Virus record (IMG/VR): IMGVR_UViG_3300031952_000062
Span: 1 to 37,487 of that record
Direction: 5' to 3' (one strand)
From: a virus
Length of the DNA: 37,487 nucleotides
Part shown: piece by piece, positions 1-37,487 of the stretch
Position numbering within the stretch: the stretch's first letter is position 1
How the letters are laid out: the number at the start of each line of letters is the position of its first letter
The notes under the pieces: generated by a model
Databases searched by the model: none
Told to the model about the DNA's origin: nothing
Seen by the model: the letters and a program-made list of their open reading frames with translations, nothing else
Made by a program: the position numbers and the translations under genes

Positions 1-106
1 TGGATTGCTTATAGAACAGTGCAATCTGCACTATAAATAAAAATAAAAATATTTTACAAAAACAGTTGACAAATAAGACAAACTATACTATAATATATGT
101 GTAAGT
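1..106. repeat. Left copy of 106-bp terminal inverted repeat
   Basis: Positions 1-106 are the exact reverse complement of 37360-37465. The identity covers a small hairpin (AGTGCA at 18-23, TGCACT at 27-32), an AT-rich UP-like stretch, the whole promoter and the predicted transcription start, and breaks right after the GTAAGT at 101-106. The right copy is followed by 22 more bases to the window end. If the molecule is circular, the two copies form a giant inverted repeat with a 22-bp spacer and divergent promoters. If it is linear, these are inverted termini. Confidence 0.95.
42..101 (+). promoter_or_regulatory. Strong sigma70-type promoter, left end
   Basis: TTGACA at 66-71, a 17-bp spacer and TATAAT at 89-94, so transcription should start near the G at 101. 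Just upstream is AAAAATATTTTACAAAA, which fits the classical UP-element consensus for RNA polymerase alpha subunits. The transcript would begin GTAAGT, which can pair with ACTTAC at 122-127 to give a 5'-terminal hairpin before the first gene. Confidence 0.9.
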
Positions 107-140
107 GAGTGCGGGACATAAACTTACCAGGAGAAACAAA

Positions 141-401
141 ATGATAACAAGAATGATGAATGAAAATGATGCATATGAAGCAAGAGAAGCCGCTGAAGGC
201 TTCATCCTTGAAGATGGAATGATGTTTGCCCGCGTCCACGTCGAAAGCGACGAAGACGGATACGTTCTCGTTCCCGGCGGGATTAATCACATGACCGTCG
301 ATTATTCTAAGTTGTTTTCAATTTTTGATCTCGAAACAAAAACGTTAGTATATGAAGCATCATGCTCGCAAGACGAGTATGGTTTTATAGTAGAAAAATA
401 A
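141..401 (+). CDS. Small acidic protein, first gene of left-end operon
   Basis: An 86-residue protein I do not recognise. ATG at 141 is preferred over upstream in-frame starts because CAGGAG lies 7-8 bases ahead of it. The protein is acidic (EDG, ESDEDG) and looks like a compact soluble beta-rich fold. It is the first gene behind the left terminal promoter, about 40 bases from the predicted start site, so it is probably expressed at once on infection. Small proteins in this position are often host-takeover factors, but that is inference from position only. Confidence 0.75.
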   Translation: MITRMMNENDAYEAREAAEGFILEDGMMFARVHVESDEDGYVLVPGGINHMTVDYSKLFSIFDLETKTLVYEASCSQDEYGFIVEK

Positions 402-406
402 TATTT

Positions 407-445
407 CCACCTACCCGGCGGGGTGAAGTGATACGCCGGGAATAC
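407..445 (+). promoter_or_regulatory. Structured leader L1 (hairpin/pseudoknot)
   Basis: CCCGGCG at 414-420 pairs with CGCCGGG at 434-440. CACC just upstream (408-411) could pair with GGTG inside the loop, giving an H-type pseudoknot. An AAGGAG and the ATG at 461 follow. The same architecture recurs upstream of other small genes near both genome ends. Confidence 0.6.
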
Positions 446-460
446 CGGTAAGGAGAAAAC

Positions 461-763
461 ATGAAAAATAATTTTTTTTGGTTAAAAAAATATATGGCAA
501 AGTCGTACATTTTTCGGGAGAGATGGATAGGTCTTCCTAAAAAAGGTGTTGAAGGTTACTCATCTCGTCTCAACCACCTATTGCTTATTGAAAATGGTAG
601 TAAATATTTTATAAAAATTGGTGATGTTCTGGATGGAATCAGAACGGTTGGTATTACTGAAAAGCAATTCGTTCGAATGTTTCGAATTGAAATATTGAGA
701 CGTTTTTTTTTGTATTGTTTTTGGGGAGTAGAGAGTAATGAGTTCTCGAAACCGAAAAAGTAA
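461..763 (+). CDS. Hypothetical basic protein, 100 aa
   Basis: A basic, aromatic-rich 100-residue protein with no family I recognise. ATG 461 has AAGGAG 6 bases upstream. Its last codons lie in a 43-bp sequence (725-767) repeated exactly at 2393-2435 after the last gene of this operon. The carboxyl end may therefore have been exchanged, or the distal copy may be the scar of a lost gene. It sits between leaders L1 and L2 in the left-end operon. Confidence 0.6.
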   Translation: MKNNFFWLKKYMAKSYIFRERWIGLPKKGVEGYSSRLNHLLLIENGSKYFIKIGDVLDGIRTVGITEKQFVRMFRIEILRRFFLYCFWGVESNEFSKPKK

Positions 764-767
764 ACCC
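725..767 (+). repeat. 43-bp direct repeat, copy 1
   Basis: Identical to 2393-2435. This copy encodes the last codons of the 461-763 gene, its stop codon and the start of leader L2. Confidence 0.95.
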
Positions 768-798
768 TACCCGGCGGGGTGTCGGTCGCCGGGAATAC
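765..798 (+). promoter_or_regulatory. Structured leader L2
   Basis: CCCGGCG and CGCCGGG form a 7-bp stem, with a GGGT-containing loop that could pair with the upstream CCC. It is followed by AAAATGGAG and the start codon at 818. Its loop differs from L1 while the stem is identical. Confidence 0.55.
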
Positions 799-817
799 AA
801 AAAAAATGGAGACTAAC

Positions 818-1132
818 ATGAAAAAAAATGAAGTCAAGTACATAATTGAAAGGAAAGCAAGCGAGATAGATAGGATGGAGTTCAATCATATTATAACTGG
901 CGTAGAGGTAAGGGTTTTGTGGATTGAACGTAATGCGGAAAAGTTGCCACTTAACAAGAAGATTGACTCATCGGAGGCTAGACAAGACAGGATGAACCAA
1001 TTTCTTACCCAGGCTACAGGGTTATCTATTTCAGAGGTTGACGAGGTTTTATGGTGCGTCGATAATGGGAAATGGAACGAAAAAACTAAGGCCATAGCGC
1101 AGAAAGTTATTGACGCATATAATTCAAGATAA
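818..1132 (+). CDS. Hypothetical helical protein, 104 aa
   Basis: Unrecognised protein of 104 residues, mostly charged and predicted helical by composition. ATG 818 has GGAG 6 bases upstream. That GGAG is embedded in an in-frame ATG (806), so a form four residues longer, starting METN, is possible. The same ATGGAG arrangement precedes four other small genes here. Only the leader context links it to its neighbours. Confidence 0.65.
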   Translation: MKKNEVKYIIERKASEIDRMEFNHIITGVEVRVLWIERNAEKLPLNKKIDSSEARQDRMNQFLTQATGLSISEVDEVLWCVDNGKWNEKTKAIAQKVIDAYNSR

Positions 1133-1145
1133 TTTTATCAGAGCG

Positions 1146-1180
1146 CACCTACCCCGGCGGGGTGCCAGTTGCCGGGGAAC
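1146..1180 (+). promoter_or_regulatory. Structured leader L3
   Basis: CCCCGGC pairs with GCCGGGG around a 12-base loop carrying GGTG, which could pair with CACC at 1146-1149. Compared with L1 and L2 the stem has shifted composition but stays fully paired, which supports a conserved structure. Confidence 0.6.
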
Positions 1181-1199
1181 AAATCAAATGGAGACTAAC

Positions 1200-1403
1200 A
1201 TGACGAAGAATGAAGCCGTAACGGAAATAGTCAAGAGAAATGGAATATGGGAAGTTGTTGGAAAAAAAACCGGTATCATATATTTTTCAGGTACGCTTTT
1301 TGGTTGCTGCTCAGTAGGAGACGAATACGACTCCGAAGAAAAGGAAGTCAATGAAATGAAATCCAACCGAATTTCCACAAACGCACTGGCCGACCCATCA
1401 TAG
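1200..1403 (+). CDS. Hypothetical protein, 67 aa
   Basis: Small unrecognised protein. ATG 1200 has GGAG inside the ATGGAGACTAAC leader, and an in-frame ATG 12 bases upstream could add METN. The amino end (MTKNEAVTEIVKRNG) resembles those of other genes that follow the same leader type (MKKNEV..., MTKNEN...). The leader and the first codons may have been duplicated together and joined to different bodies. Confidence 0.6.
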   Translation: MTKNEAVTEIVKRNGIWEVVGKKTGIIYFSGTLFGCCSVGDEYDSEEKEVNEMKSNRISTNALADPS

Positions 1404-1412
1404 TTTATTCCA

Positions 1413-1450
1413 CACCTACCCCGGAGGGTGCAGTGATACCCGGGGAATAC
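1413..1450 (+). promoter_or_regulatory. Structured leader L4
   Basis: CCCCGG at the 5' side pairs with CCGGGG at the 3' side. CACC at 1413-1416 could pair with GGTG in the loop. AAGGAG and the ATG at 1467 follow. The loop sequence GCAGTGATA is shared with the leader at 27841-27877 at the opposite end. Confidence 0.6.
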
Positions 1451-1466
1451 AAAAAGGAGAAGCAAT

Positions 1467-1757
1467 ATGAACGACACAAAATACGCATGCGCAATACGTG
1501 ATTGTAAGTGGCTACACTCGCTAAACAAGAAAACGCAATTTGAGGTAATAATAGAGTCGGCGAAGCCAACAGTGTTATTACTGTGGCTCCAAACACATGA
1601 GATTGAAGTACCAGATATCGTGTGGTTAATTCTTGAAAAAATGAAAATTGACTTGCCAGCAGACAAGTCTGATATAGAGAAAGAGTTGTTGGATTGGCTT
1701 ACTTACATGGACGAAGAACAAAATAGGCACGAATATCAGGCGACAGGAGTATTATGA
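1467..1757 (+). CDS. Hypothetical protein, 96 aa
   Basis: Unrecognised 96-residue protein with two cysteines near the amino end and a helical middle (LLLWLQTHEIEVPDIVWLILEKM). ATG 1467 has AAGGAG 8 bases upstream. Its end overlaps a degenerate copy of the GC-rich leader (1757-1785), which precedes the alanine-rich gene. Confidence 0.65.
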   Translation: MNDTKYACAIRDCKWLHSLNKKTQFEVIIESAKPTVLLLWLQTHEIEVPDIVWLILEKMKIDLPADKSDIEKELLDWLTYMDEEQNRHEYQATGVL

Positions 1758-1801
1758 TCGACTGGGGTTATTGCCGGGAAACAAAAAATGGAGAAATAAA
1801 A

Positions 1802-2383
1802 ATGAAAATAACTAAAGAATATCTTCGTAAGCAAAATGCTTGCGAAGAATCATTAAAATTTGGCACCGAGCATGACATACTCGGTATGGAAGCTGTCCCG
1901 CTCATGGAACGATTGATTGAGCTTGAGGAAGTTGACTGGGCATTGTGGCTTTTGGTTCGAGTGATGAGCCGCAAGCAATGCATTGAATTTGCTTGCCACT
2001 GTGCGCGTTCTGTACTTCATATTTTTGAAGAACGTTTTCCGGGAGACGAACGGCCACGAAACACAATTGAACAAGCGGAGAAGTTTGGAACGCTAGACTT
2101 TGATGAAAAAATATGTAAAGCCTACGCCGCCAACGACGCCGACGACGCCGCCTACTACGCCGCCAAAGCCGCCACCAACGCCGCCTACTACGCCGCCAAC
2201 GACGCCAACGCCGCCAACGACGCCGCCGCCTACGACGCTAACTCCGCCTACGCCGCCTACGCCGCCAAAGCCGCCAACGCCGCCTACGCCTACGCATCCA
2301 AATGCGACAAAAAAGTAAAACTTGCCGATCTTGTCAGGATTGGAATAGATATGATAGGCAAAGTTTCAATCACTCATAGTTAG
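1802..2383 (+). CDS. Imm5-like alanine-rich protein, left copy
   Basis: A 193-residue protein in three parts: a conserved amino-terminal domain of about 100 residues (ALWLLVRVMSRKQCIEFACH, then a region reading FEERFPGDERPRNTIE), a low-complexity run of A, N, D and Y, and a conserved tail (KCDKKVKLADLVRIGIDMI). From memory the first part resembles the Imm5-type 'putative immunity protein' family, whose members also end in alanine-rich helices. No toxin gene is visible nearby, so the role is open. ATG 1802 follows GGAG at 1789-1792; an ORF running back to 1754 would read through the leader. A second copy lies inverted at 35902-36675, near-identical at both ends but with a different repeat length. 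Confidence 0.8.
   Translation: MKITKEYLRKQNACEESLKFGTEHDILGMEAVPLMERLIELEEVDWALWLLVRVMSRKQCIEFACHCARSVLHIFEERFPGDERPRNTIEQAEKFGTLDFDEKICKAYAANDADDAAYYAAKAATNAAYYAANDANAANDAAAYDANSAYAAYAAKAANAAYAYASKCDKKVKLADLVRIGIDMIGKVSITHS
2120..2300 (+). repeat. GC-rich triplet low-complexity tract (short version)
   Basis: Built almost entirely from GCC codons alternating with AAC, GAC and TAC, so it stands out as GC-rich in an AT-rich genome. It encodes the Ala/Asn/Asp/Tyr run of the left Imm5-like protein. A same-strand shadow frame reads Pro/Thr and is not a gene. The right-end homologue has a tract about twice as long. Confidence 0.9.
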
Positions 2384-2392
2384 GATATAAAC

Positions 2393-2435
2393 GGAGTAGA
2401 GAGTAATGAGTTCTCGAAACCGAAAAAGTAAACCC
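2393..2435 (+). repeat. 43-bp direct repeat, copy 2
   Basis: Exact copy of 725-767, here after the last gene of the left operon and not part of an intact gene. It runs into a decayed GC-rich leader-like hairpin (CCCCACC at 2433-2439, GGTGGGG at 2452-2458), so it looks like a gene end plus leader whose following gene was lost. Confidence 0.9.
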
Positions 2436-2451
2436 CACCCGGAGCTAATCA

Positions 2452-2472
2452 GGTGGGGGGGGGTTGGTTGGG
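2452..2472 (+). other. G-rich tract with G-quadruplex potential
   Basis: A run of nine G residues (2455-2463) is followed by TTGGTTGGG, giving several G runs on the plus strand at the convergent point between the left operon and the lysis genes. It might pause polymerases or fold as a quadruplex. The homopolymer length may also be an assembly error. Confidence 0.35.
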
Positions 2473-2488
2473 TTAAATCTAATAAGCC

Positions 2489-2550
2489 AAAACCGGGGTC
2501 CTCATTGCTATCATACCCCGGAAGATAGAGAGTGATAAAACAAAAATGAT
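2489..2550 (-). ncRNA. Candidate small antisense RNA with own promoter
   Basis: The minus strand has TTGACA at 2584-2579, a 16-bp spacer and TATACT at 2562-2557, so a transcript should start near 2550. No minus-strand gene follows. About 30 bases on, CCGGGGT (2521-2515) pairs with ACCCCGG (2499-2493) and is followed by TTTT, a weak intrinsic terminator. Promoter plus terminator would give an RNA of about 60 nt. If termination leaks, the product is antisense to the Imm5-like gene. Confidence 0.35.
2493..2521 (-). terminator. Weak intrinsic terminator
   Basis: A seven-base-pair GC stem, CCGGGGT/ACCCCGG, is followed on the minus strand by TTTTGG. It could end late transcripts after the lysis genes, or the short RNA from 2550. 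The U-tract is short, so efficiency is doubtful. Confidence 0.4.
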
Positions 2551-2556
2551 ACCTAT

Positions 2557-2584
2557 AGTATAATCTTTTTTTTGTATTTGTCAA
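2557..2584 (-). promoter_or_regulatory. Minus-strand promoter downstream of holin-like gene
   Basis: TTGACA, 16-bp spacer, TATACT. It starts only 3 bases past the stop of the holin-like gene and points into the convergent plus-strand operon, so it cannot serve the holin-like gene. Confidence 0.5.
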
Positions 2585-2586
2585 TA

Positions 2587-2982
2587 CTATCTTGAAAAAA
2601 ATAATTTTATTATTCCTGCTGATGCTCCCAATAAACCCAATGCCCCACCAATCACCCAAAAAAAACCTTTGATTTTTTCAATTATCTCGGAATTTTCTTT
2701 TGTTTTTTGAGCCACTCCGGGATTGATTCCGTCCCCCATCATTAACATTTTTAGGTCCCTCGATATCTTTGTTAATTCGGAAAGGTTGGCTTCCATTTTT
2801 GAAATCATCGATAATATAGAAGCAGGTCCAGTATCGATTATTGACGCCTTGATGGTTGGATACGTTGTGACAAGGTCGGATAGAATCCTGAATGCACCAG
2901 TCTGGTCTTGCAGTTCTATCTTCTGAGCAATATCACATGTTTGCTTACAGTCTTGTTTTTTATTTTGAGCCATTTTTGCCAT
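2587..2982 (-). CDS. Holin-like protein (XhlA-type topology)
   Basis: A 131-residue protein with a long charged/amphipathic amino part and one hydrophobic segment at the very end (FFWVIGGALGLLGASAGIIK), then a short basic tail. This topology matches XhlA-like hemolysin/holin proteins, in which a cytoplasmic helix precedes a carboxyl-terminal membrane anchor. It follows the lipoprotein gene directly, overlapping its 3' end, at the end of the late operon, as expected for lysis. ATG 2982 is preferred to the upstream TTG (2994) because a GGA lies just ahead. It could instead be another small membrane protein. Confidence 0.6.
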   Translation of the reverse strand: MAKMAQNKKQDCKQTCDIAQKIELQDQTGAFRILSDLVTTYPTIKASIIDTGPASILSMISKMEANLSELTKISRDLKMLMMGDGINPGVAQKTKENSEIIEKIKGFFWVIGGALGLLGASAGIIKLFFSR

Positions 2983-3181
2983 CCGGTATTCCAATTATGG
3001 GCCTAACGAATCCTGGAATAATCTCCGGGAATAGGACGTTAAGAAAATTCAACGCGTAATACGCGGCATCATATGCCGTTTTCAATTGAACCTCAAATTT
3101 TTCAGGGTTCTTTTGAATTGAAGCACACCCGGAAAAAAAAAGCATTAAAACCAGCACAAAAACTGTTAAATTTCGTTTCAT
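2960..3181 (-). CDS. Small lipoprotein, Rz1-like or exclusion protein
   Basis: 73 residues beginning MKRNLTVFVLVLMLFFSGC: a basic start, a hydrophobic core and a lipobox (FSGC), so it should be cleaved by signal peptidase II and lipidated at that cysteine. AAAGGAG lies 6-7 bases before ATG 3181. Lipoproteins next to holins in phages of diderm bacteria are often the outer-membrane spanin (Rz1). This one is not proline-rich, so superinfection exclusion is an alternative. It is the first gene after structured element copy 1. Confidence 0.7.
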   Translation of the reverse strand: MKRNLTVFVLVLMLFFSGCASIQKNPEKFEVQLKTAYDAAYYALNFLNVLFPEIIPGFVRPIIGIPDGKNGSK

Positions 3182-3212
3182 GTAAACTCCTTTTTTTAAA
3201 ATCGTTATAAAT

Positions 3213-3373
3213 TCAATGTCCACACACTTTATAAAACAACTTTGTTTTATCGAAGTGTAGCGGGGTTATCGTAAAAATACAAATCGATACAAGACAATCT
3301 AAGCGTTTATCAATATGTTTTGTTATTTAAAAACTGCAACGTCTAAAATTGGCTCATATCGATTTATAAACAT
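3213..3373 (-). repeat. 161-bp structured intergenic element, copy 1
   Basis: Near-identical to 33827-33987 and related to 10717-10863. It lies between the tail gene ending at 3383 and the lipoprotein gene, reading in the same direction. In minus-strand sense it has a long imperfect stem (9 bp of AAATCGATA/TATCGATTT plus 11 more positions with G-U pairs), a conserved internal loop and a second hairpin near the ribosome binding site. A C-G pair here (3237/3244) is T-A in copy 3. Confidence 0.85.
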
Positions 3374-3382
3374 TGTCTATTT

Positions 3383-5650
3383 TTAGTCAGGTGGATAAAC
3401 TTTGTCGTACATCAATTTTCCATTGACACCGAAAAAAGTATTTTGCAGGGTCTGTTGTGTACAATTTGCACCGCCAGCTCCCCAGGGGTTTCCGTGATGC
3501 AATGCGAATTCCTGAAATGAACCGGTTGTATATTCTGTTGTGGCAAGCCCAAACACCCTAAGCGCTCCAACAGTCAACCCCGCATTGTATGAGCTGCCGG
3601 AATTCTGAGTGGAAGATATAATCCTGACCCCATCCTTGTATAGAGATATTTCCGTATTATTTCCATTTTTTTTCAAATACAATATGATGTGGCTCCACAC
3701 TCCAGCAACCAATCCGCTACTTATCGCCGAAATCCCAAAGTCTTGGACCGCATTCGTTTGTTTTGCAATACTTAGGTATCCGGTCGTAGCGAGCATTCGG
3801 AGAGCATAGAAATCTCTTTGAGTGTCTTCTCTCCCAACAGAAAATATTCTTTGATTTGAAGCGATTGAAAGGGGTCTGAATAGAAATGAAAATGAAATTT
3901 CATTTCTATCCGGCATACTTCCAATTTTGTCAAACGATGCTTGCGGTACAGTTATGTATGCATCTACTGCATTTGACCTCCATGACACCAGGTTTAGAGC
4001 GGTTGCATCAGTGAACTGCTTTACGTTCGAATTCGTTATTGAATTATTTCCGAGCGGACCAAGGGAGTGGTCGCAAAAATTGACAACCTCATTTCCCTCA
4101 GACTGGATAGAAAGTTGGCAGGTATAGTCCATCAATGCATGCTTGGTCACGTCCCAAAGAATTAGAACGCACGTGCCGGAATTTACGTTCCTTCGAATTC
4201 GGAGAATGCAATATTTCCGATTCACGGTTCCGGCGGAAATATCCTTGACATCCGCCATTTCAACGATATCACCTGGAAGCAAGGTGTATGGGAAACTTGA
4301 GTCTACCAGGGAAATCGACGTTTCGATGTAAGGTATATGTTTTTCCGCAAGTATGTATTTTTGCATATTGCAAGAATGGGTTTTGATATATGCAAACCTT
4401 AGGTCTTCATGAACGTGATGCGTTTTAAATTTCGAAATTGACCAGGACTTGTCCGGGGTATTGTCCGATTCGTAAAATAAAGCTTTTCCTTGAATGTTTT
4501 GGTAGCCCCAAAATCCTTCAATATCGTTTTTGATATCCTCTTCAATCGTCCGTGAGTAATTGAATGAAACGATATCCGAAGGAAAAATTTTATGGACCGA
4601 GGTTATATTTCCAGGTTCAATTGCGATCAATTCTAATTTTCCAATTGCGTTCACTCGAACCATACAGGAAAATGAATCTTGAAACATTTTCAAGACTTCC
4701 GCAGCAGACTGATCACCTTGCTGCGAAAACGCGACGGATAGGTCTGAACCTGACTGAAACTTTCTTCTTTGCAAAACAGCCAAAAACTCCTGATTAACCG
4801 CGGATGTTTCATCAATTTCCAAATCGGAACCAACCATTTTTAACATTTTTTTTAATGCAGTAATAGGGGTTAACCCTTTCCATCCGTATGTTGGCCAGCA
4901 TTTTAATTCAGTGGGGAGAGAGTCTCCAGACGCATTGATTAGAACTCTCACAATCGACTGCCCGTTTATGTTCCTCGCTTCTTTCGTTACCGAAAAGTTA
5001 GGAACGTCAACGTCGCCCGTCTTCAATACTTTTGTTACAGTTTCGCTTCCATCCGTGGTTGGCGTGTCAAATGCGATATAAGTTTTATCGTTTCCAACCT
5101 GATTTACCTGGTACGCCGTTATGACACCTCCGGGATAATTTGCAGACACAGGGATTTTTGAAGTGTCGATAACTCCAACACCGAATGCTATATATTTACC
5201 AGCGTTCAGCCCTGCATTAGCGTATTCGCTTTCTGATATTTCATTTGAGAATGGATTTGAAAATACCTGATTTCTGTCTTGAATTTTAAGGTAAAAAATT
5301 CCATTTTCAACTCCTTTGTCCTTCACGAACCCCCTACAAATTGTGTTTGCATCGGAAAGGGTCCCGTCCGATTTTTTCTTCATGAACATAACGTCGATAT
5401 GATGAATATTCGCAAGCTCCGTTTGTATTTGCCAAAATGCCGCGTTATTGGTTTCGACAATTTTCAGCGTTATTTCGTTCGCCTCAAACTCCCCAACACT
5501 GGAAACAATCTCGAAGTTTTCCAGGATTGCACCGGTTAAAAATTGACGAACCGTACCATCGAAGTCAACTGACTCCGTGTCTCCGGTTGTCAGGTACTGA
5601 TACCCGCCGCCGGCAACAAATTTGATGTATATGAAAATTTCATTTGCCAT
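3383..5650 (-). CDS. Tail tip/hub protein with LamG-like receptor domain
   Basis: A 755-residue protein, last of the tail cluster. The first ~500 residues resemble a tail-hub protein (VDFDGTVRQFLTGAI near the start; GLTPITALKKMLKMVG around 270). Residues from about 580 (ISFSFLFRPLSIASNQRIFS, then GVWSHIILYLKKNG and EISLYKDGV) look like a laminin-G/concanavalin-type lectin fold, suitable for binding a surface glycan. The order, after tape measure and distal tail protein, fits a central tip or host-recognition role. Start ATG 5650 follows GGAGGT and abuts the stop of the upstream gene. The two-domain reading is by eye. Confidence 0.75.
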   Translation of the reverse strand: MANEIFIYIKFVAGGGYQYLTTGDTESVDFDGTVRQFLTGAILENFEIVSSVGEFEANEITLKIVETNNAAFWQIQTELANIHHIDVMFMKKKSDGTLSDANTICRGFVKDKGVENGIFYLKIQDRNQVFSNPFSNEISESEYANAGLNAGKYIAFGVGVIDTSKIPVSANYPGGVITAYQVNQVGNDKTYIAFDTPTTDGSETVTKVLKTGDVDVPNFSVTKEARNINGQSIVRVLINASGDSLPTELKCWPTYGWKGLTPITALKKMLKMVGSDLEIDETSAVNQEFLAVLQRRKFQSGSDLSVAFSQQGDQSAAEVLKMFQDSFSCMVRVNAIGKLELIAIEPGNITSVHKIFPSDIVSFNYSRTIEEDIKNDIEGFWGYQNIQGKALFYESDNTPDKSWSISKFKTHHVHEDLRFAYIKTHSCNMQKYILAEKHIPYIETSISLVDSSFPYTLLPGDIVEMADVKDISAGTVNRKYCILRIRRNVNSGTCVLILWDVTKHALMDYTCQLSIQSEGNEVVNFCDHSLGPLGNNSITNSNVKQFTDATALNLVSWRSNAVDAYITVPQASFDKIGSMPDRNEISFSFLFRPLSIASNQRIFSVGREDTQRDFYALRMLATTGYLSIAKQTNAVQDFGISAISSGLVAGVWSHIILYLKKNGNNTEISLYKDGVRIISSTQNSGSSYNAGLTVGALRVFGLATTEYTTGSFQEFALHHGNPWGAGGANCTQQTLQNTFFGVNGKLMYDKVYPPD

Positions 5651-6465
5651 TAAATTACCTCCGAAAATTTAAAATTTAATTCTTTGTCTATTTGGAGTCC
5701 CAACAATTCGTTTTTGTTAAGCCTGGGAGAAACTTGTGTCATTCCGCCATAATAAAACGGGTCTGAGGCTCCCAGGGATGGATAGAAAACGACTCTGTTT
5801 TCCATGCATATATTTTCAAGTTCATTCGCTTCCGCCAGAGTTCCAAAGTTTAGAAATTCACCCTCGAATGACTGAACCTGATTGACCAGGAATTTTGTTC
5901 CGAACTGGTTTTCAACTTCAATTCTCCTTGATAGGTTTCCAGCCTCAATCCCGGAGGCATAACCGAATGCCGGAGAAAAAACATTCGAACAATTAATCAC
6001 TTCCCCAACCTGGTAGACTGACTGAGCAAGTGAAGAATTTAAGTTTATTTTTATTCGAAATTGCTTGAAAGTTTTCGTCCCGGACGGAATTGCATAATTA
6101 ATTATATATGTATAGGCCGTCAACGTTCCAGAGTTGTTCTTTTTTCTTTTCGTAATTGTTTTTGTTAAAAATGTGGTACTGGTTACGTTGGCAAAATTGT
6201 CTGAACTCAATTGAAGTTCAAAACTATCACCGCCGACAATTGTACAATTTAAGTTTGAGTTTATCAAAAATACGCCTTCCGTTGAATATGTCGTTGTATT
6301 TCCCGCATCCCCAAAAGTGAGATATACATTTGCCGCTTTCGTAGCCTTCCAAATCCGTTGCGGGTCAAGCGTTATGACATTCGAAACGGGAAATCCGGTC
6401 AGCGATGATGTCGCCGTCGGGGTGAAAAGTTTTGCGTTATTTCCATAATATACTTTGTAATTCAT
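5650..6465 (-). CDS. Distal tail / baseplate protein
   Basis: 271 residues directly after the tape measure, where siphophages place the distal tail protein that joins tube to tip. The early segment FPVSNVITLDPQRIWKATKA, followed by NVYLTFGDAG, has the look of a galactose-binding (discoidin-like) fold that appears in several distal tail proteins. CAGGAG precedes ATG 6465, and the gene starts one base after the tape measure stop, so translation is probably coupled. Sequence support for the fold is modest; position is the stronger argument. Confidence 0.65.
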   Translation of the reverse strand: MNYKVYYGNNAKLFTPTATSSLTGFPVSNVITLDPQRIWKATKAANVYLTFGDAGNTTTYSTEGVFLINSNLNCTIVGGDSFELQLSSDNFANVTSTTFLTKTITKRKKNNSGTLTAYTYIINYAIPSGTKTFKQFRIKINLNSSLAQSVYQVGEVINCSNVFSPAFGYASGIEAGNLSRRIEVENQFGTKFLVNQVQSFEGEFLNFGTLAEANELENICMENRVVFYPSLGASDPFYYGGMTQVSPRLNKNELLGLQIDKELNFKFSEVI

Positions 6466-9400
6466 TTATAACTCCTGCATAAATGTCTTGTATCCGCCGA
6501 CATTATTTATTGCGAGACGTTTCAAAATTTGAACAAGGGCGTAGTCGTCCGGGAATTTCACTTTATCAAATCCTTGCTTTATTGACGAAATGAATTCTCG
6601 CGCCAGGCTGGATTCCCTCGCCGTATTTGTTTCGCCTGAAACTCTTATGTTTATATCCATTGCTCTTCGGCCTGCCGGTTCAATGCCTCTTGAAATCGGA
6701 AGCGATGGAGAAATTGACGATTCCCCGTACCCAGTAGAAATATTGAGAGATTGAATTGATTCAAGATTTGATTTTAGGTCAACGACGGATTGATTTACTG
6801 ACTCAATTTGAGACTGAAAGGAAAAAAAATCGTTTTCCATGCTCCCCGCTGCCAACGTTGCAGCCTTTGCGGTTTCTTCAAGTTCAACCTTCGACGTTGC
6901 AAATAGATCATCTTGAACGACAGCATCAAAAACCATTGCGGGCGTGTTGGCTGCGGTATCCTGGAAATTGAGCATTTCCGCCGATGCTTTTTTCATTGCA
7001 TCAGGTACGCTCCCGCCCAACGTTTCGACGAGGAGCAAAACGGCATCGGTAACAAGCTTGAAGCCTTCGCCCATCGTCTGCTGTTCCGTTTTTATTTTTG
7101 CCTGGTTTTCAGAAACGAACCCCAAGGCTGTGGCCTGTTCAATGATCGCCTTCGTTCCGTCGTCAAGTATCCATCCAAAATCCGTAGAAAGAAGATTAAT
7201 TCTTTGGAGCTGGCCTTGCATCATTTGAAATATTTCGGCATCAGAGAACCCGGCTTTTTGCAATTCGGAAACCTGATTTTTCAACGTCGTTTGGTAGTCG
7301 TCGAATTGCCCTTGACTTTCAACCCGGAAAACGTTTGTAAAGTTCGTCATTGCCTGTCCCCACCCCTTAACGGCGTTGACAAGTGTTTGATTTTCGGCAA
7401 CCTTTTTTTCATATGCAATCATGTCATCGTATAGCTGAATTGAAGCGTTTCCAAAAACGGCTTGAAGGCTTTTTGCCTCTTCGAGCTTTCTCTCCAGCTC
7501 ATTCAAGTTCATCAATTTCGACATGTCGATTTCGTCCGGCTTCTTTCCGCCGAATATTTCATTTTTCAACGCTGCAATTTGAGACTCAAGTTCCGTTGTA
7601 TCGATCGACTCGAGCATTTTCTTATACCCGGAAAGTCCGGCTTGACTTGACTTTTGTATATAGTCGAAAATTTCTTGAACAAAGACCCCTTGCTTTTTCA
7701 TTTCTTCGAACATCAAGACCCAACCGGTCGTAGCCGCTCCACCCTCGAGACCAAGCTGCCTTGCTTTTTCAATCAGCGCATCAAATGCTTTTCCGAAATT
7801 TTCCGCAGTTTCGGAAGCACCCGCAACCCCCTGCGTAAATCCTGAAAAAATATTTCTAAGACGTTCAGACCATTGATTGAAGTTTTCAAAGGTAATATTT
7901 GAGGTTCGAATCATTTCACCAAATACCGCGTTCATTGCCCGGCCAGCCGAACCAACCCCACCGATTGCCTTCGCTGCCTTTTCAAGTTCTTTTGTCCAAT
8001 CTCGAGTTATTCCGGACAAACCTTTTAGGTCTCTTTCGATTGCTTTCAATTCCCCTGACTTTCCTTTCAACCATGAAAATAAAGCTCCAACAACCGAAAT
8101 CGCCCCGGAAAGAATTCCAAGGCCAGCGGATATTTTTCCCAATATTCCCATGAATCCGGTGCCCGACTCTTTCCACGCTTTCATTCCTGCAATCCCAGCA
8201 GACAGACCGCCGGTCAATCCTGAAATCATCCCGGCGGTCTTCGAGGATATTAGTCCCATTTTTTCAAGAGATGAAACCGCCGTATTGGTTGCCTGAATAA
8301 GCGCCTCAAAATTATCAGTAGTTTTCTTCGTTGTTTCTGACGTTTGTTTCATTCCTGAATTTGTGTTTTTCATCGCTGAGGCCATTGCTGAAAATATTGG
8401 ATTGAATTGTCCCATCAATCGAAGCATGTCGATTATTTTTTTATTTGCCTCGTCTATTTCGGTTGTTATTTTTTGAAATTCCGGTGGAACTTCGGAGCCG
8501 GCCGTGATAAATGTATCAGATAGAGAAGACATTTCATCCCTCATCTTTTTCATCATCACGACGTCAGAAAGGATTTCTCCCTTGAACTTTGAAAAAACAT
8601 CAATTAGAGCCGTTGTTTTTACCTGAAACGGTTTCAATTGATCTTCCGTCAAGAGCCCTAAGGATTTCCGGTATTCGTCCGTGGCCTCTCTCAAGTCCTT
8701 TTGTTCTTTTGCGGTTGCATTCATTCCCTTTATGAGCGCATCAAGCGCATCCTTTCCGCCAAAAATGGCGTAAAACGTATCATCAATTGATTCCTTGTAT
8801 TTCTTTTGGCTTTCCGTTGCCTTGATGGTTGCGTCTGAAATGTTTTGAATCGAAACTGGGACCTTTGCGCCCTGGTCCGTAAATGACTTTGTCAACAAAT
8901 CCGTTTCCTTTTTTAACGATTCGGTCGCCGGTACACTTTTGAAAATTTCTTCCCGATGCGCATTATATACTGAAACTAAACCGGCAACTTTCTGAGATAA
9001 TTCAGCAGCGGAAATTGAAGAAATTTTAAGTTTGCCTTCGTATTCGGAGATCGCAGGGTTTACTTTTTCCACAGACCCACCCAATCCATCCATCCCACCC
9101 TTCACCTTTATGGTTCCTTGTTCTATTTTTTTATTGGCTTCGTTCCACTTTGCATAGTCCGAAGCCATTTTCTCGCCATAACGGCCACCCTGAATGGCTT
9201 GCATAATTCGCATATATCGAATTCCAGTATCCTCAATTCCCTGGAAATCAATGTTCATCCACCGCAATTGAGTCGACGTCAACTTAATTGCATCTGTCAT
9301 TTTTCCGAAACGGGATACCGCCATATTGGTCGTTTTTGCATTATCACGCTCCCTTGCCTCAATTTCGTCGAATTGAATTCCTAAATCTTTCATCAACTCA

Positions 9401-10698
9401 ACGATGATCGAAACTTCTGCCGCAAGAGCAACTAATGCGACTATAGGGAGAGCGGCAGTCAGTGCAACCATTGCCGTATTCAGAGCAACCGACGCAGTTA
9501 CCGCTGCCCACATCTGAATTTGGACCGCGGTCATCCCAGCAGTCATGGACGTGAACCACGCAACCGCAGTTGTTCCCATTACGATCAGCGCCTGCGTATA
9601 TCCCGCAACCTTGACAGTTCCAAACGCAACTGCAGCAGCAATTGCAACTTTGTCAAGTCCTCCGGCATAATCAGAAATATAAGAGACGACGTTTTGAATT
9701 GGAGAAATAATTGTTGTAATCGCATTTGCAGCGAAAGAAATCGCGGACCCAAAACCTCGAAAAAATGTCACAATTGAATCCCAATTTTCCGTCACGGTTT
9801 TTGCGACCTGTCCAATTGCATCTCCAATTGATTTTCCAAGCCCCTGAAAGGCTCCCTGTATTTCTGCACTCCCCAATCCATCTGAAATTGATTTGAAAAA
9901 ACCGGAAGCCTCAAAACCTTCAAGTAATCCGGTTCCAAACGCCTCCTTAATGTCTGCAATTGCCAATGTAAGTTTTTGCTGCGCGTCAACGAATCCGGTT
10001 ATGCTTGTATTTGCGTACCGCTTTTCCAATTCTCCCAGGATTGCCTCTTGAATTTTTGCTGCATCACCGGTTTTCAACATTTCGTCGATTACTTTCTTTT
10101 GATCTTTTGAGAAAACAATTCCGGCCTCACGAAGACCCCTTAGGGCAATATCGGGATGCTCCAATGCCATCGCAAGTTTTTTTGCCATATCGGTAGCGCT
10201 CTGTTGAGTGACAACCCCATCCCCAATTGACCGATTGACCGATATAGAAGCCCGTGTCACACGATCAAGCAATTCCGGTTGCAATTTTTGTTGAATAAGC
10301 GTTCTCTGAATTGATTCGGCGACTTCATTTTGAATGTTGAAGGTTTGCTGCATTACGCCCGCATACGCGCGCAGGTCTCCTGCTGTTCTACCGTATGCCC
10401 CACCGGCCCCATCAAGTGCGTTTTGAAGCATTTGAAGACTTCGAGTGCTCTCCGTTGCCTCTCCAATTGACTCTGAGAAAAAGCGGACCCCCTGCCATGC
10501 AAGAAAAAGTGCCCCCGCGGCCTTCGCCATATCAATCAGACTTTTTGAACTCGTCTCCGTTATCTTTTGATTTTTTTGGAGTGAAGTTGTGGTTTGGTTC
10601 GTTTCCTTTTGCAGTTTATCAAACGCCGTACCGGTGGCGTTTATGTTTGTGATTGCTCCCTTGCTGTCAACTTCTATCTTTAGTTCAATATTTGGCAT
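6466..10698 (-). CDS. Tail tape measure protein
   Basis: At 1410 residues this is by far the longest gene. It shows the classic mix of long coiled-coil stretches and a central hydrophobic block (about residues 350-430, rich in A, V, I, with TVKVAGYTQALIVMGTTAVA), plus a second glycine/alanine-rich region near 860-930. The tape measure sets tail length and lies in the tube until DNA ejection. At about 0.15 nm per residue the tail would be near 200 nm. It directly follows the frameshifted chaperone genes, and its leader holds structured element copy 2. Start ATG 10698 has AAGGAA ahead of it. Confidence 0.95.
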   Translation of the reverse strand: MPNIELKIEVDSKGAITNINATGTAFDKLQKETNQTTTSLQKNQKITETSSKSLIDMAKAAGALFLAWQGVRFFSESIGEATESTRSLQMLQNALDGAGGAYGRTAGDLRAYAGVMQQTFNIQNEVAESIQRTLIQQKLQPELLDRVTRASISVNRSIGDGVVTQQSATDMAKKLAMALEHPDIALRGLREAGIVFSKDQKKVIDEMLKTGDAAKIQEAILGELEKRYANTSITGFVDAQQKLTLAIADIKEAFGTGLLEGFEASGFFKSISDGLGSAEIQGAFQGLGKSIGDAIGQVAKTVTENWDSIVTFFRGFGSAISFAANAITTIISPIQNVVSYISDYAGGLDKVAIAAAVAFGTVKVAGYTQALIVMGTTAVAWFTSMTAGMTAVQIQMWAAVTASVALNTAMVALTAALPIVALVALAAEVSIIVELMKDLGIQFDEIEARERDNAKTTNMAVSRFGKMTDAIKLTSTQLRWMNIDFQGIEDTGIRYMRIMQAIQGGRYGEKMASDYAKWNEANKKIEQGTIKVKGGMDGLGGSVEKVNPAISEYEGKLKISSISAAELSQKVAGLVSVYNAHREEIFKSVPATESLKKETDLLTKSFTDQGAKVPVSIQNISDATIKATESQKKYKESIDDTFYAIFGGKDALDALIKGMNATAKEQKDLREATDEYRKSLGLLTEDQLKPFQVKTTALIDVFSKFKGEILSDVVMMKKMRDEMSSLSDTFITAGSEVPPEFQKITTEIDEANKKIIDMLRLMGQFNPIFSAMASAMKNTNSGMKQTSETTKKTTDNFEALIQATNTAVSSLEKMGLISSKTAGMISGLTGGLSAGIAGMKAWKESGTGFMGILGKISAGLGILSGAISVVGALFSWLKGKSGELKAIERDLKGLSGITRDWTKELEKAAKAIGGVGSAGRAMNAVFGEMIRTSNITFENFNQWSERLRNIFSGFTQGVAGASETAENFGKAFDALIEKARQLGLEGGAATTGWVLMFEEMKKQGVFVQEIFDYIQKSSQAGLSGYKKMLESIDTTELESQIAALKNEIFGGKKPDEIDMSKLMNLNELERKLEEAKSLQAVFGNASIQLYDDMIAYEKKVAENQTLVNAVKGWGQAMTNFTNVFRVESQGQFDDYQTTLKNQVSELQKAGFSDAEIFQMMQGQLQRINLLSTDFGWILDDGTKAIIEQATALGFVSENQAKIKTEQQTMGEGFKLVTDAVLLLVETLGGSVPDAMKKASAEMLNFQDTAANTPAMVFDAVVQDDLFATSKVELEETAKAATLAAGSMENDFFSFQSQIESVNQSVVDLKSNLESIQSLNISTGYGESSISPSLPISRGIEPAGRRAMDINIRVSGETNTARESSLAREFISSIKQGFDKVKFPDDYALVQILKRLAINNVGGYKTFMQEL

Positions 10699-10716
10699 CC
10701 GAGTTCCTTTATAATT

Positions 10717-10863
10717 TCAATGTACACACACTTTATCAAACAACTTTATTTTATCGAAACGTCAATGGGTTATCGAAAAAATGTAAGTTGACACAAGCCA
10801 ATTTAAGCGTTTATTGATATGATTTGCTATTTAAAAACTGCAACGTCTAAAATTGGCTTTAAT
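10717..10863 (-). repeat. Structured intergenic element, copy 2 (diverged)
   Basis: Shares the core loop and flanks with copies 1 and 3 but is more diverged. Its inner stem is perfect here, AGCCAATTT (minus sense) with AAATTGGCT (plus positions 10850-10858 and 10796-10804), where copies 1 and 3 have a mismatch and a G-U pair. The outer stem and the second hairpin are weaker. It forms the leader of the tape measure gene. Confidence 0.8.
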
Positions 10864-10923
10864 TAATCCACGTAATCGTTCTATTTTTTCAAAAAAAGCA
10901 AAAGTGTTTGTGAAACTTAACTT

Positions 10924-11645
10924 TTAACGCTTCCGTCCTTTTTCCAGTTCTTGTTTTGCTCTTTTCGTTGCTATTTCGACTTCTTTCGAGTGAAGCATTG
11001 AAATGCGATACAAAAACTCTTGCAATATTTCCCCTGAAAAACCAAGGTCCTGAACCGCGACCGGAAGTAAACCGGATTCAACCGTGAATGAATTCACGCA
11101 TTTGTTGAACCATCGAACTACGAACTTATCGAAATCTTCGAGTTGTTCATAGAATCCATTTACCTTATTTTTCCAGTCACGGTCCCAGAGCTCTCGATAT
11201 TTCAGGAAGTTAGCAAATTTGATGCATCAGGTATGAAGTTGTTGAAGTTCGTACATATACCAAACACCCATGATTGCAGAGTATTTGAATCCGTCACATC
11301 GCTTTCGTTTGTTTTTTCAACGGGAAGGGTAAAAAGTCGGTCAACAATTAACTTTTTGTTTTCGGGTGAATATGGGACGTCGGCTCCATCAGTTGACTTA
11401 ATGTTTTTCCATCCAACTAACGCGGATGCTGCAATCCTTGATCTTTCCGACGACATCACGGTAATGTCCATCCCATCAAGCATGTTTCCAGTCTTTGAGT
11501 TTTTGAACCACTTCGTCCGGGATTCGCTTTGTTCTTTTTGCCCGACAAATTGGATTAGAAATTCGACATCCTTTAGAGCGCCTTCCGAATACGGAAGTTT
11601 GAAGTATTTTTCTGTGAACTGTGAAGTTAAATCTAATGTAAGCAT
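10924..11645 (-). CDS. Tail assembly chaperone, -1 frameshift fusion (gpGT-like)
   Basis: The frame -1 to the 11202-11645 gene stays open from the slip site to TAA at 10926-10924 and has no start codon at its upstream edge. It encodes 96 protein-like residues (ANFLKYRELWDRDWKNK..., ending KGRKR). The heptamer A AAT TTG, rc of 11214-11220, has the zero-frame codons AAT TTG and allows both tRNAs to re-pair on AAA TTT, a canonical X XXY YYZ site 4-5 codons before the zero-frame stop. Slippage gives a 240-residue fusion. Many long-tailed phages make exactly such a pair just before the tape measure gene. Confidence 0.85.
11202..11645 (-). CDS. Tail assembly chaperone, short form (gpG-like)
   Basis: 147 residues between the major tail protein and the tape measure. 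This is the standard place of the chaperone that holds the tape measure during tube assembly. AAGGAG is 6-7 bases before ATG 11645. The zero-frame stop comes 3 codons after the slip codon TTG, so unshifted ribosomes give this short form and shifted ones the 240-residue fusion. The sequence alone is not recognisable; position plus frameshift make the call. Confidence 0.8.
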   Translation of the reverse strand: MLTLDLTSQFTEKYFKLPYSEGALKDVEFLIQFVGQKEQSESRTKWFKNSKTGNMLDGMDITVMSSERSRIAASALVGWKNIKSTDGADVPYSPENKKLIVDRLFTLPVEKTNESDVTDSNTLQSWVFGICTNFNNFIPDASNLLTS

Positions 11646-11665
11646 ATTTTTCTCCTTAACCGGTC

Positions 11666-12757
11666 TTATGCCGGAAATGTTTGTGCTGCAATTGTATTGA
11701 CAATCGAAAACCTCGGAAGCACCGAGGACATGCCTGCGGGATTTCCGACCGCTTCCGCGACCATGAAGGTTCCATCGACAGATGTATCGTCAACGTTGTA
11801 GGTCGGCACGTCAACTTGAAGTCGGGGTAATTGAAAATTGAGAACATAAGGGACTGCCTTTGTCGGAATACTGCCCGGGCTCATAAAGGTAATGTCCGCC
11901 TTGTAGGAAGTGGCTGCCTGATGTTTTGCGAAATAAGCAGCGGAGGCGGTATCCTTGAAAGTGAAACCCATTTTTAATAAGATTTCAACCGGTTCATTCG
12001 CCGTGTCGGTCGGCATTGCGATTGCATCCGAACCTGACGGTATTGGGTTGACTTTTACCGGCCTCTTGAATGTTAGTTCCAGGGAGGTTGGATTGATTTC
12101 ATCCGAACCGGACAAGGCAACGTTTGCATCGCCAACTACGTCCTGACCATTGTTCATCCGAACTACGCAGTGATCGAAAATTGGGTAAGGTCCAGGAACG
12201 GCAGCAGGAAAACCAAGGGCTTCCATGTTTGTGATTTGTGTCGGTGACCCCAGGTACAACTTATCGCCGATTCCAGAAACCTTAATTTTCAATTGCCCAT
12301 CATACATCAATGTGATTTCATTGATATAGATAGATGGGATATATTTCAGCTCCACGCCTTCCTTTTTCCAGAACGAAAAAAGACAATCTTCGATTTGAGC
12401 CGGTGTCAATTTTTTTCTCATAACGCTGACATGAGTTTGAACGCCGGTGCTTGTAGTAGAGCTGTACTGTCCGAAAAATGCAGTCATAATTTGCAAAAAA
12501 GCTGCACTGTTGTATGTGACGTCCATCTCGGACGAAAAAGGCTGTTGAACATAATTGGAAGCCTGAAAAACGGTTCCCATTCCGCCGCCGCCAGCCTGCA
12601 TTGCGTTTGACAGTCTTTCTCTTTCTCCCGTACCGGCTTCATGTGTAGTTATGTTTGCAGTTTTCGAAGACGGAAAAACCGCCGTACCCCACGCCGCTCC
12701 GACTGTATGAACAAGCGCCACTGGCTTGTCGATATATGAGAGTTGATCTGTAGCCAT
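11666..12757 (-). CDS. Major tail (tube) protein
   Basis: 363 residues, beta-rich, with no obvious membrane or catalytic motif. Located between a tail-terminator-like gene and the chaperone pair, it is the best candidate for the subunit that polymerises into the tail tube. The length exceeds the usual 150-250 residues, so an added surface (Ig-like) domain is possible. AGGAGAAAAAT precedes ATG 12757. Confidence 0.65.
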   Translation of the reverse strand: MATDQLSYIDKPVALVHTVGAAWGTAVFPSSKTANITTHEAGTGERERLSNAMQAGGGGMGTVFQASNYVQQPFSSEMDVTYNSAAFLQIMTAFFGQYSSTTSTGVQTHVSVMRKKLTPAQIEDCLFSFWKKEGVELKYIPSIYINEITLMYDGQLKIKVSGIGDKLYLGSPTQITNMEALGFPAAVPGPYPIFDHCVVRMNNGQDVVGDANVALSGSDEINPTSLELTFKRPVKVNPIPSGSDAIAMPTDTANEPVEILLKMGFTFKDTASAAYFAKHQAATSYKADITFMSPGSIPTKAVPYVLNFQLPRLQVDVPTYNVDDTSVDGTFMVAEAVGNPAGMSSVLPRFSIVNTIAAQTFPA

Positions 12758-12769
12758 ATTTTTCTCCTT

Positions 12770-13162
12770 TTAATAAATTTTTGTGTAACGGATATCCGGT
12801 ATATAAACGGACATCCTAATCATTGAGTCCATCGCCATTTCCATTCGACATTGAATATCTCCAACGACGGTACTCATTCCCATCAATGCAGTATCGAAGT
12901 CGTCTGCGGTTCCTATCATCACATTACCAGACGATGGAACGCTCGTGAGCGACCGGGCAACTGAAATTTTCAAAGCCCACTTTTGATCCGCCTGCTTTCC
13001 AGCTTTCTTGACGCTAGAAAGAAGATCGATTCCGGCAATGCAAAAATCCTTGTCTTGCATTGGAGTACTGTTATCCTGGAATTCGAAGTTCGAATTTCTG
13101 TACCCGGCGGAAACCAGTTTGGCAACAAATGCATCTTTCCAATCTATGAATGAAGCCGTCAT
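12770..13162 (-). CDS. Putative tail terminator / head-tail joining protein
   Basis: 130 residues. The gene order connector, this gene, major tail protein matches the usual slot of the tail terminator that caps the tube before head joining. The ATGA of its start overlaps the end of the upstream gene by 4 bases, so translation is coupled. No sequence motif confirms it. Confidence 0.5.
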   Translation of the reverse strand: MTASFIDWKDAFVAKLVSAGYRNSNFEFQDNSTPMQDKDFCIAGIDLLSSVKKAGKQADQKWALKISVARSLTSVPSSGNVMIGTADDFDTALMGMSTVVGDIQCRMEMAMDSMIRMSVYIPDIRYTKIY

Positions 13163-13845
13163 CTTGTCACCACAACGGAAGAAACCATATTGACCGTTGA
13201 AATTTTGTTTTCTTCATCAATAACAAAAATGGTCCCGTTCGTCAATAATTTCTGATATTCGCTGCCGGCATCACTCATCCATGCCGATGCAGCTTCTCCA
13301 CTTCCTTGAAGCATTTGAGAATAGCAATTATACCGACTTTTCAACAAAACAAGACGGTCAATGTCCGATGGATTAGCAATGCCGTCCGCAAAGACTATTT
13401 TGTATTGATTTTTCAAGTCGGATATAACCGAATTGAATGAATCTAAGATGATATCCTCAATTTCTTCGTCGGAAGTGAAAAAGCCTCCAATCCTAAGTTG
13501 ACCTTCTTTCACATCGGAAGCGGTAACGGAAGTTGAAACCAACTCCCGTACAACCGAAAAGAATGCCATAAATGTGGGTGCTTGAGTATTGATTACCGAT
13601 GAGACTTCAACCCTATTCATTAGCGCCGTTTCTAAAAGATATGTATAGGGAACTGAGAACAAAATTTTATCCGCGTTGACCGTGCATGAACCGGAATAAA
13701 TTTGTGATCCGGTTGTGGAATTGTATACCTTTACGGTTGCGGAGTAGATTGTGTCTCCCTGTTCTTTCTTGACGGTCAATGTGAAATCAGCCGTTACATC
13801 TTTCTTGACGATTGTCGGAAATAGGGTTGAAGTCCAGGTAGACAT
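13159..13845 (-). CDS. Putative head-tail connector / adaptor
   Basis: 228 residues. The first half is beta-rich (TADFTLTVKKEQGDTIYSAT). The second half is helical (IILDSFNSVISDLKNQYK, DRLVLLKSRYNCYSQML), as in head completion adaptors that bind the portal. It lies between a small post-capsid gene and the tail-terminator candidate. The call rests on order and general composition. Confidence 0.45.
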   Translation of the reverse strand: MSTWTSTLFPTIVKKDVTADFTLTVKKEQGDTIYSATVKVYNSTTGSQIYSGSCTVNADKILFSVPYTYLLETALMNRVEVSSVINTQAPTFMAFFSVVRELVSTSVTASDVKEGQLRIGGFFTSDEEIEDIILDSFNSVISDLKNQYKIVFADGIANPSDIDRLVLLKSRYNCYSQMLQGSGEAASAWMSDAGSEYQKLLTNGTIFVIDEENKISTVNMVSSVVVTR

Positions 13846-14099
13846 TATTCACGCCTCCCGCGTTTAAGTTCGGGTTCTTTCTTTTCTTCCTGGATAGGCT
13901 CAAGTGACCAGCCCTCATTGATAAATTTTTGAACTTCGGACGCCTTAACCTCGATGTTAAGATTTTTGATAGAAAATAATTTAATTATTTCTTCTTTTTC
14001 GGTGTAAAGAATTGCACCGGCGGCCAGAAGCATTTTTTCTTGCATTCGATCTTTAGGAATAACTATTTTTTTTGATTTTGGAAAAATCAATTTGCTCAT
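13845..14099 (-). CDS. Hypothetical small protein after capsid gene
   Basis: 84 residues, lysine-rich, with an IEVKASEVQKFINEGW-type segment resembling small phage proteins that follow the capsid gene. Its function is unknown. ATG 14099 is immediately after the capsid stop with AGGTG upstream, and its stop touches the next gene. Confidence 0.6.
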   Translation of the reverse strand: MSKLIFPKSKKIVIPKDRMQEKMLLAAGAILYTEKEEIIKLFSIKNLNIEVKASEVQKFINEGWSLEPIQEEKKEPELKRGRRE

Positions 14100-14100
14100 A

Positions 14101-15060
14101 TTACACCTGTATTCTCTTTGAAACGACAGCTTTCATTTTTCGAGGGTCCATTATCCCAAATCCACAATTCATTTCAATACAATATTCAGTTTTTGCAGGG
14201 TTTCCGGTCGTTTCGGCAGTGATAGAAAAAGAAATACCTGCTTCCGGCTCAATGTATGATAGCTTGTCAAGTCCGCTGGTCGTATTGCTTGTGAATACAT
14301 CCTTCATTACCATTATGATTGCATCGTTAGTTGTAAAAAGATTGTAAATGTCATACGAATATGGAGATGAGGAGCCGTTTGTATCTTCGTAGACAAACGC
14401 TTCCTCAAACGTTTCAATTCCGTACAGACGACCAATAAAGGCCTCTCTAAAAACATCGTTCATAATGTTTTCTACAAACAGATTTTTCCCGGTCATTTCC
14501 GTTCTAATATTTGCCGCATCGTCAAGGGAAATATACGCATCTATTTGTTCAGTTACACCCATTTTCCCGAACTCTTTTCTCAAGAGGTTGAAATCATTTA
14601 GACACAATTTGTTGTCGGTTCCGGTGCAAGAGTAGCTATGTTCAGCGCTAAGAGCAAGCATGAGCAATTGAGTTGAGATATAATTTTTCATTGCAATGTA
14701 AAAATTGTTACGGACGGTTGCCTGCTTGTCAATTGCGGACGCTAAAATCGTTTCATCGTAGTCAACCCAAACGCCAGTTGGATTTTGGTCCGCTGGAATA
14801 TAAATTTTTCCAGCTTCGTAAGATTGGGGTTCAACCCTTTCCTTTGCATTCCTTAGTGAAATTACTGGCATCCCGGTCAATGTTTCGAGAAATACGCCGT
14901 TTTGCCCTTTGCCTAAAATTTGCTTCATTACCCTACGCGCACAGGGTGACAATTGCCGAAGGACTGATACAATTTTTGGCATCATGTATAACATGTTTTG
15001 TCCAACCTGAGTGTCCGCGGTTCCTTTTGTGAAATTAAATTGAAACGGCTGCATAGTCAT
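14101..15060 (-). CDS. Major capsid protein (probable)
   Basis: 319 residues, within the usual size range, directly behind the scaffold-like gene and with the strongest Shine-Dalgarno of the region (AAGGAGGTG, 6 bases before ATG 15060). The sequence has the mixed alpha/beta character of HK97-fold coats: an early arm (TKGTADTQVGQNMLYMMPKI), a long spine-helix candidate (DKQATVRNNFYIAMKNYIST) and a late beta region (IEMNCGFGIMDPRKMKA). I recognise no specific subfamily. Gene order makes the call. Confidence 0.75.
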   Translation of the reverse strand: MTMQPFQFNFTKGTADTQVGQNMLYMMPKIVSVLRQLSPCARRVMKQILGKGQNGVFLETLTGMPVISLRNAKERVEPQSYEAGKIYIPADQNPTGVWVDYDETILASAIDKQATVRNNFYIAMKNYISTQLLMLALSAEHSYSCTGTDNKLCLNDFNLLRKEFGKMGVTEQIDAYISLDDAANIRTEMTGKNLFVENIMNDVFREAFIGRLYGIETFEEAFVYEDTNGSSSPYSYDIYNLFTTNDAIIMVMKDVFTSNTTSGLDKLSYIEPEAGISFSITAETTGNPAKTEYCIEMNCGFGIMDPRKMKAVVSKRIQV

Positions 15061-15072
15061 CGTTTCACCTCC

Positions 15073-15612
15073 TTAAAATTTTGATCCCAAAGCCTTTTTA
15101 GCTGTTTTTGGGTCAAGTGTGGAATTATAGTCAAATGCCATACTTCCGGCATCCATTTTTCTTTCAACCGAACCACCACCGCCCGCAACACCGGGGATTG
15201 ATTGTTTCAAAAAATGCGGTTTTTCTTGAATTAACGCTGCCATTTTTTCAACAGTAAATCCGGGATAGAGCTTAGCAAAGTCATCAACCGAAGCCGGATT
15301 AATGCCGGGAACACTCGAAACAATTTTTTTGTATTCGCTTTCTTGCTTTTCCCTTTCGAGGGCTTCAACTTTTTCCTTCATTGCTGGAACGGTTGCGGCG
15401 AATCCTTTTAGTAAATCAACTTCCTCTTGAAGTTTTCTAATCGCCTCTTTGGCTTCGTCCGGCAATTCATATTTAACCGGTTCAATTTTCGGTATTTCCG
15501 TTTTTATTTCCTGAATAATTTCCGGGATTGTTGCTGGAGCAACCGGAGTAATATCGACAGTTGTTTCATTTTCCACGCTTTCCCCCTTTTTTATCTTTAT
15601 CTTTTTTGCCAC
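15073..15612 (-). CDS. Putative scaffolding protein
   Basis: 179 residues: a lysine-rich start, a Pro/Val/Ile linker, a coiled coil (about 50-100, EAIRKLQEEVDLLKGFAATV...) and a short capsid-proximal tail ending AKKALGSKF. Charged, helical, coiled-coil proteins just upstream of the coat gene are typically the internal scaffold. The in-frame start is GTG 15612, but the best Shine-Dalgarno (GGAGG) is placed for an ATG at 15619 in another frame, which stops after 17 codons. Confidence 0.65.
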   Translation of the reverse strand: MAKKIKIKKGESVENETTVDITPVAPATIPEIIQEIKTEIPKIEPVKYELPDEAKEAIRKLQEEVDLLKGFAATVPAMKEKVEALEREKQESEYKKIVSSVPGINPASVDDFAKLYPGFTVEKMAALIQEKPHFLKQSIPGVAGGGGSVERKMDAGSMAFDYNSTLDPKTAKKALGSKF

Positions 15613-15621
15613 ACGGCATAC

Positions 15622-16251
15622 TTACCTCCTATTTACCTTCAATATATTTTCGTCCCGGTGGATATCCATCGCGCCAGGTTTCCAGAATAGACCATGTTTT
15701 GAATTGCTTAGATCAATTATATTTCTATTAAATTCCTTTTTTGAATTTTTTTCAGTAACCCACCTTGAAAATGCTTGATCTCCCCGCATCATCATGATTG
15801 AGTGAAGTTCGCTACTCCAGTTCCTCACTTCAAGAGTGAAGTCACATCCAGCCAGGTAGATTTTCCCGGAGTGAAATTTCAATAAGTAATAAAAAATGGC
15901 AGCGAACCCACCGGACATTGCCGGCCCGGGCGCCGATTTTCCAAATGTCAAAATTGAATCGCACGGGGTACCGGATTTCTGAACTAATCGATTGACAAGA
16001 TCAAGGTGAGACCAAAACGAAAAGACGAATGTTTTCCCGTGTGTCTTGATTTTTGCCGGTCGATTGATCGAAACAACTGTCACGTTTTCGTTGAATTGAT
16101 ATCTATCGACTGAATCCCCACCACCACACAAAACGATTGATTTTTCCTGGAATACTTCACTTATTTTTATTGGAGACCCCTTCTTAATGTTCCCAATTTC
16201 ATCAGGACTAAACACACATTGCACCTTAACTTCGTTCAATTTGGCCTCCAT
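15622..16251 (-). CDS. DUF115/sialyltransferase-like protein (tentative)
   Basis: 209 residues. SIVLCGGGDSVDRYQ near residue 40 and SGGFAAIFYYLL...KIYLAGCDF near residues 120-145 resemble the nucleotide-sugar/phosphate-binding pattern of DUF115/MptE-like or sialyltransferase-like proteins. If so, it might decorate a virion or host glycan. It is not a usual head gene and lies beside the plus-strand moron island. The promoter at 16285-16257 would start transcription at or next to ATG 16251, leaving no room for a ribosome binding site, so the mRNA may be leaderless. Confidence 0.4.
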   Translation of the reverse strand: MEAKLNEVKVQCVFSPDEIGNIKKGSPIKISEVFQEKSIVLCGGGDSVDRYQFNENVTVVSINRPAKIKTHGKTFVFSFWSHLDLVNRLVQKSGTPCDSILTFGKSAPGPAMSGGFAAIFYYLLKFHSGKIYLAGCDFTLEVRNWSSELHSIMMMRGDQAFSRWVTEKNSKKEFNRNIIDLSNSKHGLFWKPGAMDIHRDENILKVNRR

Positions 16252-16256
16252 TACCA

Positions 16257-16285
16257 AGATTACAATACAATGTGCATTTTGTCAA
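16257..16285 (-). promoter_or_regulatory. Minus-strand promoter for 15622-16251 gene
   Basis: TTGACA (rc of 16280-16285), 17-bp spacer, TAATCT (rc of 16257-16262). The predicted start is at about 16250-16251, the first base of the ATG. It lies back to back with the plus-strand promoter at 16329-16357. Confidence 0.65.
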
Positions 16286-16328
16286 GGGCCTGGGTGTGTT
16301 ATTTTATTTTTTTATTTTGCAAAAACTA

Positions 16329-16357
16329 TTGACATTTAATGCAAAACAGTTTATAAT
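16329..16357 (+). promoter_or_regulatory. Promoter of plus-strand moron island
   Basis: TTGACA 16329-16334, 17-bp spacer, TATAAT 16352-16357: full consensus in all 12 positions. It is preceded by an AT-rich tract ending TTTTGCAAAAACTA. It drives three small plus-strand genes against the direction of the surrounding head operon. Confidence 0.9.
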
Positions 16358-16377
16358 TGTAAATGTGAGGTGATAAA

Positions 16378-16680
16378 ATGAAAAAGAAAAAAGTTATAGT
16401 TTTGAAGATTGAAGTTTATGTAAACTTTGGCGATTTAATTAAATTTTTAAAAAAACATGAATTTAACGTAAGTATATCCCCTGGTGAAGTTAGCGCTAGC
16501 GCATCAAGTCGAATTGCTGTAAAATTTATATCAAAAATACAAAAGCTTCCACATTTTAAAGAATTCTCCGATATAAGAGAACGCATAACTATTGAAGAAT
16601 ACAGGACGGTATACACACGTGAATTAAATCGACATAGTGGCGCTATCTTGTCGCACGGACATACCAGAATAAAGTATTGA
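16378..16680 (+). CDS. Moron gene 1, hypothetical, 100 aa
   Basis: Basic 100-residue protein, unrecognised, with a lysine-rich start (MKKKKVIVLKIEVYVNF) and a ferredoxin-like beta-alpha pattern by eye. GAGGTGATAAA precedes ATG 16378; the same leader string is reused before the next gene at 16690. It is the first gene of an independently promoted cassette opposite to its neighbours, the hallmark of a moron, which often carries host-altering or exclusion functions. Confidence 0.7.
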   Translation: MKKKKVIVLKIEVYVNFGDLIKFLKKHEFNVSISPGEVSASASSRIAVKFISKIQKLPHFKEFSDIRERITIEEYRTVYTRELNRHSGAILSHGHTRIKY

Positions 16681-16689
16681 GGTGATAAA

Positions 16690-16794
16690 ATGAAAAACAG
16701 GCGCAAGCAAACGGAATACTTAATAAAAAATCCATCACCCGGCAGAACCGTTGAGTACATATCAGATAATATAAAATTTGGAGGTAAACAGTGA
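16690..16794 (+). CDS. Moron gene 2, 34-aa peptide
   Basis: A short gene with a good ribosome binding site: TTGAGGTGATAAA precedes ATG 16690. It encodes 34 residues (MKNRRKQTEYLIKNPSPGRT... ending FGGKQ). Its stop TGA (16792-16794) overlaps the GTG start of the next gene, and GGAGG near its end serves that gene. The tight packing supports translation. No function recognised. Confidence 0.6.
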   Translation: MKNRRKQTEYLIKNPSPGRTVEYISDNIKFGGKQ

Positions 16795-17006
16795 CACATA
16801 AAAAAATTGAAAACCAAACATACCCTTGTATTGAATGTGGAAATAAATGTTTTCCAAAATGTGGCGCAATGTTCGATATGGGCCTATGTCGAAAATGCTA
16901 CGGAATTGTAGAAATTTATTTAAAGCATTGCCACAAAATAAAACACGAAAATAAAAATGTGGTGTACGAGGATAAATTTAGTATAGTCCCTGCTGAGCCC
17001 TCATAA
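16791..17006 (+). CDS. Moron gene 3, small zinc-ribbon protein
   Basis: 71 residues from GTG 16791 (GGAGG 6-7 bases upstream; no ATG fits). It has cysteine pairs spaced CIEC, CFPKC and CRKC within the first 40 residues and a CH near residue 47, likely binding one or two zinc ions. Small zinc-ribbon proteins of this kind usually contact nucleic acids or RNA polymerase. The 3' end overlaps the convergent minus-strand gene by 29 bases (16978-17006), and no terminator is visible. Confidence 0.65.
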   Translation: MTHKKIENQTYPCIECGNKCFPKCGAMFDMGLCRKCYGIVEIYLKHCHKIKHENKNVVYEDKFSIVPAEPS

Positions 17007-17538
17007 CCTCATCCATTATTAATTTTTGCAGCCTATCCCGGACGCTTGTTTCCTCTCTCTTATTTATTCCAAAAAAATGGCGCTGTGGCATTTTGAATCT
17101 TCCCCCACGGCGTCCGCTGCTTCCGCCAGTGTCATTGACCCAGGCCACTACGGAGTTTGGAGTACCTTGCTTATTGACTCCCGCAAAAAAAACGCGTATC
17201 ATGGTAGATTGACCGTACCGGGAAACTTCAAACTTCATAGACTTCAACATGTCGTCCAATAGTTTCAAATCAACGTTTTGCCAACTTCGAATAGTACTTT
17301 TGAATTTCGCATATTGCGGAGAGTAGGGCTTGAACCTTTGTCCATTCACATCAATCCCGGCCTTCGTTCGCTTCAATATGAAGTCAACGACAATTTCCGC
17401 GATCGTGTTGTAAAATTTCGTGCCAGGTCCGACCGCTTCCGCGAGCCTGTCAAGATAGACGTCCAACTTTTCTTTGTCGCCTTTCCACTGCACACCCCAC
17501 CATTGACCGCCTGGCAAAGTGCTCGAAACGCCAGCCAT
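16978..17538 (-). CDS. Virion morphogenesis / tail completion protein (Mu gpG / HK97 gp10-like)
   Basis: 186 residues. The pattern RTKAGIDVNGQRFKPYSPQY..., then LLDDMLKSMKFEV, and near the end MPQRHFFGINKRE is characteristic of the phage virion-morphogenesis / HK97 gp10 group, which acts where head and tail join. Its start overlaps the upstream stop by one base (TAATG). It is placed earlier than usual, before scaffold and capsid. Confidence 0.65.
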   Translation of the reverse strand: MAGVSSTLPGGQWWGVQWKGDKEKLDVYLDRLAEAVGPGTKFYNTIAEIVVDFILKRTKAGIDVNGQRFKPYSPQYAKFKSTIRSWQNVDLKLLDDMLKSMKFEVSRYGQSTMIRVFFAGVNKQGTPNSVVAWVNDTGGSSGRRGGRFKMPQRHFFGINKREETSVRDRLQKLIMDEVMRAQQGLY

Positions 17539-18056
17539 TACAATCGTCCCGGAAATCCTTCCGCAAATGCACCTTTTGCGTTGGTCAATTGAAGTGATGC
17601 GATATCATCCGCCGACAATGTTCCCTTTCGAACTCTATCAATTAATTCCTTCAAGTATTTTTCACGGTTTTCAAGTCCAAAAATTTCGGTATAGAATGCA
17701 TCAGGTAAGTTCCAGTCTCCCAAAACGTAATAATTGGAAGTGATATCATGGAACTCATCGACAAGGGTTGATAATTTCGAGTATTCAGCGGTATTGAAAA
17801 CAGATACAAAATCACCCAGGTCGCGCTTGAAGTTCAACGCCGATTTGTTTTCTGTGATCCCCATCAGAGATACCATGAAGTGGGGGACCAAGGTACACCT
17901 ACACCTTTTTCCGCAGACCGTATCACCTGCACCGGGAAATGTCGGCAAGTCTTCGTAGAGGTATGGTCCATTCTGTTCCAGGTCCCAGCAATCCGGGCAC
18001 TCGATATCATCGTGAACACCAAGGAAGTCAAAAAGCATTCCTTCCTTATTTGCCAT
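17538..18056 (-). CDS. Head morphogenesis protein, Mu gpF/SPP1 gp7-like C-terminal part
   Basis: 172 residues. The first 55 carry ECPDCWDLEQNGPYLYEDL followed by FPGAGDTVCGKRCRCTL, the metal-binding cysteine signature that closes the Mu gpF/SPP1 gp7 minor head proteins (CPDC ... CRCTL). The usual helical amino part is missing here and seems to be supplied by the upstream 163-residue gene, with 11 bases of overlap. These proteins ride inside the capsid next to the portal. Confidence 0.7.
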   Translation of the reverse strand: MANKEGMLFDFLGVHDDIECPDCWDLEQNGPYLYEDLPTFPGAGDTVCGKRCRCTLVPHFMVSLMGITENKSALNFKRDLGDFVSVFNTAEYSKLSTLVDEFHDITSNYYVLGDWNLPDAFYTEIFGLENREKYLKELIDRVRKGTLSADDIASLQLTNAKGAFAEGFPGRL

Positions 18057-18537
18057 AAGTGCCCCACATTACTGCAAAATTATGCATTAGGCTGTTGAAT
18101 TGCTGCATGTCGGATTTCAGATCATTTACGAATTGATTTATAATTTTCCCCACAGCCAGGGAATTCAACGCCTTGTCGCGCGAGAACCCGGTGAGCTCCA
18201 AAATGACAACCGCAGCCATAATCAATTGGTTGTATCCGTTCGACTGAGACAAAATTGCAGAGGACATCCTGGAAATAATTTCGCTTTTCCCTGGCATTTT
18301 AGTATCAGTTTTCATTTCATCTTTTGATTTTTCACGGTACAGTTTCCCCATTGAATTTCCATTTTCCCAGGATACATCAATTCCTTTCTTCAATCGATTG
18401 AAAAGAAATGTTTCCACATCCGCAGGTGTCTTTGCTTTCTGCAGCAATATTTGTGCATCCATAAAGGTGATTTCTTTCGCAAGCCGGGACTCATTTTCCC
18501 GCTTTCTTATTTCGGACGCAATGAACCTATCCCTCAT
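18046..18537 (-). CDS. Helical head protein, possible N-terminal half of split minor head protein
   Basis: 163 residues, all-helical by composition, between portal and the CPDC/CRCTL gene. In SPP1-type phages one minor head gene occupies this interval, so this may be its helical half. The ATGA of its start overlaps the portal stop; an upstream in-frame GTG (18543) is less likely. No motif. Confidence 0.5.
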   Translation of the reverse strand: MRDRFIASEIRKRENESRLAKEITFMDAQILLQKAKTPADVETFLFNRLKKGIDVSWENGNSMGKLYREKSKDEMKTDTKMPGKSEIISRMSSAILSQSNGYNQLIMAAVVILELTGFSRDKALNSLAVGKIINQFVNDLKSDMQQFNSLMHNFAVMWGTYGK

Positions 18538-19967
18538 CCCCACGGGTTCGACTCCTTACTTTGGAACGTTCCGCCTATTTTTGACACTCCAAAGATATCA
18601 GAAAACAGTTGCATATTAAGCCTTAACGTTTCTTCCGCCTTGACTGGGTCCTTTGTTCCCGGGTTGTATTTTGTGAAAAATTGAGACGAAGAAAGCAGTC
18701 CGTTTTCAAGTTTTTGCTTGTCAAATGCAAGCTCATCTGCCGAAACATTCGCAAACGCTTGATTGAAAATGCAGGATATTTCCGTGTTGTCATTGATTCG
18801 CTTTCCTGGGTTGTGAGTATTCCAGACCGCTCGAATCACGTTGAACAATTCAGTCTCGAACGGCTCAAAAATTTGTATTTGGGATTGGATGATATCGCCT
18901 TCACTTCGTTTCTTCTGCTTGACAAGCTCCCCGCTCTGGTCCGCAGACAAAGAATCAATCCAATTTATACCGGTCGATTTCAATGCAAGCCGGATAATTT
19001 GCTCCATTCCCGCAACCATCCCCTGCTGATCTACGACCATGTCCAGAGTTGACAATGTCGGATGCGCGTCAATCCTGTCAACTTGCTTAATTGTCATTAC
19101 TCGATTTGGTCCAAGTACGGTATTAGAAGCAACCTCACCGCCAACAATCGCCAGTTGACGAAACGAATTAAAAAGCCATTGAAATTGAAGTATAGTCGTT
19201 TTCAACCCTTCATCCAGCGTTAGCCCCGTCAACCCGCTATTTCTCATCGTGTTCCAAAAGTTGTTAACCAACTCCATTTGAACCGGTACAACCGGTATAA
19301 TTCCATACGGATTGACTTTCTCCGGGTTATTATCGAGGATTGACTTGTCCCCACATATTACATCATGGTAATCGTCCGTCCATATCACATCGCATAAAAC
19401 CGGCATCCCATAACCTTCAACTTCCATCAACTGTTGAAATTTAAACTCTTCAATCTCTTGTTCTGATTCATTCCATTTCAGTTCACAGGATGACCGGTCG
19501 AATATTTTCAGATAAATCCGTTCTTTTTCTTCACAATAACGAACATACATCAACGCGGTATTGTGAAGGTTGCATCGCTTATTGAATGACTGCATTACCC
19601 GGTCAATGTTTTTTATTCCGGCATAAACATCAACGGCGTTTTCGTCAATGGCGTCAACCGTTCCCTTGATGGGAAAAGACCGGTTGCATTTAGAATTGTA
19701 AACTTTAGAAATGGTATCGACATATTCCCGGAGCGTATTCACGGCCATGCTCATTTGTTTTAGCACTTGCGTCCGCTCCGCCTCATTCGAGAAAACCTGA
19801 CGGATATATTCATACAGAACATCCGCCCAATCATCAAGATATACACAGTTCTTTAGAAGTGAAATCGCTTTATAATACGATTCGTTTTCTTGCTCCCATT
19901 GTTTTGCCGTTTGGGATACAAGTCCAGGAACCTTCGAATCGAAAATACTAAAATTTGCAATAGCCAT
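18534..19967 (-). CDS. Portal protein
   Basis: 477 residues, a typical length, directly after the large terminase. Supporting features are a long helical stem-like part, the segment NPYGIIPVVPV around residue 220 (common in SPP1-type portals just before the stem), and a helical end rich in Gln/Lys. It forms the dodecameric DNA channel. GAGGT precedes ATG 19967. A weak promoter-like TTGACA lies about 40 bases upstream, but its -10 is poor. Confidence 0.8.
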   Translation of the reverse strand: MAIANFSIFDSKVPGLVSQTAKQWEQENESYYKAISLLKNCVYLDDWADVLYEYIRQVFSNEAERTQVLKQMSMAVNTLREYVDTISKVYNSKCNRSFPIKGTVDAIDENAVDVYAGIKNIDRVMQSFNKRCNLHNTALMYVRYCEEKERIYLKIFDRSSCELKWNESEQEIEEFKFQQLMEVEGYGMPVLCDVIWTDDYHDVICGDKSILDNNPEKVNPYGIIPVVPVQMELVNNFWNTMRNSGLTGLTLDEGLKTTILQFQWLFNSFRQLAIVGGEVASNTVLGPNRVMTIKQVDRIDAHPTLSTLDMVVDQQGMVAGMEQIIRLALKSTGINWIDSLSADQSGELVKQKKRSEGDIIQSQIQIFEPFETELFNVIRAVWNTHNPGKRINDNTEISCIFNQAFANVSADELAFDKQKLENGLLSSSQFFTKYNPGTKDPVKAEETLRLNMQLFSDIFGVSKIGGTFQSKESNPWG

Positions 19968-20008
19968 TTTTTACCTCACATCAACCGTACACCATTTTGT
20001 ATTTTTTG

Positions 20009-21397
20009 TCAATACCCCTGCGGCACAGACAAGTCAACGTCAACCGAATGCCCCTTGATATCAAGCGTATCTCGAAAGAATTTTGAAAACATAACAAAAT
20101 ACCTAAGCGCGTCACAGATATGGTCAAGCCCTTTCTGCTTATCATACGCGGTAGGATTTATAATTTTTCCTACCGTTTCATATTCGATCATTCTAAGACA
20201 ATCGTACACGCTTGAATGCTGGTTAGGTTTTTTATAGCGCTCGTGCTCCGCAACGAATATTTTTCCCTTTCTCAATAGGACATCGAGGATTTGTATTCCA
20301 TACTCAATCGACCTATCAATCTTCTTGAACGACCATTCGAATATAGTTTTTCCTGCTTGCCGCCGATTGTTAATCACGGCTTCCAAATCTTCCGCTGCAC
20401 TCCCGCTTGTTCGATCGCTTTTGTTCCTTCCCGCCGGGTCATAGCTGCAATGATACGGATTTGACTTCATTCCAAAAAGCCTTTCCATTTGCTTGAAAAA
20501 TTCAATGGCTGCGTCCGTAATTGTAACTTCCATCGGCGTGTATGAATGAAAAATACACCATGAGCCAGTTCCAGGCAGCCGCTGAATAGCAATTAGCGCC
20601 GGTCGATTGTATCCAAAGTCCACCGCCATTTCCCAGGGATGATTTGCATCCGGCCAGAAATCTTCAATATTCACGAACGGAAAGCAAGTAGAGCCCAAAG
20701 TCACAACTTTTCCGTCCCGCTCTTGTTCAAGATAAGGCGTCCCTTCGTATTTCTTAGTTAAGTCAATTTTAAATTCTTTCGGTAGAAATGGGTTGGCCAA
20801 AGTTGATATACCATCAATGTTCAATATTTTTCCATCGGCAACCATTCGGTCTATATATTCAGCGAACCAATTATTCCCCATTGGGGTTCCGGCGCTGACC
20901 TGGAACAATGGGGAGTTATCAAGTCTTACCCTGCCGGATGCACGCATGAACCCCTCCTCTTTGCATGACGCGGCCTCATCGACGAATAGACCGGAAACCT
21001 CGAACGAAAGTAAACCTTTCGGTTCAAATAGAGACCGCATTGGATGCTTGACGGTAATCCATTTTTTATCTTTGGCAATACTTAACAATAAGTGCGGGTC
21101 CGTTCCACCTTTATGGAGTTCATACTTAACCCCCAGCTTCATCTTGTCCCAAAATTCACACATTCCGTTGATGCAAGCGACCAGGTTTGTCATTGTATTG
21201 GAACAAATTAAAAATGGTTTTCCGGGCCATTGTCTTTGAGCAAGATACAATGCCATTGCAAGCGTCGCTGTTTTTCCACATCCTACCCCACCCCTTAAAT
21301 TGACATGCCTTATACCCTTATTGAGAATCGCATCAAGAAATTTCCCCTGGTGTGGCATATAATAAAGGTCTGCGGATTTCCTGTATACCTTATTCAT
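20009..21397 (-). CDS. terL: Terminase large subunit
   Basis: 462 residues. The ATPase has Walker A GGVGCGKT near residue 40 and Walker B GLFVDEAAS near residue 140. The nuclease half shows AVDFGYNRPA and YDPAGRNKSD, with a late GLDHICDALRY motif holding the last acidic residue. It cuts concatemers and powers packaging. ATG 21397 lies inside the end of the small-subunit gene (ATGAATAA overlap) and gives the natural start; an ORF starting at 21460 would overlap too far. No cohesive-end or pac site was identified. Confidence 0.95.
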   Translation of the reverse strand: MNKVYRKSADLYYMPHQGKFLDAILNKGIRHVNLRGGVGCGKTATLAMALYLAQRQWPGKPFLICSNTMTNLVACINGMCEFWDKMKLGVKYELHKGGTDPHLLLSIAKDKKWITVKHPMRSLFEPKGLLSFEVSGLFVDEAASCKEEGFMRASGRVRLDNSPLFQVSAGTPMGNNWFAEYIDRMVADGKILNIDGISTLANPFLPKEFKIDLTKKYEGTPYLEQERDGKVVTLGSTCFPFVNIEDFWPDANHPWEMAVDFGYNRPALIAIQRLPGTGSWCIFHSYTPMEVTITDAAIEFFKQMERLFGMKSNPYHCSYDPAGRNKSDRTSGSAAEDLEAVINNRRQAGKTIFEWSFKKIDRSIEYGIQILDVLLRKGKIFVAEHERYKKPNQHSSVYDCLRMIEYETVGKIINPTAYDKQKGLDHICDALRYFVMFSKFFRDTLDIKGHSVDVDLSVPQGY

Positions 21398-21917
21398 CGA
21401 TAGACGGGAATTCAGAAATTGGCTTGAAGTTAGGAACAACTTCCGCCATCGGGGTATCATTCATTTCATACCAAAGTTGAGCTGCTGCGATGTCGGGGGC
21501 AAGATGCGACAATGTTTCTTCCTCTGTTATTTCTTCGGTATAGATAGGGTTTCCGTTATGGTCAACCTCGCCAGACGGAGTGCGCTTAATCCTTCTCATT
21601 TTTTTATTTTTCTTCATTCCGACAGCCCTATTGAACACAGCGACATTTACAAGCTCTCGCATTGCCGAAGTAATGTTCTCCAATTCGTCATCAAGATTAA
21701 ATTTAGCTCTTTTCCTTTCGAGTTGCCTGCAAGAAATATTCAATCTTGACGCTATTTCCTGCCAGGTCGCGTCATATTTTCGCATCAGGTATATGATTGT
21801 AATTTGTGTTGGGCTAAGCCTGTAGTCTTCTTTTGTGTCTTCTTTGTTTTCTTCTACCGATTCTTTTGATTGTTTTTTTGGCTTGCCTTTGTCGGTCTGT
21901 GTTTTTGATTTTTTCAC
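21390..21917 (-). CDS. terS: Terminase small subunit (probable)
   Basis: 175 residues upstream of the large subunit. A lysine/glutamate-rich start precedes a helix-turn-helix at about 45-75 (TWQEIASRLNISCRQLERK), as expected for DNA recognition, and a helical oligomerisation part follows. The only plausible start is GTG 21917, overlapping the previous stop (TTGTGA) with no Shine-Dalgarno, so translation should be coupled. A promoter-like TTGACA/17/TATAAA sits in the upstream gene's 3' end. Confidence 0.75.
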   Translation of the reverse strand: MKKSKTQTDKGKPKKQSKESVEENKEDTKEDYRLSPTQITIIYLMRKYDATWQEIASRLNISCRQLERKRAKFNLDDELENITSAMRELVNVAVFNRAVGMKKNKKMRRIKRTPSGEVDHNGNPIYTEEITEEETLSHLAPDIAAAQLWYEMNDTPMAEVVPNFKPISEFPSIDE

Positions 21918-22237
21918 AATCGATTTATATCATAGTTTTTTATTTTTGTCAACCCATGCCCCCTTTGCAGGTTATTCCATTTTTTATCAACTTCAATTTT
22001 TAGACGTTCCATCATTCTTTTGTCCGAACCATCGAAATCGATTAGAACGAAATCGCAGTCCTTGCATTGCTTGACATAGAAAAAACAACCGCCAGGCCTT
22101 GGAGTCAACTTGACTTCGTGCAGGTCTCCACCAAACGCCTCTAAAAATTCAAAAAATATTGAAAGAGCCTGGCGTTCCTTGAGAATGAATTCGACCGGTT
22201 TTTCTTTTTCAACTTCAAATAGCTTTTTTTGTTTCAT
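21914..22237 (-). CDS. Hypothetical protein, 107 aa
   Basis: 107 residues, unrecognised. Two cysteines (QCKDCDF) and FVLIDFDGSD near the middle stand out; the size is in the range of single-domain nuclease-type proteins but no catalytic motif is clear. GAGGTG precedes ATG 22237. It sits between the C5-methyltransferase and terminase genes, with 4-base overlap to the latter. Confidence 0.55.
   Translation of the reverse strand: MKQKKLFEVEKEKPVEFILKERQALSIFFEFLEAFGGDLHEVKLTPRPGGCFFYVKQCKDCDFVLIDFDGSDKRMMERLKIEVDKKWNNLQRGHGLTKIKNYDINRL
21924..21952 (-). promoter_or_regulatory. Candidate internal promoter before terminase genes
   Basis: On the minus strand TTGACA, 17 bases, then TATAAA end 6 bases before the GTG start of the small terminase. 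It overlaps coding sequence of the upstream gene. Transcription from it would be leaderless, so it may serve the downstream packaging genes or be fortuitous. Confidence 0.4.
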
Positions 22238-22240
22238 TTT

Positions 22241-23080
22241 TCACCTCTTTAAATTTTTAATCAATTCTTCAATAACCAGACAATACATTTTTGGAGGTAT
22301 CGCATTGTTGACGTACGGGACAAGTTGCGAAATACATTCCCCGCTGCCGTACGGACCCGGTTTAATCCAATCAATTCCTTTTGCGACTGAGTTTATCTCG
22401 CAAGCAGTGCAACCGGTTTTTTTAATTAATTCATATTCAAGGCCGTAATGACCTCCGTTTTTGGAAGAAAACTTCTTGACTTTTGGTTTTCCTGATACCT
22501 CAACTCGCTTTCCGTTCATCACGGTATGTCCACTGCAATCGTTCGGATTAAGAATCATAAACGGATTTAAATTTGTACCAGGCCAAATTTCAAACCATCT
22601 TTCCATCAAAATCGGAAGCCCCACCTGGTATCCAAAAACACGAATTACAAACGATTTTTCAAGACGTCGAATGTCGATGTTTGATTTTATCCAGGCTTGC
22701 TTCACATTTTCAACGATATAGATTGAACTCGAAACCGAAAAACTATTCAAGAATTCACGAACCGGATTGAATAGGTCAACGTGATTTTTCCTATTCGCTG
22801 CGGGAGTTGCAAGTGAAAACAATTGACATGGAGGGGAGAAATGAGAGATTGCATTTTGGTTCAAAAACTTTGCTGGGCCCATCTCTAATATTTTCTCCAT
22901 CACGTCAACTTTTTCGAAATCAAATGGATATTGCCTGAGGGGAACCGGATTGTTATCGAATCCTTGAATTTTTACTTTGTCCGGACAAACCTTTCTAAAC
23001 GCCAAATCGGCACCGACGCTGCACCCACCGATACCGCAGAAAAAATCGTAAAAGTTTTCAATCACAGTTGACCCAGGCAT
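22241..23080 (-). CDS. DNA (cytosine-5) methyltransferase
   Basis: 279 residues with the expected motifs in order: motif I DFFCGIGGCSVG at about 12, motif IV SPPCQLFSLA at about 80 (catalytic Cys), and motif VI IVENVKQAW near 115. The C-terminal region carries GSGECISQLVPYVNNAIPP, the motif IX/X-like end. It methylates cytosine, probably to mask phage DNA from host restriction. No cognate restriction enzyme is present. The start is uncertain: ATG 23080 overlaps the ASCH gene, and GTG 23062 is an alternative; neither has a clear Shine-Dalgarno. Confidence 0.9.
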   Translation of the reverse strand: MPGSTVIENFYDFFCGIGGCSVGADLAFRKVCPDKVKIQGFDNNPVPLRQYPFDFEKVDVMEKILEMGPAKFLNQNAISHFSPPCQLFSLATPAANRKNHVDLFNPVREFLNSFSVSSSIYIVENVKQAWIKSNIDIRRLEKSFVIRVFGYQVGLPILMERWFEIWPGTNLNPFMILNPNDCSGHTVMNGKRVEVSGKPKVKKFSSKNGGHYGLEYELIKKTGCTACEINSVAKGIDWIKPGPYGSGECISQLVPYVNNAIPPKMYCLVIEELIKNLKR

Positions 23081-23411
23081 AGTTCTGCAGCACTTTCTTC
23101 CCTGGAAACATTTCTGAAATTGGAACGGGGGTGATGGTGGTGTAGTTCAGGATTGGAATTTTGCGAACACCCCCATCAAAATAAGAATAAAAATCACTCC
23201 ATTGTGTGAACTCACTTTGTAATAACTCTACCGGAATTCCGGCGGTAAACTTCAAAACAACCATTACGCCGCCGCCATACCTCAATGACTCGTAAACCCA
23301 TACCGTGCCGTTGAAATCTTTCGGCCATGACTTTCGGACCTCAACAGTTTTCTGCCCGGATTCAATCAGCTTAACCCATTGCGGGTGAATTGAAATTAAT
23401 AAGCTTTTCAT
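23058..23411 (-). CDS. ASCH-domain protein
   Basis: 117 residues starting MKSLLISIHPQWVKLIESGQ and continuing KTVEVRKSWPK, the standard opening of ASCH proteins, a beta-barrel related to PUA domains that binds RNA or modified nucleotides. The role in phages is not established. Here it is flanked by methyltransferase genes, overlapping the next by 23 bases, which suggests a link with nucleic acid modification. ATGA overlap with the upstream gene sets the start. Confidence 0.8.
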   Translation of the reverse strand: MKSLLISIHPQWVKLIESGQKTVEVRKSWPKDFNGTVWVYESLRYGGGVMVVLKFTAGIPVELLQSEFTQWSDFYSYFDGGVRKIPILNYTTITPVPISEMFPGKKVLQNYAWVNCD

Positions 23412-23656
23412 GATGTTCTCCGTTGAATTATGAAACCATCAACAGAATCTCGTAATTCCTCTTGTCTTTTCTCATCAATCATTGCAAGCAATCCGTCATC
23501 GGAGTAACCATCCCAACTAAAAAAATCATCCCTCCCAAAATTATCAATTCTTCGAATTCCTTCTTTTAACGGGTATAATGTCCATATAGATTTATCCCTG
23601 ACTTTACGATGAGTTCCACGGTTAATTATTTCTTCTATCATTTCGATTCTGTTCAT
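23408..23656 (-). CDS. Hypothetical protein, 82 aa
   Basis: 82 residues, acidic/basic mixed, unrecognised. GAGGTGATAAA precedes ATG 23656 and the stop overlaps the ASCH start. It lies between two nucleic-acid modification genes. Confidence 0.65.
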   Translation of the reverse strand: MNRIEMIEEIINRGTHRKVRDKSIWTLYPLKEGIRRIDNFGRDDFFSWDGYSDDGLLAMIDEKRQEELRDSVDGFIIQRRTS

Positions 23657-23680
23657 TTTATCACCTCCAATTATCTCAAA

Positions 23681-23806
23681 TCATTTTCCATTCACTAATT
23701 TATCCAAACATATATAAATTTTTCGGTTCATATCATGGGAAATTATTTTTAATTTTAACACCAGCAACCATTGCAGCCACTGATATATATTGTTTCCAAT
23801 TCTCAT
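23681..23806 (-). CDS. Small protein, 41 aa
   Basis: 41 residues (MRIGNNIYQWLQWLLVLKLK... ending LVNGK). TTGGAGGTGGTAAA precedes ATG 23806, whose ATGA overlaps the stop of the upstream methyltransferase-like gene. The hydrophobic part (WLQWLLVLKLKIIS) may associate with membrane. A reading frame extending further upstream is a shadow of the 23803-24510 gene. Confidence 0.55.
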   Translation of the reverse strand: MRIGNNIYQWLQWLLVLKLKIISHDMNRKIYICLDKLVNGK

Positions 23807-24510
23807 TTTACCACCTCCAATAAAAATTCCCCCCACCGCTCCGCCATTGCCTTCGCGATCCCGGGAAATGTTTTCGAACGTCTCTTTTTGCATTCCTCGC
23901 GAGACATTCCTTTTGTGATCGCCATGAATTCCGGTCTTTTCTTCACTCCACCTGTCCCCATACTTTTTGGGTATCGTTTTCCGGACCCGGTTTTCATATA
24001 ATAAAATTCCCCCTTTCCGACAATTTCGGTCGGCTCCAGCAAAGGAAGGCCTTTCAGCCACAAGCACGTTCTCTTAGACGCCTCATGTCCGTGCTGCCAG
24101 GGATGGATTATTTGTGACGGTTTCATCCAATTTTTTGAAAGGAATCCGACGGGGTTTTCAATTGATATGAAAGGAATATCAGCGGACCAAAGGCGAAAAA
24201 CAAAATACATTGCTTCAATACGTTTCTTTTTTCTGTCAATCGCTTCTTGCCCATACCTATTTTCATTAAACCACCGGTTTCCAGCTGATGTTAGATAGGT
24301 GCAATCCGGGAACGCGATGAGGGCGTCCCACTTTTCACCGGTCCCAGGAACGCCATTTCTAATCGCTTCAAAAACGTCATCCCGGATATGCCATTCCGGG
24401 TGTCCGCCGGAACATTCTTGAATATCGCATGAATACGCATTGAAACCAAGTTGACGAAACTCAACGCAAACCGCCTGGAACTCCTCGCAGCCTACAAGAA
24501 TATTTATCAT
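23803..24510 (-). CDS. Phage methyltransferase-like protein (PPCTYL family, PDC variant)
   Basis: 235 residues. The order of motifs matches a widespread phage family usually annotated as DNA methyltransferase: NILVGCEEFQAV (SAM loop), FPDCTYLTSAGNRWF, ISIENPVGF, QIIHPWQHGHEASKRTCLWL and finally RRSKTFPGIAKAMAERWG. In most relatives I recall, the second motif reads PPC or PPCT; here the second proline is aspartate while the cysteine remains. The substrate is unknown. Starts by ATGA overlap with the upstream gene. Confidence 0.75.
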   Translation of the reverse strand: MINILVGCEEFQAVCVEFRQLGFNAYSCDIQECSGGHPEWHIRDDVFEAIRNGVPGTGEKWDALIAFPDCTYLTSAGNRWFNENRYGQEAIDRKKKRIEAMYFVFRLWSADIPFISIENPVGFLSKNWMKPSQIIHPWQHGHEASKRTCLWLKGLPLLEPTEIVGKGEFYYMKTGSGKRYPKSMGTGGVKKRPEFMAITKGMSREECKKRRSKTFPGIAKAMAERWGEFLLEVVK

Positions 24511-24860
24511 GCGAACCCCTCTTTTATTTTTCTCAAAACGGTTTTTTTGGCCTCATCGGAATGCCGACTCTCGCCATCAACGCTTTCTCCAAGCGAATTG
24601 AAAATTGCCCAACGCGTCTCATCGTATCGATTTTCCCAAACAACCGCAAAAATTCCGTTTTCAATTAGAACGGATATGCCGCCAACAGCTTCACTCCATT
24701 TTGTTTTCTTTTTAGTTTCCCCTTTGCTGTTTGGAAAACCGACCCTGCCGTCGAATTTCTTAATATTTCCATCCGACCTACAATTTGAATCTTCATTCAT
24801 TCCAAACCTCCAATTTGAATCTCCACTCATTTGCGACCTCCAATTTGAATTTCCATTCAT
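24507..24860 (-). CDS. Hypothetical protein with tandem start-site repeat
   Basis: 117 residues if read from ATG 24860. The first 30 residues are three 10-residue repeats (MNGNSNWRSQ, MSGDSNWRFG, MNEDSNCRSD). At DNA level each unit ends with GGAGG six bases before the next ATG (24860, 24830, 24800). The repeats look like multiplied translation starts rather than a folded domain, and the true body may begin near residue 25. The remainder (GRVGFPNSKGETKKKTKW..., GGISVLIENGIFAVVWE) is unrecognised. Confidence 0.6.
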   Translation of the reverse strand: MNGNSNWRSQMSGDSNWRFGMNEDSNCRSDGNIKKFDGRVGFPNSKGETKKKTKWSEAVGGISVLIENGIFAVVWENRYDETRWAIFNSLGESVDGESRHSDEAKKTVLRKIKEGFA

Positions 24861-24871
24861 TTTCAACCTCC
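24782..24871 (-). repeat. Three 30-bp tandem repeats, each with SD and ATG
   Basis: Units of 30 bp sharing AATTGGAGGT followed by six variable bases and ATG. They begin directly after the tRNA-like gene and its T run. Each could initiate translation in the same frame. Confidence 0.85.
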
Positions 24872-24883
24872 AATTTAAAAAAA

Positions 24884-24959
24884 TGCCGTCGCCTGGATTC
24901 GAACCAGGAACATCCCGGGTATTATCCTAGGATTTCTACCAACTTTGAATTACGACGGC
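24884..24959 (-). tRNA. tRNA-like gene with irregular anticodon arm
   Basis: A 76-nt cloverleaf candidate. The acceptor stem GCCGTCG/CGACGGC is perfect, U8-A9 are in place, the T-arm CCTGG-TTCGAAT-CCAGG is perfect and the D-loop has GTTGGTA. The D stem has only three pairs. The anticodon stem CTAGG/CCGGG has one mismatch and one G-U. With a 7-base loop (ATAATAC) the anticodon would be AAT, unusual for bacterial isoleucine tRNA. CCA is not encoded. A decayed or specialised tRNA is possible. Confidence 0.75.
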
Positions 24960-24977
24960 ATACATGAAATTTCCAAA

Positions 24978-24999
24978 CCGGCGTATATTTCAACGCCGG
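24978..24999 (-). other. Hairpin in tRNA precursor leader
   Basis: CCGGCGT (24978-24984) pairs with ACGCCGG (24993-24999) around an 8-base loop, between the promoter and the tRNA-like gene. It would fold in the 5' leader of the precursor transcript. Confidence 0.5.
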
Positions 25000-25090
25000 A
25001 AATGGAGAGATATTATGAGAAGAATCACCCGGTTCATCGCCGGTAAATTTCGAAATCAACTTGTTTTCTACTTGATTTCTACTTGACAAT

Positions 25091-25119
25091 ATTATAACAT
25101 ACTTTGTATTAAATTTCAA
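25091..25119 (-). promoter_or_regulatory. Promoter for tRNA-like gene and downstream operon
   Basis: TTGAAA (rc of 25114-25119), 17-bp spacer, TATAAT (rc of 25091-25096). The transcript would start near 25084 and carry about 125 nt of leader before the tRNA-like gene. The 24960-25127 interval holds no convincing gene. Confidence 0.8.
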
Positions 25120-25127
25120 GCATTATT

Positions 25128-25634
25128 TCAATCAATTTTTATTTTGTTTGAAATTTCAACCAATTCTTTCCTGGAAAAGTAAACATCTTTTCCATCAACG
25201 AAATCGTCAATTTTTTTGGGAAACATTGGCAATGATTCGCGTATCCAGGAAACATGACTGGAACTTTCACTGCCTAAAAATTGTTTTCTAAATTCAATGT
25301 AAGAGTCTGCTGGAGACACCCTTGAGTAATTCATGTTAAAATATGGCATATGAGCCATTCCGTAGCAAAAACTACCAAGCGTCCGACCGTCGCATTCTGT
25401 TTTGAAAAATAAACTAAATGCCATTGACTCAATCGGTCCCGCAGCGTAGAAAAATACCTTTCTGGTTTTTCTTACACCGGATATAATTAAGTCAATCGCA
25501 TTTCCGCAGGCGATTTCCCCTCCGGTGGAATCAAACAAAATGGTCAAGTCTCCATCAGCCAACTTGCCGACTTTCTCAATTATTCCATCAACCGTTTCCC
25601 AGGAAATCACTCCATTAATTGTTATATAATTCAT
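25128..25634 (-). CDS. ClpP/SppA-like serine protease
   Basis: 168 residues. LTILFDSTGGEIACGNAIDL corresponds to the 'PGG' oxyanion region of ClpP-type folds, and GPIESMAFSLFF carries the likely nucleophile Ser at about 75. SFCYGMAHMP contains the likely catalytic His at about 95. In phages such enzymes are often prohead proteases, but this one is far from the head genes, among accessory genes, so a regulatory or anti-host role is more likely. GGAGG precedes ATG 25634, which overlaps the upstream stop. Confidence 0.7.
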   Translation of the reverse strand: MNYITINGVISWETVDGIIEKVGKLADGDLTILFDSTGGEIACGNAIDLIISGVRKTRKVFFYAAGPIESMAFSLFFKTECDGRTLGSFCYGMAHMPYFNMNYSRVSPADSYIEFRKQFLGSESSSHVSWIRESLPMFPKKIDDFVDGKDVYFSRKELVEISNKIKID

Positions 25635-25834
25635 TTCTCAACCTCCAGTTGATTTTCAAAATACATATTTTCCCTGAATTTTCCAGGGCTCATTTCAATG
25701 CGAACACCCCACATTACACCTCGCCAAAAAAGTCCTTGTCTATAAATTATTTCACCACGGGCTATTAGATTTCCCATGTGGTCCGGCAATAAATCTTCTA
25801 ATATTTTTACTTTATCACCTATTTTCATTTCCAT
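25631..25834 (-). CDS. Small SH3-like protein, 67 aa
   Basis: 67 residues (MEMKIGDKVKILEDLLPDHMGN...) with the beta-turn rhythm of small SH3-like barrels. GGAGGG precedes ATG 25834; an in-frame ATG at 25828 overlaps the upstream stop as ATGA and could also be used. Function unknown. Confidence 0.6.
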   Translation of the reverse strand: MEMKIGDKVKILEDLLPDHMGNLIARGEIIYRQGLFWRGVMWGVRIEMSPGKFRENMYFENQLEVEK

Positions 25835-25971
25835 TTTTTCCCTCCATCAACGTTTTTTTTGCCGGAAACGAAATCAACCGGGAGCCTATCGATTTTAAAA
25901 CTCCCCGTTTCGTCCCGGAAATACGCGTCCAGGTCAACGATGGTTATTTTATTCAAGTTTAATTTTTTCAT
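25825..25971 (-). CDS. Small protein, 48 aa
   Basis: 48 residues (MKKLNLNKITIVDLDAYFRD... ending GGKKWK). The start ATGA overlaps the stop of the membrane-protein gene, and the stop TGA overlaps the next gene's internal ATG. This exact packing, rather than similarity, supports it as real. Confidence 0.55.
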   Translation of the reverse strand: MKKLNLNKITIVDLDAYFRDETGSFKIDRLPVDFVSGKKNVDGGKKWK

Positions 25972-26129
25972 ACGTCGCCCACCAAGGAAAAAATAATGAC
26001 GACTATTCCGATGATAATCAATCCAATTCCAGAAACGAAATTCAATTTTCCCTGAACAGTTATTGATTTTCGATATTCCATTATAGATAGAAATCCAAAC
26101 AAAACAAATAAAATTCCAATTATTCCCAT
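25968..26129 (-). CDS. Small two-helix membrane protein, 53 aa
   Basis: 53 residues with two hydrophobic segments (MGIIGILFVLFGFLSIM and VSGIGLIIIGIVVIIFSLV) separated by a short polar loop (EYRKSITVQGKLN). GGAGGTGAAATA precedes ATG 26129. It could be a second holin/antiholin, an exclusion protein or another membrane factor; the location among early accessory genes favours a host-interaction role. Confidence 0.65.
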   Translation of the reverse strand: MGIIGILFVLFGFLSIMEYRKSITVQGKLNFVSGIGLIIIGIVVIIFSLVGDV

Positions 26130-26154
26130 TATTTCACCTCCGCCTTAATGGATT

Positions 26155-26739
26155 TTACTTCCGGCTTTCCAGCTCCAGCTCCAATACCCATTTCTCAGGG
26201 GCCTCCATTTTTTCCTTGTAATTTTCGGAGCTCATACATCCTGCGAACTTCATCGGAAGCCTCCCGTTTTTCAATCGACAGAATGCAGGAATAAATGTCT
26301 TCTTGAAAAAATCTTCAATCTTTAATTCGTTGATATGAATATTGAATTTTTCAAGCATCAAGGATTGCTGATACCGAAAAAGTTGGGTTCTTGCAGACTG
26401 GACTTGATGGCCGGGCTTCACATCAATGCAAAAATAAAAATCGGACTCACTGTATTTTTCTTTTTTTTCTTTTGGACCGGTCAAAATCAATCCGGGAATC
26501 ACGACCGCGGTGCGGATGTTCTTCCACGCAGGCCAAATCCAGAAATCTGGAGTGTAGTTCCGGGAATGGAACTTCTTTTTTTTCTCATTTTCATCAATAT
26601 ACGGGATTTCCGGTATCAACTCGAATGGTTCCAGGTGATATTCAAATCTCGAAACCAAACCAATCTTTTGCGCTTCAACGCACCAGGCATTGAACGCAAC
26701 CTCATCGTATGAATCAAACGGCTTCCATTCATTTTTCAT
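26155..26739 (-). CDS. PD-(D/E)XK nuclease-like protein
   Basis: 194 residues. NYTPDFWIW near 67, followed by FYFCIDVKPG near 102 and QSARTQLFRYQQSLM, fits the restriction-endonuclease-like core (PD ... DxK ... Q). Phage DUF1064-type nucleases and junction resolvases have this arrangement. A DNA repair or recombination role is likely. The start overlaps the upstream gene; its Shine-Dalgarno is weak, consistent with coupling. Confidence 0.6.
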   Translation of the reverse strand: MKNEWKPFDSYDEVAFNAWCVEAQKIGLVSRFEYHLEPFELIPEIPYIDENEKKKKFHSRNYTPDFWIWPAWKNIRTAVVIPGLILTGPKEKKEKYSESDFYFCIDVKPGHQVQSARTQLFRYQQSLMLEKFNIHINELKIEDFFKKTFIPAFCRLKNGRLPMKFAGCMSSENYKEKMEAPEKWVLELELESRK

Positions 26740-26974
26740 TTTTTGCCTTCAATATTTCGATTTCCGAATCAATCCATTCCATATCGACCTGACTAATCGT
26801 TGTTGTTTTTTTTCCAATGCCCAGTAAAAAAAACTCTAACGTAATCACCTCCCATTGCTTTCCGTTTTCAATCTTTTTTTTAATTTCAATGACGGTTGCA
26901 AAGGACGGAGACATAACGAGATTTATTTCGTTTTCTCTTGAAATTTGCAGCCTAATTTCGTTTTGCAAAAACAT
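26729..26974 (-). CDS. Hypothetical protein, 81 aa
   Basis: 81 residues from ATG 26974 (MFLQNEIRLQISRENEINLV...). AAGGAG overlaps the TAA stop of the preceding 39-codon gene, 5 bases before this ATG. A longer in-frame start at 26998 also has GGAGG but would overlap that small gene. Unrecognised. Confidence 0.6.
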   Translation of the reverse strand: MFLQNEIRLQISRENEINLVMSPSFATVIEIKKKIENGKQWEVITLEFFLLGIGKKTTTISQVDMEWIDSEIEILKAKNEK

Positions 26975-26984
26975 AAATTCTCCT

Positions 26985-27104
26985 TTATTGTATTTCATTT
27001 TTTTCCTCCATCGACCAGGTTTTCTTTCCTGGACAAACAATCACTTTAACCCCATGATTTTCAATTTTTGATAACCGACCCAAAATGGCCCTTGCAATCC
27101 TCAT
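26985..27104 (-). CDS. Small protein, 39 aa
   Basis: 39 residues (MRIARAILGRLSKIENHGVK..., ending NEIQ). Its ATGA overlaps the TGA stop of the upstream gene and its own stop is followed by the next gene's Shine-Dalgarno. It fills an otherwise empty 100-base gap. No function recognised. Confidence 0.5.
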   Translation of the reverse strand: MRIARAILGRLSKIENHGVKVIVCPGKKTWSMEEKNEIQ

Positions 27105-27562
27105 CTTGCATACCATTCAACTTTTTTTTCAGTCGTCTGGGCACATTTCCAAATGATTTCAAGCATTTTTCCCGGACTCGAAAAGGTTTGACCGAGGATC
27201 CACACCCCATCTTTTCGATAGTACCGCCGCCCCTGCCCGTCAATCACTGCAAAACCGGAATTTCCAATTGTGCAGATAAATTGACCGGTCAAATCTTTGG
27301 AAGTGCCAGTGGATATATATTTCTTGATTTCATAGCTACATTCAAGCATCCAATTGCATGCCGCGCGTTTTGCATGTTCCGGGTCTACCAGGCATTTTTT
27401 TTCATACACAAGGCAATCGTAGCCATCCGCTTCCATTTTTTCTGTATTCAATGTAACCTGCAACCTCCAACCATCCACTTCGTTCGAAATGTCAAATATA
27501 ATTTCGAACCCGGAAAGGATAACTGCTGCCTGAAATCCATCCATAAAACTAATCCACTTCAT
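27101..27562 (-). CDS. Hypothetical protein, 153 aa
   Basis: 153 residues from ATG 27562, with GAGGAGGT upstream. It has three cysteines in the middle and end and an AACNWMLECSYEIKKYI segment. No family recognised. Upstream in-frame starts lack ribosome binding sites. Confidence 0.65.
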   Translation of the reverse strand: MKWISFMDGFQAAVILSGFEIIFDISNEVDGWRLQVTLNTEKMEADGYDCLVYEKKCLVDPEHAKRAACNWMLECSYEIKKYISTGTSKDLTGQFICTIGNSGFAVIDGQGRRYYRKDGVWILGQTFSSPGKMLEIIWKCAQTTEKKVEWYAR

Positions 27563-27563
27563 T

Positions 27564-27773
27564 TTAAACCTCCTCGAATAAGGCATTAAATTTATTTAAT
27601 CCGACGACGCTATGCCGGGTGAACCCGTTTTCTTCATTGACGGGCTCCCGACTGCACTCCCAAACAGAAGAATCAGATTCATCGCAAATGTATAACTGTC
27701 CATGCAGTCGGTATTGGTTATAAATTTTCCCTACCATAAAATCTTCATTAGCAATAATACATTTTTCAATCAT
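27564..27773 (-). CDS. Hypothetical protein, 69 aa
   Basis: 69 residues from ATG 27773 (MIEKCIIANEDFMVGKIYNQ...), with GAGGAG upstream. It resembles compact beta-barrel-type phage small proteins and has no known motif. It follows GC-rich leader L6 after about 65 nt. Confidence 0.6.
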   Translation of the reverse strand: MIEKCIIANEDFMVGKIYNQYRLHGQLYICDESDSSVWECSREPVNEENGFTRHSVVGLNKFNALFEEV

Positions 27774-27840
27774 TTTTGTTCTCCTCAACCATATCACCAC
27801 GTAGTTTTAATCCAACCATAGTGGAATGTAAAGTTTGATT

Positions 27841-27877
27841 TGTTCCCCGGGTATCACTGCACCCCCCGGGGTAGGTG
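27841..27877 (-). promoter_or_regulatory. Structured leader L6
   Basis: In minus sense, CCCCGGG pairs with CCCGGGG around a GGTG-containing loop, with CACC upstream for a possible pseudoknot. It is the mirror-side counterpart of L1-L4, and shares the loop GCAGTGATA with L4. Confidence 0.6.
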
Positions 27878-27885
27878 GGTGGTTT

Positions 27886-28188
27886 CTATAGAGATAGAAG
27901 GTATGCAAGTTTTTCACTACCAAAAACCTCGTATGGGTCCGGCTCTACACAAATAGATTTCGCGCTGTCCCTATTCGGTCCAGGATAAGAATATATCCCG
28001 GCTTCATCGAACGAATAAAAAACGTAATGGTCTTTGGCCTCTTCTTCTGAAATTTTTCCGTCATTAATATCATCAATATAATAATGCGCGTAGATTTCAA
28101 AGTCATCCGAAACCATACCGGTTGCCTTCTCTTTTTGTATTAGCTTTTTAATTATTTCTTCTCTGGTCAAATTTTCATTCTTCGTCAT
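27886..28188 (-). CDS. Hypothetical acidic protein, 100 aa
   Basis: 100 residues from ATG 28188 (MTKNENLTREEIIKKLIQKE...), acidic, with a LTREEIIKKLIQ start resembling many small regulators. The ATGGAGATTAAC leader precedes it, with an in-frame ATG at 28200 that could add MEIN. The amino end resembles that of the left-end gene at 1200 (MTKNEA). Confidence 0.65.
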   Translation of the reverse strand: MTKNENLTREEIIKKLIQKEKATGMVSDDFEIYAHYYIDDINDGKISEEEAKDHYVFYSFDEAGIYSYPGPNRDSAKSICVEPDPYEVFGSEKLAYLLSL

Positions 28189-28208
28189 GTTAATCTCCAT
28201 TTTTTTTG

Positions 28209-28245
28209 TATTCCCGGCGTATCACTTCACCCCCCGGGTAGGTGG
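28209..28245 (-). promoter_or_regulatory. Structured leader L7
   Basis: CCCGG/CCGGG stem with the loop GGGTGAAGTGATA identical to L1 at the opposite end of the genome; CACC lies upstream. It lies between the 28251 and 27886 genes. Confidence 0.6.
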
Positions 28246-28250
28246 AAATG

Positions 28251-28832
28251 TTATTTTTTGCTGTATAAATCCCAAAAAACATTTCCACAGTAAACATTGG
28301 CTTCTTTTGTACCGAATCCAAAACGGGACACAGTTTCGATAATATTGCACACTTGAATAAACGAGATATCAACAATTACGGAATCCAATAATTCCGTTTC
28401 TCCGGGGATTTCCATGTTTGGGCATTCCCTCAAATACACGAATGTTCCGTCTCCTCTGTTTGAAATATAATGGGCGATTTCTCGCTCTACATCCGTTCTA
28501 CAATTCGTAGACAATACGTGGAGCCCCACGCAAAATCCACTTGAAAGATCGATAGTTTTTTCTTCTATCGACAGGTACATATCAGTATACTTCTTACTCC
28601 CGTACCCAGTCAGATTTTCATCTACACCCAGGTCGTCGCCGTTTTCATTTGAAAATCCGAAGGCTGTTACGGAACCATATACCGCGTTCCGGTTGTAATA
28701 ATACTTCATCAGCCGATACCCCATAGGGGTATTTATTAGGGTTACCGTTTCTTCGGATTCAGTATCACCTGTGCCCGGGTCTTCTCTTCTATCGGAAGAG
28801 ATTTCTTTTATTATTTCGATTGTTTCGTGCAT
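28251..28832 (-). CDS. Hypothetical protein, 193 aa
   Basis: 193 residues from ATG 28832 (MHETIEIIKEISSDRREDPG...). Unrecognised; mixed alpha/beta, with several cysteines in the middle and a late CNIIETVSRFGFGTKEAN segment. First gene behind the promoter at 28917-28945. ATGGAGATTAAC precedes the start; an in-frame ATG at 28844 may add MEIN. Confidence 0.7.
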   Translation of the reverse strand: MHETIEIIKEISSDRREDPGTGDTESEETVTLINTPMGYRLMKYYYNRNAVYGSVTAFGFSNENGDDLGVDENLTGYGSKKYTDMYLSIEEKTIDLSSGFCVGLHVLSTNCRTDVEREIAHYISNRGDGTFVYLRECPNMEIPGETELLDSVIVDISFIQVCNIIETVSRFGFGTKEANVYCGNVFWDLYSKK

Positions 28833-28916
28833 GTTAATCTCCATTTTTTTCGTTTTTCGTTTTCGTAGGCAAGTAAGTTATCGACCACCCGGGCCGCATC
28901 ACTCACTTACATATAT

Positions 28917-28945
28917 ATTATAGTATAATTTATCCTATTTGTCAA
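28917..28945 (-). promoter_or_regulatory. Strong promoter, UP-element module copy
   Basis: TTGACA (rc of 28940-28945), 17-bp spacer and TATAAT (rc of 28917-28922), with AAAAATATTTTACAAAA upstream. It is near-identical to the terminal repeat promoter from the UP element through the start. The predicted transcript begins GTAAGT and can pair with a downstream ACTTAC. Confidence 0.9.
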
Positions 28946-28970
28946 CTATTTTTGTAAAATATTTTTATTA

Positions 28971-29642
28971 TTATTTATTTTTATTGAAAAATTTAGCGAC
29001 AACCATCACGTCGAAAACTTTCTTGATACTCCGATACCTTTCAACGTTCGCCATTTCGCTTCCAGAAACCCGCTTGAAAATTTCAATTAAAACCGGGTCT
29101 TTGGGATTGTTGAAGTCGACTAAATCCGGGTTTGCGTTTGCAAAAATATCTCGCATGAAAGCACATGCGGACTTGCTTCCATGCTCTGGAGTGGAAGCGA
29201 GGTCCATCGATTTTATTTGAGGTGGAATTGGACTGAAATATTTTTCATAATTTTTCAATCCGGTCAACATAACTGGACCCCTACCTCGAAAATTCCAACC
29301 TCCAATTTTTTCATACACAAAATCAGCGATTTCTATATCCGACTTCTGAACTAATAGTTGTGCTTGATATCTTCGATTTTGTATAGGGAACACCCTAAAC
29401 GCCGAAGGAAAAACTTTCAATAATCGGTTTCCACCTTCAACAATACTCCGATTTCCAAGGTAGTTGAAGTTTTCTTCAAACAGAGTAAAACCCTGCGTTT
29501 CGTGGTGAAACGTACCCAGCGCGATACAGACCTTTTCCGGTGTCGTGATTTCATATTCAATCATTGAAGCCGACATCCACCACATCCAGGAAATCGGAAC
29601 AGCAATGCCTGGAAAAATAATTTCAATAAGTTCCTTAATCAT
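28971..29642 (-). CDS. GH19-type endolysin
   Basis: 223 residues with a chitinase-19/lysozyme pattern: LGTFHHETQGFTLFEENFNY near 42 (catalytic Glu in HET), and WNFRGRGPVMLTGLKNYEKY near 115, equivalent to the RGRG..LTG..NY signature. It cleaves murein glycan at the end of infection. The first 27 residues are unusually hydrophobic (IIFPGIAVPISWMWWMSASM), so a signal-anchor-release start is possible. GGAGGCGATAA precedes ATG 29642. The gene lies about 26 kb from the holin/lipoprotein genes, or about 11 kb if the genome is circular. Confidence 0.8.
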   Translation of the reverse strand: MIKELIEIIFPGIAVPISWMWWMSASMIEYEITTPEKVCIALGTFHHETQGFTLFEENFNYLGNRSIVEGGNRLLKVFPSAFRVFPIQNRRYQAQLLVQKSDIEIADFVYEKIGGWNFRGRGPVMLTGLKNYEKYFSPIPPQIKSMDLASTPEHGSKSACAFMRDIFANANPDLVDFNNPKDPVLIEIFKRVSGSEMANVERYRSIKKVFDVMVVAKFFNKNK

Positions 29643-29892
29643 TTATCGCCTCCGTCCATTCTTTTATTTTTTCACGAATGAATTTTTCTGCAGCTTTTTT
29701 CGCTGCCTCTTTTGTTTTGTACGTTTTTTTCCCAGGAAGGAAACTGGAAAGGCCAACCGTTGAAACACCAACCTTCCAATCCGTTGCGGAATACGGATAT
29801 ATATGTACTCCCCATCTAACATCGTTACCCCGGGAGTCTGGAACAAGCATAAATCGAATAATTAAGCTTGCATCTGTTTCTTTCCAATTCAT
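29635..29892 (-). CDS. Hypothetical protein, 85 aa
   Basis: 85 residues from ATG 29892 (MNWKETDASLIIRFMLVPDS...), ending in a lysine-rich helix (KKTYKTKEAAKKAAEKFIRE). GGGAG is ahead, and ATGA overlaps the upstream stop. Unrecognised. Confidence 0.65.
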   Translation of the reverse strand: MNWKETDASLIIRFMLVPDSRGNDVRWGVHIYPYSATDWKVGVSTVGLSSFLPGKKTYKTKEAAKKAAEKFIREKIKEWTEAIND

Positions 29893-30215
29893 TGTTGCTC
29901 CCTTACTATCCACGATATAGCGGATACAAAATCTTTCACCTCTCGATGAAATCTTCTGGAAATGGGTCCGAAATCCTCCACGTCAATTTCAAATTCTTCT
30001 TCGAAGCATTCCTGGATGAATTCGTTGATTGAAATCATATTTGGACCAACAACCCATATCCCACACATTTTTAGCACTTCCCTGCCTCGGATTTCAGGGT
30101 GATAGTCTTTTGAAAATTCCCATTGCCCCCGGTCTCTATCCCATTCGCATTGCGGAAAAAAATCAATTAATGCGACCAGGTACACGCTCATTTTAGATTT
30201 ACACGTTCCAATCAT
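29889..30215 (-). CDS. Hypothetical protein, 108 aa
   Basis: 108 residues from ATG 30215, with GAGGTG upstream. Early cysteines, WDRDRGQWEFSKDY in the middle, and acidic helical second half. Unrecognised. The gene is coupled to both neighbours by ATGA overlaps. Confidence 0.65.
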   Translation of the reverse strand: MIGTCKSKMSVYLVALIDFFPQCEWDRDRGQWEFSKDYHPEIRGREVLKMCGIWVVGPNMISINEFIQECFEEEFEIDVEDFGPISRRFHREVKDFVSAISWIVREQQ

Positions 30216-30445
30216 TTTTCACCTCCCGCATGATTGAGGCAAAATTCCTTTGCCCCTTCGACTGTAGAAAATAGTCGAACTATTTTGTTTGACGCATGGT
30301 TCTGGAAATTTCCATCATAACCAAACCATCCCTTTCGGAACATCCCGGAAATAAACCCACCGCAAGCCAAAAACACAAAATATTTTTCTCCATTTATTTT
30401 GCAATACTCTTGACCATTTCCGCTTGCTGTCCATGTTTCATTCAT
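30212..30445 (-). CDS. Hypothetical protein, 77 aa
   Basis: 77 residues from ATG 30445, with AAAGGAG upstream (MNETWTASGNGQEYCKINGE...). First gene of the operon driven by the promoter at 30495-30523. Unrecognised. Confidence 0.65.
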   Translation of the reverse strand: MNETWTASGNGQEYCKINGEKYFVFLACGGFISGMFRKGWFGYDGNFQNHASNKIVRLFSTVEGAKEFCLNHAGGEK

Positions 30446-30494
30446 TGCTTATCTCCTTTGTAGTGGCAATTCCTGATCACTCACTTACAACTTA

Positions 30495-30523
30495 ATTATA
30501 TCATATCGATATTTCATTGTCAA
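30495..30523 (-). promoter_or_regulatory. Strong promoter, UP-element module copy
   Basis: TTGACA (rc of 30518-30523), 17-bp spacer, TATAAT (rc of 30495-30500). AAAAATATTTTACAAAA lies directly upstream, as in the terminal copies. The start region includes GTAAGTGAGTG. It should drive the 30445-28971 operon. Confidence 0.9.
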
Positions 30524-30553
30524 TATGTTTTGTAAAATATTTTTATTTTACAA

Positions 30554-31495
30554 TTACAATCCTCCAAATAAAGTTTTTTGCTCTGAATAGTTCCACGTAA
30601 TCGCCTCAATTTTCCTTGACTTGTTATTTTTCACATTTGCCGAAGACTGCAAGTCAAGTTCGTGATAATTCCATCCATTTTCCATGACATACTCTTTGAG
30701 GATTTCTGATGGATAATTTGAAAGAAAAAACATCCCATCAAAATTTGAAAGCCAATCCAGCAAGTCAATATATTGGTTTTCGGTATATCCAGCATACCAC
30801 CCCTGGTCCGCTTTTTTTCCATTTTCTTTTCCAAATCCATAGCCGACATACGGAGGGTCAATGTATATCAGCGTTTTTGAGTTTTCTTTGTTTTTACAAA
30901 ATCTATCCAACACGACGAGTGCGTCATCATTGAAAATTTGAACCCGTTCGAGTTTTGCAGAAAAATTAAGCATCGCTTCCCGGTAAGTAATCAATTTTTT
31001 TGTTTCCTTGTTTGTGCTCCCGGATGGAATGGGACAGGAGGAACCATACCCAAACCCGCCATCCATCGCTGAATTGAATGAAGTGCACAAAACATACCAT
31101 GTGCAAAATGCCAACTCTTCATTGAATGAAATCGGAGTCAATGGTTCCTTCATATACGGAGAAATTCTATCAATGCAATATTTGTGCATGGCTTGCGAGT
31201 GGGGCTCCGATTTTACCAGCTTGTTTAATAATTTTTTTTGATGGTCGTCGGCCATTATCACAGACCAAAGATTTGAAATCAAATTTGACCGGTCATTTAT
31301 GCAGCAAAGTTTATTCGCCATTATTCCCGACTGATGAAGTATCCAGAAAACCGAACCGCTGCCGGCGAATGGCTCTACATATACATTGAAATCAACACCG
31401 GAAGTCAAATAATTCAAATATTTAATCATCGTTTGGTTTGCCTTCGCTCCGTAGTAGGGGAACATACGTTGCAATTTTTCAACAGGTTGTATCAT
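30554..31495 (-). CDS. Dam-type DNA N6-adenine methyltransferase
   Basis: 313 residues of the D12 class: FPYYGAKANQTMIKYLNYL near the start, YVEPFAGSGSVFWILH (SAM site) near 45, and TLIYIDPPYVGYGFGK (catalytic DPPY) near 200. It methylates adenine, usually in GATC. GAGGTAAAAA precedes ATG 31495, which overlaps the helicase loader stop. It probably protects phage DNA or marks its replication. Confidence 0.9.
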   Translation of the reverse strand: MIQPVEKLQRMFPYYGAKANQTMIKYLNYLTSGVDFNVYVEPFAGSGSVFWILHQSGIMANKLCCINDRSNLISNLWSVIMADDHQKKLLNKLVKSEPHSQAMHKYCIDRISPYMKEPLTPISFNEELAFCTWYVLCTSFNSAMDGGFGYGSSCPIPSGSTNKETKKLITYREAMLNFSAKLERVQIFNDDALVVLDRFCKNKENSKTLIYIDPPYVGYGFGKENGKKADQGWYAGYTENQYIDLLDWLSNFDGMFFLSNYPSEILKEYVMENGWNYHELDLQSSANVKNNKSRKIEAITWNYSEQKTLFGGL

Positions 31496-32154
31496 TTTTT
31501 ACCTCTATAATTTTTTCCCGTCAAGCAAAGTGCCGTCCGAATGCTATCCCTTTCTTCCGAATCCGTACCTAACCGGGATTGAACTGCCGCGTTGAAACCT
31601 AATTTGTCCGGCGGATGGTTTGACGTGAAAATTATTTTTCCATTGTACCTGTCAAGAAAGTTCTGAAAATATTGTTGTTGAACAATCGTTCTAGTTTCAA
31701 TATTCAAGTCGTCAATAAGCATCATCGATGAATCCAATATTTTTTGATACATTTCGAAGGAATCGACGGTTTCCTGCCTGTACCCGGCGGCCATATCGGA
31801 AAAAATACGGAACAACTCCATTGCTGAAATGATTGCAATTTGCCTTTTTTCTTTCAATAGGACCATCAAGGCAAGGTGTGTTTTTCCAACGCCGGGAATC
31901 CCAACCAAGAAAAGGTATTTTTTTGAATTCCAGGAAAATTCGGACGCCGCGTCGACTATCTTTTCCCGGTTTGCAATTTCATTCTTGAAAGTTGAAAGGT
32001 CTTGAATTGACGGGAACCGTTCCTTTATTTTTCTTTCTCGAGTTTCAACCATGCACTCCGGGCATCTATCGACGGGAGACCCGGGTGCAGGCCTCCCGCT
32101 TTCTTCGAAAGTAGTCGGAATCCACCCATCGCAACAATATTCAGTTGAACACAT
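31492..32154 (-). CDS. DnaC-like helicase loader (AAA+)
   Basis: 220 residues from ATG 32154. The amino end holds CSTEYCCDGW and RCPECMVE, a possible zinc site. The AAA+ core shows Walker A GIPGVGKTHLA near 92 and Walker B SMMLIDDLNIE, followed by the sensor-1-like IIFTSNHPP. This matches phage DnaC/IstB loaders that deliver the host helicase to the origin. Longer in-frame starts (to 32202) overlap the initiator gene. Confidence 0.85.
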   Translation of the reverse strand: MCSTEYCCDGWIPTTFEESGRPAPGSPVDRCPECMVETRERKIKERFPSIQDLSTFKNEIANREKIVDAASEFSWNSKKYLFLVGIPGVGKTHLALMVLLKEKRQIAIISAMELFRIFSDMAAGYRQETVDSFEMYQKILDSSMMLIDDLNIETRTIVQQQYFQNFLDRYNGKIIFTSNHPPDKLGFNAAVQSRLGTDSEERDSIRTALCLTGKNYRGKK

Positions 32155-32155
32155 G

Positions 32156-32812
32156 TTACACAACCGTTTCCCAATCTCTTGAACTTTCTTCCGGTTCGTC
32201 AAGTATAATCGGTATCTGATCGAAATTTCTTTCCACCCAACCGGCAGCGGACAGCTTCCAGTTTTCCATTTGTTTTTTCCCCTGAATTTTCCAATCTCTT
32301 ATGAAATAATAGTTTACGAATTTTTGGCTTGACACTGTGGCGTAAGAAGTTGAACCGGTCTTTTCCTTCATGAATTGAAAAACCATTTCGACGGTTGGAA
32401 CTGTAAACTTGATATCCCGCTTTACCCTCGCAGGTTTCAAGTATTTATATTTTTCCGAACCTGAAACTTGCTGCAGAACTTTTACACGGGACATCATGGT
32501 TATGTGATCTTTTGAAATTGGAATTTTGCAGGCCTCCATTCTTTCGATGAACCGAACCGGAAAAACCGTGACAGGTGGAATTTTAGAAACAACATAATCC
32601 TTCGTTTTGTCAACAAGATTTTTTGGGTGGGTGAACAAAAACTCACCCTGCAATGCATTTTCATACCAGACCGTATTTCCGTAGTTAAAACCGGTTATTT
32701 CCCGGCAATATTTTCGGAATTCATCACAATCGATAAATCCAACCTGGCAACGAAAAACCATCAACTCGATAAATGATCTTTGAGTATAACTCAATTCGCT
32801 AAACTGTTTCAT
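32156..32812 (-). CDS. Replisome organizer / replication initiator
   Basis: 218 residues. The carboxyl region TVEMVFQFMKEKTGSTSYAT..., FVNYYFIRDWKIQGKKQMENW and LSAAGWVERNF follows the repeating end pattern of phage replisome organizers (NGWK-x-G-x-x-M-x-x-WK-x-x-x-x-W). The upstream half should contain winged-helix origin recognition, though this is not proven here. It lies directly ahead of the helicase loader. ATGA overlap with the nuclease gene sets ATG 32812. Confidence 0.8.
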   Translation of the reverse strand: MKQFSELSYTQRSFIELMVFRCQVGFIDCDEFRKYCREITGFNYGNTVWYENALQGEFLFTHPKNLVDKTKDYVVSKIPPVTVFPVRFIERMEACKIPISKDHITMMSRVKVLQQVSGSEKYKYLKPARVKRDIKFTVPTVEMVFQFMKEKTGSTSYATVSSQKFVNYYFIRDWKIQGKKQMENWKLSAAGWVERNFDQIPIILDEPEESSRDWETVV

Positions 32813-33807
32813 TCTTCACCTCCGCACTCCACCAACTCCTCATGCTTTTTTTCACGAACCAGGAAAAGAGTGTCAATCGTTCCCTTCTTTTCCCTCGAAC
32901 TACAAACGTCAAAAAATTGACATTTTCCATAATTTCCACTACAGGAATGGAAGTTCATAGGCCAATTTCCAATTGAAGCACATACTTCCAATCTCTTCAA
33001 ATTTTCGTAAAGCGACAATTCAAACTGAGTTCGAATCTCATCGCTATACGTCAACCAATGCCGGACGATATCCGATTCCTTATTCCTGATCGCTTCAATT
33101 ACTTCTGAATAATCGGAAATATTGAATCCATTTTCCTTGATTGCTTCCAAAAAAAGCGAAATAGTCGTATTCTGCCTCTTGTCAACTGAAAGCGATTTTC
33201 CGCTTTTTAACAACTTAGGTTTTTCTGGAATTTCAATCTTCTTGATAAGATTGAATGCAACACCGACGGCACCTGGAAACGCTGTCAAGTATGTGAGCGC
33301 CTGCGGAAGCATTGTCAATCCAAAAACGTAGTCACTCGAAATACTGGACACCGTCTTATGTTCGATTATCCATTTTTGCCCACCGACCACCATTAATCCA
33401 TCAATCTTTCCTGCCACTTTTGTTTCCAGCGTGTCCAGCTCGAACGGATGAACAACGTTCATTGAAAACTCTTTTTCAACTTCAATGACATTCACATCAA
33501 CTCCGAACGTTTCTGCGTATCGACGAAAACACGAGATTGACACGTTCTCATCATTAGAAAGCATTGACAGGTCAATCAATTCAACCTGTCCATCCCGGAA
33601 CGAATCCAGGATGTATTTTTCAATTTCAACTGTCCCCATTCCGTTCAAATGCTTCGATATCGCATCATGGACAATCCGTCCAATTCGCAACGGTTTCGCC
33701 TCATCCAAAGGCGTCAGCATCAATTCGTATCGATAGGAATACTTACGCGGGCAAGTCATGAAACACGAAACGCTTGAATTCGTTTCTATTCTTCTTTGAT
33801 CTTTCAT
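32809..33807 (-). CDS. PD-(D/E)XK nuclease, RecB/Cas4-like
   Basis: 332 residues. SSVSCFMTCPRKYSYRYEL at the start is the typical Cas4/AddB-like opening. KPLRIGRIVHDAISKHL follows (motif I His), and KIDGLMVVGGQKWIIEHKTVS near 140 holds motif II D and III ExK. The late cysteines (CSGNYGKCQFFDVC), with the early CPRK cysteine, suggest an iron-sulphur cluster. Together with the SSB-like and Sak4-like genes just upstream it forms a recombination set. The leader is structured element copy 3; GGAG precedes ATG 33807. Confidence 0.85.
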   Translation of the reverse strand: MKDQRRIETNSSVSCFMTCPRKYSYRYELMLTPLDEAKPLRIGRIVHDAISKHLNGMGTVEIEKYILDSFRDGQVELIDLSMLSNDENVSISCFRRYAETFGVDVNVIEVEKEFSMNVVHPFELDTLETKVAGKIDGLMVVGGQKWIIEHKTVSSISSDYVFGLTMLPQALTYLTAFPGAVGVAFNLIKKIEIPEKPKLLKSGKSLSVDKRQNTTISLFLEAIKENGFNISDYSEVIEAIRNKESDIVRHWLTYSDEIRTQFELSLYENLKRLEVCASIGNWPMNFHSCSGNYGKCQFFDVCSSREKKGTIDTLFLVREKKHEELVECGGEE

Positions 33808-33826
33808 TTTTTAGCTCCATATAGTT

Positions 33827-33987
33827 TCAATGTCCACACACTTTATAAAATAACTTTATTTTATCGCAGTGTGGACGGGTTATCGTGAAAATACAAATCG
33901 ATACAAGACAATCTAAGCGTTTATCAATATGTTTTGTTATTTAAAAACTGCAACGTCTAAAATTGGCTCATATCGATTTATAAACAT
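33827..33987 (-). repeat. 161-bp structured intergenic element, copy 3
   Basis: Best-preserved copy. In minus-sense RNA, arms at 33960-33979 and 33895-33914 form 20 positions with one mismatch and three G-U pairs. A second hairpin (33832-33876) joins GTCCACAC/GTGTGGAC to ATAAAATAA/TTATTTTAT and ends about 20 bases before the nuclease start codon. Most of the rest is identical to copy 1. Confidence 0.9.
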
Positions 33988-33998
33988 GCTCCATTTTT

Positions 33999-34460
33999 TT
34001 AAAAAGGGTCAGGGGCGTCGTATTCCATTCGGTCTAAATCTTGCTCCGCCTGTTTGTCTCTATCAAACGATGAGTCTTGTTCATACCGGATAATTTTCGG
34101 ATAACCTGCAACCGTTTCTATTGTCTTTTCACCGGTTTCATTGTCGAACGTTTCAACCTTTTTTGACTCAATTGCAAGATGAACGATTAACCTGCACCCC
34201 CGCAACAAATTTGTGTCGGTTGCATTTTCTTTTTTAAATTGACATGCAGAAAAAACCTTGAACAAAAAAACTAACCCTTTATCGGACGTCGGATAAAATT
34301 GCCCGTGGGTTTCCCCTTTTTCATTTTTGAATACAATTTTTACCTGACTTTTCCCGTTTTGGGACACACAATCTGCTGCTGACATAATTTTCACTCTGTG
34401 TTCACCAACTCCCATGTATTCCGGGACATCTTTCCAACTTTCTGCGCTAAATGTTGCCAT
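33999..34460 (-). CDS. DUF669-like ssDNA-binding protein
   Basis: 153 residues from ATG 34460. MATFSAESWKDVPEYMGVGE, then HRVKIMSAADCVSQNGKSQVK, IVFKNEKG and LLRGCRLIVHLAIESKK follow the pattern of phage DUF669/SSB-like proteins, an OB-fold partner of Sak4 recombinases. AAAGGAG precedes the start, which overlaps the ATPase gene by 14 bases. Confidence 0.75.
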   Translation of the reverse strand: MATFSAESWKDVPEYMGVGEHRVKIMSAADCVSQNGKSQVKIVFKNEKGETHGQFYPTSDKGLVFLFKVFSACQFKKENATDTNLLRGCRLIVHLAIESKKVETFDNETGEKTIETVAGYPKIIRYEQDSSFDRDKQAEQDLDRMEYDAPDPF

Positions 34461-35187
34461 TTTTTTTCTCCTTTTTTTCAAAAATAATTCGGAAAATTTC
34501 CGATAAATCCGGGTCCATTGCCGGTTTTAGTTTTCCGCTGCGGTCCTTTGCGTCATAATCAATTGAACCCGCAGTCAATAGTTTTCGTGTTACATGGTCA
34601 TCCTGAGTGGGCCTAACGTGAACCATCCGAAAATAAAAATCAGCGGTTGCAAGTAGCGCATTAGGTACCATTTTTCCAGGGATTGCAGGGTAATACTTAA
34701 CCCGGTCCGTCAACTCATCCTTTTCCCTGTCTTCAAGACAGGTAAAAATTACATGGTAGGTCAAATTCCTGAAATGGGCAAGGAAATTTTTCACCATAGT
34801 TCCATACGTATTCCAATCCTGTATACGCATTGTTGCCTGAGTGTTCAGGTTTGCAACGGACGAAGGGTCCGCCTTCGATATGATCGCATGGTGGTTCATT
34901 TCTATTATTTTGGTAAATGAATCAACAAAAATATATTCATATTTCCCTAAGCTTTCAGGTTTAGAAAGTTCTTTGCATGCATCAAATAAATCTTGCCATG
35001 ATCGAATAACAAAGACATCGTAATTTTTTTCATGAAGACCAATCAACCCATTTTCAGTCGAAAGAATTAACGTTTTTTCTTCCGGTAACGTGGTAACGAG
35101 CCTTGTTTTTCCTACGCCGGATGGACCATATATTACAAACATGGCACGGTGAATATCGTTTTTTGTGTTAGTTTTTTGTAATGCCAT
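34447..35187 (-). CDS. Sak4-like RecA-family ATPase
   Basis: 246 residues. Walker A YGPSGVGKTRLVTTL at about 20 and Walker B YEYIFVDSFTKI at about 85, with a late polar region typical of Sak4/AAA_24 phage single-strand annealing recombinases. The gene directly precedes the DUF669-like gene, a known pairing. Start ATG 35187 has AAGGAG upstream. Confidence 0.85.
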   Translation of the reverse strand: MALQKTNTKNDIHRAMFVIYGPSGVGKTRLVTTLPEEKTLILSTENGLIGLHEKNYDVFVIRSWQDLFDACKELSKPESLGKYEYIFVDSFTKIIEMNHHAIISKADPSSVANLNTQATMRIQDWNTYGTMVKNFLAHFRNLTYHVIFTCLEDREKDELTDRVKYYPAIPGKMVPNALLATADFYFRMVHVRPTQDDHVTRKLLTAGSIDYDAKDRSGKLKPAMDPDLSEIFRIIFEKKEKKNGNI

Positions 35188-35276
35188 TTTTAGCTCCTTT
35201 TTTTCAACCTGTACATAACCCGGTACGGGGCAAGTCCGCTACTCCCGGCAGCCATCTTGCATGGTTGGTTGAAATT

Positions 35277-35561
35277 CTACAGACTTTCGACGAACTGCAA
35301 CAAGGCGTTCAATTCTTCCTTGATGATGGATTTTCTCGACCGAATTGCATCAATGAGTTCTTTCCCAACTTCAGCGGCTGTTGTGCCGTCAACCTTTTTT
35401 CCACGAATTTTTCCCGGATAACTTCCTGGCATCGGTATTCCACCAGAGAGCCATAGGGAAATTGTGGATGGGTTCTGCCCAAATCCCGACTGGGATATAC
35501 CCATAATTTTCAACAATTTTGCTATTTTTGGCCCGTCATCGGGGCTGACAATATATTCCAT
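35277..35561 (-). CDS. HTH-like putative regulator, 94 aa
   Basis: 94 residues. IAKLLKIMGISQSGFGQ followed by NPSTISLWLSGGIP resembles an XRE-type helix-turn-helix (Q-x-x-F-G-x-x-P-S-T-I-S-x-W-L-x-G), so it may bind DNA as a repressor or Cro-like protein. AAGGAGGT precedes ATG 35561. It is the only regulator candidate in the window. Confidence 0.6.
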   Translation of the reverse strand: MEYIVSPDDGPKIAKLLKIMGISQSGFGQNPSTISLWLSGGIPMPGSYPGKIRGKKVDGTTAAEVGKELIDAIRSRKSIIKEELNALLQFVESL

Positions 35562-35576
35562 TATAAAACCTCCTTA

Positions 35577-35837
35577 TTAATCAACTGTCATTTCAGACAA
35601 TATGTCCGAAATGTACTCGTCACATTTTTTTTTAGCAGCACCATCGCTATCAAACTTATCACACACTCCGTTAGTCGACCAAGTGTGTCCGATTGTGAAA
35701 TTCCTAAACTCCGGTTCAGTTAGCCTTACAGCCCAACCTGGAATCCTAAATTCAACCGAAAATTCAAATATTGATAGTTTACCGGTCCATTCCTGGCAGT
35801 CATCATCATACTGCCAATCTATTTCTTTTTGTTTCAT
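35577..35837 (-). CDS. Hypothetical protein, 86 aa
   Basis: 86 acidic residues (MKQKEIDWQYDDDCQEWTGK...), unrecognised. First gene after the promoter at 35854-35882; GAGGTG precedes ATG 35837. Confidence 0.65.
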   Translation of the reverse strand: MKQKEIDWQYDDDCQEWTGKLSIFEFSVEFRIPGWAVRLTEPEFRNFTIGHTWSTNGVCDKFDSDGAAKKKCDEYISDILSEMTVD

Positions 35838-35853
35838 TTATCACCTCGAATTA

Positions 35854-35882
35854 ATTATAACATGTTTTAATAATTAAGTCAA
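35854..35882 (-). promoter_or_regulatory. Promoter of replication block
   Basis: TTGACT (rc of 35877-35882), 17-bp spacer, TATAAT (rc of 35854-35859), with AAAAATATTT upstream, a partial UP-element match. It should drive the HTH, recombination and replication genes. Confidence 0.8.
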
Positions 35883-35901
35883 TACTTTTTTACAAATATT
35901 T

Positions 35902-36675
35902 TTATTTGATTATCATATCTATTCCAATCCTGACAAGATCGGCAAGTTTTACTTTTTTGTCGCATTTGGATGCGTTAGTGGCGGCGGCGGCGTTGGCGGC
36001 GTCGTTGGCGGCGGCGTTGGCGGCGTCGTTGGCGGCGGCGTTGGCGGCGTCGTTGGCGGCGTAGGCGGCGGCGTTGGCGGCGTCGTTGGCGGCGTAGTAG
36101 GCGGCGGCGTTGGCGGCGTCGTTGGCGGCGTAGGCGGCGGCGTTGGCGGCGTCGTTGGCGGCGTAGTAGGCGGCGTCGTAGGCGGCGTCGTAGGCGGAGG
36201 CGTCGTAGGCGTTGGCGGCGTAGGCGGCGTCGTAGGCGGAGGCGTCGTAGGCGTTGGCGGCGTAGGCGGCGGCGTTGGCGGCGTCGTTGGCTGCGTCTTT
36301 GGCGGCGTCGTAGGCGTTGGCGGCGTAGTAGGCGTTGGCGGCGTTGTCGTTGGCTGCTTTACATTTTCCTTCATCGAAGTCTAGCGTTCCAAACTTCTCC
36401 GCTTCTTCAATTGTGTTTCGTGGCCGTTCGTCTCCCGGAAAACGTTCTTCAAAAATATGAAGTACAGAACGCGCACAGTGACAAGCAAATTGAATGCATT
36501 GCTTGCGGCTCATCGTTCGAACGATGAGCCACAACGCCCAATCAATTCTATCCAGCTCAAGCAATCGTTCCATAAGCGGTACAGCTTCCATACCGAGTAG
36601 GTCATGCTCGGTGCCAAATTTTAATGATTCTTCACAAGCATTTTGCTTACGAAGATATTCTTTAGTTATTTTCAT
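35902..36675 (-). CDS. Imm5-like alanine-rich protein, right copy
   Basis: 257 residues from ATG 36675, with AAGGAG upstream. The amino domain differs from the left copy at a few positions (LELDRIDWALWLIVRTMSRK against LEEVDWALWLLVRVMSRK), while the final KCDKKVKLADLVRIGIDMI is identical at DNA level. The central run of Ala, Asn, Asp and Tyr is about 130 residues long, against about 65 in the left copy. Repeat change is thus confined to the centre. The homology to Imm5-type proteins is from memory; function unknown. Confidence 0.8.
   Translation of the reverse strand: MKITKEYLRKQNACEESLKFGTEHDLLGMEAVPLMERLLELDRIDWALWLIVRTMSRKQCIQFACHCARSVLHIFEERFPGDERPRNTIEEAEKFGTLDFDEGKCKAANDNAANAYYAANAYDAAKDAANDAANAAAYAANAYDASAYDAAYAANAYDASAYDAAYDAAYYAANDAANAAAYAANDAANAAAYYAANDAANAAAYAANDAANAAANDAANAAANDAANAAAATNASKCDKKVKLADLVRIGIDMIIK
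35975..36360 (-). repeat. GC-rich triplet low-complexity tract (long version)
   Basis: Same composition as 2120-2300 but about twice as long, with internal tandem blocks encoding AANDAANAA and AYAANDAANAAA. The alternative frame reads Pro/Thr over its whole length and should not be annotated. Confidence 0.9.
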
Positions 36676-36677
36676 TT

Positions 36678-36977
36678 TTATTTCTCCTTTATCCTGAGTT
36701 TTTTTTCAGGTGGAAAATTTCCAGACAAGTGGTGCGCTGGACTATTCTCAACCACAAAACATAAGACGTGGGAATTGGTCTCGCCGACTATTTCGCGCCC
36801 ACTTTCGAGATGAGGTTTAACCATTTTTATTTTAGACAGTTGGTATAACTTTTCATCCATACTGTCGTTCCTGGCTTTAATGTCTGCGATAATTTTTTCG
36901 AGATGGCGCTTATCTCTTATCGCCTCTTCAAGCTTTTTTTCAAGTTCTGTTATTTTTTTCTTTTTTTTAAAAAACAT
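36678..36977 (-). CDS. Coiled-coil protein, 99 aa
   Basis: 99 residues. The first half is a strong coiled coil (ITELEKKLEEAIRDKRHLEK...), and the second half is polar with a histidine/proline segment (ENSPAHHLSGNFPPEKK). AAGGAG precedes ATG 36977. It lies between the right-end first gene and the Imm5-like gene. Function unknown. Confidence 0.65.
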   Translation of the reverse strand: MFFKKKKKITELEKKLEEAIRDKRHLEKIIADIKARNDSMDEKLYQLSKIKMVKPHLESGREIVGETNSHVLCFVVENSPAHHLSGNFPPEKKLRIKEK

Positions 36978-37024
36978 GTTTTTCTCCTTACCGGTTTTAC
37001 CCGACCGGCGGCGGGGGTTCCCGT

Positions 37025-37288
37025 CTATTCGTCATCTTTTTCTTGGGGATTCAATATTTCATCTGCCCAATCAAACCATCTTTCTTCCATTTCGGAAGGT
37101 TCTTCATCTTCCGGTATTTCAAATCCCATTTTTCGGAGCGTATCAAATACGTCTCCGATAATATCACCTTCATCGATATCTTCGCCGTCGTCGTAAGCCG
37201 AATTGACTTGCTCGGAAAGATATAGATACACACTTTTTCCTGCTTCAAAAATTTTGTCCATTTGTTTTCTTGTCATTTCGTTTGCCAT
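37025..37288 (-). CDS. Acidic small protein, first gene of right-end operon
   Basis: 87 residues from ATG 37288, very acidic (DDGEDIDEGDIIGD, PEDEEPSEMEE), so a DNA-mimic-like role is conceivable but unproven. The ATGGAGATTAAC leader precedes it, with an in-frame ATG at 37300 that could add MEIN. It is the first gene behind the right terminal promoter, the mirror image of the acidic gene at 141. Confidence 0.7.
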   Translation of the reverse strand: MANEMTRKQMDKIFEAGKSVYLYLSEQVNSAYDDGEDIDEGDIIGDVFDTLRKMGFEIPEDEEPSEMEERWFDWADEILNPQEKDDE

Positions 37289-37359
37289 GTTAATCTCCAT
37301 TTTTTAGTTTTTAGTTTTCGTAGGTAAGCAAGCTTTCGACCACCCGGGCCACATCACTT

Positions 37360-37465
37360 ACTTACACATATATTATAGTATAGTTTGTCTTATTTGTCAA
37401 CTGTTTTTGTAAAATATTTTTATTTTTATTTATAGTGCAGATTGCACTGTTCTATAAGCAATCCA
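37360..37465. repeat. Right copy of 106-bp terminal inverted repeat
   Basis: Exact reverse complement of positions 1-106, carrying the same promoter but firing leftward into the right-end gene block. The last 22 bases of the window (37466-37487) lie outside the repeat and have no counterpart at the left end. Confidence 0.95.
37372..37424 (-). promoter_or_regulatory. Strong promoter, right end
   Basis: Same promoter as at 42-101 within the inverted repeat: TTGACA (rc of 37395-37400), 17-bp spacer and TATAAT (rc of 37372-37377). The transcript would begin GTAAGTAAG, which can pair with CTTGCTTAC downstream. Confidence 0.9.
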
Positions 37466-37487
37466 AAACAAGCAATTTCAGCCAAAA

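Follow-up and report, generated by a model that had tools for sequence, protein, structure and literature searches.

The phage record and its early units

The virus record IMGVR_UViG_3300031952_000062 was analysed as a whole, and its 37,487 bases (41% GC) are referred to below as the window. Because PHROGs matches to tape measure, major head, terminase and exonuclease were found in it, the record is assigned to a tailed phage. A comparison of bases 1–8000 with 50,697 phage records revealed no nucleotide relative, and the window terminase showed two remote matches in the same records, with identities of 25.6% and 23.5%. No match was obtained when the window terminase pattern was searched in viral contigs, and further protein queries for relatives of this phage retrieved none.

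Five perfect consensus promoters of the form TTGACA-N16-18-TATAAT were identified in the window, four of which head early units:

66–94, plus strand, early-unit promoter heading the left early unit
28917–28945, minus strand, early-unit promoter
30495–30523, minus strand, early-unit promoter
37372–37400, minus strand, early-unit promoter

At each of these four promoters, the transcript would start with a GUAAGURAGU-based stem, the other strand of which differs from unit to unit. These promoter stem-loops have only modest folding z-scores, between −1.0 and −2.5. Near the record ends, positions 1–111 and 37355–37465 form a 99% inverted repeat that carries the same early promoter facing inward, which could be due either to genuine terminal repeats or to assembly.

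Intergenic leaders upstream of small genes

All six of the leaders originally noted are real and related. Four lie on the plus strand (408, 764/765, 1146 and 1413) and two on the minus strand (27877 and 28244). They were delimited as follows, together with two weaker members:

408..440, plus strand, L1, CACC-TA-CCCGGCG-G-GGTG-AAGTGATA-CGCCGGG; ATG at 461, 20 nt past the pseudoknot
764..793, plus strand, L2, ACCC-TA-CCCGGCG-GGGT-GTCGGT-CGCCGGG with register-shifted S1; ATG at 818, 24 nt downstream
1145..1177, plus strand, L3, GCACC-TA-CCCCGGC-GG-GGTGC-CAGTT-GCCGGGG; ATG at 1200, 22 nt downstream
1413..1445, plus strand, L4, CACC-TA-CCCCGG-AG-GGTG-CAGTGATAC-CCGGGG; ATG at 1467, 21 nt downstream
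27845..27877, minus strand, L6, CACC-TA-CCCCGGG-G-GGTG-CAGTGATA-CCCGGGG; followed by the L3-like tail AACAAATCAAA and then unrelated sequence
28213..28244, minus strand, L7, CACC-TA-CCCGG-GG-GGTG-AAGTGATACG-CCGGG with a 5-bp S2; ATG at 28188, 24 nt downstream
1763..1801, plus strand, leader remnant before gene 1802, consisting of the 3' half and the ribosome-binding site only (recognised by eye)
36978..37015, minus strand, L8, a weaker member with a pseudoknot candidate of different sequence and a ribosome-binding site; its tail is L1-like

Grammar scans detected no pseudoknot at the remnant. By sequence, all six full copies fit the order S1-L1-S2-L2-S1'-L3-S2' of an H-type pseudoknot, with a first loop within 1–3 nt and an S2 of 5–7 bp. 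TA forms the first loop of every copy. Five copies have CACC/GGTG as S1, and L2 has ACCC/GGGT; the CACC that was thought to be common to the family is therefore present in five leaders but not in L2, which reads AACCC and can pair as ACCC/GGGT. The 5' arms of S2 are CCCGGCG (L1 and L2), CCCCGGC (L3), CCCCGG (L4), CCCCGGG (L6) and CCCGG (L7), and their exact complements are present. The GC stem can pair in every copy, in agreement with the predicted length of 5–7 bp, although S2 of L7 (CCCGG/CCGGG) reaches only 5 bp and fails the strict grammar described below. The third loop differs among groups of copies (AAGTGATA, GTCGGT, CCAGTT and CAGTGATA(C)). Two loops had been reported to be shared across opposite genome ends. 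The loops themselves are real, AAGTGATACG being common to the leaders at 408 and 28244 and CAGTGATACCC to those at 1413 and 27877, but the region at 27.9–28.2 kb is an internal early unit and no genome end.

By coordinates, the six elements start 0–13 nt past the point at which the preceding gene stops, and their orientation is always that of the gene. In five of the six (L1, L2, L3, L4 and L7), the distances from the pseudoknot end to the next ATG are 20, 24, 22, 21 and 24 nt, respectively, and the interval is occupied by an A-rich spacer and a GGAG-type Shine-Dalgarno (SD) sequence. The SD sequence expected behind each leader is accordingly found for these five, while L6 has neither an SD sequence nor an ATG right behind it. 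Judged from this position, 20–24 nt before the ATG in five of six copies, a ribosome-controlling role of the leaders is plausible. The genes that follow are small:

461..763, plus strand, small gene behind L1; no Pfam match
818..1132, plus strand, small gene behind L2
1200..1403, plus strand, small gene behind L3; no Pfam match
1467..1757, plus strand, small gene behind L4; no Pfam match
27564..27773, minus strand, small gene after L6, with its start at 27773, 71 nt beyond the leader
27886..28188, minus strand, small gene behind L7; no Pfam match above the cut-off

The Pfam search of the proteins behind L1, L3, L4, L6 and L7 gave no match to a single-stranded DNA binding protein, and the early protein encoded at 33999–34457 had no Pfam match. 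Eleven early proteins, among them the protein behind L2 entered from an inner Met (85 aa), were compared with one another and gave no match at E ≤ 1.

A start module of 15 bases, ATGGAGAYTAACATG, which comprises a ribosome-binding site and a start, recurs in the window at five places:

806–820, plus strand, start module
1188–1202, plus strand, start module
28186–28200, minus strand, start module
28830–28844, minus strand, start module
37286–37300, minus strand, start module

These five matches compare with a mean of 0.20 in shuffled sequences; three of them lie behind pseudoknots and two behind promoter stem-loops. From the promoter and module data, it therefore appears that a 5'-terminal stem-loop precedes first cistrons, that a pseudoknot precedes several inner ones, and that the module is common to both kinds of leader.

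Predicted pairing within the leaders

A generic H-type pseudoknot grammar (S1 of at least 4 bp, S2 of at least 6 bp and at least 80% GC in the stems) was applied to both strands of the window. In this strict form it retrieved five places, which are exactly L1–L4 and L6, while 100 dinucleotide shuffles gave no match in 95 cases and one match in 5. A narrow pattern, which was derived from the copies themselves, had four matches in the window and none in 100 dinucleotide shuffles.

The statement that the stems vary in sequence and yet stay paired was supported by computation when the S2 arms of the six copies were re-assorted. The arms in their own combination form 39 bp, which is the maximum of the 720 arrangements; it is tied by 12 of the 720, the mean is 31.7 bp, and the copies are related, so that the test is phylogenetically unclean. 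Copies with four C have four G, and those with three C have three G. S2 of L4 stops at an A opposite a C, and the 5' arm of L7 would form 6 bp with the 3' arm of L4 or L6, compared with 5 bp within L7 itself. Since L6 has no start site and L7 a short stem, not every copy appears to be tightly constrained. A permutation with ten sequences gave a fraction of 0.00011; four of its rows had been selected for pairing, and it was therefore set aside as evidence. In an automatic alignment with the pseudoknot imposed, 79.4% of the cells were paired and no two-sided change was seen, the S2 arms being mis-registered.

S2 thus shows compensating changes in length and base, while S1 is nearly invariant in the window and for this reason has little covariation support; shared descent would account for its constancy equally well. 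The proposed pairing of CACC with GGTG across the loop is possible by sequence, as a computed pairing potential. Taken together, an H-type pseudoknot is supported for the leaders at the level of computation.

When the leaders were folded with pseudoknots disallowed, S2 was present in all six full copies. In the folds of L2, L3 and L6, the SD sequence is free or lies in a 3-bp hairpin, and in those of L1, L4 and L7 it pairs with sequence upstream of or within S1. A toggle between pseudoknot and anti-SD pairing is therefore conceivable for the latter three; an anti-SD switch common to all leaders was rejected because the pairing is present in only three of six. Two other roles were rejected by eye. 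For a frameshift stimulator, Lys-codon endings are found in some upstream genes only, and for a stop-codon readthrough element, in-frame stops lie within L1, L4 and L7.

Leaders as probable joints between gene cassettes

Pairwise homology between the leaders spans the leader and reaches at most just past the start codon; additional upstream homology is limited to 28 nt and to the pair L1/L7. The closest partners differ along the element. The leader part of L7 is nearest to L1 (98%) and its ribosome-binding part to L3 and L2, the ribosome-binding part of L1 is closest to that of L8, with which it agrees over 21 aligned bases, and L6 consists of an L4-like pseudoknot joined to an L3-like tail. 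In addition, the 50 nt at 725–774 recur at 2393–2442 with 98% identity, and the right edge of this duplication lies inside a leader. The leaders show the marks of a recombination joint, in that their homology is largely confined to the element, the genes on either side are unrelated and the closest partner differs from one part to another.

The suggestion that the leaders are joints for small gene cassettes is well supported by these mosaic copies and by the unrelated downstream genes: the leader, the ribosome-binding site and the first codons repeat while the genes do not, which makes the leader a likely homology joint. On the sequence evidence, mosaicism is centred on the leaders, and they may favour exchange rather than tolerate it.

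Related elements in other phages

A pattern of the 5' half had 69 matches in viral contigs, two of them with a 7-bp S2 (locus L005 in record G001, and locus L058). Both elements precede a gene starting MAARIRKHHQ, which probably encodes the small terminase subunit, as judged from its position before the large subunit and from a separate analysis; the two phages are related, their large terminases being 88% identical. Of 481 terminase relatives found, 80 were kept and examined. A text search recognised a small-subunit start in 26 of these 80 loci and missed that of L128. The grammar scan of 148 loci yielded 165 pseudoknot matches, 23 of them with an SD-start pattern and many in GC-rich coding DNA, and added L128 (terminase 92%), with CACC-TT-CCCGGC-T-GGTG-TAAA-GCCGGG located 22 nt before the ATG.

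In this terminase trio (L005, L058 and L128), the pseudoknots lie 21, 22 and 33 nt before the small-subunit ATG. Their S2 stems, CCCCGGC/GCCGGGG, CCCGGC/GCCGGG and CCCCGGT/ACCGGGG, differ in length and in the inner pair, and the pairing is perfect. In all three, the CACC arm has a possible competing upstream partner, GTGAC...GTCAC, which is absent from the window copies. The element was absent from the upstream sequence examined in L130–L133 (terminase 84–87%) and from more distant terminase relatives.

An unrelated case was found in L240, where CCCACC-TT-CCCCGGC-GGTGGG-GCCGAA-GCCGGGG lies in the gap before a 64-aa gene, 43 nt before its ATG; by eye, the product is HTH-like. A final pattern gave 50 matches, seven of them with an S2 of at least 6 bp. 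Four of the seven stand before a candidate SD-start and are the three terminase loci and L240, and the remaining three are in GC-rich loci (66–71%) without an SD-start. The motifs in other phages were initially retrieved by patterns in which part of the sequence was already fixed.

In the 80 terminase-relative loci, 19 pseudoknot matches were counted, eight of them with an SD-ATG. With the two motif-found loci left out, an SD-ATG occurred within 40 nt of 6 of 17 GC-rich pseudoknots in the remaining 78 loci as compared with 7.8% at shifted positions, the six including the near-duplicate pairs L132/L133 and L204/L207. Plain GC hairpins in the same 78 loci had an SD-ATG in 27 of 473 cases (5.7%), as compared with 5.5% at shifted positions. 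No enrichment was seen in other phage loci, neither in 23 loci below 58% GC (0 of 5) nor in 89 loci of at least 58% GC (5 of 300). A phage-wide phenomenon was rejected on this ground, and since the enrichment is confined to the terminase-relative loci, pseudoknot leaders seem to be typical of certain phage lineages.

A related pattern searched in 84,980 bacterial and archaeal genomes had 40 matches, which were taken as chance; most have a 5-bp S2 or none, and no convincing SD-ATG was seen by eye at the position where one would be expected. An element found at both ends of record G003 was likewise attributed to chance, since its in-frame translation, made by eye, gives the C-terminal end of a small protein that resembles an excisionase.

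Two observations were made alongside. L132 and L133 contain, on the minus strand at 5306 and 4515, respectively, a pseudoknot candidate of very different sequence (CCCG-TAC-GGTAGC-CGGG-AATA-GCTACC) that ends 20 nt before an SD-ATG, a spacing also found for the window leaders. In L128, about 110 nt upstream of the small-subunit gene (positions ~480–590) are conserved at the same place in L058 and G001; this stretch has a second inverted repeat, GCGGT...ACCGC, and could be a packaging or regulatory site.

Comparison with known systems

In the gene 32 leader of T4, T2 and RB69, an H-type pseudoknot of ~28 nt is described upstream of a less structured ribosome-binding region (PMC535899, PMC3014915). 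The window leaders may share this arrangement, likewise on the mRNA of a tailed phage; with pseudoknots disallowed, their SD sequence is free or nearly so in L2, L3 and L6 and paired upstream in L1, L4 and L7. As those sources describe it, the gene 32 element occurs once, on the gene of the single-stranded DNA binding protein, where UUAAA repeats are present and the open RNA exceeds 40 nt, whereas the window has six copies before unrelated small genes, with the pseudoknot ending 20–24 nt before the ATG. The leaders may work like the gene 32 operator but are not assigned to its kind, since the leader genes tested gave no match to a single-stranded DNA binding protein.

Repeated elements just upstream of unrelated gene starts, some with inverted repeats, are also described for cluster K mycobacteriophages, where SAS is a 13-bp sequence at the ribosome-binding site and ESAS consists of two imperfect inverted repeats of 17 bp, both of unknown function (PMC3203893). 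The available part of that account mentions no pseudoknot, while the window leaders are pseudoknot candidates, and the 13-bp SAS (GGGATAGGAGCCC) has no match in the window with up to two mismatches. Ribosomal protein S1 is reported to bind pseudoknots of the H-type, and such a pseudoknot is required for the translation of tisB mRNA (PMC7708055). Like the leaders, that pseudoknot stands upstream of the start site, where it is described as aiding 30S binding; it acts ~100 nt upstream of a sequestered site, whereas the leaders adjoin theirs and a role of ribosomal protein S1 would be by analogy.

In literature searches aimed at phage pseudoknot leaders, none of the listed titles or abstracts described such a family, which is no proof of absence. 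Mobile regulatory cassettes in T4-type phages, reportedly described by Arbiol et al. in 2010, are said to carry an early promoter and a stem-loop and to use intergenic repeats as joints for gene shuffling. The window leaders are similar as intergenic, putatively regulatory repeats that probably act as joints and differ in that perfect consensus promoters are found only at the heads of units.

Possible functions of the leaders

The computed position, pairing potential, compensating stem changes and mosaic history of the leaders lead us to a reading to which we assign a probability of about 45%, namely that they are cis-acting initiation elements defining the ribosome-binding site of each cassette. 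The leaders would belong to early polycistronic messages, each filling the space that separates a stop codon from the following ribosome-binding site. After departure of the upstream ribosome, the leader would fold into the H-type pseudoknot, whose 3' edge, 20–24 nt before the start codon, would lie just outside the 30S footprint and leave the A-rich SD region free. In this way, initiation at each small gene would take place at an open site of its own, shielded from the sequence upstream. Because of the tisB precedent, the pseudoknot might further serve as a docking structure for the 30S subunit via ribosomal protein S1, provided that the host possesses it (PMC7708055); a host without working S1 would weaken this step. 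The same leader would double as a joint at which homology allows small gene cassettes to be swapped and duplicated. The effect on translation is one that we infer. If the reading is true, repeated exchangeable leaders would show phages adding and tuning accessory genes as ready-made expression cassettes, and the pseudoknot leader would be a compact, testable RNA part.

The T4 operator is described as a pseudoknot of ~28 nt with a less structured ribosome-binding region behind it (PMC535899, PMC3014915), a layout that the leaders may share, and a translational operator of the gene 32 type is a rival that we consider unlikely but worth weighing. A protein would recognise CACC:GGUG and the loop UA and spread over or block the ribosome-binding site, so that the small early genes would form one post-transcriptional regulon. 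The near constancy of S1 and of loop UA, against the variation of S2 and of the third loop, is what such recognition would leave; however, this constancy may reflect recent descent, and Pfam gives no match to a single-stranded DNA binding protein among the tested leader-gene proteins and no match at 33999–34457. A broader version, in our view similarly doubtful, would unite the window and external elements in one new phage RNA class, the constant face of which (CACC:GGUG and loop UA/UU) would be a portable translation-initiation operator. One factor would then govern a small early-gene regulon here and the terminase small-subunit gene in other phages, and the element would be a homology joint for the gain and loss of small genes. 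A barrier that stabilises mRNA seems rather less likely still. Cleavage in the AU-rich stop-codon region would leave the pseudoknot as a 5' end that blocks exonuclease or end-dependent decay; the stem that follows each of the four early promoters fits this idea, as the leaders hold an analogous place for inner cistrons, but the z-scores of those promoter stem-loops are only modest.

That the leaders are a neutral or selfish GC-rich palindromic repeat, copied between gaps by recombination and kept as a homology patch with no RNA role, would explain the mosaic copies, L6 without a gene start, the remnant near 1765 and the duplication 725–774 = 2393–2442 that has its edge inside a leader. It is nevertheless improbable, given that the orientation always follows the gene, the distance to the ATG is nearly constant, pairing is kept through changes and a similar element stands at a fixed place before the terminase gene elsewhere. 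The original prediction also considered RNA switches, and this proposal fared poorly. In a switch proper, a ligand, temperature or upstream translation would toggle the pseudoknot against an SD-hiding fold, as is hinted at by the anti-SD pairing that overlaps S1 in the pseudoknot-free folds of L1, L4 and L7 and by the competing upstream partner GTGAC...GTCAC of the CACC arm in the terminase trio. The anti-SD fold occurs in three of six copies only, the third loop is not conserved, the downstream genes are unrelated, and Rfam gave no family for the window leaders up to E = 5 and no match for five other-phage loci up to E = 1. We regard such a switch as very improbable, and a ligand switch as unsupported.

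Other features of the window

A solitary CRISPR-repeat-like sequence was detected at 2363–2392 on the plus strand (Rfam CRISPR-DR2, 38.0 bits with a cut-off of 37, E = 0.00058). It overlaps the stop codon of gene 1802–2383, and the duplicated segment 2393–2442 directly follows. It is a candidate solitary repeat unit or RNA anti-CRISPR (cf. PMC10651486, with the cut-off of which, as given there, these scores are not comparable). Imm5-like paralogs are encoded at opposite ends, at 1802–2383 (plus strand) and 35902–36675 (minus strand); both have long Ala/Asn/Asp/Tyr repeats, the coding units of which are GC-rich and 9–15 nt in length. A 192-nt repeat occurs in three copies, at 3193–3384, 10697–10888 and 33807–33998, the latter two being 76% and 91% identical to the first. 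Finally, one tRNA-Ile gene is located at 24883–24960 on the minus strand, with the anticodon AAT, which is unusual in bacteria.

Follow-up and report, generated by a model that had tools for sequence, protein, structure and literature searches.

Why would a phage carry one long, hairpin-forming sequence at three gene junctions, each time just ahead of the start codon of an unrelated gene? The question arises in an unclassified bacterial virus whose complete IMG/VR record, 37,487 bases at 41% G+C, is the window analysed here. The genome encodes terminase, portal-position, capsid, tail and recombination genes; no near relative was found in the phage collection, and the terminase matched a single phage record, at 26% identity. 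Gene calls are mechanical open reading frames whose starts were picked manually.

The three-copy repeat ahead of unrelated genes is real. An ungapped search with 3193-3384 as the reference returned 33807-33998 at 91% identity and 10697-10888 at 76%, and a covariance model covering a 157-nt core of the element (~160-190 nt in all) scored the three copies at 171-192 bits. When the model was run with filters off over both strands of the window, no fourth copy appeared; the next-best matches were the antisense of the copies themselves at ~20 bits, followed by background at 13 bits or less. Chance is excluded, because nothing but the copies' own antisense exceeds this background. Both searches place the copies on the minus strand ahead of start codons, as the initial annotation had proposed, and its description of a structured, repeated leader before unrelated genes is supported. 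It had further described copies 1 and 3 as nearly identical, which agrees with their 91% identity, with ~100 bp that are unchanged between them and with a 95-nt run free of changes inside the modelled unit (P = 0.0095 if 7 changes fall at random). The evidence base is three sequences, all from one genome.

In each case the similarity takes up nearly the entire gap, running from the stop codon of the preceding gene almost as far as the ribosome-binding site; copies 1 and 3 start a few nucleotides past that stop codon and extend up to the ribosome-binding site. The genes that follow are a nuclease, a tape measure protein and a small lipoprotein (Table 1); the lipoprotein matched no Pfam or PHROG family, and its role in lysis is putative.

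Table 1. Positions of the element, its parts and the neighbouring genes and promoters in the window
Feature	Positions	Strand	Evidence or remark
Copy 1, filling the gap from gene 3383-5650 to the small lipoprotein gene	3182-3382	-	191.8 bits; fold z -5.75
Copy 2, filling most of the gap ahead of the tape measure gene	10699-10890	-	171.2 bits; fold z -1.6
Copy 3, filling the gap from gene 33999-34481 to the nuclease gene	33808-33998	-	188.5 bits; fold z -5.2
Hairpin 1, copy 1	3278-3368	-	Identical to that of copy 3
Hairpin 1, copy 2	10782-10872	-	-16.9 kcal/mol; perfect inner stem; outer stem part compensated (2 double changes), part broken (5 pairs)
Hairpin 1, copy 3	33892-33982	-	-26.9 kcal/mol; 27 modelled pairs, ~34-nt conserved loop
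Hairpin 2, copy 1	3214-3271	-	Stability equal to copy 3 despite 7 differences (P = 0.02)
Hairpin 2 region, copy 2	10718-10775	-	-5.1 kcal/mol (P = 0.98); largely collapsed
Hairpin 2, copy 3	33828-33885	-	-18.1 kcal/mol; ends just 5' of the ribosome-binding site
31-nt block, copy 1	3324-3354	-	Identical in all three copies
31-nt block, copy 2	10828-10858	-	Identical in all three copies
31-nt block, copy 3	33938-33968	-	Identical in all three copies
Small lipoprotein gene, after copy 1	2960-3181	-	Translation MKRNLTVFVLVLMLFFSGCA...; ATG at 3181
Tape measure protein gene (1410 aa), after copy 2	6466-10698	-	Weak TMP_2 match (2e-4, under Pfam cut-off); length; position after tail genes
PD-(D/E)XK nuclease / phage exonuclease gene, after copy 3	32809-33807	-	Pfam PF12705, 5e-11; phrog_1218, 2e-26
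Gene 5' of copy 1	3383-5650	-	
Gene 5' of copy 3	33999-34481	-	160-aa product
Consensus sigma-70 promoter, 5' of the operon with copy 3	35854-35882	-	11/12, extended -10
Consensus sigma-70 promoter, 5' of the tRNA/packaging/head/tail run with copies 2 and 1	25091-25119	-	11/12, extended -10
G+C-rich leader element	404-450, 760-806, 1141-1188, 1408-1455	+	
G+C-rich leader element	27836-27882, 28203-28250	-	

Copies 1 and 3 each form two hairpins (about -27 and -18 kcal/mol), and no other gap in the genome reaches coding-strand fold z-scores as negative as theirs (-5.9 and -4.2). Copy 2 retains chiefly the inner part of hairpin 1; as a whole it is not significantly structured, and its second hairpin is poorly kept (-5.1 versus -18 kcal/mol). 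The perfect inner stem previously reported for this copy, AGCCAATTT/AAATTGGCT, is present. In hairpin 1 of copy 2, relative to the other copies, two pairs have undergone compensatory change on both sides (A-U to G-C and C-G to U-A), six carry a consistent change on one side, one mismatch is repaired and five pairs are broken. Hairpin 2 differs between copies 1 and 3 by one double change, the replacement of C-G (3237/3244) by T-A (33851/33858) that had been noticed at the outset and that the alignment contains, and its energy is maintained across 7 changes at P = 0.02 in the sense orientation and 0.10 in the antisense.

Is it the pairing itself that has been conserved, and if so in RNA or in DNA? 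Three pair changes on both sides were counted in the element against at most one in controls slid out of register, and 92.7% of cells were paired against at most 50%. In a permutation test, copy 2 kept more pairs than a random dealing of its substitutions would leave (P = 0.026), but by the same approach pairing was conserved just as well under the antisense rule (P = 0.008). The initial annotation had stated that G-U pairs occur only in the mRNA sense, which holds for copies 1 and 3 (four G-U, no C-A) but not for hairpin 1 of copy 2 (three of each); pooled, G-U to C-A is 10:3 (P = 0.09). These data support a conserved dyad in the element, and since the antisense rule fits equally, action as RNA and action as DNA are indistinguishable by this measure.

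The best-conserved block of the element is one of sequence rather than structure. The longest run unchanged in all three copies is 31 nt, AGCCAATTTTAGACGTTGCAGTTTTTAAATA, which covers the 5' arm and half the loop of hairpin 1; with 30 changes among 157 positions, a run of this length has P = 0.019. This block points to recognition by sequence as well as by shape, and the element can be divided into two parts, a sequence core that is conserved and stems that drift. Folding of the kind seen in integron attC sites was considered and rejected, because the loop rather than the arms is most conserved.

All three copies fill gaps inside apparent same-strand operons, 5' of which lie consensus sigma-70 promoters (Table 1). 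The early units of the phage have near-perfect sigma-70 promoters with AT-rich, UP-like stretches ahead of them; near-consensus sigma-70 promoters are absent from the three elements, though other gaps carry them. One weak pair, TTKATA-17-extended -10, stands at a common position in all three copies, at the extreme 3' end, where its use would make the transcripts of copies 2 and 3 nearly leaderless and leave their ribosome-binding sites outside the transcript. No sigma-70 -35/-10 pair common to the three copies places a start site 5' of the ribosome-binding site, and a by-eye search for sigma-28 and sigma-54 layouts found none present in all copies. No intrinsic terminator (a G+C-rich hairpin with a T run) was called within the copies and no strong terminator was found directly 5' of them; an A+T-rich hairpin with a T run 5' of copy 2 might be a weak one. 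Since copies 1 and 3 begin so soon after a stop codon within same-strand operons, co-transcription is expected to yield read-through RNA containing the element. Hairpin 2 bears some likeness to an AT-rich stretch (repeat family D5) that precedes the early promoters and, judged by consensus, resembles an UP element; as no -10 follows in the element, this likeness was put down to AT-rich coincidence.

The ends of the record, 1-111 and 37355-37465, form a 111-nt inverted duplication (99% identical), each with a perfect sigma-70 promoter and an UP-like stretch. Transcripts from early promoters at 88-130 (+), 28870-28925 (-) and 37320-37380 (-) have a predicted 5' hairpin, GUAAGUGAG...CUUACUUGC / GUAAGUAAG...CUUGCUUAC. 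Just past the promoter at 25119 lies a tRNA-Ile gene with the unusual anticodon AAT (24883-24960, minus strand; ARAGORN). A promoter (TTGACA-16-TATACT, 2584-2557) and a strong terminator (2458-2433) on the minus strand of region 2425-2584 delimit a possible small RNA gene of 120-130 nt at ~2425-2552. A second, G+C-rich leader element, CACCTACCCSGG.GGGTG.AGTGATACSCSGGGAATACAAA, occurs in six copies just 5' of the ribosome-binding sites of small genes; it could form an H-type pseudoknot through CACC/GGTG and CCCGGCG/CGCCGGG or CCCCGG/CCGGGG, and it had no match in viral contigs.

Does the element occur elsewhere? DNA searches of the phage, IMG/VR viral contig and GTDB genome collections found no homologue, and none was found through the neighbouring proteins or through a six-member Sak4 alignment (best 35% identity). 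The covariance model, applied to 81 loci, gave one match (E = 1.6), which we rejected as not real. Consistent with the earlier statement that no known riboswitch or ribozyme has such a layout, the copies had no Rfam match at gathering score or at E ≤ 5. The same order of a DUF669-like gene and the nuclease gene recurs in a single distant viral contig among those found (nuclease 31% identical; neighbour 26% over 70 residues), where the two genes abut without a spacer, so that the element appears to be a module that was placed separately.

The only Rfam match in the window is unrelated to the three copies and lies outside them, a single CRISPR-repeat-like sequence at 2363-2392 (+; CRISPR-DR2, 38 bits against a cut-off of 37). 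Compared with the paralogue 35902-36675 (-), gene 1754-2383 (+) has this sequence in place of its 3' end; both genes encode Imm5/DUF6931-like proteins with long tandem A-Y-A-A-N-D repeats. The sequence could be a lone repeat unit like those of RNA anti-CRISPRs.

Given that the three copies are homologous, conserve their pairing, share an invariant block and lie mid-operon, with no sigma-70 promoter in common that is compatible with the ribosome-binding sites, we tentatively favour a cis-acting intercistronic module, probably acting in polycistronic mRNA on processing, stability or initiation, over a phage-regulated promoter with paired operators. Such a module would have been copied into three gene junctions within polycistronic phage transcripts. 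The upstream sigma-70 promoters would give rise to read-through RNA in which hairpin 1 lies just 5' of the ribosome-binding site, with hairpin 2 between the two in copies 1 and 3. The long hairpin 1 (~27 pairs in copies 1 and 3) might then be cut by a double-strand RNase, for example host RNase III, or alternatively a factor might bind its invariant arm and loop; cut or bound, it would break the link between the downstream cistron and its neighbours and determine the stability or initiation of that cistron. We infer that the element is transcribed through, works as RNA and is cleaved, and that expression is thereby affected. It is rather doubtful that the element represents a new class of phage intercistronic RNA element, in which a long hairpin with an invariant 31-nt block and a second hairpin at the ribosome-binding site would let one phage or host factor jointly control recombination, tail-length and lysis-region genes.

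The promoter reading, the main rival, is somewhat less likely. On that account the arms would be paired operator or activator sites on either side of a promoter that departs from consensus and lies in the conserved loop (for example, TTGCAG-16-CATATT/C), and three operons would be switched on together later in infection. Other gaps of this gene-dense phage do hold promoters, the invariant block takes in the AT-rich loop along with one arm, the antisense rule fits the conserved dyad equally well, and GATAA motifs recur 18-19 bp apart in the 3' half of the element. However, the sole co-positioned sigma-70-like pair would strip copies 2 and 3 of their ribosome-binding sites, the other promoters of the phage are near consensus, and neither a sigma factor nor an activator turned up among the genes examined. 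A quite improbable reading is that of a functionless repeat, mobile or passively duplicated as a miniature element or by gene conversion. The 95-nt run unchanged between copies 1 and 3 would fit recent duplication or conversion, and the distant contig lacks the element; against this, the copies are all placed and oriented alike with respect to a start codon, and the block is invariant even in the diverged copy. The suggestion of a mobile element made in the initial annotation is not supported, as no consistent inverted ends or target duplications were found and the dyad lies inside the unit rather than at its ends.

More improbable still is a put- or nut-like RNA that would modify RNA polymerase as it passes, enabling it to transcribe through later terminators. 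The two-hairpin layout, the several copies in this one genome and the position upstream of the longest operons would suit it, but the copies lie late in operons rather than directly after promoters, the operons yielded few strong terminators further downstream, and there is no sequence or structure match to an antitermination family in Rfam. We give the least credence to a translational operator bound by a protein or small RNA, riboswitch-like leaders included, that would coordinate the three genes. In its favour are the invariant loop and the location beside the ribosome-binding site, and the candidate small RNA gene, flanked by its promoter and terminator, might supply a partner; yet the predicted pairing of this RNA with the copies was no better than with shuffles (P = 0.13, 0.07 and 0.40), no Rfam family matched, and the ribosome-binding site lies outside the conserved hairpins.

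Control elements repeated at the gene junctions of phages are already known but seldom explained, and this element is a compact test case for how phages uncouple adjacent genes in long operons. It is now a single-genome orphan, and the finding would gain weight if homologues and a trans-acting factor emerged.

Among known systems, we favour the RNase III sites of phage T7 (R0.3 to R18.5) as the closest in function. These are similar hairpins at junctions of polycistronic mRNA, ahead of the ribosome-binding sites of unrelated genes, and the hairpins of the element likewise sit at same-strand gene junctions just 5' of ribosome-binding sites. An intercistronic hairpin of about two helical turns, as in T7, is found here with 27 modelled pairs in copies 1 and 3 and ~16 well-paired positions in copy 2. 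The T7 sites are short, single, irregular hairpins, whereas the element is ~160 nt long with two hairpins and an invariant long loop, and its cleavage is putative. The put sites of HK022 share its two-hairpin layout and occur in more than one phage transcript, but they are ~65 nt long and near early promoters, unlike the 160-nt element deep in operons. At the DNA level, the alternative is represented by mycobacteriophage stoperators and other repeated operators, which are similarly repeated in intergenic positions but are 13-17 bp long and present in dozens of copies (PMC3203893, PMC4351075), in contrast to a long composite unit in three copies. The closest described phage arrangement, though much shorter, is the SAS/ESAS of Cluster K mycobacteriophages, repeats with imperfect inverted repeats just 5' of the starts of some unrelated genes, whose function is unknown and for which a role in translation has been suggested (PMC3203893). 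SAS is a 13-bp motif in 11-19 copies, and the arrangement has 17-bp arms and 4-13-bp spacers (PMC3203893); the motif, GGGATAGGAGCCC, had no match here with up to two mismatches. Compared with SAS/ESAS, the element has 27-pair arms, a ~34-nt loop and three copies, and it precedes structural genes as well.
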